From contig NZ_PUEC01000020.1 of assembly GCF_003024805.1 (NCBI RefSeq), forward strand, positions 1 to 64,000: a stretch of 64,000 bases of DNA, read 5' to 3'. The notes below the pieces were generated by a model. It ran no database searches and was not told the DNA's origin. It worked only from the letters and a program-made list of their open reading frames with translations. The position numbers were made by a program, and so were the translations under genes. Shown piece after piece: positions 1 to 64,000 of this stretch (its first letter is position 1; every line of letters begins with the position of its first letter). This stretch comes from Duncaniella muris (GTDB taxonomy: Bacteria; Bacteroidota; Bacteroidia; Bacteroidales; Muribaculaceae).

Positions 1-68
1 TGTCAGATACATAATTCTTTGGTTTTGTTTCTGGTTATTCATTTATTTAAACAATCACCAAAGCATAA

Positions 69-209
69 ATGCCTGAAATATTGACTGATGCTTATTTATT
101 ATTCACATTTGTTTTTAAACAAGCTCTTAATCGACTATTGGCAAAACGTAAAGAAGTAGAGATTAATATTACTCTTATTCAAGATTATATAAACAAGGCA
201 ACACGATAA
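69..209 (+). CDS. Small ORF abutting hsdS, function unknown
   Basis: A 46-codon ORF starts with ATG at 69 and its TAA (207-209) directly abuts the ATG of hsdS at 210. An in-frame stop at 66-68 closes it upstream. The C-terminal half is rich in Lys, Arg and Glu and would form an amphipathic helix; I do not recognise a family. Tight abutment to hsdS suggests translational coupling, or it may be the remnant of a gene lying between hsdS and an upstream hsdM. Nothing is seen in bases 1-68. Weakly supported. Confidence 0.25.
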   Translation: MPEILTDAYLLFTFVFKQALNRLLAKRKEVEINITLIQDYINKATR

Positions 210-1511
210 ATGGATCTAAAGAAATATAAACTTGGCGATGTTGGCAAAATAATTACAGGCAAAACCCCTCCAACAAATAATTCAAATAATTATGGAGGAG
301 AGATTCCTTTTTTGACACCATCTGACGACCTTTCAACTGTTTATGTTGAATCGACAGCCAAAATGTTATCTAATCTCGGTGTAAGGAGTGTAAAAAAATG
401 CTTACTGCCACCACGATCAGTATGTGTTAGCTGTATTGGTTCTGATTTAGGGCGTGTAATTCTAACAAAAGTGGAAACAGTAACAAATCAGCAGTTTAAT
501 GCAATAATTCCTCATAGTGAATTTAATTCCGAATATCTCTACTATTATCTTACATCACTGGAAAAATATTTCAAGGAATTGAGTGCATCCTCCACATCTG
601 TACCAATAATAAACAAGTCTCAATTTTCTCAGATAGAGATTTCGCTACCCAAATTATCGGAGCAGGAAGTAATAGCACAGTGCCTTTCAGTGATAGATCG
701 AAAGATTGCACTTAATCGTGAGATAAATCGCAATTTAGAAGCTATGGCACGTCAGCTTTACGACTATTGGTTCGTGCAGTTCGACTTCCCCGACGAGAAT
801 GGACGGCCCTACAAGGCTTCCGGTGGCAGGATGGTATTCAATGAATCTTTAGGTATTAATATTCCATTAGATTGGGATGTCAAACGCTTGGATTATTATA
901 TTGAATCCAATAATACAGGCGATTGGGGCTATGATGAGCCCTCCGAAAATAGAGTTCCAGTAGGATGCGTCAGAGGTGCTGATATTGTTAAACTGAACGA
1001 TGTTCCACTAAGGTACGTCAAGAAATCGAATACTCATAAACTTCTAACCCCGTACGATATTGTTATAGAAGTATCAGGTGGTAGCCCTGTTCAAGCAACG
1101 GGAAGATGTGCCTATATTACTCCCGGAGTCATTGAGAGAAACTATGGCAGGATGACGTGTTCAAACTTCTGTCATGCTTTCCGATTGAAAAATATTGAAG
1201 ACTCCGCGTATTTCTATTTCTTATGGAAGACTCTGTACGACAACAATATTATGTTTAATTTTGAAGGTAAGACGAGTGGCATAAAAAACTTTATGACTGA
1301 GACGTTCCTTGCCAATAAGTGGTATTTTGCGCCAAAAGATATTCAAAAATTATTCTTTGATAGAGTGTCAAATATTTATAGTATTATTGATTCTAACGTA
1401 AGTGAAATCAATTTGCTCGTGAAGCAACGCGACGAATTGCTCCTACTTCTGATGAACGGACAGGTATCGGTCATGCCGACAGCGGTAAATTGCGATTTAT
1501 CTCACGATTAA
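210..1511 (+). CDS. hsdS: Type I restriction specificity subunit HsdS (expressed copy)
   Basis: HsdS gives a type I restriction-modification complex its DNA target through two target recognition domains (TRDs) separated by conserved helical spacers. This 433-residue protein has the full form: TRD1 about residues 5-150, central spacer 155-205 with KIALNREINRNL and ARQLYDYWFVQFDFP, TRD2 about 215-390, and a closing spacer with QRDELLLLLMNGQ. It is the only complete hsdS in this locus. The central spacer contains the 14-bp site at 724-737 and the 3' end contains the inverted copy at 1486-1499, so TRD2 can be exchanged. hsdM and hsdR are not in the window and presumably lie upstream on the same strand. 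The tail VSVMPTAVNCDLSHD is encoded across the recombination site. Confidence 0.9.
   Translation: MDLKKYKLGDVGKIITGKTPPTNNSNNYGGEIPFLTPSDDLSTVYVESTAKMLSNLGVRSVKKCLLPPRSVCVSCIGSDLGRVILTKVETVTNQQFNAIIPHSEFNSEYLYYYLTSLEKYFKELSASSTSVPIINKSQFSQIEISLPKLSEQEVIAQCLSVIDRKIALNREINRNLEAMARQLYDYWFVQFDFPDENGRPYKASGGRMVFNESLGINIPLDWDVKRLDYYIESNNTGDWGYDEPSENRVPVGCVRGADIVKLNDVPLRYVKKSNTHKLLTPYDIVIEVSGGSPVQATGRCAYITPGVIERNYGRMTCSNFCHAFRLKNIEDSAYFYFLWKTLYDNNIMFNFEGKTSGIKNFMTETFLANKWYFAPKDIQKLFFDRVSNIYSIIDSNVSEINLLVKQRDELLLLLMNGQVSVMPTAVNCDLSHD
724..737 (+). repeat. hsdS inversion site A
   Basis: The 14-bp sequence taaatcgcaattta lies within the central spacer codons (INRNL) of the expressed hsdS. The same 14 bp occurs at 4089-4102 in the same orientation, and inverted at 1486-1499 and 4752-4765. 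The arms TAAAT/ATTTA flank an asymmetric CGCA centre, a plausible tyrosine-recombinase crossover. The codons after sites A and C differ at many synonymous positions while the 14 bp is identical, which marks it as the conserved recombination core. Confidence 0.75.
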
Positions 1512-2043
1512 GAGCAATTTTGGTTTCTATTTTCGATAGGGTTTCCACAATACTATCCTGCATAGTTTTCGGGAAGTCTGGAATCTCTATCGAATTTAGA
1601 GCGTTGTCCAGTTGCAGATTCTTCAACCCGGATGTTTTGCCTTCAAAGTTGAAGAAAACACCCACACTATATGTGTATTTCCAAAAATAGTATACGAATT
1701 TAGGGTTCCATACCTTTTTTATTCGAATGGCACAACAAAAGTTTGAACAAAGTACATGTGATTTGCACTTGATCAAAGCTTCAGATATATAAGAAACTCT
1801 TCCAGTGGATTGTGTGGGACTACCTCCAGATTTCTCAATAACAATATCTCCGACTTCTAATGCGCGTGATTTCAATGATTTCTCGGACACATATCGTTTG
1901 GGAATGCCGTCAAAATTACTATTCTCAATAGGCACAATATCAGCACCCCGTACACAACATATGGCACAGGGCGTTTCATCTAAATATTGCTCATTTCCCC
2001 AGTCTCCGGAAATTGTCTTTTCAATTATGTCTTTGAGTTTCAT
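1471..2043 (-). CDS. Silent N-terminal half of HsdS
   Basis: This 190-residue ORF has a start codon, one complete TRD (residues 1-165) and the beginning of the central spacer (KIALNREINRNL), then runs through site B and stops after four unrelated residues (PLSA). It lacks TRD2 and is half the usual HsdS length, so it reads as a storage cassette. Its TRD shares CVRGADIV, DIVIE, SGGSP, CSNFC and FNFEGKTSG with TRD2 of the expressed gene, so the same TRD family is found in both half positions. The recombinase gene lies 53 bp upstream on the same strand. It may yield a truncated protein but should be non-functional until inverted. Confidence 0.85.
   Translation of the reverse strand: MKLKDIIEKTISGDWGNEQYLDETPCAICCVRGADIVPIENSNFDGIPKRYVSEKSLKSRALEVGDIVIEKSGGSPTQSTGRVSYISEALIKCKSHVLCSNFCCAIRIKKVWNPKFVYYFWKYTYSVGVFFNFEGKTSGLKNLQLDNALNSIEIPDFPKTMQDSIVETLSKIETKIALNREINRNLPLSA
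1486..1499 (-). repeat. hsdS inversion site B
   Basis: Inverted copy of the 14-bp site (taaattgcgattta on the plus strand). It lies at the 3' end of the plus-strand hsdS and also within the 3' end of the minus-strand half gene, where it encodes part of INRNL. Recombination with site A inverts 724-1499 and would fuse the minus-strand TRD to the C-terminal half of the plus-strand gene. Recombination with site C inverts 1486-4102. Confidence 0.75.
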
Positions 2044-2096
2044 TCTTTGCAGGCGTTTTTAGACTGCAAAGTTAATGAAAATCGCTGATATTCGGG

Positions 2097-3089
2097 TTAT
2101 CCGAGGAACTTGCGATGGGCGATTTTAACGTTGTTCTGATTGACCATAGCATAATGAAGCGTCGTGTCAATCTTGCAATGACCGAGAAGCCGTTGCACCT
2201 GCTCTATTGGCATACCCTTGTCGATTGCCATTGTCGCCAGTGTGCGACGAAACTTATGAGGATGTAATCTGCCGACCTTTGCCATTTTGCCTAATTCTCT
2301 GAGACGATTCTCCACCCCGCTTATAGTCAGTCTATTGTTCGGACGAGACAACGAGACGAAAAGGGCGGCATCGGAATCAGTGCGAGTGGCAAGATAGTTT
2401 TGCAGATGCACCTTGGCACGGGCGTTGAAATAAACCGTTCGCTCCTTATTACCTTTGCCGAGGACAACGCATTGACGCTCATTGAAATTGATGTCGGAGA
2501 TATTGATATTGACCAACTCGCCGACACGCACTCCGGTTGAGACAAGAAAATCTATCATCGCCAAGTCGCGAAGTTCAGTGCATGAGTCGCGGAGTGTCTC
2601 TAACTGCTCATCGCTGATTGTTTCCTTTACTGTAATTTCCGACCGCACTTTATGGATGCGTCTTACGGGGCTTTTTACTATATAATCCTCATCTTCAAGC
2701 CATGAGAAGAAACTGGAGAAAATACGACGGATATTATCAATCGTTGTTTTGCTCGAATTGTTTTTAGCCTGAAATTCCGAAAGATAACGACGTATGTCGT
2801 TAGTAGTAACTTCCCTAAGCTCCATGTTGATAGTCACCAGCCAAGCACTGATTGTATTCTGATAGTAATTCAACGTTTTCTCCGAGCAGCCTTCGATTCT
2901 TTTGGCTGAGATAAAGCTGCCGAGCAGTTCCTCATTAGCCTGTTTAGTGCGCTCCTTCTGACAAGGAGCCACCACAATCTCATAGCCGCTCAACTCCTGT
3001 TCAAGCGTCCTGCGCAGCTCATACAACTGCGCAGGTGTCAAACTATCGCTCATCTTAGCGATAGTATTATCCAATAGTTTGCCTTTCAT
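2097..3089 (-). CDS. Tyrosine recombinase, likely HsdS invertase
   Basis: A 330-residue XerC/D-type site-specific recombinase. The N-terminal SAM-like core-binding domain is about residues 50-140. The catalytic domain contains the Arg of TGVRVGELVN, the Lys region GKGNKERTV, the box II HPHKFRR, the His of LLGH and the Tyr of TTLHYAMV. It lies among four copies of a 14-bp inverted/direct repeat and between split hsdS halves; in Bacteroidales such recombinases drive hsdS inversion. It is clearly different from the two element integrases in this window, which carry an arm-binding N-terminus. It lies inside the B-C invertible segment, so its own orientation would change. Function as the local invertase is inferred from position. 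Confidence 0.88.
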   Translation of the reverse strand: MKGKLLDNTIAKMSDSLTPAQLYELRRTLEQELSGYEIVVAPCQKERTKQANEELLGSFISAKRIEGCSEKTLNYYQNTISAWLVTINMELREVTTNDIRRYLSEFQAKNNSSKTTIDNIRRIFSSFFSWLEDEDYIVKSPVRRIHKVRSEITVKETISDEQLETLRDSCTELRDLAMIDFLVSTGVRVGELVNINISDINFNERQCVVLGKGNKERTVYFNARAKVHLQNYLATRTDSDAALFVSLSRPNNRLTISGVENRLRELGKMAKVGRLHPHKFRRTLATMAIDKGMPIEQVQRLLGHCKIDTTLHYAMVNQNNVKIAHRKFLG

Positions 3090-3162
3090 CTTATTTAAGT
3101 TTTTAACAAACTATTATACTCAAAAAACTCTATATAGAGTCTAACGTCACAGAATTCTAACT

Positions 3163-4053
3163 CTAAGCCATTACTTCTATCGGGATATGACTCAATCCTC
3201 TTTTTCTTAAAATGTCTTCTACCTCGTGCTTTTGTTTGTCTCCTTTGACATATATCCGCTTTAACACAGAGATGGGCATAAAGATTTCACGGAAGAAATT
3301 TTTGTTATCCGGTCGCTGTTTTTCACAATCAACAAATTTCTTTACCTCAGTTACGATATTTTCGATTACAGCCGGACACTGCGCATTGTCCAATAGATTG
3401 TTATATTCTTTCTTGGGAGAAGAAATAATAATTCGGGTCTCCTCTTCTTCTATAAATTCATCTTTCTTGAATCGTGGAGCGACGAATGCCAAAAGATACA
3501 TGGCAATAAACCGAACGAATACTGAAGGATTATCTCTCAAAAGAGTGATAGCGAGTTCTTTGTTGCTTTTCAGCATTATACCGGCCATCTCAAAATATTT
3601 ATCCTTAACAAGTTGATATAGCTCTTCATTGGTTATTTTAGAATCATATATACATGATTCAATTGAAAACATTGCTGCATCATAAGTTCCTTGGGGATTA
3701 TTAAACCCAAGCTCCATTACAACACCATGGCTGTTATCCGCATAATGTTTCCACATATATTCGTTGTCTTTGCGAGCCGAAATCGAAATGACATATGGTA
3801 CTGGCAATCCTAATGCTCGTTCAACATCTGTTGGATCGAAAAATGGAGCAATTTTTCTATCATCTTGAATGCTTGACTGAACTTCAAAATTGTCAAGAGC
3901 GGGATATATTTTTGCGATACCATGTTTATATTCTGTCTTATCTCTAAAACAGTCATAACGAGTAGCCCAAAAGCAAATCTCTTTGTCCTTAGTCGGATTC
4001 TCTTGAAGAATACCTGAAAAAGCCTTCAGCGTTGTATAATGATAGTATATCAT
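3163..4053 (-). CDS. DUF2971 family protein
   Basis: This 296-residue protein begins MIYYHYTTLKAFSGIL and contains FWATRYDCFRDKTEY near residues 40-55 and SISARKDNEYMWKHYA near 105-120, the pattern of the DUF2971 family, which occurs in defence islands and mobile elements and has no settled function. I chose the ATG at 4053 because homologous sequence starts there; a longer ORF to 4098 runs into site C. The gene sits between the recombinase and the silent C-terminal hsdS half, inside the segment bounded by sites B and C, so it would flip with inversion. No signal peptide or membrane helix is visible. Confidence 0.7.
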   Translation of the reverse strand: MIYYHYTTLKAFSGILQENPTKDKEICFWATRYDCFRDKTEYKHGIAKIYPALDNFEVQSSIQDDRKIAPFFDPTDVERALGLPVPYVISISARKDNEYMWKHYADNSHGVVMELGFNNPQGTYDAAMFSIESCIYDSKITNEELYQLVKDKYFEMAGIMLKSNKELAITLLRDNPSVFVRFIAMYLLAFVAPRFKKDEFIEEEETRIIISSPKKEYNNLLDNAQCPAVIENIVTEVKKFVDCEKQRPDNKNFFREIFMPISVLKRIYVKGDKQKHEVEDILRKRGLSHIPIEVMA

Positions 4054-4088
4054 ACCCAAAGTTAGTAAAATTTCTGCTGATAGCCAAA

Positions 4089-4102
4089 TAAATCGCAATT
4101 TA
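4089..4102 (+). repeat. hsdS inversion site C
   Basis: Third copy of taaatcgcaattta, in the same orientation as site A, directly upstream of the silent C-terminal hsdS half and encoding the same INRNL residues in that reading frame. Recombination with site B would place the TRD of the minus-strand half gene in frame with this C-terminal half. Confidence 0.75.
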
Positions 4103-4108
4103 GAGGCG

Positions 4109-4870
4109 ATGGCCCGTCAGCTCTACGACTACTGGTTCGTTCAGTTTGACTTCCCGGACGAAAACGGACGGCCATACAAGTCTTCCGGTGGCAATATGGT
4201 ATGGAATGAGAAGTTAAAACGAGCAATTCCTGAGAAATGGGGTGCTGCTTTGATGAAAGATTTCCTTGTTATAGGAAATGGCAGAGACCACAAGGATTTA
4301 AAGACTGGAATTTATCCTGTATATGGATCTGGCGGACTCATGCGCTATGTAAACGATTTCCTATTCTCTGGAGAATCAGTATTGTTACCACGTAAAGGAA
4401 GTCTATCAAATTTTATGTATGTCAATGAGTCTTTTTGGACTGTTGACACAATGTTTTATACTAAAGAGAAACTAAAAGGCGCAGCAAAGTTTATATTTTA
4501 TTCATTACGATATGTAGACATTACTCGTTATGATTCGGGAACTGGTGTGCCGAGCATGACATCCATATCATATTATGCGATGCCTTTTATTAAACCGACA
4601 AATGACATTATCAAATTATTTGATGAAAATATATCGCCGTGGCTTGTACAGATAAAGCGCAATGAAGCTGAAATAAAGGTTTTAACTATACAACGTGACG
4701 AATTACTTCCGTTGCTGATGAATGGTCAGGTGTCGGTCATGCCGACAGCGGTAAATTGCGATTTATATTCCTCCAAAACCGCAATCAAATGCGTTCAATT
4801 AGTCGTCATTCAGATGCTTTCGATCTACATTATCTTTGATGAGATATACAGAAACAGGTACTCTCATTAA
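4109..4870 (+). CDS. Silent C-terminal half of HsdS
   Basis: From ATG 4109 this encodes 253 residues: central spacer (ARQLYDYWFVQFDFP), a TRD unlike the other two, a closing spacer (QRDELLPLLMNGQVSVMPTAV), then a non-homologous tail after site D. The reading frame is open back to 4046 and contains INRNLEA upstream of the first ATG, so the true cassette begins inside site C and has no start codon of its own. No promoter is seen. It is best read as a silent donor that becomes expressed when joined to an N-terminal half. Its last 72 bp overlap the convergent gene at 4799-6394. Confidence 0.8.
   Translation: MARQLYDYWFVQFDFPDENGRPYKSSGGNMVWNEKLKRAIPEKWGAALMKDFLVIGNGRDHKDLKTGIYPVYGSGGLMRYVNDFLFSGESVLLPRKGSLSNFMYVNESFWTVDTMFYTKEKLKGAAKFIFYSLRYVDITRYDSGTGVPSMTSISYYAMPFIKPTNDIIKLFDENISPWLVQIKRNEAEIKVLTIQRDELLPLLMNGQVSVMPTAVNCDLYSSKTAIKCVQLVVIQMLSIYIIFDEIYRNRYSH
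4752..4765 (-). repeat. hsdS inversion site D
   Basis: Fourth copy of the 14-bp core, oriented like site B, at the 3' end of the silent C-terminal half. The bases before sites B and D are also identical (gtcatgccgacagcgg), giving a longer shared block than the core alone. Confidence 0.7.
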
Positions 4871-6394
4871 CTTTAGATTCCTTACACAGCGCAAAAGACT
4901 TATGCGGGAGAAAATGGGCAGGGCATCTGACTTCATATCTCGTCGTTTATTTGAAATAATTCCATATGTGACGTGAAAGTTGTCTCGATTAATACGTTCT
5001 CTCAAATTTTCACTTTCAACTAAGTCGTTGAGCTTTACTTTCGACTCGTTGTTTTGCATTAGTAGGATTACAGAGTTCACGCCTTGATTAAATAAGTGGC
5101 TTAGCATAGAAGAACGAGTAGATATTTTATTATGCATCAATTCTGCATTTTCCCCATTCAACGCGATTAAATCACATGGTTCCACATCTTTCTGCCCCTG
5201 TGGTGCTATGGATGTTTTATCTAAACAGCAAACTTCTAGTTCTGCTGAAGCTAAATTTGAGGCTTCTATGTTATAATCTCCTTCTAACTTCTTATTACAT
5301 TCGCACAGGACATCATGATGGTCAATAAAAACTGGATCCAATTCTGCTTTAAGTTTGGCCATAAAGTCAGAACTAATCTCATACCATGAACCTTCACAGA
5401 GGTGATAAGTTTTCCCATTTAGAGTACAATCGAATAATAGAGATTTATATATTGAATATGACCGTAAGAGTTGGCCATTTTCATCAAACACATTCAATGT
5501 GTGTTTATTGAATAATGACACGTCATTTACTTCAACGCCTCGCTCAGTGAGGTAATTTCGATAGTTCCCAATAAAAACATCATCGTATTCTTCTGACATA
5601 CGTGATGCTCCACGATACTTAAATTTGTAATTAGTTGTATAGTCAACGATTTCAGGGATTGCTAACGTCAGATTGGGAGTACAATCCCGATACTCTTCAA
5701 GAAGCTTTGTTTCAAGTGAGGCTATTAAATCCGGATCTTTAATTGGTGTAATATTCTGTAGATCGGGGAAAGATTCTTCGTAGTCTGTTCGGGAGTAAAT
5801 TTCAAGAAGACGCGAACACAAGTCAATAAGTTCATCAGGTTCGCATACTGTAGCAAAACGAAGATTACTCGAACCAGTAGCATTACGAATTAAATCGGCG
5901 TACTCATCTTTTACCGCACCTGTTAACCTCTTAACTATGGACTCATCTTTATTGAAATCAAAATACGTTAAGTTTGACGCGTTCGGAATTTGAATCCGTT
6001 GCCTCTTCGCCGTCTCGGGTATAAGTAAATCTGTGGATTTGATTTTTTCAGGATCCAAGCTATTTAATGTCGTTCTTATACCGAAGTCATATTCATAGGC
6101 TTTTTCCTTGAGGTTATGATAACTTGCGCCGAAAGTTATAGCAAACCAGCGGTCATTAACGGGCAGAAAAACTATAGCGCTAGCTGATGACTGTTTAAGT
6201 TCTTGGTTAATCCCCCAATATTCTTTCCACCATGGTTGTTTAATTGGACTTTGCCCAACGTACATCACTCCGCCTTCAGGAATTTTTGTATCATTTTCTG
6301 TAAGGCGTGTAAGGTTGATTTCGTCCTTCAATGCGTTATCAGCATTGAATTCTCGCTTCAAAAGATAGACTGAAAAATTTCTGCTTTTTGCCAT
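4799..6394 (-). CDS. TIGR04141 / DUF6119 family protein
   Basis: A 531-residue protein starting MAKSRNFSVYLLKREF, the characteristic opening of the sporadically distributed TIGR04141 (DUF6119) family found in genomic islands and defence regions. Other visible features are VGQSPIKQPWWKEYWG near residue 35 and KGRWYEIS-like text near 330 (EGSWYEISSDF). I chose the start at 6394 rather than an upstream in-frame ATG at 6535 because family similarity starts there. The biochemical activity of the family is not known to me. It is convergent with, and overlaps by 72 bp, the silent hsdS half, and is followed upstream by about 340 bp in which I see only the terminator at 6669-6701. Confidence 0.65.
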   Translation of the reverse strand: MAKSRNFSVYLLKREFNADNALKDEINLTRLTENDTKIPEGGVMYVGQSPIKQPWWKEYWGINQELKQSSASAIVFLPVNDRWFAITFGASYHNLKEKAYEYDFGIRTTLNSLDPEKIKSTDLLIPETAKRQRIQIPNASNLTYFDFNKDESIVKRLTGAVKDEYADLIRNATGSSNLRFATVCEPDELIDLCSRLLEIYSRTDYEESFPDLQNITPIKDPDLIASLETKLLEEYRDCTPNLTLAIPEIVDYTTNYKFKYRGASRMSEEYDDVFIGNYRNYLTERGVEVNDVSLFNKHTLNVFDENGQLLRSYSIYKSLLFDCTLNGKTYHLCEGSWYEISSDFMAKLKAELDPVFIDHHDVLCECNKKLEGDYNIEASNLASAELEVCCLDKTSIAPQGQKDVEPCDLIALNGENAELMHNKISTRSSMLSHLFNQGVNSVILLMQNNESKVKLNDLVESENLRERINRDNFHVTYGIISNKRRDMKSDALPIFSRISLLRCVRNLKLMRVPVSVYLIKDNVDRKHLNDD

Positions 6395-6668
6395 GATTGA
6401 AGTATGAATAAGAAAAGGGGTTAGAACATGCTTTGAACTAAGCAAATAGCGTGCCAAATATGGTATAGATGTCAATTTGTCAGTTTGATGTATCCCTCTT
6501 GAACGAACCATTATGCCTAGCTTGAGAGGGAGCACTATAGTCCTTCATTATTTCGTAATCAAAATTAGCCGAAGTATACTTTCATAGTTGATATCTTCTC
6601 CAATATCTAACATTGCAGAAAATTAAATTGGCTATTGCTTAGTATAAAAGGTAATAAGAACAAAAAGA

Positions 6669-6701
6669 CACCCTGGCAAGAGGGTTAGTCTTGTCGGGGT
6701 G
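6669..6701 (-). terminator. Rho-independent terminator after element B mobilisation operon
   Basis: A 12-bp stem (caccctggcaag / cttgtcggggtg, two G-T pairs) with a 9-base loop is followed on the minus strand by tctttttgtt. It ends the operon running from 13405 down to 6739. The equivalent position in element A (35157-35189) has a near-identical hairpin, so the terminator belongs to the conserved backbone. Confidence 0.75.
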
Positions 6702-6738
6702 CCGGGGATGGGATTATAGGGGCTTTAGCGGAGTGGTA

Positions 6739-7140
6739 TCAGAGGCGGTAGCAGGCGATGCGGCAGCCGAGGACTTGATCGGTGGCGAGGGGACCGTGGT
6801 TTTCGTCGGCGAAATGGCGGAAGCCGTTGATTTTGGAGGTCTGCTGGAGCCAGTGGACGAAGGCTGTCATCTCAGAGTGGATGGTATCGGCTGAGCCTCG
6901 GAAGCTGATGTTGATGATGATAAGGGTCATGTCAGGGATTCCGAGGTGACCGTCAGAGTGTTCCCACAGACGGAACTGGATGTTGCAGCGGTTGTCGAAG
7001 TAGTGGATACAGGCTCCGACTGCGTTCCAGTCAAGGGTTACGTCATCGTGGTTGCCGCCGAATACATCGGCGATATAGGCACGCACGTTAAGGTAAATAT
7101 CCAAGATGGCGTTGCGGGTTGAAAACTTCAGTTCTTTCAT
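6739..7140 (-). CDS. Conserved hypothetical protein, end of mobilisation operon (paralogue 2)
   Basis: 133 residues, no recognised domain. The core LTLDWN/VTLDWN ... FRLWEHSDGHLGIPDMT ... NGFRHFAD ... CRIACYRL matches the gene just upstream, so the two are tandem paralogues. A more distant relative ends the same operon in element A. No signal peptide or membrane segment. The start at 7140 lies 14 bp after the upstream stop; an alternative ATG at 7182 would overlap that gene. Its constant place as last gene before the terminator suggests a role in the element's own biology rather than cargo. Confidence 0.6.
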   Translation of the reverse strand: MKELKFSTRNAILDIYLNVRAYIADVFGGNHDDVTLDWNAVGACIHYFDNRCNIQFRLWEHSDGHLGIPDMTLIIINISFRGSADTIHSEMTAFVHWLQQTSKINGFRHFADENHGPLATDQVLGCRIACYRL

Positions 7141-7154
7141 TGGCGTATAGGGCG

Positions 7155-7574
7155 TTAAAGGGTTAAACATGCGATTTTGCATTCGGGCACCTGATTGTCG
7201 GCGGCTTCGGGTCGTTCATCGGGATTGGCGATATGACGAAAGCCGTTGGCTTTAGCTGTATCGCGTAACCAGAGCGATACGGCCACTGCTTCCGATTCCG
7301 CATCAGGAATCAGTCCGGAGATGTGGAAGACATGGATGATAACGGTCATGTTGGGAATCCCAAGATAACCGTCAGAGCGTTCCCAGAGACGGACCTCAAA
7401 AGCACGGTTCTGTCCGTGGTAACGGGCGGTGGCGCCGACACAGTTCCAGTCGAGTGTGAGCTCGTCGGGAGTTGCAGAATAGTTCTCTACCATAAATTCA
7501 CAAAAATCATAGTAGAAGGCCTTTATGCTCATTTGAGCACCTGCCGAGATTGGGTTGATGCAATTTGCTTTCAT
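7155..7574 (-). CDS. Conserved hypothetical protein, end of mobilisation operon (paralogue 1)
   Basis: 139 residues. Shares ELTLDWNCVGA, VRLWERSDGYLGIPNMTVII, NGFRHIA and CKIACL with the gene downstream. Function unknown. I chose ATG 7574 because it lies 25 bp after the stop of the membrane protein gene; the longer ORF to 7688 would run well into that gene. Small, soluble, alpha/beta-looking. The element A counterpart at 35207-35719 has the related pattern GLYNLPDNVMLLV and TCIRLY. Confidence 0.6.
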   Translation of the reverse strand: MKANCINPISAGAQMSIKAFYYDFCEFMVENYSATPDELTLDWNCVGATARYHGQNRAFEVRLWERSDGYLGIPNMTVIIHVFHISGLIPDAESEAVAVSLWLRDTAKANGFRHIANPDERPEAADNQVPECKIACLTL

Positions 7575-7599
7575 TTGTTCTGAATTTGAAATTTGAAAA

Positions 7600-8391
7600 T
7601 TACCAAAGTAGATTGCCTGATTCCGGTGTCCATGAGTCAGAGGGCCGGAAATAGACGTGGGTACGCTCGGCGTGTTTGCGGCGTTCAAGCTGGATTGTCA
7701 TAGTCTTGATGCTATCCTGTTCCTGCTTGTCGCCGACCATCATGGCTTCTTCTCGGAGCATCATGTTACGGATGCCGTCAGCGTCATAGCTGACTCGCTC
7801 GAAGCGGTAGAGCCATTCGACTTTCTGAAGATGGGCGTTCTCCTGATTGAGATTGTAGCACCAGATACCAAGCCCGACGGCAATGCCGAGAATGGCTATG
7901 ACTGCGGCATACGCCCACTTGGGTATTGCCGCCCATACAGCACCGTTGACGATGCTATACATTCGGTCTGCAAGTCTCTTTGCAGATTCATTAAGTCCAT
8001 TTATCTGACTTGTGAACTCATTGCGTACACCGGCATGAAGAGCCTTTGTAACGTTCTTGTCAAGTCCATCCTTGAACAGTTCGGCAAAGGCGGAAGCTAT
8101 GTCTTTTGACATACCAGAGAAATCGAGTGTTTTGCCAACATCGATTTTCTGCTGCTTGAGGGCCGCTTCAACAACGGTTTTTACAGACTCATTGGTGGCG
8201 ACATTACTGGGCAACTCAACCTGAATCTTCTGAGGCGCAGAGGTGTCGGACGTTGCCGATTGCGTCGGAGCTGGAGCTGATGCCAATCGGGTATCAATCC
8301 CCACAAGCATATCCTTATTCTCTTTCGTGATTTTGAGAATATCGTCAATCTTCTCATCTTGTTTCTTGACGATGGAATACATATCTGCCAT
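7600..8391 (-). CDS. Coiled-coil membrane protein of mobilisation operon
   Basis: 263 residues. A long Lys/Glu-rich and Ser/Thr-rich N-terminal part predicted helical (1-145) is followed by one membrane segment at about 170-192 (YAAVIAILGIAVGLGIWCY) and a charged C-terminal tail. No enzyme motif. The start codon shares an A with the relaxase stop (TAATG at 8391), indicating translational coupling. Element A has an equivalent gene of the same architecture directly downstream of its relaxase (35716-36396). A membrane partner of the relaxosome is a reasonable inference; I cannot name a family. Confidence 0.65.
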   Translation of the reverse strand: MADMYSIVKKQDEKIDDILKITKENKDMLVGIDTRLASAPAPTQSATSDTSAPQKIQVELPSNVATNESVKTVVEAALKQQKIDVGKTLDFSGMSKDIASAFAELFKDGLDKNVTKALHAGVRNEFTSQINGLNESAKRLADRMYSIVNGAVWAAIPKWAYAAVIAILGIAVGLGIWCYNLNQENAHLQKVEWLYRFERVSYDADGIRNMMLREEAMMVGDKQEQDSIKTMTIQLERRKHAERTHVYFRPSDSWTPESGNLLW

Positions 8392-9338
8392 TACTGTGAT
8401 ATTCCTTTCTTCTTTTTGGGTTTTCTTTTCATTCTGCGTTCAAACTCCGCTTCATCGGGATTATAGCCAGGCCCGACTTGGAACAGCCCGCCCAGAGCCT
8501 GACATCCAGTTTCGATTACATTCTCGACCACATTCGCAATCGGGGACTCCTTGATCTTTGCGGTGACTGAAATCGGAGTCGGTTGCTGTGGCTGCGCTTC
8601 TCTGATTCCGGCGTTCTTGGCAAAGAATTTGTCAAGACGACCGTATGAGAACGCACGGTCAATCTTCGAGCCGTTGAAGGTAAATTCTCCGTCTGAGAAC
8701 CGTATGCCCTGCGGCTTGCCGGTGTCTCGGTCGTTGTAAAACTGAACGGTTATTCCTGCCGGAGCAAGGCGACGCTTGAACTCGTCCCACGATTTGCAGC
8801 GGTACATCGCCGCCTGAATCCTGGGCTTCATCTCGGCGATTGCATCTTCATACAGCTTCTTTTTCGGCGAAAAAGTAAGCCCATATTTTAGTTTTATGGC
8901 CTTGGTCGCCTTATGGCTCTTGTCGAAATTGTTGCTTTCGTCAATGGCCTTGCCATGAAGATTCACGCGGTTATACACGATATGGAAGTGTGGGCTGTCG
9001 GTTTCGAGGTGGCGCACAACTAAATATTGTGTGTCCTTGATACCCATTCGTTCCATATATTCTTTTGCCAGAAGTACCATGAAATCATCGGTCAGACGTG
9101 GCAAATCAGCCTTGTCGAAACTCACCGAAATGTGTCCGATGGGTTTGCTGATTTTCCTGTTTAGGCTTGTGCCGATGTCGAAACTGTCCACAATTCGTCG
9201 GTAGTCGTTGCCGAGAATCCCGTCGGAATCTATCACTCGCCAAGTGTCGGCGGTGTACTTTTCCTTGTCATGGAACTCTCGCATAACATAGCCTACAATG
9301 TCGGAGGCGAAGCCTTTTGCGAGTATTTTTGCTATCAT
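8391..9338 (-). CDS. mobA: MobP-type relaxase (relaxase/mobilisation nuclease)
   Basis: A 315-residue relaxase that would nick oriT and lead the strand into a recipient cell. Seen: N-terminal MIAKILAKGFASDIVGYVM with the candidate catalytic Tyr, GHISVSF near residue 70, and the metal-binding motif PHFHIVYNRVN near 118, all typical of the Bacteroides relaxase/mobilisation family. The C-terminus is basic (RRMKRKPKKKKG). Starts within mobC by a 4-bp ATGA overlap. No coupling protein or type IV secretion genes are present, so transfer would depend on a helper. The gene symbol is generic. Confidence 0.9.
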   Translation of the reverse strand: MIAKILAKGFASDIVGYVMREFHDKEKYTADTWRVIDSDGILGNDYRRIVDSFDIGTSLNRKISKPIGHISVSFDKADLPRLTDDFMVLLAKEYMERMGIKDTQYLVVRHLETDSPHFHIVYNRVNLHGKAIDESNNFDKSHKATKAIKLKYGLTFSPKKKLYEDAIAEMKPRIQAAMYRCKSWDEFKRRLAPAGITVQFYNDRDTGKPQGIRFSDGEFTFNGSKIDRAFSYGRLDKFFAKNAGIREAQPQQPTPISVTAKIKESPIANVVENVIETGCQALGGLFQVGPGYNPDEAEFERRMKRKPKKKKGISQ

Positions 9339-9721
9339 AATAATGTAGAATTTTGAGTTTTCAACTTACCAAGAATCGCTAAAATCCCATCGAGACAAGC
9401 CTCGGCTTTGCGCTTTGTCGAGGGCCATGCGTTAGCCTGACAAGCCCTGACTTGGTCATTGAGATTCTTTCCTTGATACATTAGTTCGCGTATCGCCTCA
9501 CGCTCGAAGTCGGTGAGACGTTCAACAATCGAGAGTCTGAAAGCACTGATGCGGAGCAACTCGGTAATGCTGATGCCGGCTGCTGATGCCTTTGCTTTCA
9601 CCTCGCGTTCCTCGTCCTCCGTGAAATTCACGGAGACTTTCCGGTCGCGCTTATCACTCGATTCTTTCTTTGGACGCCCACGGAGTTTTACGCCGGGTGC
9701 GTCAGAATTGTACTTCCTCAT
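9335..9721 (-). CDS. mobC: MobC-type relaxosome accessory protein
   Basis: 128 residues. An N-terminal basic stretch (KLRGRPKKES) leads into a ribbon-helix-helix-like segment (KVSVNFTEDEEREVKAKA, then ISITELLRISAFR) and a C-terminal helical region containing YQGKNLNDQVRACQ, the conserved part of MobC proteins, which bind oriT and help the relaxase open it. Overlaps the relaxase by 4 bp. A candidate oriT lies immediately upstream at 9740-9985. Confidence 0.85.
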   Translation of the reverse strand: MRKYNSDAPGVKLRGRPKKESSDKRDRKVSVNFTEDEEREVKAKASAAGISITELLRISAFRLSIVERLTDFEREAIRELMYQGKNLNDQVRACQANAWPSTKRKAEACLDGILAILGKLKTQNSTLL

Positions 9722-9739
9722 GTTGCTTGTTGGGGATGG

Positions 9740-9985
9740 TGACCGCAGGGAACAGAGAGCGTCCCGGCGGGGATGCGAGGGGTTTCGGTGTGGTAATTAT
9801 TTACCTCCCGAAACATACCCTTGCATCCCCAACTAATCCACTGTCGTTTCTTAGTTGTGCGCTGACGATAACCGCTCCCTGCGGTCGGGTTAATACTTAC
9901 GTTATATGGTACTGAATGAGGTACCGAAGTACCAAAGTACCTTAGGTCGAAAGACCGAACTACCTGACGGTCTAAGGGTGAAACG
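9740..9985. other. Putative oriT of element B
   Basis: The 299 bp between mobC and the DUF3408 gene hold no credible gene but dense structure. A block TGACC (9740), GGGAAC (9748), CCCGG (9763), GGATGC (9771) recurs with the same order in front of mobC in element A. A long imperfect hairpin spans 9769-9830 (ggggatgc ... gcatcccc arms). Three 8-bp direct repeats (gtacc at 9921, 9929, 9937) and a small hairpin ggtc-gaaa-gacc (9945-9956) follow. Position beside mobC and relaxase, shared with the other element, points to the transfer origin; the nick site is not identified. Confidence 0.55.
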
Positions 9986-10020
9986 GACATTCGACCTATG
10001 TGATGTCGGGACTAAATTCT

Positions 10021-10482
10021 TCATAGCTTACGCCAGATTTCGATGTCGTTGGCATAGAGATTGAGATGCTCCAAGAGGACGGCGTTGATGTAACTGCCGA
10101 CGGTGGTGTCTCGGTCGCCGAGGATACGGGCGATGCGTTCGAGCTTCTCCCATACGCTGTCCTCGATGTTGACCGGGTGACGCTTCATCAGCTTGGACGG
10201 AGTGAGATAGGTAGCCTTGAAATCAGCGTAATCCGATTTGCGCTGCTGCTTGCCGACGCGCTGTTGTCTCGGCTGCTCGGTAGTGTTGGTTGCCGTCTGC
10301 TCGTTGTCAAACAGATTATCCGTGTTGGCAGCTTTGTCGCTGTTTACTGCATTGGTGGAGTTGATTGAGTTATCTGATTTCATAGAGTTATCAGGATTAA
10401 AGGTTGATACTATTGTTTGGGGTACATCAGTCAACTGAGTTGACTTGGATGCGGTTGTTGACGGAGTTTTCTTCGCTGTCAT
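10021..10482 (-). CDS. DUF3408 domain protein
   Basis: 153 residues. The first 80 are low complexity (Ser, Thr, Asn, Asp), the remainder contains SDYADFKATYLTPSKL and a helical block VNIEDSVWEKLERIARILGDRDTTVGSYINAVLLEHL, the pattern of DUF3408 proteins of Bacteroides conjugative and mobilizable elements, which have a ribbon-helix-helix-like end and are thought to bind DNA. Overlaps the Toprim gene start/stop by 4 bp. The equivalent in element A is at 37921-38331. Confidence 0.75.
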   Translation of the reverse strand: MTAKKTPSTTASKSTQLTDVPQTIVSTFNPDNSMKSDNSINSTNAVNSDKAANTDNLFDNEQTATNTTEQPRQQRVGKQQRKSDYADFKATYLTPSKLMKRHPVNIEDSVWEKLERIARILGDRDTTVGSYINAVLLEHLNLYANDIEIWRKL

Positions 10483-11561
10483 TGTTTTTCGGTTTTTGAG
10501 GGTTTGTGAATAGTGTCAGTATCCGGGTTATACCGTTCAACTGATACGAGAGTAAGTTGTAGTTCATCGATGAGCGTCTGTAAAATCGGGTTACGGCGTA
10601 TCATGGCTTGCAGTATTGCTTGGTTGGGCTCGATTTGCAGCAGATAATCCGCTATGTCAAGTCCTGCTGTTCGCTCGTCATCGGTGGCAACTTCTTCAAG
10701 GAAGTTGAATAGGATTGCTTCGATGCCGAGACTGCGTAACAAACTCAGTTTCTGCCGCCACTGGTCGGTCGCGCCAATGTCGGGATACAGGATAACCTGA
10801 CAGCCACGGAGAACACGAAGTGCGTCGGCATTGATGCATCCGTTTTTACCACCTGTTGCCAGCCACACATATTCCGGCAGGTAATATGCCGCTACAAGAG
10901 CGGTCTTCTCGCTCTCGACAATGGCAACCGGTTTGCCTCGGTTCATCGGCAAGAGGTGTTCGCCGAAAAAGCACTGACGCAGATTGAAGTCGGGCATCTT
11001 TAACAGCGAGTGAACCCATGTCACATGATTGAATGGCTCTTTGATACGCTTGCCGTTTTCGGCATTGTAGAGCATGACCTTTCCTGTGCAGGTGTCTCCA
11101 TTGGCATCGGTCTGCCAGAACACGCATGACCCCGGCCAGTGCTTCGATGTGCCTACTCGGTAATCCTTCATCAGACGGAGCGCGTCCTCGGCTCCAAACT
11201 TGGAGCGGAGGAACAGATAGAGATTGTTCTTCTCATATCCGTGCAGAGTCTGTGAAACAGTCTCTGTCGCAACAAAGGATGTCAGCTTTCGCTGCTCGGT
11301 CGGTTTGGCTCGCCATGCTGACGGAGTTGCGAAATCACAGTGCAAGGGCTTCGCCTGTGGATTACGCTCGAAATATTCCTTCGGCGAAAGATGATAGCCG
11401 CAGCTCAGTTCGTGGTCACACCTGCCGACATCATCAGGAAACGATATTTGTTTCTCAGTGTCAATATACCGGCTAAAACAACGTTTCTTGTGACAGGCGG
11501 GGCAACAGTGACGGCTTCCAACCCCTTTATAGGGCTGGAGAATGAATCTATGATTACTCAT
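10479..11561 (-). CDS. Zinc-finger Toprim protein (primase-like, DUF6371)
   Basis: 360 residues. An N-terminal zinc-binding segment (CCPACHKKRCF at 19-29, then CDHELSCGYH at 48-57) is followed by a Toprim domain with the Glu motif VAIVESEKTA near 212, LATGGKNG near 235 and the Asp motif YPDIGATDQW near 257. This resembles the zinc-finger/Toprim part of primases carried by Bacteroidales mobile elements and probably works with the DUF3987 P-loop protein upstream in element replication or priming after transfer. The element A copy lacks the zinc finger. Confidence 0.75.
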   Translation of the reverse strand: MSNHRFILQPYKGVGSRHCCPACHKKRCFSRYIDTEKQISFPDDVGRCDHELSCGYHLSPKEYFERNPQAKPLHCDFATPSAWRAKPTEQRKLTSFVATETVSQTLHGYEKNNLYLFLRSKFGAEDALRLMKDYRVGTSKHWPGSCVFWQTDANGDTCTGKVMLYNAENGKRIKEPFNHVTWVHSLLKMPDFNLRQCFFGEHLLPMNRGKPVAIVESEKTALVAAYYLPEYVWLATGGKNGCINADALRVLRGCQVILYPDIGATDQWRQKLSLLRSLGIEAILFNFLEEVATDDERTAGLDIADYLLQIEPNQAILQAMIRRNPILQTLIDELQLTLVSVERYNPDTDTIHKPSKTEKQ

Positions 11562-11595
11562 TGTCGAATTATGGGATTAAGATGGTGCAGTTCTT

Positions 11596-11635
11596 GCAGT
11601 TTCCGCAGTTTGCTGATTGAAACTGCGGAAACTGC
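11596..11635. repeat. Perfect 16-bp inverted repeat with GCAGTTT iterons
   Basis: gcagtttccgcagttt and its exact reverse complement are separated by 8 bases in the 89-bp gap between the DUF3987 and Toprim genes. The motif (t/c)gcagtt(t/c) occurs three times at roughly 9-bp spacing on the left arm side and is mirrored on the right. No U-run follows on the minus strand, so it is a poor terminator. A replication-initiation or regulatory site is possible; the gap in element A has collapsed and lacks it. Confidence 0.6.
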
Positions 11636-11650
11636 GGATAATGCACGGTG

Positions 11651-13018
11651 TCAAAGTTTGATGTATTTGCCATGCGAGGACTTCTGGAACAGTTTACCGA
11701 GATTATTTTTCAGAAATTCCATAAATGTGCGTTCTGCCATCCCGTTCTCCATAGCTACGGCGATACCTCCCCCTGTCTCAAATTCTTGGGGCAATGCGGA
11801 GACGATGGCCAACTGCTGGGCAGTGAGCGACAACTCCTTCAGGATTGTCTGTACCTTTACTGCGGATTCCTTGAAATACTCGGCGAGACTGATAGCACGT
11901 TCTACCGATATGAGGTCAATCATATCTTTGCCGGCATCATTGCATGCCCAGCGTGCCATCTGAATTATCAGACAGAATCGTATGGCGTAGATCTGTAGTT
12001 TGCAGTATATACCGACAAGGGTCTCGTTAGGCTCGCAGTCGCAGATGTCCGACAGCTTATGTTGCCACTCGAACAGTCGGCTCATGGCTTCATCAGAGAA
12101 CGGTATGGAGACAGGCATAATATCGTTATTCTGGTCAACTGCGCATTCCAGCTCCATAAGTCGGGAGAGTATGCACTGCCATTCTGCGGCCACATCGAAT
12201 GTCGGTTGCTTCATCGACCACCGGGTAGATTTTTCGTGGCGGAGCAGGACAAACAGAATGCGGTCAATAAAACCGTTGGCGGAGCGTTCCCCTTTGGCAA
12301 GTTCGGAAAGAATGCGTTTCTGCATTGTGCCGATTACCGATATAAACGGACGCTTGATGAAGATAGAGTTGCGCGAGCTTTTGCGGTCGGACATGGTGGG
12401 CTTTGCGCTGAACACCGACAGCCAGAATTGTTCCTCAGAGCCGTTGTTGTAACGGTTGAAGTTCTTGACCCATGCCGACAGTTCATCGGACAGCAGACAC
12501 AGACCACGGCGATTCTGCGAATGAACGAGGCTCAGACCTTCCGGAGTAATATCAGACACAAGAAAACGGCGGCGGACAGGTTCACGGGGACAGACCTCAA
12601 TACCTTTTTCTGCACGTTCCTTCCGGCTCATTTCAAGTTGCTCCAGATATTCCAGATACTGTTTCTCGTAAATCCGGTTCTGTTCGTAGTCGTGTTCCAC
12701 AAACGGACGCATTGCAAAACTCAACGGATGGCTCTTGTTGGCGCCGGGTCTTCCGATGAGAGCCATATATAGAATGGCGCTCTCGTCCCAGCCTTCTTTC
12801 ATCCGCGCGAGATGCGTGTTGCCTATCGCTACCGATACCGCCGCCAGCATTGCCGCCGCCACATAATCGACAGGAAATCCATAGCAGTCGTTCACCTCCC
12901 TGATGATACGTTGTATTTTGGAGGGATAGAGGCTAATGGGAAAACCGCCGCCTGTGATTGCGGTGCAATGGTCAATGGCCTTGTCGAGCACGAGCTGAGG
13001 AGTAATCTTATCGCTCAT
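11651..13018 (-). CDS. DUF3987 P-loop protein (helicase/primase partner)
   Basis: 455 residues of the DUF3987 family, common in Bacteroidales mobile elements and paired with Toprim proteins. A P-loop-like GRPGANKSHP lies near residue 90, followed by a ring-helicase-type core with LSDELSAWVKNFNRYNNGSEEQFWLSVFS near 160-188 and FISVIGTMQKRIL near 225. The C-terminal 60 residues form a winged-helix-like domain. It lies between the excisionase-like gene (3 bp away) and the Toprim gene. An NTPase working at the element's origin is inferred from family and neighbours. Confidence 0.75.
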   Translation of the reverse strand: MSDKITPQLVLDKAIDHCTAITGGGFPISLYPSKIQRIIREVNDCYGFPVDYVAAAMLAAVSVAIGNTHLARMKEGWDESAILYMALIGRPGANKSHPLSFAMRPFVEHDYEQNRIYEKQYLEYLEQLEMSRKERAEKGIEVCPREPVRRRFLVSDITPEGLSLVHSQNRRGLCLLSDELSAWVKNFNRYNNGSEEQFWLSVFSAKPTMSDRKSSRNSIFIKRPFISVIGTMQKRILSELAKGERSANGFIDRILFVLLRHEKSTRWSMKQPTFDVAAEWQCILSRLMELECAVDQNNDIMPVSIPFSDEAMSRLFEWQHKLSDICDCEPNETLVGIYCKLQIYAIRFCLIIQMARWACNDAGKDMIDLISVERAISLAEYFKESAVKVQTILKELSLTAQQLAIVSALPQEFETGGGIAVAMENGMAERTFMEFLKNNLGKLFQKSSHGKYIKL

Positions 13019-13021
13019 AGG

Positions 13022-13405
13022 CTAACGGCTCAAAAAGTTTCGTCCGCCTGGGCGCAGACCTTTGTTCATCTCGGCAACCATTTCATCATACTTCTCCTGC
13101 TGAGATTTGGGCTTGCCGGATGCCATGTATTCGAGAAGCTCGCTCTTAATGAACCTCCACGACTTGCCGCCGGGATTCTTGTATGCCGGTATGATTCCGG
13201 CGCGAGCCTTTTCATAGAGAGTGTTCTTGCACTCTCCGAGTAGTTGACAGGCCTCCTTTGTGGTGATGAAAGGAGAACTGTCTTTTGATGGTGGAGCAAG
13301 CGCGTTGCGCAGCTCCCGTAGCTCATCTTGCAAGGCTGAGACTCGCTCGATGAGATAGACAACCGCTTCGGGCAGTCTGTCGAAAGTCACGGGTGTTGTG
13401 AACAT
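13022..13405 (-). CDS. Excisionase-like HTH protein
   Basis: 127 residues. After an N-terminal helical part (FDRLPEAVVYLIERVSALQDEL) comes a winged-HTH of the excisionase/HTH_17 type: ITTKEACQLLGECKNTLYEKARAGIIPAYKNPGGKSWRF split over residues 50-90. First gene of the DUF3987-Toprim-Mob operon, 3 bp ahead of the DUF3987 gene, so it could act both as recombination directionality factor and as regulator. Its promoter (13471-13478) shares an upstream element with the integrase promoter. Confidence 0.75.
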   Translation of the reverse strand: MFTTPVTFDRLPEAVVYLIERVSALQDELRELRNALAPPSKDSSPFITTKEACQLLGECKNTLYEKARAGIIPAYKNPGGKSWRFIKSELLEYMASGKPKSQQEKYDEMVAEMNKGLRPGGRNFLSR

Positions 13406-13470
13406 GATGCAACCGAAACCTTAGGAAACCGTCATGCCAACGCGGCACGTCCGGGCTAAGATTTCGGTTG

Positions 13471-13583
13471 CAAATGTATAAGGAGAAAAAACAGAGAACA
13501 ATGAGGTCTAATCCCTCTCAAAACGTTCTCCAAAACGTCTCCAAAGCCTCTCCTACTGGAGATATATGATTCTCCAATAGGAG
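13471..13583 (-). promoter_or_regulatory. Promoter and operator region of element B replication/mobilisation operon
   Basis: On the minus strand a -7 box TACATTTG lies at 13478-13471, about 65 bp ahead of the excisionase-like gene. Directly upstream are ggagaa (13482) and gagaacaatgag (13493-13504), then several tctcca/tctccaaa units and a hairpin ctcctactggaga / tctccaataggag (13550-13562, 13571-13583, one mismatch). The same boxes at the same spacing precede the integrase promoter at 16483, so one regulator probably binds both. Confidence 0.6.
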
Positions 13584-13592
13584 ATTGAAGTT

Positions 13593-14846
13593 TTATCCGG
13601 CAATAAGGTCGCCACAGTCAAGACTTCTTGAATCCTTACCACGTTCCATAGAGCGTTGAACGAACGCTGCCCACTCTTCGTCATCCATAGGCTCATCGTT
13701 GTCATTATCCATATCTCTATCCTCATCGTAGTCGTTAAGATCATCGTAATCGTCGCGTTCTTCATCTGCTGGTTCTTGGGCCTCCTCTGATTCGTCAATT
13801 TTCGATTTTTCTTCGGTAGAGATTGGAGGATTGGGTTTATAAGATATGGGAGCAGCCGTTTTAGGGATTGTTTCCTTAACGACCTTTTCAGTGGCAGGCT
13901 CAATATTTGATGCTTCTGTATTTGCGGAAGTGGTTGTATACTCCTCGATATTATAATCCGCTATTGTTAGACCTTTGTCAAAACGTTCCTCAATTTTGAT
14001 TACGCCTTGAAGAGGATTTTGCTTGAGCTTCTTTGGTAGTTGATTATCTGAAAGACCATCAAGGTGGTAATGGAACGTGGTCTTTAGAAAATGGTTAATA
14101 AAATTATTAGGTTTGCCAAATAGTCTTCCCATGTTCCAGCCAAAATGCAATAATGCCCACTTCTCTATCGGTGATGCGACCTCGATTCTTGCAGCCGGTA
14201 TATTAGCCTCGATTTCCTCCGGAGTACGTGAATCCCAGTTTGGAGACGATGCTCTTTGAAACAATCCCAAACGGAAAAACAGCTTTTCCAAATCACAAGG
14301 TTTGACATATGGACCTAGTTTCTCGGCGGTGTATTCGCAGGCAAACCGATATTTGGCGTCTTCCTGCGACTGTACCAGAGATGCGGCTGATTCCTTCATG
14401 TCATTTATGTTGAAGGATACGACTCCGGTCTCATCATGTTTCTTTAATGATGCTTCCGGCGGGATTGCCGTTTCTTGCCGCAATTTAGTTACAACATTAA
14501 GCATCATATCCTCAAAATCACCACGAGATAAGGGCCTTTCTTTGGACTGTGGAGTGGATGAATTGATGTCAATAACCGGTTGCGATACAGGAATCTGCTG
14601 TACAATCTTCGCTTCCTTTTCTTCTGTTTCGCCGATTAGCGGCATATCTTTGCCTGAAAGAAATTCGACGAGCAAAGCATATAGTGCAAGTCCGGCGACA
14701 ATGACAATTAAAAAGAAAACGTTAGCATTGAACTCTGATTCTCCTTTTGATAAAATAGAGTGGCGGATGGTCAGTGCTGAAAAAATATCAACAGCAATCA
14801 CCAGCACAAGCAACCATGGATGATGGCCTTTGAATAGGTCTTTCAT
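13593..14846 (-). CDS. Two-helix membrane protein of element backbone
   Basis: 417 residues. Two membrane segments at about 12-32 and 42-66 (FFLIVIVAGLALYALLVEFL), then a long cytoplasmic part. Residues 300-400 are highly acidic (repeated DDYDD, DEDRDMDNDNDEP). No enzyme motif recognised. Element A has an equivalent at 41668-43113 in the same position between the excisionase-like gene and the integrase, with the same KLRSKHxKxED-type central block (LGLFQRAS, WALLHFGWNMGRLF here). Unknown role; conservation in both backbones argues it is an element function. Confidence 0.6.
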   Translation of the reverse strand: MKDLFKGHHPWLLVLVIAVDIFSALTIRHSILSKGESEFNANVFFLIVIVAGLALYALLVEFLSGKDMPLIGETEEKEAKIVQQIPVSQPVIDINSSTPQSKERPLSRGDFEDMMLNVVTKLRQETAIPPEASLKKHDETGVVSFNINDMKESAASLVQSQEDAKYRFACEYTAEKLGPYVKPCDLEKLFFRLGLFQRASSPNWDSRTPEEIEANIPAARIEVASPIEKWALLHFGWNMGRLFGKPNNFINHFLKTTFHYHLDGLSDNQLPKKLKQNPLQGVIKIEERFDKGLTIADYNIEEYTTTSANTEASNIEPATEKVVKETIPKTAAPISYKPNPPISTEEKSKIDESEEAQEPADEERDDYDDLNDYDEDRDMDNDNDEPMDDEEWAAFVQRSMERGKDSRSLDCGDLIAG

Positions 14847-14960
14847 TCGCGTAATTGTTTAATCGTATAGCCTTAAAAAATGATGAGTTATGCAAACAAG
14901 GTTAAAACACGGGAACACTTTCGATTGTTCATTCTCCGAAAATTGAATCAGCATTGTTGG

Positions 14961-14991
14961 TTGGAGATATGCTTGATTCGTTGTACCTTTG
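14961..14991 (+). promoter_or_regulatory. Bacteroidota-type promoter for the RHH gene at 15009
   Basis: TTGG at 14961-14964 and TACCTTTG at 14984-14991 are separated by 19 bp, the Bacteroidota -33/-7 arrangement. Transcription would begin near 14998, just ahead of ATG 15009, which is why I reject the upstream ATG at 14880. Confidence 0.65.
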
Positions 14992-15008
14992 CACTCAAAA
15001 ATAACATA

Positions 15009-15263
15009 ATGGCGACATCAGCTCAAAAGAAAATAATTACGTTCTCTCTGAGAGTAGATCTCATAGAACGTCTTAAAGATATGGCTAAACAAGAGCATTG
15101 TAGCCTTGACAATTTGGTTGAGAGCATATTGTTTGAAGCTGCTTATAATGAGCCTAATGAGATAACAAAGGCCGCTCTTGAGGAAGCTATTAGTGGAAAA
15201 TTGAGGACTAAACCTCCCATTGATACATCATCTGTAGAGGCTATGTTTAAGTCAATCGATTAG
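15009..15263 (+). CDS. Ribbon-helix-helix (antitoxin-like) small protein
   Basis: 84 residues starting MATSAQKKIITFSLRVDLIERLKDM: a beta strand followed by two helices, as in Arc/CopG-type ribbon-helix-helix proteins. The C-terminal 35 residues (EEAISGKLRTKPPIDTSSVEAMFKSID) look like the disordered toxin-binding tail of an antitoxin, but no toxin gene is adjacent. Convergent with the integrase, in the same cargo slot that holds a large insertion in element A. A solitary antitoxin or a transcriptional regulator. Confidence 0.6.
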   Translation: MATSAQKKIITFSLRVDLIERLKDMAKQEHCSLDNLVESILFEAAYNEPNEITKAALEEAISGKLRTKPPIDTSSVEAMFKSID

Positions 15264-15285
15264 ACACTATAATAGCAATATAATT

Positions 15286-15327
15286 ATAGACCGAGACAAT
15301 GCTGACAAGGCAATCATCCCGGTCTAT
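15286..15327. terminator. Possible terminator between RHH gene and integrase
   Basis: tagaccgaga and tcccggtcta can pair with one mismatch around a 20-base loop, with A/T-rich sequence on both sides. It lies between two convergent genes 71 bp apart. The loop is long, so support is moderate. Confidence 0.4.
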
Positions 15328-15334
15328 CTTATTA

Positions 15335-16447
15335 TTATTTCAGAGAGATGGCGTTGGATGCCTCGCGCTTTTTCTCACTGACCACGTCGGCGTAAATTTG
15401 AGTAGTTCTTACGCTACGATGGGTTAACATCTTTGATACCACGTATACGTCGATGCCCAACGAGATAAGGAGTGTGGCAAACGAGTGACGAAGACAATGG
15501 AACGACAGTTTTTTCTCGATTCCGGCTGCCTTTACCCATTTCTTGAATGGCTGTTGTGCCATTGAGCGGCGGAAGCCTTTGAAGATAAGTCCTTCACCAC
15601 GCTCCCCACAATATTTCAGAGCCTCTTCACTTACCGGTAATGTCGCTTCTGTCTCGGTTTTCTCGGTACATAGGCGTATGCAGTGGCCACCGTCCGGGCT
15701 TCGCTCAATATTATCCCATCGGAGCTGCAATAGGTCGCTAAGTCGTAGTCCGGTAAACAGCCCGAACATAGATGCTTGTTTGAGGATAGGCACCTCACAC
15801 TCGGTAGCATCAAGGATTTTCATCTCGTCGAGCGTCAGATACTCCTTCTTTACCTCCTGCCATTTGATGCCTTCAAGAAAGTCGTTGACGTTCTCGGTGA
15901 TATATTTTTCCTTATATGCCATTTTTAGCAGACAGCGGAATGTTGACCAATAGCCTGACGCAGAGTTGTTGGATAATGGCATCTTTTTGTCAGGGTGGCG
16001 CAGACTATGTGCATAGAGAAGATACTCCCGGAATTCTTCGCACAGTTCCGTAGTAATATCGCCGAATGTGCATCGGCCACCGCAGAATTTTTTGAAATGG
16101 AGATAGACGCTCATCCATTTGTCATACTTGCTTTTCGCCTTCTTCTCGAAGTAGGCAAGAAAGTCCATCTTCTGTTTAGTCTTGTCAAGGAATCCGAACT
16201 GTTCGTTTATGAGGCTCTGATAACGGATGCAACGGATGGCCTCGGCTTTCTCCTCCATTTCCTGATTGAAACGGCGTTGTATCTCGTTGGCTGGTTCGGC
16301 AAAGATGACTATGCCGAGAGTTTCGCGGCGGGTCATCTTGTTTGTGTGGGGATTGCGTATCGCGGGATAATAATCTAGATAGAGCGATACCTTACCTCCG
16401 GCATACGGGCGACGACGGAGGAACACTTTGGTGCAGGTGTTTGTCAT
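15335..16447 (-). CDS. int: Tyrosine integrase of element B
   Basis: 370 residues. An arm-DNA-binding N-terminal domain (VFLRRRPYAGGKVSLYLDYYP), a SAM-like core-binding domain (about 110-210) and a catalytic domain with Arg in FTGLRLSDLLQLRWDN, HCLRHSFATLL, LTHRSVRTTQIYADV including the nucleophile Tyr. I chose ATG 16447 because similarity to the element A integrase starts there. Lies next to the four-HTH gene and about 1.2 kb from att at 17725. Likely catalyses integration into the mnmE 3' end. About 60% similar by eye to the element A integrase at 48186. Confidence 0.9.
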   Translation of the reverse strand: MTNTCTKVFLRRRPYAGGKVSLYLDYYPAIRNPHTNKMTRRETLGIVIFAEPANEIQRRFNQEMEEKAEAIRCIRYQSLINEQFGFLDKTKQKMDFLAYFEKKAKSKYDKWMSVYLHFKKFCGGRCTFGDITTELCEEFREYLLYAHSLRHPDKKMPLSNNSASGYWSTFRCLLKMAYKEKYITENVNDFLEGIKWQEVKKEYLTLDEMKILDATECEVPILKQASMFGLFTGLRLSDLLQLRWDNIERSPDGGHCIRLCTEKTETEATLPVSEEALKYCGERGEGLIFKGFRRSMAQQPFKKWVKAAGIEKKLSFHCLRHSFATLLISLGIDVYVVSKMLTHRSVRTTQIYADVVSEKKREASNAISLK

Positions 16448-16482
16448 TGCTTTATGGGGTTTGAGGGTTTGAAAATCAGATA

Positions 16483-16575
16483 CAAAAGTAGCGGGAGAAG
16501 CATGAGAGAACAATGAGTTCTCCAGCAGTCCCAAGGCTTCTCCAAAGTCTCTCTGGAGATTAAATCTCCGGAGAA
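16483..16575 (-). promoter_or_regulatory. Integrase promoter with operators shared with 13471 region
   Basis: Minus-strand -7 box TACTTTTG at 16490-16483. Upstream come ggagaa (16494) and gagaacaatgag (16505-16516), at the same distances from the -7 box as in the promoter at 13471. Further upstream are ttctcca, tctccaaag and the hairpin ctctggagat / atctccggag (16551-16560, 16564-16573). The end of the four-HTH gene overlaps this region. Confidence 0.6.
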
Positions 16576-17459
16576 CCGAGGAGAGAATCAAGTTCCGAGC
16601 AGAGTATGAGAGTGTATTTTCCTTTCTTCACACGAGTGATGTTGTGGTATTTCAGATAGTGGTGGAGTTGGTCGCGTGTCAGCCCATACTTCTCCATTGC
16701 CTCTGGATAGGTGTAATATTCCGGCTCCTTTGGCGCGGTCGTACCCTTCGCCAAATCGAAGTGATACTTTGAATACATCACATAGTTGCCATGCTTTTTT
16801 TTCGGGATTCCCTCCTTTGATACGAGAGTATAGATTGCCGATAGCGTCATTCCATAGGCGGCTTGAATATCAGCCGCGGTGTACCACTCGTTGATTTCCT
16901 CTTTCGGCTGCTGATTGGCAAAGTAGCGGTCAACATGGCTTCGGCTCCAAAGAGTCTTTCCTCGGCTCTGAGTCTTCGGCCAGCCCTCACGTTCCGCAAT
17001 CTTATACATCCCGGAGTTTGACACGCCATATTTCTCCTGAACCTCTTTCGAGGTGTAGAACTCGGTGATTGGTTCTCGTGCCGGCTTCTCTCGTTTGAGA
17101 TACTTATGACCATTCTCAAATAATTGGTCAATGTCCTGCCGACGTACCAGTGTCTTTCCTTTGAACTGCACAGTTGCTATAGCGTTGTCGGCAAAGTATC
17201 GGTATACAGTAGCCCGGCTGACTCCAAGCAATCGGCATACCTGAGAGGGGGAAAGGAACTCAAGTTTCTCAATTTCTATCTTACCTTCAATCTGGGTTGA
17301 GTATTCCGCCTTGAACTCGCTGAGTTTCGCTTGCCGTTTTCTCTCCTTATAGGCGAGCCCGGAACATCTGTGGCTACAGTATTCCGTGGTAGTCTTTCGT
17401 GCGACAAATTCTTTGCCACACCACTTACATTTTTTGATGATTTCAATATTACTGCTCAT
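16560..17459 (-). CDS. Zinc-finger protein with four tandem HTH modules (element B)
   Basis: 299 residues. An N-terminal CX2C...CX3C zinc ribbon (CKWCGKEFVARKTTTEYCSHRC) is followed by four modules of about 50-60 residues, each an excisionase/MerR-like winged HTH: SPSQVCRLLGVSRATVYRYF (about 70), TSKEVQEKYGVSNSGMYKIA (130), TAADIQAAYGMTLSAIYTLV (190), TYPEAMEKYGLTRDQLHHYL (250). Sits between integrase and att; element A has the same gene in the same place. Immediately upstream are four 10-bp direct repeats (17506-17545). A DNA-binding directionality factor or autoregulator bound to these repeats is inferred. Confidence 0.8.
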   Translation of the reverse strand: MSSNIEIIKKCKWCGKEFVARKTTTEYCSHRCSGLAYKERKRQAKLSEFKAEYSTQIEGKIEIEKLEFLSPSQVCRLLGVSRATVYRYFADNAIATVQFKGKTLVRRQDIDQLFENGHKYLKREKPAREPITEFYTSKEVQEKYGVSNSGMYKIAEREGWPKTQSRGKTLWSRSHVDRYFANQQPKEEINEWYTAADIQAAYGMTLSAIYTLVSKEGIPKKKHGNYVMYSKYHFDLAKGTTAPKEPEYYTYPEAMEKYGLTRDQLHHYLKYHNITRVKKGKYTLILCSELDSLLGSPEI

Positions 17460-17505
17460 ATTCGCTTTTATTGGTGGTTATTTCGCCAGTTATTTCGCCG
17501 AAAGT

Positions 17506-17545
17506 GTCTCATCGCGTCTCACAGCGTCTCATGGTGTCTCAAAAG
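17506..17545. repeat. Four 10-bp direct repeats (GTCTCA-N4)
   Basis: gtctca occurs at 17506, 17516, 17526 and 17536, exactly one helical turn apart, 47 bp upstream of the four-HTH gene. The equivalent spot in element A has four 10-bp repeats of a different sequence. Two copies of ttatttcgcc lie just downstream (17478-17500). Confidence 0.8.
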
Positions 17546-17656
17546 TCCACGACCTTGCGACACGATGTGACGGGATTGACCGACTTGCTACAAATCGGGT
17601 ACAAAAACACAGGTAAAAAGGGGTGAAAAGCGGTTATATTGCGGTATGAAGACGAA

Positions 17657-17684
17657 AAAAGCCGCCCGATAACGAGCGACTTTT
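17657..17684. terminator. Terminator-like hairpin near element B right end
   Basis: aaaa-gccgcccg-ataa-cgagcgac-tttt forms a stem with A/T flanks on both sides. A hairpin in the same place relative to att is present in element A (50412-50446). It would shield the element from transcription coming through mnmE, or did so before element A inserted. Confidence 0.5.
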
Positions 17685-17724
17685 CAATATTTTACACCAA
17701 ATGGCACCAGTTGTCACCAATAGG

Positions 17725-17743
17725 CTACTTTCCGATGCAGAAG
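17725..17743 (-). other. Attachment site: duplicated 3' end of mnmE (junction of elements A and B)
   Basis: On the minus strand this reads cttctgcatcggaaagtag, encoding FCIGK and a TAG stop, the same residues as the true mnmE C-terminus at 50521-50539 (TAA stop). The two differ at two third-codon/stop positions. A direct repeat of a gene's 3' end at both borders of an integrase-bearing segment is the classic mark of site-specific integration. 17744-18123 carries no gene; it contains gtacaa-type motifs (17785, 17957) and the inverted repeat at 18032. Confidence 0.85.
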
Positions 17744-18031
17744 CGGTTAATTTATTGATACACAGATGGATACAAACCTAATCCGTACAAGTGACGTGAA
17801 TTTTCTACGTTTGTAAGTGGTTAACCGTCTGCTATTTAATTCCTTACAAGCCGCATTTGCCAAACCGACAACAGTGACTCAACGCAAAGGTAACTATAAT
17901 ATCCCGATTATCAAAGGAATATAGCATCTTTAACTTTTGGCGGCATACAGATGCGCGTACAAATCCACTGATTTTTACTCTGTCGATATGTGTCTGCCGC
18001 AGTCTTATCCATAGAAGAGTTTTATCCTGTT

Positions 18032-18119
18032 TATCGGCTCAAATTTTAAGCTATATCCATGAAAAATGGTTTCAGATTGAGCCGATTTCCCCAATGTTTT
18101 AGCCGGATTTGAGCCGATA
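18032..18119. repeat. Inverted repeat between hipA and left end of element A
   Basis: tatcggctcaaat (18032-18044) and its exact complement atttgagccgata (18107-18119) are 62 bp apart; a third copy attgagccgat lies at 18076. The repeat ends 4 bp before the hipA stop codon. It could be an integrase arm site, given its place near att, or a transcript-ending structure. Confidence 0.5.
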
Positions 18120-18123
18120 GGCT

Positions 18124-19620
18124 CTATTTCGGAGGGAACAGGATTTCAGCCAATCGGATTTTCTCATCGGCTGGAAGATTATAAATGTCCTGTTTTGTCA
18201 GGTCGGTATAGAGGTCCATATTGGGTCTGACGAATCGTCGATGACGCTGTCCGTCAATTATCACAACTACTTCATAATGCCCTTTGGAATTGACTGATAC
18301 CGAAAAATCAGTGATAGTTCTTCCGTGCATATCGCACAAGGATTTTTCGATACCATCGTCTTTGGAGATATAACCGAAAGCGATAAGATTGTCGTTCAGT
18401 GTCTTTTGGATTATACCACGCCATGGTTGAGTGATATGGCACCGCTCGGCGTATTCGCCGAATTTTGAAATTACCTCTGCTACACGGTTTATGATTGCGT
18501 TGGCATTCTTTATATCATGCTGTTTTGCAAAATCGAGTAGGTCTGTCTTGGAAATCTCACTTATTTCTCCTCCAATACTCAATCTACGCTCGATATTGGG
18601 GCCTGTGCCTTTTGTGTTGAATATAAATGTCGTATCGTATGACGGTGACATCCGCCATTTCCCATCCTCTTCAAGTAGGAATGAGAAGTTTTTGTTATGG
18701 TCATCAGTATTGTTGGCCATGACATTAAAAACCATCCGTGCGAAGAGCTGCTCAATCTCAGACTCGGAGATTGACAGTTCGCGACAGGTCGCAACGAGGT
18801 CTTCATAGCTTCGTGCCTCGGGGTTTATGGCAGCCAAAGTCTGAACATGAACCTTTTGGCCGTTTTTCCTATCGAAACGTTTGGTGAGAAAATGGTTGAT
18901 GCCGTCTATGGGCAATAACCGACATTCCTCCATTTCGATTCCGGCTGCAACTGCCATGTTGTAATATGCAGTTTCAATTTCGGCAATAGGCATGGATTTG
19001 TCACCAAACTTCAAGATATAATATTCATAACCGTCAAGTCCATCTGTCTGACCCGACCGGATTTCTCCGGTCGCTTTGTCAATGGCGATAATCGCCTTCA
19101 TCTGGCGACCTCCGGCTGACGTACCCACGGCAAGCAATGCCTGCAGCGTCAGTTCCTCGTTGGCATTCAGTACAATGTCGTCTCGGTCTTCAAGAATTTT
19201 GAGAGAAATATCGTATAGCGATTTGATGTCGATTGTGCGAGTATGGGTAAGGTCTGCAGCGTAAGGCTCATATTCCAAAGCTCCCATACCTCGTGTGCCA
19301 ATGAACATCAGTTTATACAGTGGCGTAACTTTATTGCGTGGTATTTTATTGTCCTTTGCCCATTTGTCAAATAGAGTGTTACCCCAGGAATCCGGCAACG
19401 AATCAGCTATAAACGGAGGAAGCCCCTGGTAGATAGGCCGATCATCCCCATATATAGGCAAAAGAAAGTTCCGGTTCTTCGCAGGAGAAATTAGCGGAGC
19501 AATGTCAGGAATCCTGTCTTTCAGCTTAGGGTTATATGTAAAATATGTACGTCTCGTGGCTGAGTCCCACACGAGCCGTCCGATTTCCTGTCCCCATAGA
19601 TTGACTTTCAAGTATTTCAT
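18124..19620 (-). CDS. hipA: HipA-family Ser/Thr kinase toxin (module 1)
   Basis: 498 residues. HipA kinases arrest growth by phosphorylating translation factors such as glutamyl-tRNA synthetase, and are held in check by HipB. Seen: HipA N-terminal domain (LKVNLWGQEIGRLVW), the glycine-rich phosphate loop GTSAGGRQMKAI near 165, the catalytic and metal-binding NNTDDHNKNFSF near 300 and SPSYDTTF near 325. The last 75 residues (from about 420) are an extra domain not present in the other two HipA proteins here. Follows hipB by 8 bp. Confidence 0.88.
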   Translation of the reverse strand: MKYLKVNLWGQEIGRLVWDSATRRTYFTYNPKLKDRIPDIAPLISPAKNRNFLLPIYGDDRPIYQGLPPFIADSLPDSWGNTLFDKWAKDNKIPRNKVTPLYKLMFIGTRGMGALEYEPYAADLTHTRTIDIKSLYDISLKILEDRDDIVLNANEELTLQALLAVGTSAGGRQMKAIIAIDKATGEIRSGQTDGLDGYEYYILKFGDKSMPIAEIETAYYNMAVAAGIEMEECRLLPIDGINHFLTKRFDRKNGQKVHVQTLAAINPEARSYEDLVATCRELSISESEIEQLFARMVFNVMANNTDDHNKNFSFLLEEDGKWRMSPSYDTTFIFNTKGTGPNIERRLSIGGEISEISKTDLLDFAKQHDIKNANAIINRVAEVISKFGEYAERCHITQPWRGIIQKTLNDNLIAFGYISKDDGIEKSLCDMHGRTITDFSVSVNSKGHYEVVVIIDGQRHRRFVRPNMDLYTDLTKQDIYNLPADEKIRLAEILFPPK

Positions 19621-19628
19621 GCCCGTAA

Positions 19629-19949
19629 TTATTTTTTCGCGGAATGGCGAACACGTTGTGCCTTTTTCTCATTGTCGTTATACATATAAGGTGATTCGGG
19701 CAATTCTGGCAGCAGTGTATCCCAGTTCTCTCCAAGACCAATTGTCTTTAATAGTCTCAGAAGAGTACTGAACGAAATGTCAGTCATATTGCCGGACTCA
19801 AATCTATAGAGTGTGGTCATGCCGATAGATGCCGCTTCGGAAACCTCCTTACGGGTCATGCGCAACCGCAACCTGTAATCACGAAACCTCATGCCGAGAT
19901 TCCTGATTACATCAGGCGTAGCCAATGATTTGTTCGTAAATGTCACCAT
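19629..19949 (-). CDS. hipB: HipB-type XRE antitoxin/repressor (module 1)
   Basis: 106 residues with an XRE-type HTH: MRFRDYRLRLRMTRKEVSE, then IGMTTLYRFESGNMTDISFSTLLRLLKTIG. Lies directly upstream of hipA as in most hipBA operons, and would neutralise HipA and repress the operon. The promoter has TAACTTTG at 20009-20002 with TTTG 20 bp further upstream (20033-20030), and a 12-bp perfect palindrome ctaatatattag at 19964-19975 between promoter and start, the likely HipB operator. Confidence 0.85.
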   Translation of the reverse strand: MVTFTNKSLATPDVIRNLGMRFRDYRLRLRMTRKEVSEAASIGMTTLYRFESGNMTDISFSTLLRLLKTIGLGENWDTLLPELPESPYMYNDNEKKAQRVRHSAKK

Positions 19950-19963
19950 AATGATATTTATAC

Positions 19964-20033
19964 CTAATATATTAGTATAACACTCCGCAGAATGATATTT
20001 ACAAAGTTAGGCATAAAATCCCATACGACCAAA
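19964..20033 (-). promoter_or_regulatory. hipBA module 1 promoter and palindromic operator
   Basis: Minus-strand TTTG (20033-20030), 20 bp, TAACTTTG (20009-20002), then the palindrome ctaatatattag (19964-19975) overlapping the 5' leader. Confidence 0.7.
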
Positions 20034-20148
20034 TTTATTGCGCTTTATTGCGGATTTCCGGATTGATGGAGAGTGGTAAAATTGGTATATTTAAAGTTCA
20101 TCCTAATGCACTGACGATGTGATTTGAACCGATGTATATCATTACAGG

Positions 20149-21402
20149 CTATTCAATCCATTTATCAAATCGGGGTGCAAACATGTCTATGTCGCGCTGT
20201 GGTAGTCCTAGTCTGCTGGCTTCTGTGCGCCACGATTTCATGGCAGATTTTACTTTGTTGATAATACACTTGGCTTTGTCAGCTGAAAGCATATATTCTC
20301 CAGCGGATGCCAATAGGATAGTGAGGTCGGATTCGCTTGTGGAGCGGTTAATCAGCAGGCTTTGATTATTGGCGAGGGTCGGGTTGATGTCGTATGCCGG
20401 GGAAAGTTCCCAGCCTTTGCGTGTCAGGAGAAATCCGTGATTGCGGAAATGGTCGTCGGAGTTACCAACAATGATGTAGAATGCCACACGACGATATAGT
20501 TCCTCTAAGTTTCGCTCTACATTGCTGCCGTGCTGAACTATGAAATCGACAATGTCAGTGTAGCCATATCCGGTTGAAGCGTTGTCGCCGTCGGTCAATC
20601 CGAGCAATGTCAATGCGGAAGCGAAATGCATTCGTCTGCCGTCGCTGTTTCTATCGAAACGCTTTGAGAGAAGGGTGTGGTAATCTTCGCCGTTGATTGT
20701 TCGTGTCTCGGCAACATTCAGTCCGGCTTTGCGCCCCATTATATGGCAGAAATGCTCCCATTGGGCGACGTCATAATCATCCTTGCGCGATGGAAATTTC
20801 GCGACTGTCAGACTGCCATCCTCATCAATGACAGAAGCCTTCGGTCTGGCACCACCGAGGGACGTTCCAGGATGCAACAGTTGCGCCAGCCATTTCTTTG
20901 ACGGCAATAGATGTTTCTCCTCGCTAAGTTCAATTTCATGTGCTGCCCGCATCAATTCCCTGACATTCGCCAATGGCGGCACACGGAGACTTTCCTCACA
21001 GTTGATGAACTTTCCCCCGGGCGTTTCGGCAAATCGGAAACCACCCATGCGTGAAGCATCATCAATTCCCATCAGATAATCAAAAGAAGTCAATCTGCGC
21101 ACGGCTCTCTTTTCATCGGCGGCTGCAATCTGCTCCCGACGGTTCAGCAATGTGCGTCCCCATCGGTCGGGTAGAGCATCCGAGAAACAAGCGAAAATAT
21201 CGCGCTCCGGTCGGGTGTATTGGATGCCGGTATAATTCTGCAAATCCTCACTGAGAAAAACATCGCCATATTTGGCAAGCCACTCTTTATCATACGAAAA
21301 GCCGTATGTCTCGCTGCCGCGCACCGAGTCGCAGGAAAGCTCGCCGATCAGTTGGGGCGTATCAAGCCAATCAAAGTCGGCATAAATACATAATTTCTTC
21401 AT
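20149..21402 (-). CDS. hipA: HipA-family kinase toxin (module 2)
   Basis: 417 residues, of a HipA subfamily distinct from the other two in the window. Seen: SDALPDRWGRTLLNRRE near 75, the glycine-rich PGTSLGGARPKASV near 180, VGNSDDHFRNHGFLL near 315 (catalytic Asp and metal site), LSPAYDINP near 335. It starts 3 bp after hipB. The 115 bp between its end and the module 1 promoter hold nothing I can identify. Two hipBA operons therefore stand head to tail on the same strand. Confidence 0.87.
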   Translation of the reverse strand: MKKLCIYADFDWLDTPQLIGELSCDSVRGSETYGFSYDKEWLAKYGDVFLSEDLQNYTGIQYTRPERDIFACFSDALPDRWGRTLLNRREQIAAADEKRAVRRLTSFDYLMGIDDASRMGGFRFAETPGGKFINCEESLRVPPLANVRELMRAAHEIELSEEKHLLPSKKWLAQLLHPGTSLGGARPKASVIDEDGSLTVAKFPSRKDDYDVAQWEHFCHIMGRKAGLNVAETRTINGEDYHTLLSKRFDRNSDGRRMHFASALTLLGLTDGDNASTGYGYTDIVDFIVQHGSNVERNLEELYRRVAFYIIVGNSDDHFRNHGFLLTRKGWELSPAYDINPTLANNQSLLINRSTSESDLTILLASAGEYMLSADKAKCIINKVKSAMKSWRTEASRLGLPQRDIDMFAPRFDKWIE

Positions 21403-21405
21403 GGC

Positions 21406-21726
21406 TTATTCCTTTTTTGATGCTCGTTGGCGATGTTTAAGGCTTAAATCTTGTAGGTTTCTGCCAAGTGTGTCTTCTTTGGCAATCAAAAGAAGATCGT
21501 CATCAAGTTGCAAGGCATAAAGAACACGTGCATAGATGCCGATCGAAACTGTCGGAGAGCCTTTCTCAATGCGATTCACAGTGAGAGGCGAACAAGTCGC
21601 ACGTTCCGCAACCTGCGCAATCGAGAGGTTACGACGCAACCTAGCGAGCTTAATCTGCTCACCCATAAGAGCCATTTTCTGCTCCAGTTTCCGGGGCAAC
21701 TTTGTCCCCATAGTGTTCTTTGCCAT
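21406..21726 (-). CDS. hipB: HipB-type XRE antitoxin/repressor (module 2)
   Basis: 106 residues, XRE HTH at about 24-75 (IKLARLRRNLSIAQVAERATCSPLTVNRIEKG in part), then a basic tail ending RQRASKKE. The first ATG is at 21726. Minus-strand -7 boxes TATCTTTG (21757-21750) and TAACTTTG (21866-21859) give two possible promoters; tatcataagata between the nearer box and the start is a candidate operator. Tail and size fit a HipB partner for the adjacent HipA. Confidence 0.83.
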   Translation of the reverse strand: MAKNTMGTKLPRKLEQKMALMGEQIKLARLRRNLSIAQVAERATCSPLTVNRIEKGSPTVSIGIYARVLYALQLDDDLLLIAKEDTLGRNLQDLSLKHRQRASKKE

Positions 21727-21880
21727 ACTCAATCTATCTTATGATACCGCAAAGATAGTAAAAATATTTATTATATGATATATTGAATGACGAATAATGT
21801 ACCTGTCTTAGTCACTTATCTCTCTAACTATGACTTTAATACCGTGTTACTATGCCGACAAAGTTACTTGAGAACAGGTA

Positions 21881-22924
21881 TTATTTCATGATAACCCACC
21901 TGCCGGTTTTGTCAGACCCTTCTCTCGCAATGTAGCCAAGTTTTTTAAGGTCTCTGGTAGCTCGTTTAGCTGTGGATTCTGAAATATGAAGAGTCTCCAT
22001 TATTTCAGAATGTGTAATCTCCGGATTGTTTAGAATGACCGTATAAACTTTTTGCAAGGATTTCTTTAGTCCTTTTACAGTGTCATTATTTGCGTTTGCG
22101 GTATCATTTACAGTGTCACTTTGGGCATTTACAGTGTCATTTTCTTGATACTGCAAAATTCGGCGGTTGATATTCGCGATATGGTGACGGAGCATAACGT
22201 CCTGTGCGATTGTCGAATCGTCATTCTCACGGCTGTCAACTAATGACTGGATATATTCTCCTTTGTCTTCCTTTCTGACGATGGAAGGAATTAGTCCTAA
22301 CTGACGCTGAATCATATTCATGACCAATCGGGTCGTTCTACCATTACCGTCAACCCACGGATGAATGGTTACCAGCAGGAAGTGTGCTTCAAAACTCAGA
22401 CGATAACATGCCACGATGTTTTCCCTATCCGCAGTGGCAATTTCTTCATTTAGCCAACTACAGAAATCGTCCACGGCGCGTGAAACCTTATTATATGCAA
22501 GATAACTCCTGCCGCCAATACCGGCACTGACATTACATAGGCGAAACTCTCCCTTCGATGAATCGAAATGTCCGGCAATAGTAGAGTATTCGCTTCCGGT
22601 ACGGCGCATAACGAGGGCTGACAGTTGTTGCAATAATTGAGGCGTATATGTAGGATTATCAGTCGCTAACTTGAAAGCATAAAGATAAGCGTCCTTCAGG
22701 TCGACATTCATCATCTGCTCGGTCAGTGATCTTCCTTTTGCGGCAATTCCCTCATCGAAAAGAAGCTGGTTTTCTATTTCGGTGACAGTAGAGCCCTCAA
22801 TCGCCGTGGAGTGGGTCACGATGGAATAGAGGTAGAACTTCTGATAGTCCACCTGCTCCTCGACTCCCGAAGCCCGATAAGCCTTCAGAGTCTTCTCTAT
22901 CTGTTTGTCAAGATTCTGAGCCAT
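21881..22924 (-). CDS. fic: Fic-domain AMP-transferase (with N-terminal inhibitory helix)
   Basis: 347 residues. Fic enzymes transfer AMP or related groups to target proteins. The active-site motif HPWVDGNGRTTR lies near residue 185. An inhibitory-helix motif STAIEGS lies near 36-42, before the Fic core, as in self-inhibited (class II) Fic proteins; its Glu would block ATP. The C-terminus (from about 280) is a winged-HTH (EITHSEIMETLHISESTAKRATRDLKKLG). The first codons overlap the end of the next fic gene upstream by 17 bp, so the two are co-translated. Confidence 0.88.
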   Translation of the reverse strand: MAQNLDKQIEKTLKAYRASGVEEQVDYQKFYLYSIVTHSTAIEGSTVTEIENQLLFDEGIAAKGRSLTEQMMNVDLKDAYLYAFKLATDNPTYTPQLLQQLSALVMRRTGSEYSTIAGHFDSSKGEFRLCNVSAGIGGRSYLAYNKVSRAVDDFCSWLNEEIATADRENIVACYRLSFEAHFLLVTIHPWVDGNGRTTRLVMNMIQRQLGLIPSIVRKEDKGEYIQSLVDSRENDDSTIAQDVMLRHHIANINRRILQYQENDTVNAQSDTVNDTANANNDTVKGLKKSLQKVYTVILNNPEITHSEIMETLHISESTAKRATRDLKKLGYIAREGSDKTGRWVIMK

Positions 22925-24011
22925 AATTTATTACCCATTTGGCGTTATTTTTAGCACCGACGCGGGTCAGCAATCCTTTCTCTTTGAGTGCGCGGATTAT
23001 GCGATCGATTGTGCTTTTGGAGAGACGAGTGTTGGCTGCTATGACTGTAATGGATATGTTTGGATTGTCCTGAATTTGACGTATCACAGCCATCTCTTTC
23101 AGCGAAAGCAGTGCGGATAGTGACGTTTTCAAAACGTCATTTTGAGGTTTAGAGACTTCGTTTTGAGGTTTAGCCCCATCCCAACGGATATGCAACGTGC
23201 GGTTGCGGAGATCAGCGGGGATACCGAAAACTGCGAAATTCATAAATCGCTCCAGCGGCTCGAAAGTGCGGTGAATACCTTTGGGGATATTCTCGTATTG
23301 TGAGCGGACGAGAGCATTGCGGAAGAACCAGGAATGTTTCTCAAAACTCTCGTTATTTACCTCAAAGCCAAAACTTCTTAGATACTTGATAAGGAACACC
23401 GCAGTCGTGCGGGTGTTGCCTTCGCTAAATGCATGAATCTGCCAGATTCCTGAAATGAACCGTACGATATGCCCGATGGCCTCGGAAGAAGAAACAGTAC
23501 TGTAATCAAACTTTTTCTCCTCGCCGAAGTCATAATTAAGAAGTTCCGACAAAGACCCTGCACTACCATAACTGATTGTATCTCCATCAAGAATCCACTG
23601 ATTCTTAGTGATGTTATATGTGCGGAACTGCCCGGCATGAGACAGTACATCTTTGAAAAGAAATCCATGAATACGCGACAGTTCCATCGGAGAGAATGTA
23701 AAAGCCTTCTCTGCCAAAAGAAGATTGATGCGGTCGGCCACTCTGTCAGCCTCAAAAGTACCGTCAGTTTCCGCTTTCTCTCGAACCGACCTCTGGCTAT
23801 AATACTCCTCCAGACGCTTGCCGACCTCCTCGCTAGAAATTCTTCCCTCGATATTGGCTTTAGCCTGTTCAAGCAGAAACTCCGACGGCTTCAACCGGTC
23901 AACATCCTGCAAACCGATAGCCATCGACCAGTTACGCGCACGCTCCTCCACTCCCGGTTCCACGGAAGCAAGGTACTGCTCAAACTCCTTATATCTGTCT
24001 TCGTATGCCAT
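22908..24011 (-). CDS. fic: Fic-domain protein with GNTR active site and C-terminal HTH
   Basis: 367 residues. The Fic motif reads HAFSEGNTRTTA near residue 195, the GNTR variant of HxFx(D/E)GN(G/T)R. An N-terminal helix with AKANIEGRIS near 50-60 is a possible inhibitory element. The C-terminus (from about 300) is a winged-HTH (ISITVIAANTRLSKSTIDRIIRALKEKGLL) similar to that of the next gene. Starts 39 bp after the last of three small paralogous genes and is likely on the same transcript. Targets unknown. Confidence 0.85.
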   Translation of the reverse strand: MAYEDRYKEFEQYLASVEPGVEERARNWSMAIGLQDVDRLKPSEFLLEQAKANIEGRISSEEVGKRLEEYYSQRSVREKAETDGTFEADRVADRINLLLAEKAFTFSPMELSRIHGFLFKDVLSHAGQFRTYNITKNQWILDGDTISYGSAGSLSELLNYDFGEEKKFDYSTVSSSEAIGHIVRFISGIWQIHAFSEGNTRTTAVFLIKYLRSFGFEVNNESFEKHSWFFRNALVRSQYENIPKGIHRTFEPLERFMNFAVFGIPADLRNRTLHIRWDGAKPQNEVSKPQNDVLKTSLSALLSLKEMAVIRQIQDNPNISITVIAANTRLSKSTIDRIIRALKEKGLLTRVGAKNNAKWVINYGSES

Positions 24012-24050
24012 AATCCCAAGACTATTGAATTTTAATAATAGATTGGGAAA

Positions 24051-24407
24051 TTATTTGGAGAAATCCGGTCGTACCATTCTGTCAGTATATATGTGATACC
24101 TATTGTAATAATTCTCAATAGCCCCAGCGTATTGAGACATCAGTAATAAGGCATCGCTTGTAGATGGGATAGTCTCTTCATCTATAAGATCAAGGAAATC
24201 TGATGTCGCCTCATTTTTGAGAAATGTTTTAACTCTCTCTAATATCCGATTTAACATTCTAACTTTCATCAGGCTCAGGGAGTCTTTGGGCGACTTCTTA
24301 GACATATCGCGTAGCTCAACATAAGCAGATTTAAGCATAGCGAAGAGAAGATTATACTCATCCTTAATGTCTAAAGATGAAGCCGAAACTTTTTTAGGTT
24401 GTTTCAT
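24051..24407 (-). CDS. Small protein, tandem family member 3, unknown function
   Basis: 118 residues. No family recognised. Shares with the two genes upstream the scheme KKSPKD...LMKVRMLNRIL, a variable middle, then IPSTSDALLLMSQY, so all three are diverged copies of one ancestral gene. Predicted mainly helical, soluble, no signal peptide. Overlaps its neighbour by 4 bp, so it is translationally coupled to the operon that begins with the type I restriction genes. A/T-rich relative to the core genome. Confidence 0.65.
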   Translation of the reverse strand: MKQPKKVSASSLDIKDEYNLLFAMLKSAYVELRDMSKKSPKDSLSLMKVRMLNRILERVKTFLKNEATSDFLDLIDEETIPSTSDALLLMSQYAGAIENYYNRYHIYTDRMVRPDFSK

Positions 24408-24754
24408 TTCTTTTTAGATTTGGTTATTTTCCACTCTCGTTCTAGGTCCCAGTTACCATGTGTAGTATTATTTAACCAGTACCGTTTGAACGCTTCAAGA
24501 TAAAGTTCAAGAATTAGCAGTGCATCACTATTGGATGGTAGTTCATCCTCTGCAAAAGTGTCAAAATCACTATATGGCTTGACATCCTGAAGTAAGGAAT
24601 TTGCTTGCTGCAAAAGTATGTTGATGCGCCGAATCTTAAAAAGATTAAGATGTTCATCCGGTTTTTTTGATGAGAGCACTTTAACTGTGTCTCGGACTGA
24701 TGTGATTTTGGGCTTCAGTTCTTCGTAAATGTCAATTTCTTTTTGTGTAGGCAT
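24404..24754 (-). CDS. Small protein, tandem family member 2, unknown function
   Basis: 116 residues. Shared scheme: SSKKPDEHLNLFKIRRINILLQQAN, then FAEDELPSNSDALLILELY. The end is very basic (EWKITKSKKK). One base separates it from the preceding gene and it overlaps the following gene by 4 bp. The paralogy to both neighbours is clear by eye in the central KKP...K...N.IL block and the LPSNSDALL block. Confidence 0.65.
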   Translation of the reverse strand: MPTQKEIDIYEELKPKITSVRDTVKVLSSKKPDEHLNLFKIRRINILLQQANSLLQDVKPYSDFDTFAEDELPSNSDALLILELYLEAFKRYWLNNTTHGNWDLEREWKITKSKKK

Positions 24755-24755
24755 A

Positions 24756-25007
24756 TTAAAAACAGTCTTGGTATAATGCTAAAACAAAAAGTACATCACT
24801 ATTTGTTGGCAATGTGTCTGTATTGAATTGAGAGAAACCTTCTATTGGAGATCGTCCCAATTCTTTATTCGCTTCAGCCAATATTTTGTTTACGATATTC
24901 AGTTTGAATTCATTTACTGCGTCGTTCGGTTTCTTCTCCGAAAGGCGACGAAACTCAAATGTGAGTGTTGCTAAAGTTTTATCCATAGACATAATTATTG
25001 AGGGCAT
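24756..25007 (-). CDS. Small protein, tandem family member 1, unknown function
   Basis: 83 residues, the shortest of the three. Shared scheme: SEKKPNDAVNEFKLNIVNKILAEAN in part, then TLPTNSDVLFVLALYQ, ending soon after. ATG 25007 overlaps the PD-(D/E)XK gene by 13 bp; ATG 24992 would avoid overlap. It lacks the C-terminal extension of the other two. Adjacent to the nuclease-like gene, so a partner or immunity role is conceivable but not shown. Confidence 0.6.
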   Translation of the reverse strand: MPSIIMSMDKTLATLTFEFRRLSEKKPNDAVNEFKLNIVNKILAEANKELGRSPIEGFSQFNTDTLPTNSDVLFVLALYQDCF

Positions 25008-26362
25008 AAACGATGAAACTCTACCAGAAGTTTTTTTATTACTTCATAAGGTTTACGCTGTTTGTTTTCGTATAAATCTACCATCAATTGAAGTTCTTCA
25101 TCAGTTATAATCAAGATACATTTTCTTTGGCCAGACCATAAATCTATCAGATGGCGTTTTATTTTTGATGATGGTCGATTTCGAGTTACAATCACGCCGA
25201 ATTTACCAAAGTTCTCATTAAGATACCTATTGACCTGTGCAATATGTTCGCGTGAGATTTCCTTTACATTTTTGAGCTCAAAAACTAATTGATAAGATGA
25301 ATACTTATCAAATATTTCTTTAAAAATCGGTTCCGAACAGTTATTGTAAAAAACGAGATCTCTAATCTGACATCCGCTCTCAGTTCGACTTTGTGTTTGG
25401 GCAAAATCTAACTGAGGATAAAGCAATGTTGCTAATAAGCGACATACTTTTTCCTCATAAATCTTATCAGATTTATCCTGATTTCCTGTGGATAGCTTTT
25501 TTATATCCGCAATGGTTCGTTTTGCGCTTGCTACAGGTATTTGCTTGAACAAAGGATCGCTCTTTAGCTCTTCTGCCGATGCTTCCTTTTGCTTGGTGTA
25601 ACCTTCGACCTGCAGATAATTCAATCTATTATAGTCGATTATTTCTGGACGCGACAGTTTTATTTGGGGATTTGCAGATGGTAAGTACCTATTGAAGAAA
25701 TCATCTGGATTCATCCAAGGCATTTGGCGCAGCCAGCGTTTTGGAATTAGCCAAATCGGGCAGTTCGTTTTAGGGTTTATAGGCAATTCTTTAGATAGCC
25801 TAATAAATTTTTTCTTTTGGGTACTAAATATTTCTGTTTCAACCATTGTCATTGGAATGCCATGACGAACACACTGGTCTTGAGTATAATCTACTAAAAA
25901 GCTAGATAACAAAGAACATGAGATGTCGCTAATTCTGTCTTTTGATATTCCCTCTACTAAAAGTTGTATCTCCTCAAAATGCGTAAAACCACATTCTTTT
26001 AGTTGAGGTATGTCTGTAAATAGATTAAGAATTTGGGTTGCTGATGTTTTCCCAATCCTTTTACCCATTTTGTTTGAAGATGTACCTAACCCAACTTCAC
26101 TGCACTCTGATGCGGAAATAAGAATATCGGTAGCCTGAGCTTCTTTTCCTTGAGAATAAAGCGCTCCCAAATAATTGAAAGAATCAACCAAAGCTCCGTG
26201 AAGACTTGTATCAAGAGATATGTCGGATTTCCAAAGTAAGAACGGGTCCACATATAATGGAAGATCTTCATCTAGAAATGGAATGAAGAAATCGGTTCTC
26301 CCTTGATTAAGGAGAATTTTATGATAGTCATTTAAGCGGGGTCTTAAAATTAGATCTTCCAT
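24995..26362 (-). CDS. PD-(D/E)XK-like protein in the restriction operon
   Basis: 455 residues, not a family I can name. The N-terminal 280 residues are unrecognised (PRLNDYHKILLNQGRTDFFIPF at the start). The C-terminal 150 residues have the outline of a PD-(D/E)XK nuclease fold: acidic residues in QTQSRTESGCQIRDLVFY (about 330-347), then YQLVFELKNVK (about 371-381, the ExK core), then a helix REHIAQVNRYL. It follows hsdR by 9 bp and precedes three small paralogues, on the same transcript. A nuclease or DNA-binding accessory of the restriction system is inferred. Confidence 0.6.
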   Translation of the reverse strand: MEDLILRPRLNDYHKILLNQGRTDFFIPFLDEDLPLYVDPFLLWKSDISLDTSLHGALVDSFNYLGALYSQGKEAQATDILISASECSEVGLGTSSNKMGKRIGKTSATQILNLFTDIPQLKECGFTHFEEIQLLVEGISKDRISDISCSLLSSFLVDYTQDQCVRHGIPMTMVETEIFSTQKKKFIRLSKELPINPKTNCPIWLIPKRWLRQMPWMNPDDFFNRYLPSANPQIKLSRPEIIDYNRLNYLQVEGYTKQKEASAEELKSDPLFKQIPVASAKRTIADIKKLSTGNQDKSDKIYEEKVCRLLATLLYPQLDFAQTQSRTESGCQIRDLVFYNNCSEPIFKEIFDKYSSYQLVFELKNVKEISREHIAQVNRYLNENFGKFGVIVTRNRPSSKIKRHLIDLWSGQRKCILIITDEELQLMVDLYENKQRKPYEVIKKLLVEFHRLCPQ

Positions 26363-26371
26363 ATTTCTTGA

Positions 26372-29300
26372 TTATTCGATTTCGCCATGTAGAATGAAAT
26401 TACGCAGGAGAGCGTCGAGTTTCATTCTTATTTTGGGCGGGGTTAATATTGCGCCTTCGCGCTGTTGGAAATAAGCTTTGGCAAGCACTGGGCTGACGGA
26501 TGCTTTCAGCCGAGTGTATCGTCCAAACTCATCGATGTTGTTCTCATTGAGGCGAGCATTGGCCATCTCTTTCAGCAACTCGGCATCTAATCCGAAATTC
26601 TGAGCAAGAGTACGGATTTTGCCCTCCTGCGCCTTATTCATATAATCAATGATGTAGTCGTGGAATGACTTGCAGATGTTATATTTAAGATTGCCCGACT
26701 GAACATCTATTAGGAATTGATTGGCATAGCGTTGCTCTTCTTGCGATAGGAAGGCAAACGATTTATGCACTTCGTCAAGCAACTTCTGAAGTCTTTCCTC
26801 GTCTAAAACATCTTTGCGCAATTCCTTGAGATATTTCTCAAAGCGACTATTCATATAGTCATAGTCGATTGCTCCGGTCTCAATTTCTGTGAGATGGGTA
26901 TCTATCTCATAAGGCAGATTCCCGGGAGAAGAACTACCAGAGCTATCTTCATACAATTCCCGATAACGGGCTTGAAGTGTCTGGAAATCTTCTTGAGTCA
27001 GTACAAGGGAAATTACATCACCATCTTCCGTCTCGTAATTTGATTTATCCCAAGAAAAACCTTGCAATCTTGCTGCGCTAATATGATCAGATAGAGCCTT
27101 GAACAACTTGGCGAATCGTCCTTTTTCGGCATCAATAGAAGGCAGGTGGCTAAAGTTCGCGATATCGGCTGATTCAAACAGCTCTTTTATCTCTATGAAA
27201 ATGTCGTTTATTCGATGAAGATTGTGTGGTAGCCTGTCAACGAACACACCGAACGGTCTACCTCCGGAATACATCCTGATAGCATCATCTATGTTACGCT
27301 TCATTGAATGCACCTTTCGATAGTAACGTATCGTACCGAAGGGTTTCTCCCGCTTGTCCTGCGGACGATTGGTCCGGGATATTGCCTGAATCAAGTCATG
27401 AGCCTGTTCCGGCTTGTAATATTTATCGAGATATAGTGTATTTACCCATTTCGAGTCAAAGCCCGTAAGCATCTGGTTGACCACTATCAGAATGTCTATC
27501 TGCTGGCCCGGTTCAAGATGCTTATAAGCCTCTTTATGAGCAAGACGGTTAGACATATCCTTTTTCATGGCAGCATAGATAGCCACTTCATATTTTTTGC
27601 CAAATGTGGTATTGTATTCGCCAATTATCAATTTAAGCGCAGCCTCTTTATCAAAGCCGTTTCCACTTTCATCAATATTTGGGTCAAAAAGTGAAGTGAC
27701 ATTGAGTTGGGGAGCCTTTGCACGAAGTAGTTTGAAATACTCCACAGCTTCCTCTATGCGGCTTGTGGCAAGAATAGCATGGTACTTGCGATTGCGGCTT
27801 AATAGAGTAAATCTCTTTATGATGTTATCAACGACTTTCTCTCGATGCTCCGGTCGATCATACTGAGTGCGCGAAAGATAGTCTTCGATACCTTTGCTTA
27901 ACTCTCCATTGGATTGCATCTCACCGGCCATCGGAACATCGTCCATGTATTTCAAATAAATCGTCTTCTTGTCATCATCACCTAGTGCTTCTTCCTCTGT
28001 ATGTGCCTTTGCTTTTTCAAGAGCAACAGCTTTTCGCAAATCTATGTCATCATAAGTGGGACACATCACTGGATTAAATCCCAGCACATTGCCGTCCCTG
28101 ATACCGTCGGGCATAACATATCGGTGCAGTTCGTCGCCGAATAGAGAGACAGTGGTGTTCATGTTCTTTTCATATTCCGGCATAATCGGTGTACCGGTAA
28201 ATCCGAAGAACAGTGCCATCGGGAAAGTTTCTCTGATGGTTGGATACATCTCTCCGAAAACAGAGCGGTGTGCTTCGTCAACGATAAACACAATCTTCTT
28301 AGCCCGAATCTGCTCCAGCTCGTTTTTTCGCTGTTGCATATTCTCCTCATTGACACGGCTCATCTTCTGAATGGACGTGACAATAAGTTTATCCTTTGAA
28401 TCGGAGCTTTTCAGTTTGGCGATTAGCTTGTTGGTGTTGCTGGTGTCCTGAACGGTATCTTCCTCGGCAAAGCCCGAATATTCTTTGTAGCTTTGGTCTC
28501 CGAGTTCAATGCGGTCAACGAGGAACACCACTTTTTCAGCGTCATCATTAGATTGGGCTATCAGCTGAGCACTCTTGAAACTGGTCAATGTCTTGCCGCT
28601 GCCTGTGGTATGCCATATATGTCCGCCAAGCTGGTCTGACACCTTCCAGTTATGTTGCTGAACCTTTTGAAATATGCTTCTTGCGGCGTAATACTGGTAA
28701 CTGCGCATGACCTTCAATATGCCGTCGCCTTTGTCCGGGACAGTGTAATATCCTATGAGCTGATGTGCCATAGGAATAGACAACAGAGTCTCTGCAATAT
28801 CGGGCCAATCATTTATCAATTCGTTATTGAAGTCTGCCCAATGAAAGAAGAAATCTGGATTGAATTTGCCATCTGGTCCGGGATTTGCAAAATACAGTGT
28901 CTCTTCCGGATTCATCGCGACAAATATCTGGACGAGAGAGAATATACCATCGAATACGCCCGTCCGCATATATCTTTCAATCTGGTTGCAAGCATTTCTG
29001 ACTGGAACTCCTGAGCGTTTCAACTCCACATGGATTAACGGCATACCGTTTATGAGCAGCGTGAAATCGCCCCGTCGTTCGCCCAATATCTGGGAATTGG
29101 TTGTAAACTTAGGCTGACGGGCTATTTGATAAACCGTATCATTAGAACCGATTTTTTGCTTATCATATACGATAAGGCTGACAGTTTTACCATTATGTAG
29201 TGTATCATTGGCGTTATCGCGGATAATCGACACGCTTTTGCCATTGATAAATTCGCTATTCAGACGCAATGGTGTACGGAGGTCCATCACTTGCTGAAGA

Positions 29301-29506
29301 ACCTGCTGCATCTCTCCATCAGTTAAAGGACAGCCATTCAGACAGTCTATGCCATTATTTATTTTTGAGAGTATCTGCCGCCAGTTCTCAATAAGATCTG
29401 CTTCCGTGGGGTACATCAATACGGGTTGTTGCCCCCAACCCTTACGGCGGAGAGCCTCAACCAATGCCACCTCAAATGGGGTCTCTTTATTAAATTTCTC
29501 TGCCAT
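26372..29506 (-). CDS. hsdR: Type I restriction enzyme HsdR
   Basis: 1044 residues, the motor and nuclease subunit that translocates and cuts unmodified DNA. Seen: N-terminal nuclease domain with RRGDFTLLINGMPLIHVELKR (about 140-160, Asp and ExK), helicase motif I TGSGKT near 306, DEAH-type VDEAHRSVFGE near 410, motif III FGFTGTP near 440, and motif VI-type AISRTNRPQ near 715. Full usual length. Followed 9 bp later by the PD-(D/E)XK gene and preceded 3 bp by hsdS. No frameshift seen. Confidence 0.93.
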   Translation of the reverse strand: MAEKFNKETPFEVALVEALRRKGWGQQPVLMYPTEADLIENWRQILSKINNGIDCLNGCPLTDGEMQQVLQQVMDLRTPLRLNSEFINGKSVSIIRDNANDTLHNGKTVSLIVYDKQKIGSNDTVYQIARQPKFTTNSQILGERRGDFTLLINGMPLIHVELKRSGVPVRNACNQIERYMRTGVFDGIFSLVQIFVAMNPEETLYFANPGPDGKFNPDFFFHWADFNNELINDWPDIAETLLSIPMAHQLIGYYTVPDKGDGILKVMRSYQYYAARSIFQKVQQHNWKVSDQLGGHIWHTTGSGKTLTSFKSAQLIAQSNDDAEKVVFLVDRIELGDQSYKEYSGFAEEDTVQDTSNTNKLIAKLKSSDSKDKLIVTSIQKMSRVNEENMQQRKNELEQIRAKKIVFIVDEAHRSVFGEMYPTIRETFPMALFFGFTGTPIMPEYEKNMNTTVSLFGDELHRYVMPDGIRDGNVLGFNPVMCPTYDDIDLRKAVALEKAKAHTEEEALGDDDKKTIYLKYMDDVPMAGEMQSNGELSKGIEDYLSRTQYDRPEHREKVVDNIIKRFTLLSRNRKYHAILATSRIEEAVEYFKLLRAKAPQLNVTSLFDPNIDESGNGFDKEAALKLIIGEYNTTFGKKYEVAIYAAMKKDMSNRLAHKEAYKHLEPGQQIDILIVVNQMLTGFDSKWVNTLYLDKYYKPEQAHDLIQAISRTNRPQDKREKPFGTIRYYRKVHSMKRNIDDAIRMYSGGRPFGVFVDRLPHNLHRINDIFIEIKELFESADIANFSHLPSIDAEKGRFAKLFKALSDHISAARLQGFSWDKSNYETEDGDVISLVLTQEDFQTLQARYRELYEDSSGSSSPGNLPYEIDTHLTEIETGAIDYDYMNSRFEKYLKELRKDVLDEERLQKLLDEVHKSFAFLSQEEQRYANQFLIDVQSGNLKYNICKSFHDYIIDYMNKAQEGKIRTLAQNFGLDAELLKEMANARLNENNIDEFGRYTRLKASVSPVLAKAYFQQREGAILTPPKIRMKLDALLRNFILHGEIE

Positions 29507-29509
29507 AAC

Positions 29510-30730
29510 TTATACAAACATTTTATCGAGCATAGCTTGTTTCAAATTTCGCAACTTATCCAACTTTTGCTCGTTAAGCTGGATAAGTCGGTCATATCCT
29601 GATAAGATGTCTGAAATTGCTTTTTGCTCTTTCTCGGCTGGAACAAGCATTTTATATTCGAGCATCTTGTCAATTTTTAGCACTCTGTTACGTCCGGCAC
29701 TTCCTGGAGATGCCAGTGTTAGATGCTTCCTAAATCGATTGTTAATTAAGGCATAGCGAAAGAATATCGGCACATTCTTCTCTTTAAATGAAAATTGTGG
29801 GAAACGATGGGACACTAATTTCCCCTCATCGGATGGTTCCGTTATGGCAACGGCTAACTCCCATCCGAAAGTAATGTTTACAATCAGATTGTTAGGACGT
29901 ACTACACCCATCTGTGCAGTTTCAAGTTCTGCTCCTTTCGGTACGTAACTGTGAAATGTACCTTTGCCATGACTCCTTATGCCTAACCGGTCATAACCAT
30001 CATGAGGGGTTTCTACAATTTCTTTATAAGGAGTAATGATTTCATCAAGACTTTTTTCTGTCCATGCTTCAGTAAATCCATCTAATCTAACACGAGGCTT
30101 AGTTTCTTCTCCTTGAGGTAAAAGAGATGTGAGCAATGCAGCTCTTAAGTTGCGTAATTTTTCACAAACATCCACTTGATGAGAAATCAGCGCATCAATA
30201 TTTTTGAATGATTCCGTTATCTTAACCTGTTCATCTCTCTTCGGGAAAATTACATTCCCTAATATTGCCTCATCATCTCCGACATTGAGAGTATTCTTAG
30301 CTCCTTTGTGAACAAGTGGGCGAAGATAATCATTCAGACGTTTATCTTTATCAAAGAATGTCTGAATGAAATCAGGCTCAATATTGTCGTTTGGATGATA
30401 TATAGCATAGAGCGCAGACACAATTCCAGGAACACCTTTGTTGGTTTTAATAATTCCGTATGGTTGATCTCTCAAGGGTGATTTGGTATATATAATGTCA
30501 TTTGTTTCCGCAATACCATAGCCAGTTACGGAAGCACCGGCAAATGAACGTCCTTGGTATTCTATCTGGTTGATAACACCAAATTCACGAGATACAGACA
30601 ACACATCTTCTTTACCAAACGTATTGTCTCGGTTTTTAGCTTTGGACGTTGTCAGATATTCGGACAAAGGCAATTTGTCCCAATCCCCTTCAAATCCGGC
30701 AAAACGTATTTCAGGAACTTTACTTGCCAT
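29510..30730 (-). CDS. hsdS: Type I restriction specificity subunit HsdS (element A)
   Basis: 406 residues with two TRDs (about 15-150 and 225-350) and spacers VDVCEKLRNLRAALLTSLLPQGEE near 185-208 and LIQLNEQKLDKLRNLKQAMLDKMF at the end; the repeated KLRNL(R/K) blocks are the conserved HsdS spacers. Different lineage from the hsdS locus in element B. No inverted half-gene, recombinase or 14-bp site lies nearby, so this specificity appears fixed. Overlaps hsdM by 11 bp. Confidence 0.92.
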   Translation of the reverse strand: MASKVPEIRFAGFEGDWDKLPLSEYLTTSKAKNRDNTFGKEDVLSVSREFGVINQIEYQGRSFAGASVTGYGIAETNDIIYTKSPLRDQPYGIIKTNKGVPGIVSALYAIYHPNDNIEPDFIQTFFDKDKRLNDYLRPLVHKGAKNTLNVGDDEAILGNVIFPKRDEQVKITESFKNIDALISHQVDVCEKLRNLRAALLTSLLPQGEETKPRVRLDGFTEAWTEKSLDEIITPYKEIVETPHDGYDRLGIRSHGKGTFHSYVPKGAELETAQMGVVRPNNLIVNITFGWELAVAITEPSDEGKLVSHRFPQFSFKEKNVPIFFRYALINNRFRKHLTLASPGSAGRNRVLKIDKMLEYKMLVPAEKEQKAISDILSGYDRLIQLNEQKLDKLRNLKQAMLDKMFV

Positions 30731-33323
30731 GATTAAGGAGATTTTTAAATGATTCCAATGCCTTCATGTCAAAGTCGTTTCCCCGCAAAGAGACTACCAT
30801 ATCCGAAAGTTTTGATTCCGATTCAGATATTGATTTTTCTACATCATTGAGAGTAACAGCATATTTGACAACGAGAGCCTCAACCTTATCAATGAGGGAA
30901 GTGATGACGTTGGTGTGCTCTGCCTTAACCGCATCAACCACGGGCATAATCCATTTTAGGCGAAGAAGTTCGCGTATTTGCTCTTCCGTGAGTGACTCGA
31001 TTGTAAATATCGTCTTTTCTTCAAGCTCTCGTAAAGCATCCTTTACTTCTGCCTTCAGCCTCTTTTGCTCATCTGCATTTTTGGTAAGAGTTACAACGTG
31101 AGCCTCTATGCTCCCTTCCGGAAAGTCTGGTAAATCAGTATATTTCCGCTTCTTATACTCTTTGAGCATGAGTTTGAGTTGGACTTTAACCTTTTTATTA
31201 TCAAATGCATCTCCGTCTTCATTGAGGATTTCAGCATCATCTTCTCCTGTTTCTTCTAACAGGGCTGATACTTCACCAACGGTCTCTGCAAGTTGTTCCT
31301 GCAATTCATTGACTCTATCGAGATATTCGGGGAGAAGAGTCTTCTGTACAAGTTTAAAGGGCATGATGCGTCCTTTCCACCCTTTCTGGATCTCGTCCTC
31401 ATCTTCGCCATTCTTGACCATGACCATGTTGGGTTCAATCTTTCTAAGGACTTCTCGCCCTTCTGTCTGGATGATTTCAATATCTGTTGCCGTCTGTTCC
31501 CAGCAATCGCTAAGTGCCTGAAATGCCGCATAGCGGTCGAGCAACGGAACGGAGGAAAGACGATTGAAAAGGTCCTCGCCGAGAATGTCAACCTCTTTGG
31601 CAACATTGAGTGTCATCATCCCATAAATGAGTTGGGCGATGAGATATTGTTCGTAATCGCCAAAAGCAGAATTATACGCTGCTTGGAATTTCTTTATATC
31701 ATCATGATTCCGAATGGTGTCACCAACATTGTCTGACAGACATTCCACATATTCACCTTCAGGGAACAAAGTGGATTTCAAGGCAGGCATTACCTCCCAA
31801 TAATCTTTGAGTAGTTCGATTTCAGTACGAGGCACACCGCCGAGAAGCGAAGAGTATAAATCCCATTTCTCAACAGCGTCAGAGGAATCGACATATTTGG
31901 GTATATTGAGGTCGTATTCGTTTTCGAGAATCTCTTTCAGGCTCACGAGACGTGCGAATTTATCAATGGAGGCAGGGCGGGTGGTTACGGCATCAAAAAT
32001 TCGCTTAATATCAGAAGCTTGGAGTTTCTTTTTCTTACCATCCTTAGAAGCATATTTTGAGGCATCAATAAAAAGCACGTCTGTGTTATCACGATTGGCT
32101 TTCAGCACCATAACAATAGTGGCAATCGGAGTCCCGAAGAAAATATCAGCCGGGAGTCCAATTATTGCCTCAATTTTGTTCTGCTCAATTAGATTCCTTC
32201 GGATTTCGGCTTCATCACCGGGTCTGAACAGTACACCATGAGGCAACACGATAGCCATAATACCATCGGATTTTAGGTGGTAGAGATCGTGAAGCAGAAA
32301 AGCATAGTCTGCTTTCTTTTTCGGGGCTAATCCATAATCCTTATATCTGGGGTCGGAATCCTTATCGGATGGCCTATCCCATTCCTGAGAATAAGGCGGA
32401 TTGCTGACCACGGCATCCATCGGACGGTATTCGTAAGAGGTTTCCTTGTCATCGTCCTCAAACATAGGCCAATCACTACCATGCTCCAGAGTGTCGCCGT
32501 TGCGGGTGATGATGTTGTTTGGTTTAATGCCGCGCATCACCAAGTTCATGCGCGTGAGGTTGTAGGTGTTGCGCTTCAACTCCTGTGCGTAATATTTGAT
32601 ATTGTCCGGACTGTCGTTGTGTTTCGCAACGGCACGTCCAATTGTAATGAGCAGGGAGCCGGAACCACTTGTTGGGTCATAAATCTCAATCTTCTCTCTG
32701 TCGCGCAGATGATGAGCCACAATCTCGGCCATGAGTACAGATACCTCGTGTGGAGTATAGAACTCTCCAGCTTTCTTACCGGCCGAAGCCGCGAAATTGC
32801 TGATGAGATATTCGTATATGTAACCAAGGACATCATATCCCTGATTGCCATCCATCGGAATGTCTTTAATAAGCTGTATCAGTTTGCTGATTGCCGAGGA
32901 ACGGGTAGTATCGGAATCACCAAGATTTTTCAGCCCTGTCTCAAGAGTGTCGAAAATGCCGGAGAATACTTTCTTGTGTGTCGGATAAATCAGACGGTTG
33001 AAAGCAGACAAGGCTTCCGAAACATCCTTCACGCCAAAGTCATTTCCCTTATTCAGCCATGTGCTGAACAGATTCTTGTAGCCGATGAAATATCCACGAT
33101 TCTTGCGGACATACTCCGTATATTCCGGGTCAATATCTTCTTCGAGTGACGGCATATCTTCGTCGCTCCAGCCTTCAGTGCGATAGAAATTTTCAATCTC
33201 AGTGCTCAGATAGCGATAGAAAATGAAGCCCAGAATATAGTCCTTATATTCGTTGGCCTCAATCTTCGAGCGCATCTTGTTGGCCGAAGCCCATATTTTA
33301 GAAGCGAGTTGCTGCTTATTCAT
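30720..33323 (-). CDS. hsdM: Type I restriction methyltransferase HsdM
   Basis: 867 residues. N-terminal HsdM helical domain (QQLASKIWASANKMRSKIE), AdoMet-binding motif DPTSGSGSLL near 217, catalytic NPPYSQEW near 309, giving adenine-N6 methylation with HsdS. The C-terminus is extended by about 300 residues compared with short HsdM proteins and ends in coiled-coil (about 660-860), as in the longer EcoR124-like Bacteroidales forms. Starts 3 bp after the XRE-ImmA regulator. Confidence 0.93.
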   Translation of the reverse strand: MNKQQLASKIWASANKMRSKIEANEYKDYILGFIFYRYLSTEIENFYRTEGWSDEDMPSLEEDIDPEYTEYVRKNRGYFIGYKNLFSTWLNKGNDFGVKDVSEALSAFNRLIYPTHKKVFSGIFDTLETGLKNLGDSDTTRSSAISKLIQLIKDIPMDGNQGYDVLGYIYEYLISNFAASAGKKAGEFYTPHEVSVLMAEIVAHHLRDREKIEIYDPTSGSGSLLITIGRAVAKHNDSPDNIKYYAQELKRNTYNLTRMNLVMRGIKPNNIITRNGDTLEHGSDWPMFEDDDKETSYEYRPMDAVVSNPPYSQEWDRPSDKDSDPRYKDYGLAPKKKADYAFLLHDLYHLKSDGIMAIVLPHGVLFRPGDEAEIRRNLIEQNKIEAIIGLPADIFFGTPIATIVMVLKANRDNTDVLFIDASKYASKDGKKKKLQASDIKRIFDAVTTRPASIDKFARLVSLKEILENEYDLNIPKYVDSSDAVEKWDLYSSLLGGVPRTEIELLKDYWEVMPALKSTLFPEGEYVECLSDNVGDTIRNHDDIKKFQAAYNSAFGDYEQYLIAQLIYGMMTLNVAKEVDILGEDLFNRLSSVPLLDRYAAFQALSDCWEQTATDIEIIQTEGREVLRKIEPNMVMVKNGEDEDEIQKGWKGRIMPFKLVQKTLLPEYLDRVNELQEQLAETVGEVSALLEETGEDDAEILNEDGDAFDNKKVKVQLKLMLKEYKKRKYTDLPDFPEGSIEAHVVTLTKNADEQKRLKAEVKDALRELEEKTIFTIESLTEEQIRELLRLKWIMPVVDAVKAEHTNVITSLIDKVEALVVKYAVTLNDVEKSISESESKLSDMVVSLRGNDFDMKALESFKNLLNHGK

Positions 33324-33326
33324 GAT

Positions 33327-34409
33327 TTAGTCTCTTCTGAAAGTTTGAAAAGAAGGATTGAAGGCGAAGATTGGTGAATTGTTAAGTATAAACCAGCGTT
33401 TGAAGTCCTCAGGTAAAAGCTTGGCTATTGTGGACAAATCTTCTTCTGAATATCCTAGTTCCGTTTTGTATAATTCTACCACATCATGAACCATATTACT
33501 CCTTTCGTAAGGGAGATTTATTGGTTCACGCTTGTTGTAACCTTTTTTTGAGAAAATGATTTGATAATTACGATATACCTTATCGTCTATCATTTGTAGG
33601 TCTCTCGCTCTTCTGATTAATGCTCGCATGGAGACCCCCCATTGTTGTTTGAGGGTTCCGAGTATAGGCAAGGTTAGTCGCTTTAACAGAGGTTTTATTT
33701 CTTTTTCAGGCATTAAAAACTCTGATGCAAATTCATTTGCTTCATCTTCTACATCTGCGGCTTCTGACGGGATGAAATAATAGTGCATTATAAGATGTCC
33801 TAATTCATGAGCCAGTGAAAAACGCATTCGGTCGTTTGGCATCCGAGTATTTAAGAAAATGACCTTCCGACCATTATCTGTAACAGAAGTAAGACCGTCC
33901 ATTTTCTCCGTGCCGAAATCCATTTTCTGTACAATTATACCATGGTCTTCTAAAAGCACAGTTAAATTGGGTATAGCGCCACGGTGTATGCCTAATACAT
34001 ATTTGATTTGTCTTGCAATATCGGCAGGAGAATTTGTTTCAGTTGGTTGAATTCTAGGCCAATCAAAATCCGGCAATTCTATGGCTTCGAACATCTGGTC
34101 TATAGCCATTTTCTGTACTCGAATCTGTGCGTCGAGCGCATCTTGTAACTTAGCTGGAACAGAAACTTGCTTTCTGTAATACAGATGGCCTATCTGAGAT
34201 TTATCAGTCTGCTGATGGAAGAATGATAAGGGTAAGTTATATACGTCGGGTAAGCGTAAAATGATTTCAGAGGGGAGAGGTTGGAGTCCTTTTTCCGCTT
34301 TGGATAATTTGCCCTGAGACACACCTAAGAGTTCTGCAGCTTCTTTCTGCGTAAACTGTCTTAAGTGGCGAGCCAATTCCAAAAATTGCGGATTCAAAAT
34401 CTCACTCAT
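33327..34409 (-). CDS. XRE-HTH / ImmA-IrrE metallopeptidase regulator
   Basis: 360 residues. An XRE HTH (TQKEAAELLGVSQGKLSKAEKG, about 17-38) is joined to an ImmA/IrrE zinc peptidase with HELGHLIMHYY near 200 and a downstream Glu-rich helix DEANEFASEFLMP. Such proteins sense stress or DNA and cleave a repressor, or regulate their own operon. Second gene of the restriction operon, 6 bp after the first. A candidate control switch for this operon; the target is not visible. Confidence 0.85.
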   Translation of the reverse strand: MSEILNPQFLELARHLRQFTQKEAAELLGVSQGKLSKAEKGLQPLPSEIILRLPDVYNLPLSFFHQQTDKSQIGHLYYRKQVSVPAKLQDALDAQIRVQKMAIDQMFEAIELPDFDWPRIQPTETNSPADIARQIKYVLGIHRGAIPNLTVLLEDHGIIVQKMDFGTEKMDGLTSVTDNGRKVIFLNTRMPNDRMRFSLAHELGHLIMHYYFIPSEAADVEDEANEFASEFLMPEKEIKPLLKRLTLPILGTLKQQWGVSMRALIRRARDLQMIDDKVYRNYQIIFSKKGYNKREPINLPYERSNMVHDVVELYKTELGYSEEDLSTIAKLLPEDFKRWFILNNSPIFAFNPSFQTFRRD

Positions 34410-34415
34410 ATCTCA

Positions 34416-35009
34416 TTATATTGCATCATTTTTCTTAATTTTGAGTTTCGGCTTAACGTGCTCGCCTTCGGTAGGAAGAATAGTAGAAGGAGTGTGCGAA
34501 ATACCCCACCCATCTTCAGGTGTGATAGTAAAACTGTATTCTACGGCATTCCCACGAAGATATTGCACGAATATTCGTGCCACCTCTATTCCCAGAGGAT
34601 CTGTTTCATAGGAAATGGTGATAACGTGTTTAGAGACGTTCTGCTCTCTAATATTTCTGCTTATCCCTGTTGGATTAGTCGGAGCATCTTTCTTTTTTAA
34701 GATGAATATGTAGTCTCCTTTCGTGAAGAATGACCTTTTATTGCCTGCTGAATCTGAGACGAATTCAAACCCTAATGGAGAAAGTTCGGATTCTAAGTAG
34801 TAGTATGTACAGTCATGCGTAATACCCGCCGTCGTGATGGACGTACATTTCCCCTTCAATTGAAGTGCATCACCAAACCCCTTTTGATGTGCAACAAAGA
34901 TTCCCCTCTGGAATTCAGGAGAGATAATCTCGTCTTGAAAATCAGATGCTTCAAAAGGCGGCTTGAACTCGTCAAAGAGAGAATTCGATAAAATATCTGT
35001 TCTTACCAT
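34416..35009 (-). CDS. Unrecognised first gene of the restriction operon
   Basis: 197 residues from ATG 35009; an upstream in-frame ATG at 35096 lies ahead of the promoter and is rejected. No family recognised. Composition suggests a beta-rich soluble protein (SYETDPLGIEVARIFVQYLRG, YSFTITPEDGWGI) with a basic C-terminus (KPKLKIKKND). Its place before the XRE-ImmA protein makes it a possible substrate or partner of that peptidase, by analogy with repressor/ImmA pairs, but it has no visible HTH. Confidence 0.6.
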   Translation of the reverse strand: MVRTDILSNSLFDEFKPPFEASDFQDEIISPEFQRGIFVAHQKGFGDALQLKGKCTSITTAGITHDCTYYYLESELSPLGFEFVSDSAGNKRSFFTKGDYIFILKKKDAPTNPTGISRNIREQNVSKHVITISYETDPLGIEVARIFVQYLRGNAVEYSFTITPEDGWGISHTPSTILPTEGEHVKPKLKIKKNDAI

Positions 35010-35035
35010 AGTTGAAACGGTGTTAATTATGACAA

Positions 35036-35066
35036 CAAAGGTATGAAAAATATTCCTATTCACAAA
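35036..35066 (-). promoter_or_regulatory. Promoter of the restriction operon
   Basis: Minus-strand TTTG (35066-35063), 19 bp, TACCTTTG (35043-35036), 27 bp ahead of ATG 35009. It matches the Bacteroidota consensus. No further promoter of this quality was seen down to 24051, consistent with one long transcript. Confidence 0.75.
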
Positions 35067-35156
35067 ACAAAATTGGCTAAAAATATTCTTGATCATTAGT
35101 CTGATGGAATCGAATTTTGCGTAATATTCAAAAGCACAGTATCATACAAGAATAAA

Positions 35157-35189
35157 CGCCCCGGCAAGAGGGTGAAGCTTGTCGGGGCG
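35157..35189 (-). terminator. Terminator after element A mobilisation operon
   Basis: Perfect 12-bp stem cgccccggcaag / cttgtcggggcg, 9-base loop, then tttattctt on the minus strand. It separates the mobilisation operon from the restriction operon. Near-copy of the hairpin at 6669-6701. Confidence 0.8.
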
Positions 35190-35206
35190 TTGGGAGGGAG
35201 CAGGGA

Positions 35207-35719
35207 TTAGTAGAGGCGGATGCAGGTTACATCGGCTTCTTTAACGATGGCTGGGTTGTCAGGTTTGTCCTTGGAGAAGGCGAAGGCGAGGTGCTGGATG
35301 CGGTGTGTTGTGCCGAGTTCTCTTAGGAACACGATGAGTTTGCCGAGCTCTTCGGTGAGCCAGTCTGTGTCGTTGGTCGAAGTGACTGCCACGAGTAGCA
35401 TCACGTTGTCGGGGAGGTTGTAGAGTCCATCCGGCTCTGTGAGGATGGCGAGCGACAGGGCGAATATCGAGTCTTCCGAGATGAGGGTGGCACCGTTGGT
35501 GTAGTCCTGATAGCGTAGTTTGGCTACTGGAGTGCCGTAATTGTCGGTGAGATATTTCTCGATGTCGGCGAAGGCTGCTCTGAGGCGAGGGTCGCTTACG
35601 GATGCGATGCCGGTGGGCGGCTCTGCCTCAAGTGGGCTGTTGGCTGCCGAGGTCGCCTTGCGGCCAAAGATGGTTTTTACACGCGAGAGAAGTTGGTTGA
35701 GGTTGTTGGATGCTTTCAT
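35207..35719 (-). CDS. Conserved hypothetical protein ending element A mobilisation operon
   Basis: 170 residues. The N-terminal 40 residues are a basic linker (LLSRVKTIFGRKA); the remainder has EPDGLYNLPDNVMLLVAVTST and a final TCIRLY that align with the pair of genes at 6739-7574. Single copy here versus two in element B. Overlaps the membrane gene by 4 bp. No known domain. Confidence 0.6.
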   Translation of the reverse strand: MKASNNLNQLLSRVKTIFGRKATSAANSPLEAEPPTGIASVSDPRLRAAFADIEKYLTDNYGTPVAKLRYQDYTNGATLISEDSIFALSLAILTEPDGLYNLPDNVMLLVAVTSTNDTDWLTEELGKLIVFLRELGTTHRIQHLAFAFSKDKPDNPAIVKEADVTCIRLY

Positions 35720-36396
35720 TTTCTGTTGGGTTTGGGATTTGTTTTTGAGTTGAGTTCGTTGATTTTTTCTTCGAGGCGGTGTTTCTGGTCGAGGGCGCGG
35801 GCGGTTTCCTGCACACGGTCTTCGTAGTCTTTCACCTCTTTTTCGATTTGCTTGACACGTTCAGGGTCGCGGAACCAGCTCTGAATGCTGTCAAGTCCTT
35901 CGGAGTTGACTCCTCCGTGCATCAGGATGTAGTGATACTTGATGTCGGAGATGCGGGCCTTTTCGATGCGAGCTTCCTGCCATATCGTAGTTGCGCCAAA
36001 GAAGATGAACGTGAATACCGCGATGAACATGGCGAGATAGACCTGCCATGATTCCGGGGCGATACGGATTGTCTTTTCAATCTTCTGCACCGGCGGATTG
36101 GCGGTGAAGTCATCAATTCTATTGGTGATTTCGGTCTTCAGGTCGTTGACTTCGGTTGTCAGATTACTTCCTATTTCGCTGACCGTCTGCGTCTGGGTTT
36201 CGATGGATGTCTGCATCTCATCGACTTTCTCGGTGACGGCTGACGTTATGGTTGTACCCATATTGTTCAGGTCGTCGGAGGTGGCGCAGTTGAGCTGCGA
36301 CTCCTTGATTTCGGTACAGGTACCGCTGATGCTGCTGAGGTCATCAGCGATGTTCTGGAGATAGTTCTCCTGAGAATTTTCAAAATTTTCTTTCAT
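35716..36396 (-). CDS. Coiled-coil membrane protein of mobilisation operon (element A)
   Basis: 226 residues. Helical N-terminus (1-115), one membrane segment at about 122-143 (YLAMFIAVFTFIFFGATTI), then a cytoplasmic coiled coil (KQIEKEVKDYEDRVQETARALDQK). Same architecture and position as the gene at 7600-8391, but little sequence identity. It lies 18 bp after the relaxase stop. Confidence 0.65.
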   Translation of the reverse strand: MKENFENSQENYLQNIADDLSSISGTCTEIKESQLNCATSDDLNNMGTTITSAVTEKVDEMQTSIETQTQTVSEIGSNLTTEVNDLKTEITNRIDDFTANPPVQKIEKTIRIAPESWQVYLAMFIAVFTFIFFGATTIWQEARIEKARISDIKYHYILMHGGVNSEGLDSIQSWFRDPERVKQIEKEVKDYEDRVQETARALDQKHRLEEKINELNSKTNPKPNRK

Positions 36397-36414
36397 GCTT
36401 TTTCGTTTTTGAAA

Positions 36415-37389
36415 TTACAGACTTCTGCCTCTTTTTCTCTTTTGACGGCGTTTCATCTCGTTGATGAACGCTTCTTCTTCCGGATCGTAGGCAGGTCCGA
36501 CTTGGAAGATGCCGCCGATTGCAGTGCCGATTCCTTCGGTAAGGTCGGCTCCGGCTTCAAGCACTTTGCTGATTGCACTCGGTTCCTGTTTCGACTGCTG
36601 TCGCATCGGTTTCGGTGCCGGCGATGCGGGTTGTGACTGTCGATTCTTGTTACGGTCGAGAGCCTTGCAGATATTGTCGTAGGAACATCTGCCGTCTCGG
36701 TCAACCTGCGAAGCCTTGAACTTCTGACCATCCTTGATGAAGGATAATCCATCGACTTCGGTAGTGCCGCGTCGGAATTTCTTCCTTACCGTGACACCTT
36801 TCTGAGCTAGTTCTCGCTGAAAAGTGATCCAGTCTTTTGCCGATTTCTTGGCGGCTTGAACGGCGAGATAAATCTCCTGACGGGTCTTTGCGCGACCTTT
36901 AAGACGGTCGACTTTCACCTTGTCTTTGTTCTCGCCGAAGGTCAGACCATACTTCTTTTTTAGCTCCTTGCAGATGGCATTACTGCGGTAATACTCGAAA
37001 CTGTCGCTCACACATTTGCCATTATTGTCGACACGGTTATACACGATATGACAGTGCGGATGCTCCTTATCAAGGTGCCGGACGATAATGAACTGGGTAT
37101 TCTTGATGCCCATTTTCTCCATATATTCCAGCGCGAGTTCCACCATTGCTGCATCTGAAAGCCGTGCCGAATCCTCCGGCGAATAGGATAGAGAAATGTG
37201 TCCACACCAGTGCTGGACGCGACTGTTGAGATGCCGCTGACACTCAAATCCGTCGACAATATCCTTTGGCGTATCGGTCAACAGACCCTCTGAGTGGAGC
37301 AGACGGGCCTCTTTGTTTTTCTCTTTCAGAGCGAGAGCATACTCCACGCAGCCCGAAAAACCGCTTCCTTTAGTGATGCTTCCAATCAT
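36415..37389 (-). CDS. mobA: MobP-type relaxase (element A)
   Basis: 324 residues, homologous to the element B relaxase: N-terminal MIGSITKGSGFSGCVEYAL with candidate Tyr, CGHISLSYS near 62, HPHCHIVYNRVD near 110. C-terminus ends in KRRQKRKRGR. Overlaps mobC by 20 bp. Two relaxases of one family but different sequence in tandem elements may recognise different oriT sequences. Confidence 0.9.
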   Translation of the reverse strand: MIGSITKGSGFSGCVEYALALKEKNKEARLLHSEGLLTDTPKDIVDGFECQRHLNSRVQHWCGHISLSYSPEDSARLSDAAMVELALEYMEKMGIKNTQFIIVRHLDKEHPHCHIVYNRVDNNGKCVSDSFEYYRSNAICKELKKKYGLTFGENKDKVKVDRLKGRAKTRQEIYLAVQAAKKSAKDWITFQRELAQKGVTVRKKFRRGTTEVDGLSFIKDGQKFKASQVDRDGRCSYDNICKALDRNKNRQSQPASPAPKPMRQQSKQEPSAISKVLEAGADLTEGIGTAIGGIFQVGPAYDPEEEAFINEMKRRQKRKRGRSL

Positions 37390-37735
37390 GCGACAGTTTG
37401 GAATAAAGTGATTTTATCTCCTTGCTCAGCGAGTCGAGCGACCATTGCACGAGCTTGAATCCCGCTTCGTTGGCTTTCTTGGCAAGCTGATTGAGATTAT
37501 TTGCCATGCTCCCGATCTGGCGCAGAAGTGCCATGTCTTCGGGTCTGGCAACCTGTATTACCTCGGCGTTGAGCAGGGCGCAACGCCAATAGTCGGATAA
37601 CTTTCTGCCGGATTTACGACAGTTCTCCTGCACGGTCTGATACTGTTCTTCATTGAGCCGGACACTGACAACGTATGACTTGCCGGACATCTCGGTTGCT
37701 CCCGGAAGAGCCTTCTTTCTTTTTGTGAAAGTCAT
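37370..37735 (-). CDS. mobC: MobC-type relaxosome protein (element A)
   Basis: 121 residues. Ribbon-helix-helix-like start (YVVSVRLNEEQYQTVQENCRKSGRKLSDYWR) and the MobC block IGSMANNLNQLAKKANEAG near 75-93. Upstream lies the conserved oriT-like block at 37764-37849. Confidence 0.85.
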   Translation of the reverse strand: MTFTKRKKALPGATEMSGKSYVVSVRLNEEQYQTVQENCRKSGRKLSDYWRCALLNAEVIQVARPEDMALLRQIGSMANNLNQLAKKANEAGFKLVQWSLDSLSKEIKSLYSKLSHDWKHH

Positions 37736-37763
37736 TGTCTTGGGATTTTGGAATTTGACATTG

Positions 37764-37849
37764 TGACCATCGGGAACGGACTCCAGCCGCCCGGTAACGG
37801 AGGATGCAAGGTCGGAAATGTTTACATTGCCACTACCTTGCTATCCTCC
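37764..37849. other. Putative oriT of element A
   Basis: TGACC (37764), GGGAAC (37772), CCCGG (37790) and GGATGC (37802) occur in the same order and similar spacing as in element B. The hairpin ggaggatgcaaggt / accttgctatcctcc (37799-37812, 37835-37849, one bulge) encloses a smaller one, aatg-ttta-catt. The stretch 37736-37920 holds no gene. Confidence 0.55.
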
Positions 37850-37920
37850 TATTCTTGACAGAATATCCGGATACCGGCGCTGCCGATGGCTTCGCCATTT
37901 TCACTGCCGAGGGGCAGTGG

Positions 37921-38331
37921 TCAGAACGATTTACTGATTAGAGTGAACCAGCCTTCATAGTTGGCAGCGTTGTTATCGAGATGCTCATTGATGATGTGCT
38001 CGATGAAGTTGCTGACGCTGTAACCGGGACCGCCAAAGAATCGGGCGATGCGTTCCACGCGGTCAAACGTGTCGTTGCTGATTGCAACCTGATGCTTGTT
38101 GTCCTTGCCGAGTTTAATCGGGGCAAAGAAAGCGGTGCGGTAATCTTCGAGTTCGCTCTTGCGCTGCTTGGCGGTGGGGCGGGTTGACTTGGGCTGAGCG
38201 GTTTCATTCTGTTCAGCGACCGGCTGAACTTCGGGGTTGGTAGGATTTTCCATAGTTTCAGAGAAAATTGAATTGTTAGACATACCAGTCATTTCGGATG
38301 ACTGAGGATTTGAGATTTTTGATTGTGCCAT
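37921..38331 (-). CDS. DUF3408 domain protein (element A)
   Basis: 136 residues. Low-complexity N-terminus, then SELEDYRTAFFAPIKLGKDNKHQVAISNDTFDRVERIARFFGG in part and FIEHIINEHLDN, matching the element B protein at 10021-10482. One base separates it from the Toprim gene. Confidence 0.75.
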   Translation of the reverse strand: MAQSKISNPQSSEMTGMSNNSIFSETMENPTNPEVQPVAEQNETAQPKSTRPTAKQRKSELEDYRTAFFAPIKLGKDNKHQVAISNDTFDRVERIARFFGGPGYSVSNFIEHIINEHLDNNAANYEGWFTLISKSF

Positions 38332-38332
38332 T

Positions 38333-39118
38333 TTATTCAGATTTTAGTGAGCTTTCGCTCGGTTTGTATTCTTCGATGCCTACGAGTTCCAGCTGTAGCG
38401 CGTCAACGAGTTGTTGCAATGCCGGATTTCGTTGCATCATTTGTTCAAGGATGCCGTGTGGAGTTTGTTCGGCTATCAGGAAGTCCGCAATGTCGAGACC
38501 TTGTTCACGCTGCTCATCGGTAGCCATCTGTTCAAGCGATTCAAACAGAGTTGCCTTTATTCCCGAATCATCGAATAGCGTCAGTTTCTTGCGCCAATCG
38601 TCGGTAGCGTTAAGGTCGGGCACAAGCATCACCTCTCTGCCTCGAAGTGCCTTGATTGCCTCGCGGTTGAGACAACTGCACTTGCCGCCTGTGGCGAGCC
38701 ACAGATATTGCGGGAGGTAATGGGTTGCGAGTATTGCCGTCTTTTCACTCTCCACAATGGCAACCGGCTTGTCGCGGATGTATGGAAGCAGATGCTCACC
38801 GAAGAAACATTGGGTTAATTTGAAGTCGGGCAGTCTCAACACCGAGTGTACCCAGTTGATGTGTGGGAACGGCTCTTGCACACGATGTCCGGTCAATCGG
38901 TCATACAGCATAATCTTACCACCACGGACGTTACCGTCAGCCGAGATTTGCCAGAACACCGTGGCACCTTGCCAATGCTTCGATGTGCCTACGCGATACA
39001 TTTCCATCAACCGCTGTGCTTCTTCACTTCCGATTATCGCCGCCACGAAAGCGAACAGATTGTTCCGGTCGTAGCCACGCATGGTGGCCGCTACCATTGC
39101 ATCATCAATCCTGTTCAT
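38333..39118 (-). CDS. Toprim protein lacking the zinc finger (element A)
   Basis: 261 residues from ATG 39118. Toprim Glu motif VAIVESEKTAIL near 134, LATGGKCSCL near 155, Asp motif VPDLNATDDW near 180. It aligns with residues from about 105 onward of the 360-residue element B protein and lacks the entire N-terminal zinc-binding region. Its start lies 14 bp inside the DUF3987 gene, whose own C-terminus carries an unrelated tail, so a deletion has joined the two genes. It may have lost template recognition or receive it from another protein. Confidence 0.72.
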   Translation of the reverse strand: MNRIDDAMVAATMRGYDRNNLFAFVAAIIGSEEAQRLMEMYRVGTSKHWQGATVFWQISADGNVRGGKIMLYDRLTGHRVQEPFPHINWVHSVLRLPDFKLTQCFFGEHLLPYIRDKPVAIVESEKTAILATHYLPQYLWLATGGKCSCLNREAIKALRGREVMLVPDLNATDDWRKKLTLFDDSGIKATLFESLEQMATDEQREQGLDIADFLIAEQTPHGILEQMMQRNPALQQLVDALQLELVGIEEYKPSESSLKSE

Positions 39119-40517
39119 CGGAAGTAACTTTGTTAGTGGAGTAACAAGACAGCTTCTTATACCACCCTTGGCGTACACGACGGAAGAGAGTGTTGAGATT
39201 GCGGGTGAGGAACATCTTGAATGTATGGTCTTTCATCCCGAACCGCTCGGCTATACGGATACCGTCGGCGGTTGAAAATTCCTCGGTGAGATGCTCATAC
39301 ACGGTGCGGTGCAGTTCATTCAATTTCTCCTCGCTGATGCAGGTGAGTACGCTGAGCGCATTGCTTCGGAAATATTCAGCCAATTCTATCGCTCCTGCCA
39401 CGTCGTCATCTTCAATGTATGAGGGGCGCGGCTCTTTATCACTGACAGCCCAGCGAACCAATCGGAGTATAAGGCAGAATCGGAGCACATAGATTTCGAG
39501 TTTGCAGAAGAAGCTGACCACATTATCGCTCATCTCGTTGTCGCATAGTGCGGCATTCTCATGTTGCCATTCATAGAGTCTGCGCTTGGCATCCGCAGTG
39601 AACCGCATGACAGTGGGAATTGGCTCCTTTTCCTCGTTGACCACACACTCCACCGAAAGAAGTCGGTTGAGTATGCGCTCCCATTCACGGTCGAGATCGT
39701 CGCGCACTTCGTCCTCGTTCCATCTCGGCTTGCCGTTGCTCTTGGTCATTGCAAAGAGTATGCGGTCAATAAACCCGTTGGCGGCTCTCTCACCGTTGGC
39801 AAGTTCGGTGAGCAGACGTTTTTGGATTGTTCCGACCACCGAGATGAACGGACGCTTGATGAAGATGGAGTTCTGACAATTCTTGCGGTCCGACATTGTT
39901 GTGCTGCCGTTGAAAGCCGAAAGCCAGAATTGTTCTTCCGAGCCGGTGTTGTAGCGGGTGAAGTTCTTGAACCATGCCGACAGTTCATCAACCCAAAGGC
40001 ATAATCCACGAGGATTATGGGAGTGGATGGCACTGAGACCCTCCTGCGTCACGTCCGACACGAGGTAACGCAGACGCTTAGGCTCTTTCGGAAATTCTTC
40101 CAGTCCGGCACTGATTCGTTCCTTTCGGCTCATCGCTATAGCCTGCTGATACTCGCAATGTTTTTTCTGAAACTCCTGATTGTTTTTCCAGTCGGCATTG
40201 ACGAGCGGACGCATTACGAATGTAAGCGGGTGGGATTTGCAGTCTCCGGGGCGTCCGACAATCGCGATATACACGATTGCCGACTCCTGCCAGTTGCGTT
40301 TCACTTCTACGCGGTGGGTATTGCCGATTGCCACAGATATTGCAGCGAGCATAGCCGATGCCGTGTAGTCAATCGGAAATCCGCAGGTGGTGTTGAGTTC
40401 GAGAATAATCCTTTGCATCTTGGCGGGGAACACATGTACCGGGAAATCACTGTCGGATGTCTTAGCGTGATTCATCAACGCGCTGATTACAGAGTCCGGG
40501 ATAATATTCTTTTCCAT
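39105..40517 (-). CDS. DUF3987 P-loop protein (element A)
   Basis: 470 residues, homologous along its length to 11651-13018: VGRPGDCKSHPLTF near 90, WVDELSAWFKNFTRYNTGSEEQFWLSAF near 160-190, FISVVGTIQKRLL near 225. The last 14 residues (SCYSTNKVTSDEQD) have no counterpart in the element B protein and come from the deletion junction with the Toprim gene. Confidence 0.75.
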   Translation of the reverse strand: MEKNIIPDSVISALMNHAKTSDSDFPVHVFPAKMQRIILELNTTCGFPIDYTASAMLAAISVAIGNTHRVEVKRNWQESAIVYIAIVGRPGDCKSHPLTFVMRPLVNADWKNNQEFQKKHCEYQQAIAMSRKERISAGLEEFPKEPKRLRYLVSDVTQEGLSAIHSHNPRGLCLWVDELSAWFKNFTRYNTGSEEQFWLSAFNGSTTMSDRKNCQNSIFIKRPFISVVGTIQKRLLTELANGERAANGFIDRILFAMTKSNGKPRWNEDEVRDDLDREWERILNRLLSVECVVNEEKEPIPTVMRFTADAKRRLYEWQHENAALCDNEMSDNVVSFFCKLEIYVLRFCLILRLVRWAVSDKEPRPSYIEDDDVAGAIELAEYFRSNALSVLTCISEEKLNELHRTVYEHLTEEFSTADGIRIAERFGMKDHTFKMFLTRNLNTLFRRVRQGWYKKLSCYSTNKVTSDEQD

Positions 40518-40521
40518 AGGC

Positions 40522-40908
40522 TCAGAAATTATATCCTCCTCGGGGACGGCGTTTCATTCCGGCAGTCATTGCCGCTGCTGTTTCTGCGAGAGACGGAGCG
40601 ACGGAATGTTTGCGTCCTCCCTCAATCCATGCGTACAGTTCATCCTCATAGAAATAGAGGAGTTTGCCGCGCTTATAGCTCGGAATGGGGTCATTCGGAG
40701 CTTTTATGCCGCGGTAGAGACTCGAAAGTGACTTGCCTATTATCTGGCAAGCCTCTTTCGTATACACGAGTCTGCGCGAGGGCTTGGACTGTTTGGAGTG
40801 GCCGGTGAAGCCTGCCTTTTCAAGCAGTTCAAGTACTCGGTCGAGTTTCTCAGAGAGACCGCCTACCACGTTGGGCAGTTGGTCGAAGGTGATTGTGGGT
40901 GCTTCCAT
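40522..40908 (-). CDS. Excisionase-like HTH protein (element A)
   Basis: 128 residues from ATG 40908. N-terminal helix (FDQLPNVVGGLSEKLDRVLELL), then a winged HTH VYTKEACQIIGKSLSSLYRGIKA...IPSYKRGKLLYFYEDELYAWI. First gene of the operon as in element B. The minus-strand box TTACTTTG (40953-40946) lies about 40 bp upstream, followed by repeated ttaacc/ataacc motifs (40980-41030). Confidence 0.75.
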   Translation of the reverse strand: MEAPTITFDQLPNVVGGLSEKLDRVLELLEKAGFTGHSKQSKPSRRLVYTKEACQIIGKSLSSLYRGIKAPNDPIPSYKRGKLLYFYEDELYAWIEGGRKHSVAPSLAETAAAMTAGMKRRPRGGYNF

Positions 40909-41180
40909 TTTATTTTGCGTTTTAGAAGTTATTCTGAAATTGTAACGCAAAGTAAAGCAGTGAGTTAGCGGTTATCAAATTAACCATTTTCACTGCATCA
41001 AAATAACCACAAAACAAGTGTTAACCCACTGAGAGACAATACTAAAAAGACGAAATATTTTGTGTGGTGAAAATTTGAGGAATGAGGTGATTTTGTGGTG
41101 ATTTTTGATTATCTCTTCTAATTGTAATTGTGATGACAATAGATAGTGATAAAGTCCGTAAAAAGAGCTAAATTTGCATA

Positions 41181-41597
41181 ATGAAAACATCGTCTAATAA
41201 TCATACCAATAAGCACTGGCTCGTTTTTGCAAATGCGAAACGATGCAATCATTATGCTTCTTTAGCTGAAACAGGCTTTATAAGTTGGAAAAAAGAGCGA
41301 AATAATTTTGCTATTGGTGATATTGTATATGTGTTTAGTTCAGCGGAACGTAGAATTATTTTCAAGACCGTGGTAACCGGCATTGAAGAAAGATCTGACA
41401 GTGAATACTGGGTTGAAAGTGCGCCTAATGATATAACTTGGCGATTAGAGGCAATTCAGGAATATAATGGGGATGCCTTGGATGAGGATTTATTGAAGAA
41501 GCACGGTTTCAAAGGTGGCCGGAGCCTTCAACATCCCATGTGCAATAATCCTGATTTGTTTGAATATATAGAAAATCAGTTTAATATTCAGTCGTGA
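41181..41597 (+). CDS. EVE/PUA-like small protein
   Basis: 138 residues. Opening KHWLVFANAKRCNHYASLAETGFISWKK in part and GDIVYVFSSAERRIIFKTVVTG resemble the EVE (PUA-like) fold, which binds modified bases and occurs beside modification-dependent restriction. No nuclease is fused or adjacent. A box TAAATTTG at 41169-41176 ends 4 bp before the ATG, so the transcript would be almost leaderless. The element B counterpart slot holds no similar gene, so this is cargo of element A. Confidence 0.6.
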   Translation: MKTSSNNHTNKHWLVFANAKRCNHYASLAETGFISWKKERNNFAIGDIVYVFSSAERRIIFKTVVTGIEERSDSEYWVESAPNDITWRLEAIQEYNGDALDEDLLKKHGFKGGRSLQHPMCNNPDLFEYIENQFNIQS

Positions 41598-41606
41598 TAA
41601 TGAAAA

Positions 41607-41644
41607 AGCGGATAACTCCGGCGATTGCGCCATTGTTATCCGCT
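41607..41644. terminator. Hairpin terminator between EVE gene and membrane gene
   Basis: Perfect 10-bp stem agcggataac / gttatccgct with an inner ggcg/cgcc pairing; ttttt follows on the minus strand. It separates two convergent genes. Confidence 0.7.
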
Positions 41645-41667
41645 GAAATGACAGAATAGAGCTATCT

Positions 41668-43113
41668 TCAGGCTCTGTTAAGTATGTCGAGGTTTATGTT
41701 GCCGTAACGTTGGAAATGCTTGAACAGCTTTTCCATTTGGTCACGGGTATGGATGGGGATTCTTTCTTTTGTGGATTTGCTCTCCCGTAGTTTCTGCTCG
41801 ATGGTTCGGATCTGTGTGCTCTCAAAAGGCTTCTCGAAAACCTTCTTGACAAAGCGGGCGATGACACCGCCTTGGAGTCTGAGGAATTTGCCGACGTTGT
41901 AGCCGAGATGCTTTAGATCCTCCTTCGTCAGATGGTTACTGCGAAGATTCACCGGTGTGAACGGTGGCATGGCATGAACCGTCCAGATTTTGGCGTTGTG
42001 GTGGAGCTTCTGCAATTCGTCGGCTTCCATATAGGGGTGCATCATGTGGGTGATGTAAGCGCAAAGAAACTCAATCTGAGCCATGCTGAATTTCATGTCT
42101 TCCTCTTTGAGTTCCTTGTGGGCTGCGTCGCACTGTTCATGCTGCGAGAGAAGTCTCATCTGGAGTTCTGACTGTTCCTTGTCTGATTTCAAAGCCTTTA
42201 TAGCGGCCTCCAGTTGATCGGAGTAATAGACATCGCCATCGGCAGAGATATACGCTTCCTCCTCCCATTCCTCAATGCGGATATTGCCGTTATCTTCCTT
42301 GATGCGTTTTTCTTTCGCCGTCTTCGTGAAACAGCCGATACTGTCGTTGGACTCCGGATAGGCGCGTACGCGATATATGCCGAGTTCCAGCTCTTTCTTG
42401 ATATGCTTGGGCTGGAGACTTACCCATTCATTATAAAGGGCATCCGACTCCAGAACCTCATCAAGTCCGTGGCCACACATATAATCCTCGAAATAAGGAT
42501 ATTCGCCGCGCAGTTCTATACGCTCCTGCAAACTGTTGTATTCACGGATGTTATGTTCGAGTTCTACGAACACGACATCATCAACGTCAATAGGACCTTC
42601 ATATACTTTTTTGCCATCCATCAGGACATATCGGGCTTCATCAGGTTCTTTATCCTCAACGATTTCGCCGCCGCTGTAATCTTCCGGATAATCATCGTCG
42701 GTAAAATATGGCTCTTCTTCCACAGCCGTTTTTTCAACGGGCGCGGAAAACTCCATTTTGTTCTGAGGGTCATCGACAACTGTGACCTCAATTTCTTCTC
42801 CGGCAGGTGTGCTCATTATGGCAACACTCTCCTTTTTACGGAAGATACGGTCAAACAGACTTTCGATTGCCGACTGGAATCCGCAATATAGACCGATTGT
42901 GAGGACAAAGAAAACGGCAAATAGAACATTGCCGGTAAATTCGTCAGTGCCAAAACGGTGAATGGCGGCATGGCGACCAAGTAAAGCAATAATACCGCAT
43001 CCGGCAATCACGGCACTCCAGATAAAAATTTTGTCCCGGGTAGGGGGAGCAAAGCTCCTCAAGCGCTGGGGCGTTTCTTGCTCCGCAAGCGGCTTTTGGC
43101 CGATTACCTTCAT
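41668..43113 (-). CDS. Two-helix membrane protein of element backbone (element A)
   Basis: 481 residues from ATG 43113. Membrane segments at about 30-50 (IFIWSAVIAGCGIIALLG) and 63-85 (NVLFAVFFVLTIGLYCGF), a highly acidic stretch (115-165) and a large cytoplasmic part with HMMHPYMEADELQKLHHNAKIW and LKHLGYNVGKFLRL near 345-415. Matches the position and layout of 13593-14846. Its first 40 codons and leader are duplicated at 45908-46096. Confidence 0.6.
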   Translation of the reverse strand: MKVIGQKPLAEQETPQRLRSFAPPTRDKIFIWSAVIAGCGIIALLGRHAAIHRFGTDEFTGNVLFAVFFVLTIGLYCGFQSAIESLFDRIFRKKESVAIMSTPAGEEIEVTVVDDPQNKMEFSAPVEKTAVEEEPYFTDDDYPEDYSGGEIVEDKEPDEARYVLMDGKKVYEGPIDVDDVVFVELEHNIREYNSLQERIELRGEYPYFEDYMCGHGLDEVLESDALYNEWVSLQPKHIKKELELGIYRVRAYPESNDSIGCFTKTAKEKRIKEDNGNIRIEEWEEEAYISADGDVYYSDQLEAAIKALKSDKEQSELQMRLLSQHEQCDAAHKELKEEDMKFSMAQIEFLCAYITHMMHPYMEADELQKLHHNAKIWTVHAMPPFTPVNLRSNHLTKEDLKHLGYNVGKFLRLQGGVIARFVKKVFEKPFESTQIRTIEQKLRESKSTKERIPIHTRDQMEKLFKHFQRYGNINLDILNRA

Positions 43114-43181
43114 AAACAAATAGTGGATTAAAGATTTTTACGTCTTTATAGACAATTTAACCCACTGTTTTGTTCGTTCAG
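42995..43181. repeat. Duplicated block X (left copy)
   Basis: About 187 bp covering the 5' end of the membrane protein gene and its leader. A close copy (X', about nine-tenths identical by eye) lies at 45908-46096 in the same orientation. The acetyltransferase, third hipBA pair and higA fragment lie between the copies. Confidence 0.8.
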
Positions 43182-43194
43182 GTAAGGCCACAAT

Positions 43195-43860
43195 TTAATC
43201 GTATTGAATGCGGAGATATTCCGCTATATCAATTTTTGCCTGGGCTATATCAGGATTTGAGAGTATAGGAATCAATTTATCAACCTCTTCAATGGGCCGG
43301 TTCCACCATTGTAGGCGCTCCAGCAAGTCTATCATTTCATCGTCAAATCTGCGGCGTATGACTTTTGCCGGATTGCCCACGGCTATCGAGAAAGGCGGAA
43401 TGTCGGAGGCAACCGTGGCATTTGTGCCGATTATGGCTCCGTCGCCAATATGCACGCCGGGCATGATTGTCACATTTTGTCCGATCCACACATCATTGCC
43501 GATGACTGTGTCACCTTTGAGAGGCAATTCATCCATTACAGGAGCAATCGCACCTCCCCAATCTCCTCCCATTATGTAGAAAGGATAGGTGGTGGCGCAA
43601 TCCATCCGATGATTGGCGCCGTTCATAATAAAAGCAACTCCCTTAGCAATGGCGCAAAAGTTACCGATTATCAGCTTATCACCGATGAACTCATAGAAAT
43701 GTGTAACGTGTTCCTCAAATCTGTCGGCTCCGTCTATATCATCGTAATATGTATAATCTCCGATAATGATTCTCGGATTCTTCACCACATTCTTTATGTA
43801 GCAAAGACTTGGAATCGCAGGATTAGGAAATGCTTTGTCTTTGTCAGGATATATTTTCAT
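43195..43860 (-). CDS. Vat/CatB-type xenobiotic O-acetyltransferase
   Basis: 221 residues of left-handed beta-helix (hexapeptide repeat) acetyltransferases. Seen: IGDKLIIGNFCAIAKG near 58, FIMNGANHRMD near 76 with the catalytic His, GNDVWIGQNVTIMPGVHIGDGAII near 118-141, and VGNPAKVIRRRF near 160. This pattern is that of streptogramin A (Vat) and CatB acetyltransferases, which inactivate those drugs using acetyl-CoA. Substrate here is untested and the family includes enzymes with unknown substrates. It follows hipA by 31 bp and is probably co-transcribed with it. Confidence 0.8.
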   Translation of the reverse strand: MKIYPDKDKAFPNPAIPSLCYIKNVVKNPRIIIGDYTYYDDIDGADRFEEHVTHFYEFIGDKLIIGNFCAIAKGVAFIMNGANHRMDCATTYPFYIMGGDWGGAIAPVMDELPLKGDTVIGNDVWIGQNVTIMPGVHIGDGAIIGTNATVASDIPPFSIAVGNPAKVIRRRFDDEMIDLLERLQWWNRPIEEVDKLIPILSNPDIAQAKIDIAEYLRIQYD

Positions 43861-43891
43861 GATTATAGAAATCTTTGCGAAGAAGGATGTA

Positions 43892-45172
43892 TTATATAGA
43901 GAGCTTCAAATTCGGCATAATGGCATCTATCATGGGCTGGGGAACTTCACATTCCCTTGCCAAGAGAGGCCAGCGTGAAGACACTTCGGCAATACGGTCA
44001 ATTATTTCAGTAGCTTCCTTTATATTGTTGTGTCTCGCAAATTCCAAAAGGTCTTGGCGGGTGATGTCGTCAAACTTTCCGTTTATTGACATCTGGTGCT
44101 GTGCTGTCCAGCCACCCTTCGGATTATAGGCAAATCCCATGTCGTATGCCGGCGAAAGAGTCCATTTCCCTTGTCTGTCCATGAGGAAGGATATGTTTTT
44201 TGTGTGGTCATCCTGATTGCGGATTACAACATTGAATACCATGCGACGATACATTTCCTGCGCCTGTGAGTATGGCAGTCTCAATGCTCTCATCACGTTG
44301 AACGCCTGCTCGTAAGAGTATGAACGGAGATTACGATAATCATAATGCGCTATACCACAGAGTGTCTGCATATGAATTTTCTCACCATTCCGGCGGTCAA
44401 AACGCTTGGTGAGAAAATGGGCGCGTCCATTCTCTTCTATCAGACTGCAATCCGACATTTCTATGCCGCATTCCTTTACAAGCCGATAGAAAGAGTATTC
44501 CAGTCGGCCGAAATTCTGAGTTTCCCTGAATCCGGCTTCAGCGGTTACACCGTCGAGTTTTATCAGATAATAGTCAAAGCCTTCCGGAGCTTCAATCTGT
44601 CCTGAACGAACTTCCCCGGTCGATGGATTGTAGGCTATGATAGCTTTGGCCCGCTGTCCTCCTGCAGAGGTGCCCAGTCTCACTATTTCGGCTATCGCCG
44701 CCTTCTTGTCATCTTCAAGATTAGCTCCAAATTCTTCCTTTTCCGACAGTGCTTCGCTTGCCACTTCAACAAGGGAATCAAGTTCTATTCTGACATCGGG
44801 ACCATAGGGCGCATCCATGGCCGGTTCAAACTCCAACGCTCCCATACAGCGTTTTCCAAGAAAACATAGCGTCTCCACAGCGTTCCCGCTGCTACGCCCG
44901 GTCAGAGCAAGCCAGCGGTCGAACAATGCTCGTCCGTAAGTATCGGGCAATGAATCGGCAAGCATACCGGGAAGCCCCTTGAACGTCTCACGACCTATCT
45001 CGGAGAATGTATATATCCTTCCCTGACGTACAGGCATTAGAATCGGCGAGGGTTCAAGACCTTTGCCTATGAAGCTTTCGGCATACTCGAACTTTGCCAG
45101 CTGGCGGTTGTTGTCCCATCGGAATGTCCCGACGGGTTGACCATATAAGTTAACTCTTGCTATATCTACCAT
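43892..45172 (-). CDS. hipA: HipA-family kinase toxin (module 3)
   Basis: 426 residues. N-terminal VNLYGQPVGTFRWD, GLPGMLADSLPDTYGRALFDRW near 65-85, glycine-rich LGTSAGGQRAKAII near 172, catalytic IRNQDDHTKNISFL near 317, LSPAYDMGF near 340. Close in layout to module 1 (MKYLKVNLWGQ...) but without its C-terminal extension. Its start overlaps hipB by 7 bp. Confidence 0.88.
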   Translation of the reverse strand: MVDIARVNLYGQPVGTFRWDNNRQLAKFEYAESFIGKGLEPSPILMPVRQGRIYTFSEIGRETFKGLPGMLADSLPDTYGRALFDRWLALTGRSSGNAVETLCFLGKRCMGALEFEPAMDAPYGPDVRIELDSLVEVASEALSEKEEFGANLEDDKKAAIAEIVRLGTSAGGQRAKAIIAYNPSTGEVRSGQIEAPEGFDYYLIKLDGVTAEAGFRETQNFGRLEYSFYRLVKECGIEMSDCSLIEENGRAHFLTKRFDRRNGEKIHMQTLCGIAHYDYRNLRSYSYEQAFNVMRALRLPYSQAQEMYRRMVFNVVIRNQDDHTKNISFLMDRQGKWTLSPAYDMGFAYNPKGGWTAQHQMSINGKFDDITRQDLLEFARHNNIKEATEIIDRIAEVSSRWPLLARECEVPQPMIDAIMPNLKLSI

Positions 45173-45522
45173 TCTGATTCCTGGGTATTAGGTTGTGTGT
45201 TGGTCTTGTTGTTACCACTTGCGCGTTTGCGCTGCTTCTTGCTTGCTTCGACAAACTCGAAATATTCATTGGGACTCATCTCATCTTCCTTAATGAGTGA
45301 CGAGAACACATCCAGTTCGCCAAGTATGCGAAGCACGCGCATCAGGGAATCGAAATAGCTTATATCGCCTTTCTCGATTCTCTTTAGTGTCGTCAATGAG
45401 ACTTGCGCCTGTTCTGCGAGTGATGTCTGAGTGAAGTTCTGTCGGAGTCGCAGATGCCTTATTTTTTGTCCCAGCCGACGGCGGATTTCACTGTCAGGTA
45501 ACATGTATATATTCTCTTCCAT
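45166..45522 (-). CDS. hipB: HipB-type XRE antitoxin/repressor (module 3)
   Basis: 118 residues from ATG 45522; the longer ORF to 45570 starts upstream of the promoter and is rejected. XRE HTH about 10-65 (IRHLRLRQNFTQTSLAEQAQ, then LTTLKRIEKGDISYFDSLM). C-terminal tail is polar and likely disordered. Inverted operator halves flank the promoter. Confidence 0.85.
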   Translation of the reverse strand: MEENIYMLPDSEIRRRLGQKIRHLRLRQNFTQTSLAEQAQVSLTTLKRIEKGDISYFDSLMRVLRILGELDVFSSLIKEDEMSPNEYFEFVEASKKQRKRASGNNKTNTQPNTQESEW

Positions 45523-45581
45523 AGTCGTACTTGCGTCTATTAGGTTGCAAATATAGCAATAATAGCTCAAACTACGACTAT
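45521..45581 (-). promoter_or_regulatory. hipBA module 3 promoter with inverted operator halves
   Basis: Minus-strand -7 box TATATTTG (45555-45548). The half-sites atagtcgtacttg (45521-45533) and caaactacgactat (45568-45581) are inverted copies on either side, so a bound HipB dimer pair would straddle the promoter. A degenerate copy of the whole region lies at 46130-46193. Confidence 0.65.
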
Positions 45582-45623
45582 TTTGTGCGATTTTTTTGAG
45601 CCAGTCTGAAGATTATTGTCTAT

Positions 45624-45914
45624 TTACAGGATGGTCAAAGATACCCTTCTGCCAAGACCCTCAAAGATTCGGAAGAGGGTGTTGAGCTGAACATCGGATT
45701 TGCCGTTTTCCAGACGGGAGATATAGGTTTTCTTCGTACCGATACGCTCGGCGAGCTGCTGTTGGGTTAGTCCGGCCTTGAGACGTTCTTCTTTTAACAT
45801 AGTAGTTAAACAGAATATTTGAGTGTCTTTTTCAAACTCATTGCGTTTGTATGTTCCGTTTTCGCCATACTCCACTGTAAGAAGCTCATCGAAAGTAAAG
45901 CCATGATGCCGCAA
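45624..45914 (-). pseudogene. higA-like antitoxin fragment lacking its start codon and toxin
   Basis: The frame encodes FTFDELLTVEYGENGTYKRNEFEKD in part, then an XRE HTH ending SRLENGKSDVQLNTLFRIFEGLGRRVSLTIL in part, almost the same as the intact HigA at 47338-47649. The 5' end runs into block X' at about 45908; the only upstream start is TTG at 45914 and the first ATG is 45800, in the middle of the domain. No higB precedes it. Probably a truncated, orphaned antitoxin; a short HTH protein from 45800 could still be made. Confidence 0.65.
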
Positions 45915-46096
45915 CCGGCAACCACGGCACTCTAGATAAAAATTTTGTCCCGGGTAGGGGGAGCGAGGCTCCTCAAGCGCTGGGGCGTTTCTTGCTCCGC
46001 AAGCGGCTTTTGGCCGATTACTTACATAAACAAATAGTGGATTTTGAAATTATTGTCGCTGTTATAGACAATTTAACCCACTGAATTGTTCGCTCT
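45908..46096. repeat. Duplicated block X' (right copy)
   Basis: Matches 42995-43181 from gccgcaaccggcaa through gcaagcggcttttggccgat to tttaacccactg. It carries the first codons of the membrane protein gene without the remainder, so it is a non-functional remnant. Confidence 0.8.
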
Positions 46097-46129
46097 GCCA
46101 ACGGTAGATTCCATATCTAATAATTATCT

Positions 46130-46193
46130 CATAGTCGTACTTGCGACTATTAACCCGAAATTAAGGCAATAATAGTTCAAACTACGACTGTTT
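46130..46193. repeat. Degenerate copy of hipBA module 3 promoter region
   Basis: catagtcgtacttgcg and caataatagttcaaactacg match 45520-45580, but the -7 box is lost (gaaattaa in place of gcaaatata). It follows block X' as the intact version follows the hip genes, so X' plus this copy look like a deletion derivative of the acetyltransferase-hipAB cassette. The rest of 46097-46391 shows no convincing gene. Confidence 0.65.
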
Positions 46194-46391
46194 AGTTACC
46201 GCTATTCTATCGGTATGATGTCAACGTCTTCGCGGAACACTGATGCAGAGTTGACAGTGAATGCGGCGCGGGATTCATAGCCCGTCAGCGTCTTGATGGA
46301 GTTGTAGTTGAGGTTAAAAACAGATAAGCCCATAACTTTTGGTTGTTTCCCACAAAGTTGTGGACCGTATGCAGTGCCAGAAAAGACGCGG

Positions 46392-46766
46392 TTAATCGTC
46401 TTTGTAGCTATTGTTGACAACCTGTTCTAATTCTTCATCTGTTACATCCTTAGAGAAGATGTAGTAGACTTTAGTATTTGTGGAGCTTGCGCCTCCATAA
46501 GCTCCAACATAACCGCTGCCAGAAGTTACAGATTTAGTATCTACTAACTCCCAACCTTGTAATGACATATAGTTTAGTGCTCCTATAAGGGAGGTAAATT
46601 TCAAATCTTTACCGTCCTTATCCTTTAACGCTTGTCGCTTTTTATTTGAACCGTCGTCAAGTTTTATGGAATTTTTGTGAAATTCCATCTCGACGAACAA
46701 TTTCTTCGCTTGTAAATTTAAGCAAGCAAAGAACGCTAACATAAATAGTAAGAAAATCTTTTTCAT
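46392..46766 (-). CDS. Small secreted protein, unknown
   Basis: 124 residues from ATG 46766. Signal peptide MKKIFLLFMLAFFACLNLQA, cleavage before KKLFVEM. The mature part is small and polar with a Gly/Ser-rich segment (SVTSGSGYVGAYGGASS) and LNYMSLQGWELVDTKS, a pattern seen in DUF4177-like proteins. The start codon shares its A with the stop of the gene upstream (TAATG), so the two are coupled. No relation to the surrounding toxin-antitoxin genes is evident. Confidence 0.6.
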   Translation of the reverse strand: MKKIFLLFMLAFFACLNLQAKKLFVEMEFHKNSIKLDDGSNKKRQALKDKDGKDLKFTSLIGALNYMSLQGWELVDTKSVTSGSGYVGAYGGASSTNTKVYYIFSKDVTDEELEQVVNNSYKDD

Positions 46767-47158
46767 TAGAATATTGAACGAATTGGGATTATACCACGGT
46801 TTTCTGCTTCTTGAGACCATTGTACATGCCAAACATCTCCATTGATTGTATCAAGGAGAAGGAAAGTCCAGTTATTAGTAGTAGGATATAACGCGAATTG
46901 TCCGGGTTTACCTGCGGTGACTAACTCACGAGAATTGAGAACCAATTCAAATTCGTTATCATCCATTGAATATTGAACTTGCCAAATTTTACCATTCCTC
47001 GTATCGAGTTTGAGGAAAGTATAAATGTTAGTTGTAGGATAAAGTAGATAATTGTTTACAGCGTTTGTTGCTGGAGCAACAATAGTAGCAGGTTCAGCCG
47101 CGTTTGCATAACCCACATAACCCAAGATGAGAAAAAGTAGGAGTAATAATCTTTTCAT
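46766..47158 (-). CDS. Small secreted protein with two internal repeats
   Basis: 130 residues from ATG 47158. Signal peptide MKRLLLLLFLILGYVGYANA. The mature part contains two copies of one motif: LYPTTNIYTFLKLDTRNGKIW near 47 and LYPTTNNWTFLLLDTINGDVW near 97. The repeats suggest a small beta-propeller-like or tandem beta fold; I do not recognise a named family. A promoter box TAACTTTG lies at 47187-47180. Confidence 0.65.
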   Translation of the reverse strand: MKRLLLLLFLILGYVGYANAAEPATIVAPATNAVNNYLLYPTTNIYTFLKLDTRNGKIWQVQYSMDDNEFELVLNSRELVTAGKPGQFALYPTTNNWTFLLLDTINGDVWHVQWSQEAENRGIIPIRSIF

Positions 47159-47337
47159 GATTAGTAGATTTAGTTGATGCAAAGTTAAGCAATTTCAGTG
47201 AAATAGGCGTATGTAGTATTAAAAATACATCGCAGTCTTTGACGCGGAAGATGCGGCAGTCTCGTTTCTTGCAGCACGTGCCGGAGGAAAGTATCATTAC
47301 ATTCCTCCAGTCTCCGTAAAAATTTTATCTCAGAAAT

Positions 47338-47649
47338 TTACAGGATTGTCAAAGATACACGTCGTCCGAGACCCTCGAAGATTCGGAAGAGGGTATTGAG
47401 CTGAACGTCGGCTTTCCCGTTTTCCAGACGGGATATATAGGTTTTCTTTGTGCCGATACGCTCTGCAAGCTGTTCTTGTGTCAGTCCAGCTTTAAGACGT
47501 TCTGCTTTGAGCGTCTCAGCCAGACAAAAGGCAGTTGCGTCGGCATCAAATTGTTCACGCTTCGGGGTGCCGGCTTTGCCGTATTCTGCATCAAGAAGCT
47601 CGTCGAATGTACGCGCGTTCATGATGGCTTCTTTCTTTGCTTTATCCAT
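47338..47649 (-). CDS. higA: HigA-type XRE antitoxin
   Basis: 103 residues. N-terminal ARTFDELLDAEYGKAG toxin-binding part and an XRE HTH (LTQEQLAERIGTKKTYISRLENG). Encoded after the toxin and overlapping it by 8 bp, the order typical of higBA. Nearly identical in its last 48 residues to the fragment at 45624. Confidence 0.85.
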   Translation of the reverse strand: MDKAKKEAIMNARTFDELLDAEYGKAGTPKREQFDADATAFCLAETLKAERLKAGLTQEQLAERIGTKKTYISRLENGKADVQLNTLFRIFEGLGRRVSLTIL

Positions 47650-47986
47650 TATCTTTATCGTTAAAGTATTCTTTCATCAATTTTTTAGCTCGTTCGATTT
47701 GCTGCTTGGGAGTCTTCTGCGTCTTCTTCTGAAAACCGTTGAAGAGAATTACAAGAGAACCTTCGTCAAAACAACAGAAGATGCGGAATATATTGTTCCC
47801 GACTTCAATGCGGATTTCATATAACCCGTCGGCATCTTCCATATTCTTCAGAATGGTCTTTGGAACTCTATCCACAGTCCTGACAACATTGATACAGTAG
47901 TTTATCTTACGTCTCACCGCATCTGTCTGAGACACGTAGAACTCTTTGAAGTAATCCTTGTATAGCTTTATGGTTCTATTTGCCAT
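47642..47986 (-). CDS. higB: HigB/RelE-superfamily toxin
   Basis: 114 residues of the phage Gp49/HigB-like type: LYKDYFKEFYVSQTDAVRRKINYCINVV in part, YEIRIEVGNNIFRIFCCFDEGSLVILFNGFQKKTQKTP in part, the core of ribosome-dependent mRNA interferases in this group. Promoter: minus-strand TTTG (48034-48031), 19 bp, TAACTTTG (48011-48004). Two 18-bp direct repeats, atcggtgtttttgyggtg, lie further upstream (48119 and 48142). Confidence 0.85.
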   Translation of the reverse strand: MANRTIKLYKDYFKEFYVSQTDAVRRKINYCINVVRTVDRVPKTILKNMEDADGLYEIRIEVGNNIFRIFCCFDEGSLVILFNGFQKKTQKTPKQQIERAKKLMKEYFNDKDNG

Positions 47987-48003
47987 ATCTTATTATGTAA
48001 CCG

Positions 48004-48034
48004 CAAAGTTAACTAAAAAGTTTACTTTGGCAAA
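48004..48034 (-). promoter_or_regulatory. higBA promoter
   Basis: TTTG, 19-bp spacer, TAACTTTG on the minus strand, 18 bp ahead of the higB ATG. The spacer contains agtaaact/agttaact half-sites that could bind HigA. Confidence 0.7.
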
Positions 48035-48047
48035 ATTATTTATGAGT

Positions 48048-48095
48048 TTATTTCAGAGAGATTGAATTGGTGGTATTGCTTTTTTCTGCGTACAC
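48048..48095 (-). pseudogene. Scrap of a third integrase 3' end
   Basis: On the minus strand the last codons read VYAEKSNTTNSISLK and stop. Element B integrase ends with YADV...NAISLK and element A integrase with YAEV...NSITLK. The block is only 48 bp, but the match in position relative to the stop and in DNA (tttcagagagat also ends the element B integrase) suggests a remnant of another integrase. Confidence 0.4.
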
Positions 48096-48118
48096 AGATT
48101 ATGATTGATTCCAAACTA

Positions 48119-48159
48119 ATCGGTGTTTTTGTGGTGTTTTGATCGGTGTTTTTGCGGTG
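48119..48159. repeat. Two 18-bp direct repeats upstream of higBA
   Basis: atcggtgtttttgtggtg (48119-48136) and atcggtgtttttgcggtg (48142-48159), one mismatch, 23-bp period, between the integrase stop and the integrase scrap. Role unknown. Confidence 0.6.
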
Positions 48160-48185
48160 CCTGCTTTGAGCTTTAACCTTATCAA

Positions 48186-49292
48186 TCATTTGAGGGTGAT
48201 TGAGTTGGCAGCATCACGCTTCTTCTGGCTGATGACCTCTGCATATATCTGAGTCGTGGCCACGTTTTTATGCGTGAGCATCTTGCTGACGGTGTAGATG
48301 TCAGTACCGTTGGTTATCAGCAAGGTAGCGTAGGTGTGACGCAGCCCGTGGAAGGTGATTTTCTTTTTGATGCCGGCATCTTTGAGCCATTTCTTGAATG
48401 GTTCACGCGTATGGGCGCGGCTCAGACCTCTGAATACCATTCCACGACCAGGCTCTCCGCAATACGACAACGCTTCATCGCTTAGCGGCAATGTCGCCTG
48501 TGTCTTGGTCTTCTGTGTCCGGATGCGCATACAGTAGCCGCCGTCGGGAGACATTTCGATATTCTCCCATCGGAGCTGAAGAATATCGCTGATGCGTAAC
48601 CCGGTCATACAGGCGAAGAGCGATGCACGTTTCAGTACCTCAACTTTGCACGGGGTGGCGGCAAGGCGTTTCACCTCCTCGATTTCGAGATAGTTGATTT
48701 TGGGGTCTTCCCATTCGATGCTGTCGAGATAGTCGTTGACGTTCTCCTTCAGCCAGCCCTCCTTATACGCTATCTTCAGCAGGGCGCGGAATGTCGACCA
48801 ATATCCCGCGGCAGAGTTTCGTGATATGATATTCCCGGATTGCTTGACACGGATTTTGAGGATATAGGAACGGAAGTCGTTGCAGAGACCAATGGTGACG
48901 TCTTTCATCAGGCAGCGGCCATTGCAGAAATCCTTGAAATGCTTGTAGACAATCTCCCATTTCTGATATTTTTCCTTTGTCTTTGCCTCAAAATATGCCA
49001 GAAAGTCGGCATGTTTCTTGGTGCGGTCGAGGAAACCGAACTCCTCGTTGATGATAGCCAGCTCACGGGTGGCTCGTATGCCACGGGCTTTGAGCATGAT
49101 TTCCTCGTTGTAATCAAGCTCGAACTTGTCTTTTGGTTTACCGATGAGATAGAGGCCGAGGAACTCGCGCCGCGACATCTTCTTGATGTGCGGATTCCAG
49201 ATGGGTGGGTAATAGTCGAGGTAGAGCGACAGTTTGCCGCTACGCAGTTTCTCCTGACGGAGTGTCACTTTGGTGATGGTTGCTGATTCCAT
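48186..49292 (-). CDS. int: Tyrosine integrase of element A
   Basis: 368 residues from ATG 49292. Arm-binding N-terminus (VTLRQEKLRSGKLSLYLDYYP), core-binding domain, catalytic Arg in MTGLRISDILQLRWEN, HGLRHTYATLL, LTHKNVATTQIYAEV with the Tyr. The minus-strand -7 box TACCTTTG (49327-49320) lies 28 bp upstream. Lies 1.2 kb from the mnmE 3' end, matching element B layout, and is the likely enzyme for the junction at 50521. Confidence 0.9.
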   Translation of the reverse strand: MESATITKVTLRQEKLRSGKLSLYLDYYPPIWNPHIKKMSRREFLGLYLIGKPKDKFELDYNEEIMLKARGIRATRELAIINEEFGFLDRTKKHADFLAYFEAKTKEKYQKWEIVYKHFKDFCNGRCLMKDVTIGLCNDFRSYILKIRVKQSGNIISRNSAAGYWSTFRALLKIAYKEGWLKENVNDYLDSIEWEDPKINYLEIEEVKRLAATPCKVEVLKRASLFACMTGLRISDILQLRWENIEMSPDGGYCMRIRTQKTKTQATLPLSDEALSYCGEPGRGMVFRGLSRAHTREPFKKWLKDAGIKKKITFHGLRHTYATLLITNGTDIYTVSKMLTHKNVATTQIYAEVISQKKRDAANSITLK

Positions 49293-49360
49293 ATTATGCT
49301 GTTTTAGAATTATAAGGTGCAAAGGTAAATGGTGGTTGCCGGGTGAGAAAAATCACCGGA

Positions 49361-50272
49361 TTATAACTGAATCTCGGGGTTGAACAATGCTTCTAACTCT
49401 TTGGCGTTCAGCTTGACATGCTTGCCGCAACGGAGCTTGGTTATCTTGTATGTCTTGACGTAGTGATACAGCTGGTCGCGTGTCAGCGAGTATTTTCCCA
49501 TGGCTTCGGGCACTGAAATAAACTCCACATCCTCGGCTGACTTGGCACCTTTCGCCACATCGAAGTGATACTTGGAATAATAGACCTTCGGCCCCTCCTT
49601 GCGTTTCGGGATTCCGATTTTAGAGACCAGAGTGTAAATTGCCGAGAGGGTCATGCCGTATTTTTCATGAATCTCCTCAACCGAATACCATTCCGTGATT
49701 TCTGGATTTTCCTTCCTCGATGAGAACAGCCGGTCGATATGACTCTTGCTGAAATAAGCCTTGCCACGAATAATAGTCTTCGGCACATTATTCTCAGCAA
49801 CCACTTTGTAAATCCACGAGTCTTTGACCCCGAATTTCTCCCGAATCTCAGCGAGTGTGTAAAACTCGGATATAGATTTTCCTTTTTTCTCAGAGGCTTC
49901 TACTGGTTCACTTTCTTTCGGCGAAAGAAAATCGAACATCGCCTGAATGTCAGCTTTGCTGATTAGCGTCTTTCGCTCGAATCTTACGACCTTGATTTTA
50001 CCATTGCGGATATAGCGATAAATCGACATTCTACCGATGCCTAACAGCTCCGCCGCTTGCGTCGGTGTCAGGAAGTCTTTATCTCGCCATTTATTGTAGG
50101 TGGCATTTGCGGCGGTTTCCTGATTTGCCACTGCCATCTTCTTCTGACGGAATCGCTCTTTATAGGAGCGTTCCGAGCACCGCTTCGAGCAGAAGCGTGT
50201 GACTGTGGTCTGTGCGATAAACTTCTTTCCGCACCATTCGCAGATTCTCTCGACTTTGATGTTGCTGCTCAT
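49361..50272 (-). CDS. Zinc-finger protein with four tandem HTH modules (element A)
   Basis: 303 residues. N-terminal zinc ribbon CEWCGKKF...CSKRC, then four HTH modules: TPTQAAELLGIGRMSIYRYI (about 70), TLAEIREKFGVKDSWIYKVV (138), SVEEIHEKYGMTLSAIYTLV (197), SVPEAMGKYSLTRDQLYHYV (255). Module-by-module alignment with the element B protein is clear; modules 1 and 4 vary more than module 3. Upstream lie four 10-bp repeats (50299-50338). Confidence 0.8.
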   Translation of the reverse strand: MSSNIKVERICEWCGKKFIAQTTVTRFCSKRCSERSYKERFRQKKMAVANQETAANATYNKWRDKDFLTPTQAAELLGIGRMSIYRYIRNGKIKVVRFERKTLISKADIQAMFDFLSPKESEPVEASEKKGKSISEFYTLAEIREKFGVKDSWIYKVVAENNVPKTIIRGKAYFSKSHIDRLFSSRKENPEITEWYSVEEIHEKYGMTLSAIYTLVSKIGIPKRKEGPKVYYSKYHFDVAKGAKSAEDVEFISVPEAMGKYSLTRDQLYHYVKTYKITKLRCGKHVKLNAKELEALFNPEIQL

Positions 50273-50298
50273 GTCTACGTGTTAATTTCGTAAATAAT

Positions 50299-50338
50299 CG
50301 TATCATGGCGTATCACGACGTACCGTGACGTACCACTT
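50299..50338. repeat. Four 10-bp direct repeats (CGTAYC-N4)
   Basis: cgtatcatgg, cgtatcacga, cgtaccgtga and cgtaccactt follow one another without gaps, 27 bp upstream of the four-HTH gene. Same number and period as the repeats at 17506-17545 but a different sequence. Two gtacaaa motifs follow at 50383 and 50394, possible integrase arm sites also seen at 17599, 17785 (partial) and 17957. Confidence 0.8.
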
Positions 50339-50411
50339 TCTCCACCACCTTGCTGACGCTTGGGGTGAAATGAGTCGCTGTCGTACAAAATCCGTACAAA
50401 ATAGTGCATAA

Positions 50412-50446
50412 AAACGCCCGACACTGACAGTTATCAGCATCAGGCG
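50412..50446 (-). terminator. Terminator between mnmE and element A
   Basis: aacgcc ... ggcgtt outer stem with an inner ctga/tcag stem, followed on the minus strand by tttttat. It would end mnmE transcription about 75 bp inside the element. Confidence 0.6.
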
Positions 50447-50520
50447 TTCTTGTAAGAGTTAAGTTTTATCGGTCAGTATCAGTCAATTGCTGTCAATGTA
50501 AAGCATTGATAATCAACTAA

Positions 50521-50539
50521 TTACTTGCCGATGCAGAAG
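50521..50539 (-). other. Attachment site at mnmE 3' end (right border of element A)
   Basis: Last codons of mnmE plus TAA. Same coding sense as the copy at 17725-17743; acttgccgatgcagaag versus actttccgatgcagaag. Beyond 50539 the two regions no longer match, which places the crossover within these bases. Confidence 0.85.
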
Positions 50540-51957
50540 TTCTGGAAGATGGAGGTGAGGAGGTCGGTGGTGGTGATTGTGCCGGTGATGGCGGAGAGGT
50601 GGTGGATGGTTTCGCGGAGGTCCTGGGCGATGAAGTCGCCTGAGAGGTTTGCTCGAAGGCCGTCAAGGACGCGGGCTAATGATTCTGCGGCGAGTGTCAG
50701 GGCTTCGTAGTGGCGCGCGTTTGTAACCATGAGGTCTGCTCCCGCAGAATCATTGGTTCCTGATAGGGTGTGGAGTGCTTGGGTGAGCCGGTCTATGTTG
50801 TGGCCTGTCGATGCAGAGATCAATATAGGCCTTTGTGTCGATTTTTCTGTTGTGACAGGCTCTTGTGATTCAGTGAAAATGTTCTGCAAAGGGTGGGGGA
50901 GATCGGTCGGTGAGGCAAGTAGGTCTGTTTTATTCAGAACTGTAAGGAGGGTTGCTCCTTCTGCCAGATGTTTTTTTATTTCGGTATGCAGTTCGGTCAG
51001 TTTCTCCTGACTGATGTCTGGTGTTACGAGCCATATGACTATGCGTGCGCGTTCGATGGCTTCAAATGAGCGGCCGATGCCGAGGTTTTCTACGTGATCT
51101 GAAGTTTCGCGTAAGCCGGCTGTGTCGATGAATCGATACATGACGCCGTCGATCTCTATTGTGTCCTCGACGGTGTCTCTTGTGGTTCCAGGTATGTCGC
51201 TGACGATGGCGCGTGACTCATTCAGCAAGGCGTTGAGCAGGGTCGATTTGCCTGCGTTTGGTTCGCCTACGATCGCTACCGGGATGCCGTTTTTAAGTGC
51301 ACTGCCTGTTGAGAATGTAGCGGCAAGGCTGCTGATTTCAGTGTGGAGGTTTTTGGCCAGTTCTGCCAGGTGGATGCGCGAGGCGAATTCAACGTCTTCT
51401 TCTGAAAAATCGAGTTCGAGTTCGAGCAAAGAGGCTATTTCGATCAGTTTTTCTCTGAGTGTTCCGATCCGTTTTGAAAAATCGCCTCTCATCTGGGATG
51501 ACGCAAGGCGGTGGGCGCTTCGGGAGGTGGCGGCAATTACATCGGCCACGGCTTCGGCCTGGGCAAGGTCGAGTTTGCCGTTGGCGAATGCGCGACGTGT
51601 AAATTCTCCGGGCTGAGCCAGACGGCATCCTGTGCGTATAAGCAGATTGATCAGTTCGCGCTGTATCCATACGGAGCCGTGGACCGAGATTTCAACTACG
51701 TCTTCGCCTGTGAATGTTCCGGGAGCGCGAAACACTGTGGCCACTCCGCTGTCAAGCGGTTCTGTCGGGTTTTCAGGGTCTGTTATTGTGCCCAGGTGGG
51801 CGGTATGTGTGCCGACTGATGAGAGAGGTTTTCCGCGCCAGATTTTATTGATGATGCTGATTGCATCGGGTCCGCTCACGCGGATTACTGCTATGCCTCC
51901 ACAGCCGGGGGCGGTGGATATGGCGCATATGGTGTCTGAATCGTTATACTGATACAT
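50521..51957 (-). CDS. mnmE: tRNA modification GTPase MnmE
   Basis: 478 residues from ATG 51957. MnmE with MnmG makes the 5-carboxymethylaminomethyl group on wobble uridine of some tRNAs. N-terminal folate-binding domain (TICAISTAPGCGGIAVIRVSG), G domain in the middle (GEPNAGKSTLLN, DIPGTTRDTVED, DTAGLRE, NKTD), and the C-terminal CIGK with the conserved Cys. Its last codons are the integration target; the element restores the same residues, so the protein is intact. Promoter TTTG/TAATTTTG at 52067-52037. Confidence 0.95.
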   Translation of the reverse strand: MYQYNDSDTICAISTAPGCGGIAVIRVSGPDAISIINKIWRGKPLSSVGTHTAHLGTITDPENPTEPLDSGVATVFRAPGTFTGEDVVEISVHGSVWIQRELINLLIRTGCRLAQPGEFTRRAFANGKLDLAQAEAVADVIAATSRSAHRLASSQMRGDFSKRIGTLREKLIEIASLLELELDFSEEDVEFASRIHLAELAKNLHTEISSLAATFSTGSALKNGIPVAIVGEPNAGKSTLLNALLNESRAIVSDIPGTTRDTVEDTIEIDGVMYRFIDTAGLRETSDHVENLGIGRSFEAIERARIVIWLVTPDISQEKLTELHTEIKKHLAEGATLLTVLNKTDLLASPTDLPHPLQNIFTESQEPVTTEKSTQRPILISASTGHNIDRLTQALHTLSGTNDSAGADLMVTNARHYEALTLAAESLARVLDGLRANLSGDFIAQDLRETIHHLSAITGTITTTDLLTSIFQNFCIGK

Positions 51958-52036
51958 AAGTAATTCTTCGAAATTGAACGATACAATGATCATCGGGAAC
52001 TCTTTCAGTGGATTGTTCCTGGAGTCTACCTATCTG

Positions 52037-52067
52037 CAAAATTAGCAATTTATTCCCAAGACGCAAA
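52037..52067 (-). promoter_or_regulatory. mnmE promoter
   Basis: Minus-strand TTTG (52067-52064), 19 bp, TAATTTTG (52044-52037), directly downstream of the terminator of the preceding gene. Confidence 0.65.
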
Positions 52068-52068
52068 A

Positions 52069-52101
52069 CAGGCTATCGCGATGGAGAGGTGCGATAGCCT
52101 G
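52069..52101 (-). terminator. Terminator of the EF-G2-like gene
   Basis: Perfect 11-bp stem caggctatcgc / gcgatagcctg; ttttgcgtctt follows on the minus strand. Lies 78 bp after the EF-G2-like stop. Confidence 0.8.
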
Positions 52102-52178
52102 CGGTCAAAGATATTAAGGTAGAAGAATGTCAGATTTGCAGTCTGATCACCGGAGTGCGGTCAGGCAAACGGGGTAGA

Positions 52179-54338
52179 TCAGTCTTCAGATTGTGACTTT
52201 TCGGCATATTCTTTCAGGAGCTTTTCCTGAACGTCTGCCGGTACGAGCTCATAGGATGCGAATTTCATTGTGAAAGCCGAGCGTCCGCCGGTGATTGAGG
52301 ATAATGCGGTCGAGTATGACGACATTTCTTTCAGAGGTACTCTGGCTGAGATTTTTTCAAAGCCATTGTCGCTTGACATGCCCATGATTATTGCTCTACG
52401 GCCCTGCAGGTCGCTCATGACATCGCCCATGACATCACCGGGCACCATGACTTCGACATCATAGACCGGTTCAAGCACTTTTGGATTGGCGTTGCGGAAG
52501 GCTTCGCTGAAGGCGTTTCGGCCGGCCAGGCGGAATGAGATTTCGTTTGAGTCAACCGGGTGCATTTTACCGTCGTAGATGCAGACTCTTACGTCGCGGG
52601 CATAGCTTCCGGTCAGCGGTCCCTGTTCCATGCGGTCCATGAGGCCTTTGACGATGGCCGGGATGAATCGTGCGTCAATCGCACCGCCGACAATGCAGTT
52701 GTGGACCACGAGTTTTCCGCCCCATGAGAGTGGTAGTTCCTGAGTGTCGCGGACGCTCATCTTGTATTCCTGATTGCCGAATTTATAGGTGTCCGGTGCA
52801 GGCATGCCTTCTGTATAGGGTTCGATAATGAGGTGTACTTCGCCGAACTGGCCTGCGCCGCCTGACTGTTTCTTGTGTCGGTAGTCTGCGCGGGCTGCTT
52901 TTGTGATTGTCTCGCGATAGGGGATACGCGGTTCATCGAAGATGATCGGGAGTTTGTCATTGTTTTCAACGCGCCATTTGAGAGTGCGAAGATGGAATTC
53001 TCCCTGGCCTGACAGGATGATCTGTTTCAGTTCCTTCGACTGTTCGATTACCCATGTAGGATCTTCCTCGTGCATACGTGTGAGGATGCCCATGAGCTTT
53101 TCTGAATCGCTCTCTGTCACGGGGCGGATCGCACGGCGGTATTTCGGCTCAGGGAAGCGGATGAAATCAAAGCTGTATTCGCAGTCCTTACCGTCAAGAG
53201 TGTTGCCGGTGCGTACATCTTTCAGTTTCACGGTTGCGCCGATGTCTCCTGCGCAGAGTTTATCGACCTGAGTCTTGATGTTGCCGCAGACGCAATAGAT
53301 CTGAGCGATTCTTTCGCGTGAACCGCGTGTGATATTTTCGAGGTCTACGCCAGGAGTCAGTGTGCCGGACATGACTTTGAAGTAGCTGACTTCACCGATG
53401 TGCGGTTCTACAGTGGTCTTGAAGAAGTAGAGTGAGAGCGGACCGTTGCTGTCAGGCTTCACTTCCAATCCTTCTACTGTCTCAGGAGCCGGCATGTCTT
53501 CAACAAACGGCACTACGTTGCCGAGGAATTCCATCATTCGGCGTACACCCATGTCCTTAGCTGCGCTTACGCAGAACACCGGATAGATCGAGCGGTCAAT
53601 CAGGCCCTTACGTATGCCTTCGCGCATTTCGTCTTCGCTGAGATGGCCCTGGTCGAAGAATTTTTCCATCAGAGTCTCGTCATTTTCAGCCGCAGCCTCT
53701 ACGAGGGCCTGGTGGAGTTCTTTGGCGCGTTCCATTTCTTCGGCCGGAATCTCTTCGATGGTCGGAGTGCCACCGTCAGGGCCCCAGGAGTATTTCTTCA
53801 TAAGCAGCACGTCAATCATGGCATTGAAGCCGGCTCCGCACTGCAGAGGATATTGTATAGCCACGATCTTATTGCCGAAATGCTCGCGCATCTGCTCCAT
53901 GACGTTTTCATAGTCGGCCTTGTCGCCGTCAAGCTGGTTGAGAGCGAAAATCACTGGCTTTTTCAGAGACTGGGTTGTACGGAAGATGTTCTGTGTGCCT
54001 ACCTCCACGCCATATTGCGAGTTGATCAGTATGACACCGGTGTCGGTCACATTGAGTGCGGTGATCGCATTTCCGACAAAGTCATCGGCTCCGGGGCAGT
54101 CTATCACATTAAGCTTCTTCCCAAGGAATTCCGCATAAAAAACTGTCGAGAATACGCTGTAGCCATACTCTTTCTCAACAGGGAACGAATCACTTACAGT
54201 GTTTTTTCCTTCAATGGTGCCGCGGCGTTTTATAACTCCACACTCGTAAAGCATAGCTTCGGCGAGTGTGGTTTTACCAGAGCCTTTGCTCCCAAGCAAG
54301 GCGATGTTTTTAATCTCGTTTGTTTGATAGACCTTCAT
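52179..54338 (-). CDS. EF-G2-like translation factor
   Basis: 719 residues from ATG 54338, with all EF-G domains and near-normal length. The nucleotide-binding motifs deviate from canonical EF-G: P-loop GSKGSGKTT in place of GHVDHGKTT, and switch II DCPGADDF in place of DTPGHVDF, so the catalytic His is Ala. The NKxD motif is present as NQLDGDK. EF-G2 paralogues lacking GTPase activity are known in gut Bacteroides; this gene fits that type. It would promote translocation without hydrolysis. Monocistronic with its own terminator. Confidence 0.82.
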   Translation of the reverse strand: MKVYQTNEIKNIALLGSKGSGKTTLAEAMLYECGVIKRRGTIEGKNTVSDSFPVEKEYGYSVFSTVFYAEFLGKKLNVIDCPGADDFVGNAITALNVTDTGVILINSQYGVEVGTQNIFRTTQSLKKPVIFALNQLDGDKADYENVMEQMREHFGNKIVAIQYPLQCGAGFNAMIDVLLMKKYSWGPDGGTPTIEEIPAEEMERAKELHQALVEAAAENDETLMEKFFDQGHLSEDEMREGIRKGLIDRSIYPVFCVSAAKDMGVRRMMEFLGNVVPFVEDMPAPETVEGLEVKPDSNGPLSLYFFKTTVEPHIGEVSYFKVMSGTLTPGVDLENITRGSRERIAQIYCVCGNIKTQVDKLCAGDIGATVKLKDVRTGNTLDGKDCEYSFDFIRFPEPKYRRAIRPVTESDSEKLMGILTRMHEEDPTWVIEQSKELKQIILSGQGEFHLRTLKWRVENNDKLPIIFDEPRIPYRETITKAARADYRHKKQSGGAGQFGEVHLIIEPYTEGMPAPDTYKFGNQEYKMSVRDTQELPLSWGGKLVVHNCIVGGAIDARFIPAIVKGLMDRMEQGPLTGSYARDVRVCIYDGKMHPVDSNEISFRLAGRNAFSEAFRNANPKVLEPVYDVEVMVPGDVMGDVMSDLQGRRAIIMGMSSDNGFEKISARVPLKEMSSYSTALSSITGGRSAFTMKFASYELVPADVQEKLLKEYAEKSQSED

Positions 54339-54483
54339 ATTTAATTTAGGTTTTAGTTTTAGGTAAGAAGAAAACGTCCGCAAAATAGTAATAAATTTTC
54401 GTTTTCGGTGCGCAAAAAAATGTGTTTTACAACATACTGACGTTTTTTACTCTCTCGATGCTCCAACGTCACCATAATATTAT

Positions 54484-54491
54484 TACCTTTG
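54484..54491 (+). promoter_or_regulatory. -7 box of the fdtA-type gene
   Basis: TACCTTTG; no good -33 TTTG at the expected distance. Transcription would start near 54498, so the ATG at 54489 cannot be used and 54513 or 54519 is the start. Confidence 0.5.
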
Positions 54492-54512
54492 CGTGTATTA
54501 TTTCCAAAGAAA

Positions 54513-54944
54513 ATGCCTATGGATATAACAAAACCTTGCATCATTCCTCTTCCACGTATATATGACCCCCGCGGGAGTCTCACTTTTGTCCAGGACAATG
54601 ATCAGATACCGTTTGAGATCGCCCGGTGTTACTGGACCTATGATGTCCCGGCTGGAGAGGCCCGTGGCGGACATTCCCACAAGGAGGCTAAATCGCTGCT
54701 GGTGGCTGTCAACGGATGCTTCAATGTGAATCTCTTTGACGGTGACACCTGGATGACCTATACGCTTAACCGCCCGTATGAAGGGCTGTATATCCCCCCA
54801 GGCTATTGGCGTACGCTCGATAATTTTGCCTCCGGAAGTGTGTGTGTGGTCATGACTTCAATCCTCTATGATCCGGATGAATACATCCGTGATTACGAAG
54901 AATTCAAGCAACTGGCCTCACGGCAGAAAGGACCCTATTTATGA
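54513..54944 (+). CDS. fdtA: Sugar 3,4-ketoisomerase (FdtA/QdtA-type cupin)
   Basis: 143 residues. WxcM/FdtA-type cupin: PRIYDPRGSLTFVQ near 12, GGHSHKEAKSLLVAVNGCF near 50 with the active-site His pair, YEGLYIPPGYWRTLDNFASGSV near 90. Converts dTDP-4-keto-6-deoxyglucose to its 3-keto isomer. It overlaps the aminotransferase by 4 bp (ATGA), and together they would supply a 3-amino-3,6-dideoxyhexose for surface glycans; acyltransferase and glycosyltransferase genes are not nearby. Confidence 0.82.
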   Translation: MPMDITKPCIIPLPRIYDPRGSLTFVQDNDQIPFEIARCYWTYDVPAGEARGGHSHKEAKSLLVAVNGCFNVNLFDGDTWMTYTLNRPYEGLYIPPGYWRTLDNFASGSVCVVMTSILYDPDEYIRDYEEFKQLASRQKGPYL

Positions 54945-56080
54945 AATATCCTTTCCTGGATCTTGGCTGTGTGAATGAACCGTATGCCGACAGCCTTGTA
55001 GCCGCGGCAGAGCGTGTGATACGCAGCGGCCGTTATATCGGAGGCCCTGAAGTGGAGGCATTTGAATCGCGCCTTGGCGAAATGCTTGCCTCTCCGTTTG
55101 TGATAGGTGTCAGCAATGGTCTCGATGCTTTGCGGCTTATCCTGAGAGCCTATTGTGAGAACGGAGTTTTCAGTTATGGCGATGAAATCATCTATCCGGC
55201 CAATACCTTTATAGCTTCAGTGCTTGCCATCAGCGATGCCGGGCTTGTTCCGGTTGCGGTAGATATAGATGAGAAGACCATGAATCTTGACACATCTCTC
55301 CTTGAGGCTGCCATCACGCCGCGCACTCGTGGAATAATGGCAGTGCATCTCTACGGGCGTGTTGTCTGGGATGCGGCTCTTACAGACTGTGCCGGAAAGC
55401 ATGGGCTGAAAATAATTGAAGACTGCGCGCAGGCTCTCGGCGCCCGCACTCTGGCTGAGGGCCTTCACGCATCGCCGTTTGCCGGTGCGCTTGGCGATGC
55501 CGCGGGAATCAGTTTCTATCCCACCAAGAATGTCGGAGCTTTGGGCGACGGAGGTGCGGTTGTTACTCATGACGCCGGTCTGGCCAAAACTGTGAGAGCA
55601 CTGGCTAATTATGGCACAGAGTCGCGTTACAACAACATATTCAAAGGCTTCAACTGTCGTCTTGATCCATTGCAGGCGGCTTTCCTCAGCGTGAAACTTC
55701 CGTATCTGGCTCAGGAGAATGCCGACAGATTCGCGAGGGCACTGGCTTATCAGCGCACCATCTCGCATCCTGACATAGTGTTGCCATATATGTCATCAGA
55801 AGTCACAGACCACGTATGGCATCAGTATGTGATAAGGGTCACAGGCGGAAAACGGGATCAGTTCCGGCAGAAACTTGCCGAAAGGGGAGTGGACACTGAC
55901 ATCCATTACGCCGTGCCCCCGCATTGTCAGCCTTGTTATGCAGATCTGGCACATGGCCCGCTGCCGGTCACAGAGCGCCTTGCCGGAGAGATAGTAAGTC
56001 TTCCTATAGCCACCGGTACATCCGTGGCCGATGCGGCCGAAATAGCCAGTATTATCAATCAGGCTGACCTTGGCGGCTGA
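54941..56080 (+). CDS. fdtB: DegT/DnrJ/EryC1 family sugar aminotransferase (FdtB/QdtB-type)
   Basis: 379 residues of PLP-dependent sugar aminotransferases. Opening PFLDLGCVNEPY, GVSNGLDALRLIL near 58, VIYPANTFIAS-type block near 85, EDCAQALGA near 158 (Asp contacts PLP), FYPTKNVGALGDGGAV near 188 with the Schiff-base Lys, and YNNIFKGFNCRLDPLQAAFL near 229. Uses the FdtA product. The end is 17 bp from the nuclease gene. Confidence 0.87.
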   Translation: MKYPFLDLGCVNEPYADSLVAAAERVIRSGRYIGGPEVEAFESRLGEMLASPFVIGVSNGLDALRLILRAYCENGVFSYGDEIIYPANTFIASVLAISDAGLVPVAVDIDEKTMNLDTSLLEAAITPRTRGIMAVHLYGRVVWDAALTDCAGKHGLKIIEDCAQALGARTLAEGLHASPFAGALGDAAGISFYPTKNVGALGDGGAVVTHDAGLAKTVRALANYGTESRYNNIFKGFNCRLDPLQAAFLSVKLPYLAQENADRFARALAYQRTISHPDIVLPYMSSEVTDHVWHQYVIRVTGGKRDQFRQKLAERGVDTDIHYAVPPHCQPCYADLAHGPLPVTERLAGEIVSLPIATGTSVADAAEIASIINQADLGG

Positions 56081-56097
56081 AAAATCATTCATAATAT

Positions 56098-56964
56098 ATG
56101 GCAAAATCAAGAAGGAGAACAAGAAAGAAAAAAGTAGGAAAAAGTATCAGAAATATGTGGCGAGGACTTATAGCGGTAATCCTTATGGCTGGATGTGGTT
56201 ATCTTGCCTCACATCTTAGCGGTCAGGAAACAAATGAACAGGTGCTGTCCGCACATTCTGGGGACTATGGAAATCTTCTCGAAGTCAAAACAAGGCCTGG
56301 AACACCTTCGGTGCTCAAAAGTTACCGTGGGATGGATCTGTCATTCAACCCGCAATGCCATATACCCAACTGGGTTTCATGGGAATTGACCGCCGAGGAG
56401 ACAAGCGGCTCCGCATCGAGGACAAATAAATTTGCGTCAGACCCTGACGTTGAAGGCTGTGCCGATACCTGGGACTATAGTTATTCCGGTTATGACCGCG
56501 GGCACATGGCGCCTGCGGGCGATATGAAATGGAGCGCTGAAGCAATGGCCGAGACATTTCTGCTTACCAATATATGTCCTCAGGCAAAGAGCCTTAATGC
56601 CGGCTCATGGAAAGGGCTTGAAGAAAAATGCCGGCAGTGGGCAGAGGCTGACAGTGCCATCTATATAGTCTGCGGGCCGGTTATAGACGGAAATCCGATT
56701 GAATATATAGGTGACTCGCGCGTCTATGTTCCGAGAAAATTTTTCAAGGCTATTATCTCACCTTATTCTGTACCGGCGAGAGGTATCGGATTTATCATGC
56801 CGAATGAAAAAGTCAAAGGCGGCATGCAGGCCTGTGCGGTCACAATTGACTCCATTGAGGCTCTTACCGGGCACGATTTCTTCTCCTCGCTGCCTGACGA
56901 GATAGAAAAAGAGGTGGAGAGCCAATGTAATTTCCACTATTGGAGCACTCACCGCAAACGGTAG
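56098..56964 (+). CDS. DNA/RNA non-specific endonuclease, NucA type, exported
   Basis: 288 residues. Very basic N-terminus (AKSRRRTRKKKVGK) then one hydrophobic segment at about 23-42 (GLIAVILMAGCGYLASHL), which may be a signal anchor or lipoprotein signal (MAGC). The beta-beta-alpha-metal nuclease motif YDRGHMAPAGDMKWS lies near 122, followed by NICPQAKSLNAGSWKGLE with the metal-binding Asn. Likely acts in the periplasm or outside on nucleic acids. Overlaps or abuts the ABC gene. Confidence 0.87.
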   Translation: MAKSRRRTRKKKVGKSIRNMWRGLIAVILMAGCGYLASHLSGQETNEQVLSAHSGDYGNLLEVKTRPGTPSVLKSYRGMDLSFNPQCHIPNWVSWELTAEETSGSASRTNKFASDPDVEGCADTWDYSYSGYDRGHMAPAGDMKWSAEAMAETFLLTNICPQAKSLNAGSWKGLEEKCRQWAEADSAIYIVCGPVIDGNPIEYIGDSRVYVPRKFFKAIISPYSVPARGIGFIMPNEKVKGGMQACAVTIDSIEALTGHDFFSSLPDEIEKEVESQCNFHYWSTHRKR

Positions 56965-56999
56965 AGCGCGGTAAAAACAAAAACAGACAGAAAACAGAA

Positions 57000-57794
57000 A
57001 TGAGCCACACAGCTGTTGAACTGCACGGATTGTTGACCGGCTATCAAGGGCGTGACGGGAGCGTCAAAGTTTCCGGACCGCTTGATGCGTGTCTGAACAA
57101 AGGGGAGATGACATGTCTTCTCGGTCCGAACGGCGCCGGAAAATCAACTCTTCTTAAGACCTTGTCAGGTATGCTTTCTCCTCTTTCCGGATCAGTGACG
57201 GTTGACGGCAAGTCTCTCACTGACTATTCCGTCTCTGAGTTGGCCAAGGTGATAGGGCTTGTGTTGACAGAGAAGCCGGCTGTCGGAAACATGAAAGTCG
57301 AACAGCTCGTTGCGATGGGGCGCAGCCCTTACACAGGCTTCTGGGGGCGTCTGAGCGACTATGACCGGAAGATTGTTGACGATGCAGTGGGTCTTGTCGG
57401 TATAGGCCCGCTGTGTGGACGGCCGGTTGCTTCGCTCAGTGATGGCGAAAGGCAGAAAGTGATGATAGCCAAAGCGCTCGCCCAACAGACACCGGTAATA
57501 TTCCTCGATGAGCCTACTGCTTTTCTTGATTTTCCAAGCAAAGTCGAGATAATGCGGCTGTTGCGTTCTCTTTCACGGTTCAGACAGACCACTGTGTTTA
57601 TTTCAACTCACGATCTGGAGATTGCTCTTCAGATTGCCGACCGCGTGTGGTTGCTCGACAAGCATCATGGCCTTAAAACGGGAACACCCCGCGGACTTGC
57701 CGCTGACGGCAGTCTGGGGGTGTATTTTGACCGTGAAGGAATCTGCTATGATCCTCTCGGCGGGCATTTCCGCATACTGATGCAGGATCAATGA
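57000..57794 (+). CDS. ABC transporter ATP-binding protein (FecE/BtuD-like)
   Basis: 264 residues from ATG 57000; an in-frame ATG at 56940 would overlap the nuclease gene by 25 bp. Walker A GPNGAGKSTLL near 41, Q-loop region near 82 (LVLTEKP), signature LSDGERQKVMIAKAL near 143, Walker B VIFLDEPTAFLD near 163, switch His in ISTHD near 198. Most like the ATPases of iron-siderophore and cobalamin importers. Membrane and binding-protein partners are not adjacent. Confidence 0.82.
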   Translation: MSHTAVELHGLLTGYQGRDGSVKVSGPLDACLNKGEMTCLLGPNGAGKSTLLKTLSGMLSPLSGSVTVDGKSLTDYSVSELAKVIGLVLTEKPAVGNMKVEQLVAMGRSPYTGFWGRLSDYDRKIVDDAVGLVGIGPLCGRPVASLSDGERQKVMIAKALAQQTPVIFLDEPTAFLDFPSKVEIMRLLRSLSRFRQTTVFISTHDLEIALQIADRVWLLDKHHGLKTGTPRGLAADGSLGVYFDREGICYDPLGGHFRILMQDQ

Positions 57795-57834
57795 TCTGTG
57801 GCGGTTCCTTCCGTTTTGCTGAGAGCGGGGCAGA

Positions 57835-59634
57835 TCAGGATTTGTTGGCGCGCTTACGTTCGATTTCGTCAAGAATGATCTTGCGCAGGCGGAGGTGATG
57901 AGGGGTCACTTCCACATATTCATCTTCCTTGATATATTCGAGAGCTTCTTCAAGCGAGAATACTACCGGAGGGATGATGCGGGCCTTGTCATCGGCGCCG
58001 CTTGCACGCATGTTGGTCAGTTTCTTTGACTTGGTGACATTGACCACGATATCGTTGTCTTTGGCGTTTTCGCCTACCACCTGACCTGCATAGACTTCTT
58101 CCTGAGGGAAGATGAAGAAACGTCCGCGGTCCTGAAGCTTGTCAATGGCATAGGCATAGGCGGTTCCGCTTTCCATTGCGATGAGCGATCCGTTGGTGCG
58201 GCGTTCGATGTCACCTTTCCAAGGCTGGTATTCATGAAAGCGGTGAGCCATAATGGCCTCTCCGGCCGATGCGGTCAGCACATTGTTGCGCAGGCCTATG
58301 ATGCCGCGTGAGGGGATGAGGAATTCAATATGGATGCGGTCGTTCTGAGTCATCATCGAGACCATCTCGCCTTTGCGGCGGGTCACCATGTCGATGATCT
58401 TTGATGAATATTCTTCCGGCACGTTGATGGTCAGCATTTCGATCGGCTCGCATTTCTGCCCGTCGATTTCTTTGAGGATGACCTGAGGCTGGCCTACCTG
58501 AAGTTCAAAGCCCTCGCGGCGCATTGTCTCGATGAGCACCGAGAGATGAAGCACACCGCGTCCGAATACAGTCCATGAGTCCTCGTGGTCAGCTTTGGTT
58601 ATGCGCAGTGCGAGATTGCGGTCAAGCTCTTTTGTCAGGCGGTCATGGATGTGGCGTGAGGTTACGTATTTGCCATCCTTGCCGAAGAAGGGGCTGTCAT
58701 TGATAGTGAAAGTCATTGACATTGTCGGCTCATCGATGGCGATACGCGGGAGCGCCTCCGGATTATTGAAATCAGCCACAGTGTCACCGATCTCGAATCC
58801 TTCGATGCCTACAAGGGCGCAGATGTCGCCGCTTTTCACTGACTGCACTTTCTTTCGGCCCATGCCTTCGAAGGTATGCAGCTCCTTGATGCGCTGACGT
58901 ACAACTGTGCCGTCTTTCTTGCAGAGCGCTATGTCCTGGCCTTCGCAGAGCTCACCGCGGTGTACACGGCCTATGGCAATTCGGCCTACATAGCTGCTGA
59001 AGTCCAGTGAAGTTATCAGCATCTGTGCATCGCCTTCAAGCACTTCTGGTTCAGGGATATATTCGATGATGGCGTCAAGAACGGCAGTGATGTTGTCAGT
59101 CGGCTGGGTATAGTCGGTGCTCATCCAGCCTTGTTTTGCCGAACCGTAGACGGTGGGAAAATCAAGCTGATCTTCGCTTGCATCGAGATTGCACATAAGG
59201 TCGAACACCATTTCCTGCACTTCGTCAGGACGACAGTTGGGTTTGTCGACTTTATTGATGACAACTACCGGTTTCAGGCCCATCTGGATGGCTTTCTGAA
59301 GCACGAATCGGGTCTGGGGCATCGGGCCTTCAAAGGCATCGACAAGGAGGAGGCAGCCATCGGCCATGTTGAGCACTCGCTCTACCTCGCCACCGAAGTC
59401 GGCGTGTCCCGGAGTGTCAATGATGTTGATCTTGTAGCCGTTGTAGTTGATTGAGACGTTTTTGGAGAGGATTGTTATCCCTCGCTCGCGTTCGAGATCA
59501 TTATTGTCGAGTATGAGTTCACCGGTTGACTGATTGTCGCGAAACAGTTTTCCGGCCATTAGCATTTTGTCTACGAGCGTGGTTTTGCCGTGGTCCACGT
59601 GGGCGATGATGGCAATATTTCTAATCTTCTGCAT
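57835..59634 (-). CDS. typA: Ribosome-associated GTPase TypA/BipA
   Basis: 599 residues, canonical length. P-loop [12 protein letters not shown] near 10, [12 protein letters not shown] near 72 with the catalytic His, NKVDKPNC near 126, EF-G domain III-like section, and the TypA-specific C-terminal domain (about 480-599, [17 protein letters not shown]). Assists 50S assembly and stress growth. Promoter box TAACTTTG at 59664-59657. Convergent with the ABC gene 40 bp away. Confidence 0.95.
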
Positions 59635-59656
59635 TGTCCAAAAATTTTTCAGGATG

Positions 59657-59664
59657 CAAAGTTA
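59657..59664 (-). promoter_or_regulatory. typA -7 promoter box
   Basis: TAACTTTG on the minus strand, 22 bp ahead of the typA ATG; the -33 element is not clear. Confidence 0.5.
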
Positions 59665-59743
59665 CAACTATTTTCGCTAATATCTGCTTTGTTGCGCCAA
59701 AAATCGGCGTCGGAGGCCGATTTTGCTGTTCTGAGTGCCTCTG

Positions 59744-61708
59744 TCAATACATCTGATAGTCTACCGAGAGCACTTGGAATTCAGTCCGGCGGTTTATCTG
59801 GTCTGCAATTTCCTGCTGCTCTTCCGGAAGGCTTTCAATGAATGCCTCGTCAAGTACCCGGCCCTCTTCAAACAGAGAAAACTCGCGGGCAAGACGCTTG
59901 GTGATCTTTTTCGGGCGCGATTTGCCATAGCCCTGATACTGAAGCCGAGCTGCCGGAATTCCTGCCTCTATCAGATAGTCGACCACGCTTTTTGCGCGGC
60001 GTTCGGAGAGGCGTATGTTATATTCGTCAGACCCCCAGCGGTCGGTGTGTGATGCCATTTCGATTGTTATGTTGGGGTTGTCGCGCAACATCTGCACGAG
60101 GCTGTCGAGAGCGCCTTTTGATTCAGGCCGCAGAGTGGCTTTGTCAAAATCGTAGAAGATATTTTCCACGATGTTTGGTTTTGAGATCGAGGCCAGTATA
60201 AAGTCTATGCCGTATTCGGCGTCTTCTTCGGCAGTATCTGATGTGAATTCCTGTTTGGCGTTGAGATAACCTTTTGCGCCGGCGAGCATCACATAGCGCA
60301 CTCCGCGCTGCAGCGGGAAGGAGAACGATCCGTCGTTGCGGGCTACGGCTTTCTGGTTGGAGCCGTCATTGCCTACGATGCGTATCACGGCGTTCGGCAC
60401 AGGTTCTTCATCTCGGTCCAGCACCCAGCCGCTTATCTGAATCTTGAGATCGGGGAGTTCGAATGAATAGAGATGGTCATATCCACGGCCGTCGCCGCGG
60501 TTTGAACTGAAATAGCCTGACTCTTTGCCTGGGTTGGCGAAGGTGATGCCGAAATCGTCACCTTCGGAGTTTATGGGCGAGCCCATATTCTCTACCAGCC
60601 AGCCGCCGGAAGGGGTCAGCGTGGCCCGGAATATATCAAGTCCACCCAAGCCGGGATGTCCGTCAGACGAAAAATACATTATAGAGTCGGTGAGCATGTA
60701 GGGAAATACCTCATCGCCTGGTGTATTGATCGCGTCTCCGAGATTTTCAAGGCTTCCGGCCCGCTCGTTAAGTTTGATGCGCCAGATGTCTTTGCCCCCG
60801 TGTCCGGGCATGTCGGATGTGAAATAGAGATACTCTCCGGAGGGGCTTACTGCCGGATGCCCATAGCTCGAAAGCGTGTCGTTGGTGATCTCAAGCTTCA
60901 CCGGTGCGCTCCATTGTGCATCGGAGCGGTGCGAGGTGTAGATGTCTACGCCCGTATTCCGGTCGGGCGTACGTATGGCGCGGGTGAGATACATGGTCGA
61001 TCCGTCAGGCGAAAACGAAATGATGCCTTCGTCCCATTCTGTGTTCACTTCCCCCTCCACGGCTTCGGGCCGCTGCCAGTCGCCGCGTTCGTTCTTGCGC
61101 ACCATCCAGATGTCGCTGCGTTTCATGCCGGTGATCTCGCTGCGGTTCGATCCGGTTACTTTCTCATTGGTCGTTGTGAAATACAGCACCTCGCCGTTAA
61201 ACATGGGAGAGAAGTCGGAACGGCGGGAGTTGAAGAGTTTTGCATTTCTGACCACGTGGCGTGTCTTGTTGCGCTTGAGCTCTGCTGCTCGGCGCGCACC
61301 GGCAAGAGCCTGCCGGGCATGGCTGTCGTCCGGTTTGATCTTCAGATAATCTTCATAGCTTTTGATTGCCTGGGCGTAGTTGCCTTGCCCGTGTTGGGCG
61401 CTGGCAAGCTGAAGGAGTATTGTGGAGTCAGGGTATCCGTAACGCAAGGCATTCTGATAGGCGGCAGCCGCACGTGCGTCCTGGCCAAGGCGTGTGTAGC
61501 ATTCGCCCATCTTCAGAGCCACTTCAGCCCGCTGGCTGCGCTGTTCGCGTGGATTGAGTTTGTTGTAGATTTTTCGATAGGTTTTCTGGGCATCGAAATA
61601 TTCGCCGCGGGCAAGCTGCTCGTCGGCTACACTCATCTTTGCTCCGGAACATCCGGCCAGTGCGCCTGCTATAAGCGCTATATATATAAGGTGGTATAAA
61701 CGGGTCAT
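59744..61708 (-). CDS. OmpA-family lipoprotein with TPR and PD40 repeats (PorE-like)
   Basis: 654 residues. Lipoprotein signal with lipobox LAGC (Cys 19). TPR-type helices 25-145, PD40/WD40-like beta-propeller strands 160-425 (repeated FSPDGSTMYL, SPSGEYLYFTSDMPGHGGKDIW, YFSSDGHPGLGGLDIF), a carboxypeptidase-regulatory-like domain 435-500 (SGWVLDRDEEPVPNAVIRI) and a C-terminal OmpA domain 515-625 (FDFDKATLRPESKGALDSL, NIRLSERRAKSVVDYL) that binds peptidoglycan. The layout is that of PorE and related Bacteroidota envelope proteins. An exact PorE role in type IX secretion is not proven here. Confidence 0.85.
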   Translation of the reverse strand: MTRLYHLIYIALIAGALAGCSGAKMSVADEQLARGEYFDAQKTYRKIYNKLNPREQRSQRAEVALKMGECYTRLGQDARAAAAYQNALRYGYPDSTILLQLASAQHGQGNYAQAIKSYEDYLKIKPDDSHARQALAGARRAAELKRNKTRHVVRNAKLFNSRRSDFSPMFNGEVLYFTTTNEKVTGSNRSEITGMKRSDIWMVRKNERGDWQRPEAVEGEVNTEWDEGIISFSPDGSTMYLTRAIRTPDRNTGVDIYTSHRSDAQWSAPVKLEITNDTLSSYGHPAVSPSGEYLYFTSDMPGHGGKDIWRIKLNERAGSLENLGDAINTPGDEVFPYMLTDSIMYFSSDGHPGLGGLDIFRATLTPSGGWLVENMGSPINSEGDDFGITFANPGKESGYFSSNRGDGRGYDHLYSFELPDLKIQISGWVLDRDEEPVPNAVIRIVGNDGSNQKAVARNDGSFSFPLQRGVRYVMLAGAKGYLNAKQEFTSDTAEEDAEYGIDFILASISKPNIVENIFYDFDKATLRPESKGALDSLVQMLRDNPNITIEMASHTDRWGSDEYNIRLSERRAKSVVDYLIEAGIPAARLQYQGYGKSRPKKITKRLAREFSLFEEGRVLDEAFIESLPEEQQEIADQINRRTEFQVLSVDYQMY

Positions 61709-61800
61709 GACTGGTGATGATGGAAGTTTCTTATAAGGCTTGTACAGCCGTTCAGATATGCTTTTGATAATTTAACGTAGAAATCATGTGAATATTTTAT

Positions 61801-61832
61801 TTTGGAAAAGCGGCGAAATCATTGTATCTTTG
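61801..61832 (+). promoter_or_regulatory. pta-ackA promoter
   Basis: TTTG (61801-61804), 20 bp, TATCTTTG (61825-61832), a textbook Bacteroidota promoter about 100 bp ahead of pta. Confidence 0.8.
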
Positions 61833-61932
61833 TGCGATAATTCAGCATGGCCCGACTTAAACAGCCTCTTAAGCCTGAGCGCATTCTGACAAATTGTAAT
61901 TGTCAAAATCTTTAATATTAAATCACATACCT

Positions 61933-62949
61933 ATGGGTCTTTTTGAAAAACTTACCGCTAACGCAAAAGCAAAGCGTCAACGCATCGTCCTCCCGGAAGG
62001 CACAGAACCCCGCACTCTCACCGCTGCCGACCGCATCATAGCCGACGGTATAGCCGACATTATTCTGATCGGTGATCCGGCCGAGATCATGACAATGGCC
62101 AAGGATCTCAATCTTGAGAATATCGGCAAAGCTACAATCGTCAACCCCGCTGATGAAACAGTGATTGACAAATATGCTCCTATCTATTTCGAACTGCGCA
62201 AGAAAAAAGGCATCTCGATGGAAGAGGCCCGCATGACTTCTGCCAATCCTCTCTATCTCGGCTGTCTTATGGTGAAGGCCGGCGATGCCGACGGCCAGGT
62301 TGCCGGCGCGCTCAACACTACCGGCAACGTGCTGCGCGCAGCGTTCCAGGTAATCAAGACCATGCCCGGCATTGACGTGGTTTCAGGCGCTTTCGTGATG
62401 GTGCTCCCCGAAGGATCTCCCTATGGCACAAACGGACTGCTGATTTTTGCCGATTGTGCGGTTGTGCCCGAACCCGATGCGGCCCAGCTTGCCCAGATCG
62501 CAGTGTCAGCTGGAAAAACCGCGCGTGACATCGCAGGCATCGAACCCCGTGTTGCCATCCTCAGCTTCTCAACCAAGGGCAGCGCCAAGAGCGAACGAGT
62601 CGACAAAGTAATCGAAGCTACAAAGATCGCTCATGAAATGGAACCCTCTCTCGTTCTTGACGGCGAACTTCAGGCCGATGCAGCCCTCGTCCCCGGAGTG
62701 GCAAACAGCAAGGCTCCCAACAGTCCGCTCTCAGGCCGTGCCAACGTGCTCGTATTCCCCTCGCTTGAAGTCGGCAATATTGCCTACAAGCTCGTGCAGC
62801 GTCTCGGCGGCGTTCAGGCTGTAGGTCCGGTTCTTCAGGGTCTTGCAGCTCCCGTCAACGATCTTTCGCGCGGCTGCTATCCCGAAGATATCTACAAGAC
62901 CATCATCATTACCTGCAACCAGGCAATCGGTCTTAAGGGAAACAACTAA
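61933..62949 (+). CDS. pta: Phosphate acetyltransferase
   Basis: 338 residues from ATG 61933 (MGLFEKLTANAKAK), the usual length for the short single-domain Pta. Interconverts acetyl-CoA and acetyl phosphate. Seen: RIVLPEGTEPRTLTAADRI near 21, YLGCLMVKAGDADGQVAGAL near 113, AILSFSTKGSAKSERVDKV near 213, DGELQADAALVPGVANSKAP in part near 243, NVLVFPSLEVGNIAYKL near 273. Followed 33 bp later by ackA on the same transcript. Confidence 0.95.
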   Translation: MGLFEKLTANAKAKRQRIVLPEGTEPRTLTAADRIIADGIADIILIGDPAEIMTMAKDLNLENIGKATIVNPADETVIDKYAPIYFELRKKKGISMEEARMTSANPLYLGCLMVKAGDADGQVAGALNTTGNVLRAAFQVIKTMPGIDVVSGAFVMVLPEGSPYGTNGLLIFADCAVVPEPDAAQLAQIAVSAGKTARDIAGIEPRVAILSFSTKGSAKSERVDKVIEATKIAHEMEPSLVLDGELQADAALVPGVANSKAPNSPLSGRANVLVFPSLEVGNIAYKLVQRLGGVQAVGPVLQGLAAPVNDLSRGCYPEDIYKTIIITCNQAIGLKGNN

Positions 62950-62982
62950 TCATACCTCTCATACGCAAAGACAGACTAAAGA

Positions 62983-64000
62983 ATGAAAATCTTAGTATTA
63001 AACTGCGGTAGCAGTTCAGTAAAATATAAGCTTATCGACACAGCGGACAACAGTGTGCTTGCCGAAGGCGGCGTTGAGAAAATCGGACTTAACGACGGAT
63101 TTCTCAAGTACAAAAAAAACGATGGCTCAAAGGCTGTCATCGAACTTGGTCTTGTTGACCACAATGGTGCTGTGCAGGCTATTCTTAACCTTCTGACTGA
63201 TCCTGCGGAAGGATGCATCAAGTCATATGACGAAATCGACGCAGTGGGCCACCGCGTAGTTCACGGAGCTGAAAAATTCAGCGAAAGTGTGCTTATTAAC
63301 GATGAAGTCAAAGACATGATCAAGCAGTGCTACGACATCGCGCCTCTCCACAACCCTGCCAACATGACCGGTATTGACGCTATCACCACTCTCATGCCCG
63401 GCAAGCCTCAGGTAGCAGTCTTCGATACCGCTTTCCACCAGACAATGCCTGCAAAGTCGTTCCTCTATGCTTTGCCTTACAAGTATTATGAGGAAGACGG
63501 TGTGCGCCGCTACGGTTTCCACGGAACCAGCCACCGTTATGTTTCTCAGCGTGTTTGCGAATTCCTCGGAGTAGACAGCAAAGATCAAAAAATTATTACC
63601 TGCCATGTCGGCAACGGCGGCTCGATCACAGCTGTTGACGGTGGAAAGAGCGTAGACACTTCTATGGGCCTCACCCCGACAGAGGGACTCATGATGGGTA
63701 CCCGCGTGGGCGATGTCGATCCCGGAGCGCTTGTTTATCTTATGCTCAAACACAATCTGTCAGCCACAGATCTCCAGAAAATCATCAACAAGGAGAGCGG
63801 AATGGCAGGCGTGACAGGCATCTCAAGCGATATGCGCGAAATTGAAGCCGCTGTTAATGCCGGTGACGAGCGCGCTATCCTCGGACTTGCCATGTATGAG
63901 CAGCGTATCCTCAAATACATCGGTGCTTATGCCGCTGAAATGGGCGGTGTAGACATCATCGTATTTACCGGCGGCGTAGGCGAAAATCAGACTTCACTCC
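62983..64000 (+). CDS. ackA: Acetate kinase (3' end beyond window)
   Basis: Runs from ATG 62983 to the window edge; about 339 residues of roughly 400 are visible. Converts acetyl phosphate and ADP to acetate and ATP, completing the pta-ackA pathway of fermentative energy gain. Seen: VLNCGSSSVKYKL near 4, DAVGHRVVHGAEKF near 87, FDTAFHQTMP near 147, RYGFHGTSHRYVS near 174, HVGNGGSI near 206, TGGVGENQ at the end. No frameshift seen. Confidence 0.95.
   Translation, partial: MKILVLNCGSSSVKYKLIDTADNSVLAEGGVEKIGLNDGFLKYKKNDGSKAVIELGLVDHNGAVQAILNLLTDPAEGCIKSYDEIDAVGHRVVHGAEKFSESVLINDEVKDMIKQCYDIAPLHNPANMTGIDAITTLMPGKPQVAVFDTAFHQTMPAKSFLYALPYKYYEEDGVRRYGFHGTSHRYVSQRVCEFLGVDSKDQKIITCHVGNGGSITAVDGGKSVDTSMGLTPTEGLMMGTRVGDVDPGALVYLMLKHNLSATDLQKIINKESGMAGVTGISSDMREIEAAVNAGDERAILGLAMYEQRILKYIGAYAAEMGGVDIIVFTGGVGENQTSL

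What the first reader, a model, noticed from the sequence alone, without database searches (positions are those of the whole stretch)
24051..35009. Eleven-kb operon joining XRE-ImmA control, type I R-M, a PD-(D/E)XK-like protein and three small paralogues
From 35009 to 24051 nine genes run on one strand with gaps or overlaps of -13 to +9 bp and a single good promoter: unknown, XRE-ImmA, hsdM, hsdS, hsdR, PD-(D/E)XK-like, three small proteins; two fic genes follow after 39 bp. A standard type I system needs only R, M and S. The added genes are tightly coupled to hsdR, so this may be a composite defence system with an extra effector or an anti-restriction safety layer.
Basis: partly seen in the sequence, partly recalled or inferred. 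Interest (0 to 1): 0.8.

Follow-up and report, generated by a model that had tools for sequence, protein, structure and literature searches.

The report
Type I restriction operon carrying PDC-M36
A bacterial restriction operon on a mobile element carries two extra ready-made modules, a likely toxin-antitoxin-type pair in front and a nuclease cassette behind, and relatives of both occur without restriction genes elsewhere, so this looks like a stack of separate phage-defence modules rather than one new machine.

Summary
In detail: nine minus-strand genes (35009-24051), gaps of -13 to +9 bp, one strict Bacteroidota-type promoter, two fic genes 39 bp downstream. The extra genes are already catalogued. 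The 455-aa protein matches PADLOC's unvalidated candidate PDC-M36A (E 9e-202), the three small ones PDC-M36B, and the XRE-ImmA protein RmrA, antitoxin of RosmerTA. The 197-aa first gene has one clear relative, directly before an XRE-ImmA gene without type I genes nearby. Of 79 relatives of the 455-aa gene, 70 are followed by two or more small paralogues, 69 in the order B1-B2; 10 of 79 have an hsdM-like gene within 5 kb (a lower bound). In type I loci the cassette sits in different slots, and one HsdR relative carries another candidate, PDC-S68, behind hsdR. The 455-aa model ends in a FokI/BspD6I-like nuclease domain; its D, ExK and Q are invariant in 77 sequences. I read the operon as stacked autonomous modules: RosmerTA-like pair, type I R-M, embedded PDC-M36. 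Trigger, substrate and antiviral activity are untested.

The parts
35036..35066 (-). Bacteroidota-type promoter TTTG-N19-TACCTTTG, 26 bp before the ATG at 35009
   Evidence: pattern scan, (motif recalled)
34416..35009 (-). 197-aa protein, putative toxin or partner of the XRE-ImmA protein
   Evidence: no Pfam, NCBIfam or PADLOC match at E<=1; 27% relative directly upstream of an XRE-ImmA gene without type I genes
33327..34409 (-). XRE-ImmA protein, RmrA (RosmerTA antitoxin) family; HELGH motif in the sequence
   Evidence: PADLOC RmrA E 1.1e-59, capP E 2e-22; Pfam Peptidase_M78 E 4.2e-24; NCBIfam spr1629 E 4.9e-36 but 124.6 bits, under the 335 cut-off
30720..33323 (-). hsdM, type I N6-adenine methyltransferase
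   Evidence: TIGR00497 327.8 bits, cut-off 242.75
29510..30730 (-). hsdS specificity subunit
26372..29506 (-). hsdR endonuclease/translocase
   Evidence: TIGR00348 363.8 bits, cut-off 284.55
24995..26362 (-). PDC-M36A: N-terminal 'DPFLL' region plus C-terminal FokI-like PD-(D/E)XK nuclease domain (D335, E362, K364, Q376)
24756..25007 (-). PDC-M36B, shortened B1 copy (83 aa)
   Evidence: PADLOC E 3.2e-23; similar short form in L026, 51% identity over 73 residues
24404..24754 (-). PDC-M36B, B1 type (116 aa)
   Evidence: PADLOC E 2.1e-26; alignment
24051..24407 (-). PDC-M36B, B2 type (118 aa), predicted helical
   Evidence: PADLOC E 1.5e-32; model pLDDT 86.5
22908..24011 (-). Fic protein 1 with winged helix; 39 bp after the cassette, possibly on the same transcript
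   Evidence: Pfam Fic and HTH_24
21881..22924 (-). Fic protein 2 with winged helix; overlaps fic1 by 17 bp
   Evidence: Pfam Fic and HTH_24

Best explanation
The operon is a stack of self-contained defence modules under one promoter, carried on what looks like a mobilizable element. In front is a RosmerTA-like pair: a 197-aa protein, likely the toxin or trigger partner, and an XRE-ImmA protein, likely the autorepressor/antitoxin that sets expression of the whole operon. Then comes an ordinary type I R-M system that methylates self DNA and cuts unmethylated foreign DNA. Behind hsdR sits an embedded PDC-M36 cassette, A-B1-B1'-B2. A is a nuclease whose C-terminal domain has the FokI/BspD6I-type fold; its N-terminal region and the helical B1 and B2 partners probably form the sensing and holding part, so that A cuts DNA only when infection is sensed. 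Being inside the operon gives the cassette expression and adds a second, methylation-independent layer, much as proposed for TgvAB in the V. cholerae type I operon. Shown: gene content, family matches, the conserved A-B1-B2 unit, the predicted nuclease fold with invariant catalytic residues, and repeated embedding. Inferred: toxin role of the 197-aa protein, one shared transcript, a complex of A with B1 and B2, trigger, substrate and antiviral activity.
For: PADLOC matches for XRE-ImmA, HsdM/S/R, A and B. Conserved unit: 70 of 79 loci with intact A have two or more B genes downstream, 69 in the order B1-B2 (gene strings); distances of A, B1 and B2 correlate (Mantel r 0.59, 0.72, 0.56; 0 of 2000 permutations reach each; 71 loci). 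Embedding in type I loci in several slots: L035 after R, L050 between M and S (-1 bp to A), L067 between S and R (10 bp after S), L030 after S with two genes between. Other cargo behind hsdR: PDC-S68 10 bp after hsdR in L115. GC content falls to 0.358 in 24001-26000 against 0.42-0.44 in windows over hsdR. Nuclease: D335, E362, K364, Q376 invariant in 77 rows, model and fold match. Front pair without type I genes in L118. Precedents read as passages: TgvAB, DarTG2 in a type I operon, RosmerTA, RipAB.
Confidence: 0.6

Rival explanations
1. A and the B proteins are accessory subunits of this type I enzyme, adding cleavage or protecting self DNA (anti-restriction safety layer).
For: Tight spacing to hsdR here (+9 bp) and recurrent presence in type I loci.
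Against: 10 of 79 relatives have a detected hsdM-like gene within 5 kb (lower bound); two full-length plasmid copies have no R-M gene annotated in the stretches fetched; the slot differs between operons; the two HsdR relatives found among 148 genomes besides the window's own (55% and 48%) lack the cassette in the stretches held.
Confidence: 0.1
2. PDC-M36 is a toxin-antitoxin-like suicide module: A is a DNA-cutting toxin for the host chromosome and B1/B2 are its antitoxins.
For: Tightly spaced layout with small helical partners; distant relatives that share A's N-terminal region had no hit to the B2 profile in the short stretches searched, so B is not universal to this N-terminal region.
Against: No toxicity data; two B types rather than one antitoxin; the B1 and B2 tails are both conserved, which a single restraint would not need (inference).
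Confidence: 0.35
3. The 197-aa/XRE-ImmA pair is only a regulator of the R-M operon, and the first gene is a phage-sensing antirepressor, not a toxin.
For: XRE-ImmA and ImmA proteins act on repressors in mobile elements (passage in PMC10440598), and a small repressor leads another type I operon (RptR).
Against: A pair of the same layout stands in L118 with no R-M gene detected in 16 kb by the window's proteins.
Confidence: 0.35

Closest known systems
PDC-M36 (PADLOC-DB 2.0 putative defence candidate)
   Same: A and B proteins match its A and B models
   Different: here it lies in a type I operon with three B genes, and B falls into two paralogue types; no paper naming it was found (0 papers)
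TgvAB embedded in the V. cholerae VPI-2 type I operon (PMC11411939, passages)
   Same: extra defence genes inside a type I R-M operon; [quoted passage not shown]
   Different: TgvAB is GmrSD-like type IV; the Pfam scan of PDC-M36A shows no such domain
RptR-DarTG2-type I island of EPEC (PMC12255303, passages)
   Same: regulator gene first, TA-type system embedded in type I R-M
   Different: other regulator and toxin families
RosmerTA and RipAB (PMC10440598, passages; PMC12795458, outline with abstract and passages)
   Same: XRE-ImmA antitoxin beside a partner gene
   Different: the 197-aa protein matches no PADLOC or NCBIfam model; XRE-ImmA is below the spr1629 model cut-off
FokI and R.BspD6I cleavage domains
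   Different: sequence identity 15% and 10%; no other Pfam domain is found in A, and a recognition domain was not tested for

Membership tests
Type I restriction-modification | HsdM, HsdS and HsdR genes present, open and adjacent | tested here: met
Type I restriction-modification | ATP-dependent restriction and methylation of a bipartite site | not testable with these tools
   needs assay or methylome
PDC-M36 | A component matching PDLC04597/PDLC04598 | tested here: met
   E 9.4e-202 and 1.3e-109
PDC-M36 | adjacent B component | tested here: met
   three genes, best E 3.2e-23, 2.1e-26, 1.5e-32
PDC-M36 | anti-phage activity | not testable with these tools
   candidate only; most PDCs lack validation (PMC12988326, passages)
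RosmerTA | XRE-ImmA (RmrA) antitoxin | tested here: met
   E 1.1e-59; no curated cut-off is given for PADLOC
RosmerTA | adjacent toxin neutralised by RmrA | tested here: inconclusive
   adjacent 197-aa gene and a paired relative in L118; no PADLOC match; toxicity not tested
RipAB (spr1629/spr1630) | antitoxin over the NCBIfam NF052239 cut-off | tested here: not met
   124.6 bits against 335
PD-(D/E)XK nuclease domain of FokI type | core fold with D and ExK residues | tested here: met
PD-(D/E)XK nuclease domain of FokI type | DNA cleavage | not testable with these tools
   needs biochemistry

The most novel reading that the evidence does not exclude
PDC-M36 is a new kind of autonomous anti-phage nuclease: a FokI-like cleavage domain joined to a sensor region (the 'DPFLL' region, which also occurs in single-gene relatives with other PD-(D/E)XK ends) and controlled by an obligate B1-B2 pair of helical paralogues. 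It travels between type I operons as interchangeable cargo, and here it is stacked with a RosmerTA pair, so that phage anti-restriction or loss of R-M would release further layers.
Probability: 0.3. Interest if true: 0.65.

Novelty: new member of a known kind. Interest (0 to 1): 0.42.

Why it matters
It turns an uncharacterised PADLOC candidate into a testable machine with a named nuclease active site, a mostly fixed A-B1-B2 composition and a modular N-terminal region, and it adds a case of stacked defence modules behind one promoter. It also warns that tight operon spacing beside hsdR does not by itself show that extra genes work with the restriction enzyme.

Tried and rejected
Rejected as the main reading: 'extra subunits of this type I enzyme', because most detected copies lie away from type I genes. 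A link to UmuC, suggested by two plasmid copies beside UmuC/DUF4113 genes, did not hold up: IMS_C and DUF4113 each in 2 of 76 upstream neighbours and IMS in 2 of 69 next neighbours, sets that include those two plasmid copies. A constant neighbour: none. No Pfam family exceeded 3 of 76 (nearest upstream), 2 of 69 (next upstream) or 2 of 71 (nearest downstream); with PADLOC the most frequent model was mad2, a methyltransferase model, in 4 of 76.

Led nowhere: search of solved structures with the A profile gave one chance-looking row; fold matches of B2 are generic helical bundles; E. coli genomes had no DNA match to the Proteus hauseri A gene; phage records had two partial matches of 18% coverage; of 97 plasmid records with a match, 3 cover 80% or more of A. 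An N-terminal QLGLF in the L118 relative resembles the sliding-clamp motif (recalled), but the window protein has SNSLF there, so it is a weak lead. A Foldseek search of A was never accepted because the machine was busy. The likely source preprint of the PDCs (Payne et al. 2024, 10.1101/2024.01.29.577857) is not held; I saw only citations of it.

Rows dropped and biases: the genome scan kept 80 of 119 relatives and started from conserved peptide patterns, so it favours close relatives. L074 (A in two ORFs) is not among the 79. The structure alignment of A used the window and 76 of 83 relatives (dropped: L022, L023, L042, L098, L101, L104, L106); that of B2 the window and 56 of 77. The Mantel set left out L029 and L042. 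The neighbour tallies used 76 of 78, 69 of 72 and 71 of 73 neighbours of 100 aa or more. R-M genes were sought with profiles grown from the window's own HsdM, HsdS and HsdR, so unlike R-M types can be missed. No chance expectation for the type I linkage was computed.

Full report
Observation. The two fic genes follow at +39 bp and overlap each other by 17 bp. A strict TTTG-N19-TACCTTTG match lies at 35066-35036; none other lies between it and 20033, and 9 occur in the whole window (Bacteroidota consensus recalled). It favours the ATG at 35009 over the longer ORF that opens at 35096.

Identity of the genes. HsdM and HsdR pass NCBIfam's cut-offs and HsdS matches type I specificity models. The XRE-ImmA protein matches PADLOC RmrA at E 1.1e-59 and, below cut-off, the spr1629 repressor/antitoxin model. 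In print, RmrA is the antitoxin of RosmerTA (PMC10440598, passages) and Spr1629 is RipB of RipAB, whose toxin RipA acts on the sliding clamp (PMC12795458, outline with abstract and passages). The 455-aa protein is PDC-M36A (E 9.4e-202) and the three small proteins PDC-M36B. PDCs are putative candidates found by 'guilt by embedding', most without experimental validation (PMC12988326, passages). A full-text search for 'PDC-M36' found 0 papers. A search for two of 'PDC-M', 'PADLOC' and 'phage defence candidate' found 14 papers, 10 listed; I read passages of three (PMC12988326, PMC12548924, PMC11811056) and the passages shown do not mention M36. Supplements were not read.

The conserved unit. A scan of species genomes found 119 relatives of A, of which 80 were kept; two viral contigs also carry the cassette. 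Of 79 kept loci with intact A, 70 have two or more B genes downstream, 69 of them in the order B1 then B2; 9 have one. L026 has three, with a similarly shortened first copy (51% identity over 73 residues). Distances of A, B1 and B2 rise together over 71 loci (r 0.59, 0.72, 0.56; 0 of 2000 permutations), so the three seem to move as a unit. By record title the hosts include Bacteroidota, Clostridia, Proteobacteria, Chloroflexi, Cyanobacteria and Acidobacteria. The distribution is patchy: at E<=1e-50, 2 of 297 genomes of the window's family, its own included; at E<=0.001 with the PADLOC model, 18 of 395 genomes of the phylum, most of them distant or partial matches.

Relation to type I systems. 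Ten of 79 loci have an hsdM-like gene within 5 kb (12 within 10 kb); hsdS is within 5 kb in 5 and hsdR in 4. Two of the ten hsdM hits are weak (L081 at 1e-9, L099 at 1.5e-6). Only 42 of 79 loci have 5 kb on both sides, so these are lower bounds. Taking ORFs of 100 aa or more as neighbours, in 41 of 79 the same-strand upstream gene ends more than 100 bp away, in 16 it is on the other strand, in 9 it is 31-100 bp away, in 8 within 30 bp, and 5 have none in the locus. The 8 tight ones include L030, L050 and L067 in type I loci. The slot varies: behind hsdR in the window and in L035 (169 bp), between hsdM and hsdS in L050, between hsdS and hsdR in L067, and two genes behind hsdS in L030. Those loci carry further candidates too: a HEC-06/GmrSD-like protein behind the cassette in L067 and a HEC-04-like ATPase before it in L030. 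A partial plasmid copy (L024) lies directly behind a type II PaeR7I-like system. Among 148 related genomes, HsdR relatives at E<=1e-100 occur in 3, the window's included; the other two (55% and 48% identity) lack the cassette in the stretches held, and the second has PDC-S68 10 bp behind hsdR, then a WYL protein and an argonaute-like protein. GC falls to 0.358 in 24001-26000, against 0.42-0.44 over hsdR.

Front pair. The 197-aa gene has matches in 2 of 395 phylum genomes, the window's and G026's. In G026 one base separates the 191-aa relative (27% identity) from an XRE-ImmA gene (E 1e-99 to the window's), and no type I gene was detected in 16 kb with the window's proteins. RmrA-like genes occur in 27 of 296 phylum genomes at E<=1e-40. 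Proteins of similar size precede XRE-ImmA genes in L120, L125, L127 and L134; L127 and L134 are related to each other (E 7e-11), but the link of L125/L127/L134 to the window protein is weak and L120 shows none. An XRE-ImmA-like gene lies within 5 kb of the PDC-M36 cassette in 2 of 79 loci, so the two modules are not a standing pair.

Conclusion. The operon is best read as stacked, separately mobile defence modules: RosmerTA-like pair, type I R-M, embedded PDC-M36, perhaps followed by Fic proteins. Similar stacking is documented: TgvAB in a V. cholerae type I operon protects without HsdR's restriction, though 10- to 100-fold less when taken out of the cluster against several phages (PMC11411939, passages), and DarTG2 with the repressor RptR in EPEC (PMC12255303, passages). 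What A senses and cuts, and what B1 and B2 do, is open.

Noticed in passing
about 6739-17459 and 18124-50272: Two related mobilizable elements seem to lie in tandem: relaxases at 8391 and 36415, a DUF3987 protein at 39105 with a related stretch at 12250, and related integrase regions at 15334 and 48185 (DNA identity 66-76%). The operon would be cargo of the second. Ends are not determined; no direct repeat of 16 bp or more links 50250-50700 to the rest of the window.
   Followed up: partly
210-4870: hsdS-like genes by eye (210-1511, 1471-2043, 4109-4870) around a recombinase-like gene by eye (2097-3089), with an inverted repeat (702-737 / 1521-1486, 94%) and direct repeats (723-844 / 4088-4209, 87%): looks like a phase-variable type I specificity locus.
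   Followed up: no
18124-21732 and 43892-45570: Three HipA_C genes, each with a small XRE-like gene (by eye) next to it.
   Followed up: no
42979-47508: Repeated blocks of about 170-200 bp, 86-88% identical (42979/45893 and 45622/47336), of unknown nature.
   Followed up: no
L012 1-1968: A PDC-M36A-like nuclease end is joined to an N-terminal half with a QueC-like FSGGLDS motif (motif recalled), so the nuclease end is modular too.
   Followed up: no
L115 1-6868: Type I operon with PDC-S68, a WYL protein and an argonaute-like protein behind hsdR.
   Followed up: no
L106, L107: The A-B1-B2 cassette occurs on two IMG/VR viral contigs of about 67 kb.
   Followed up: no
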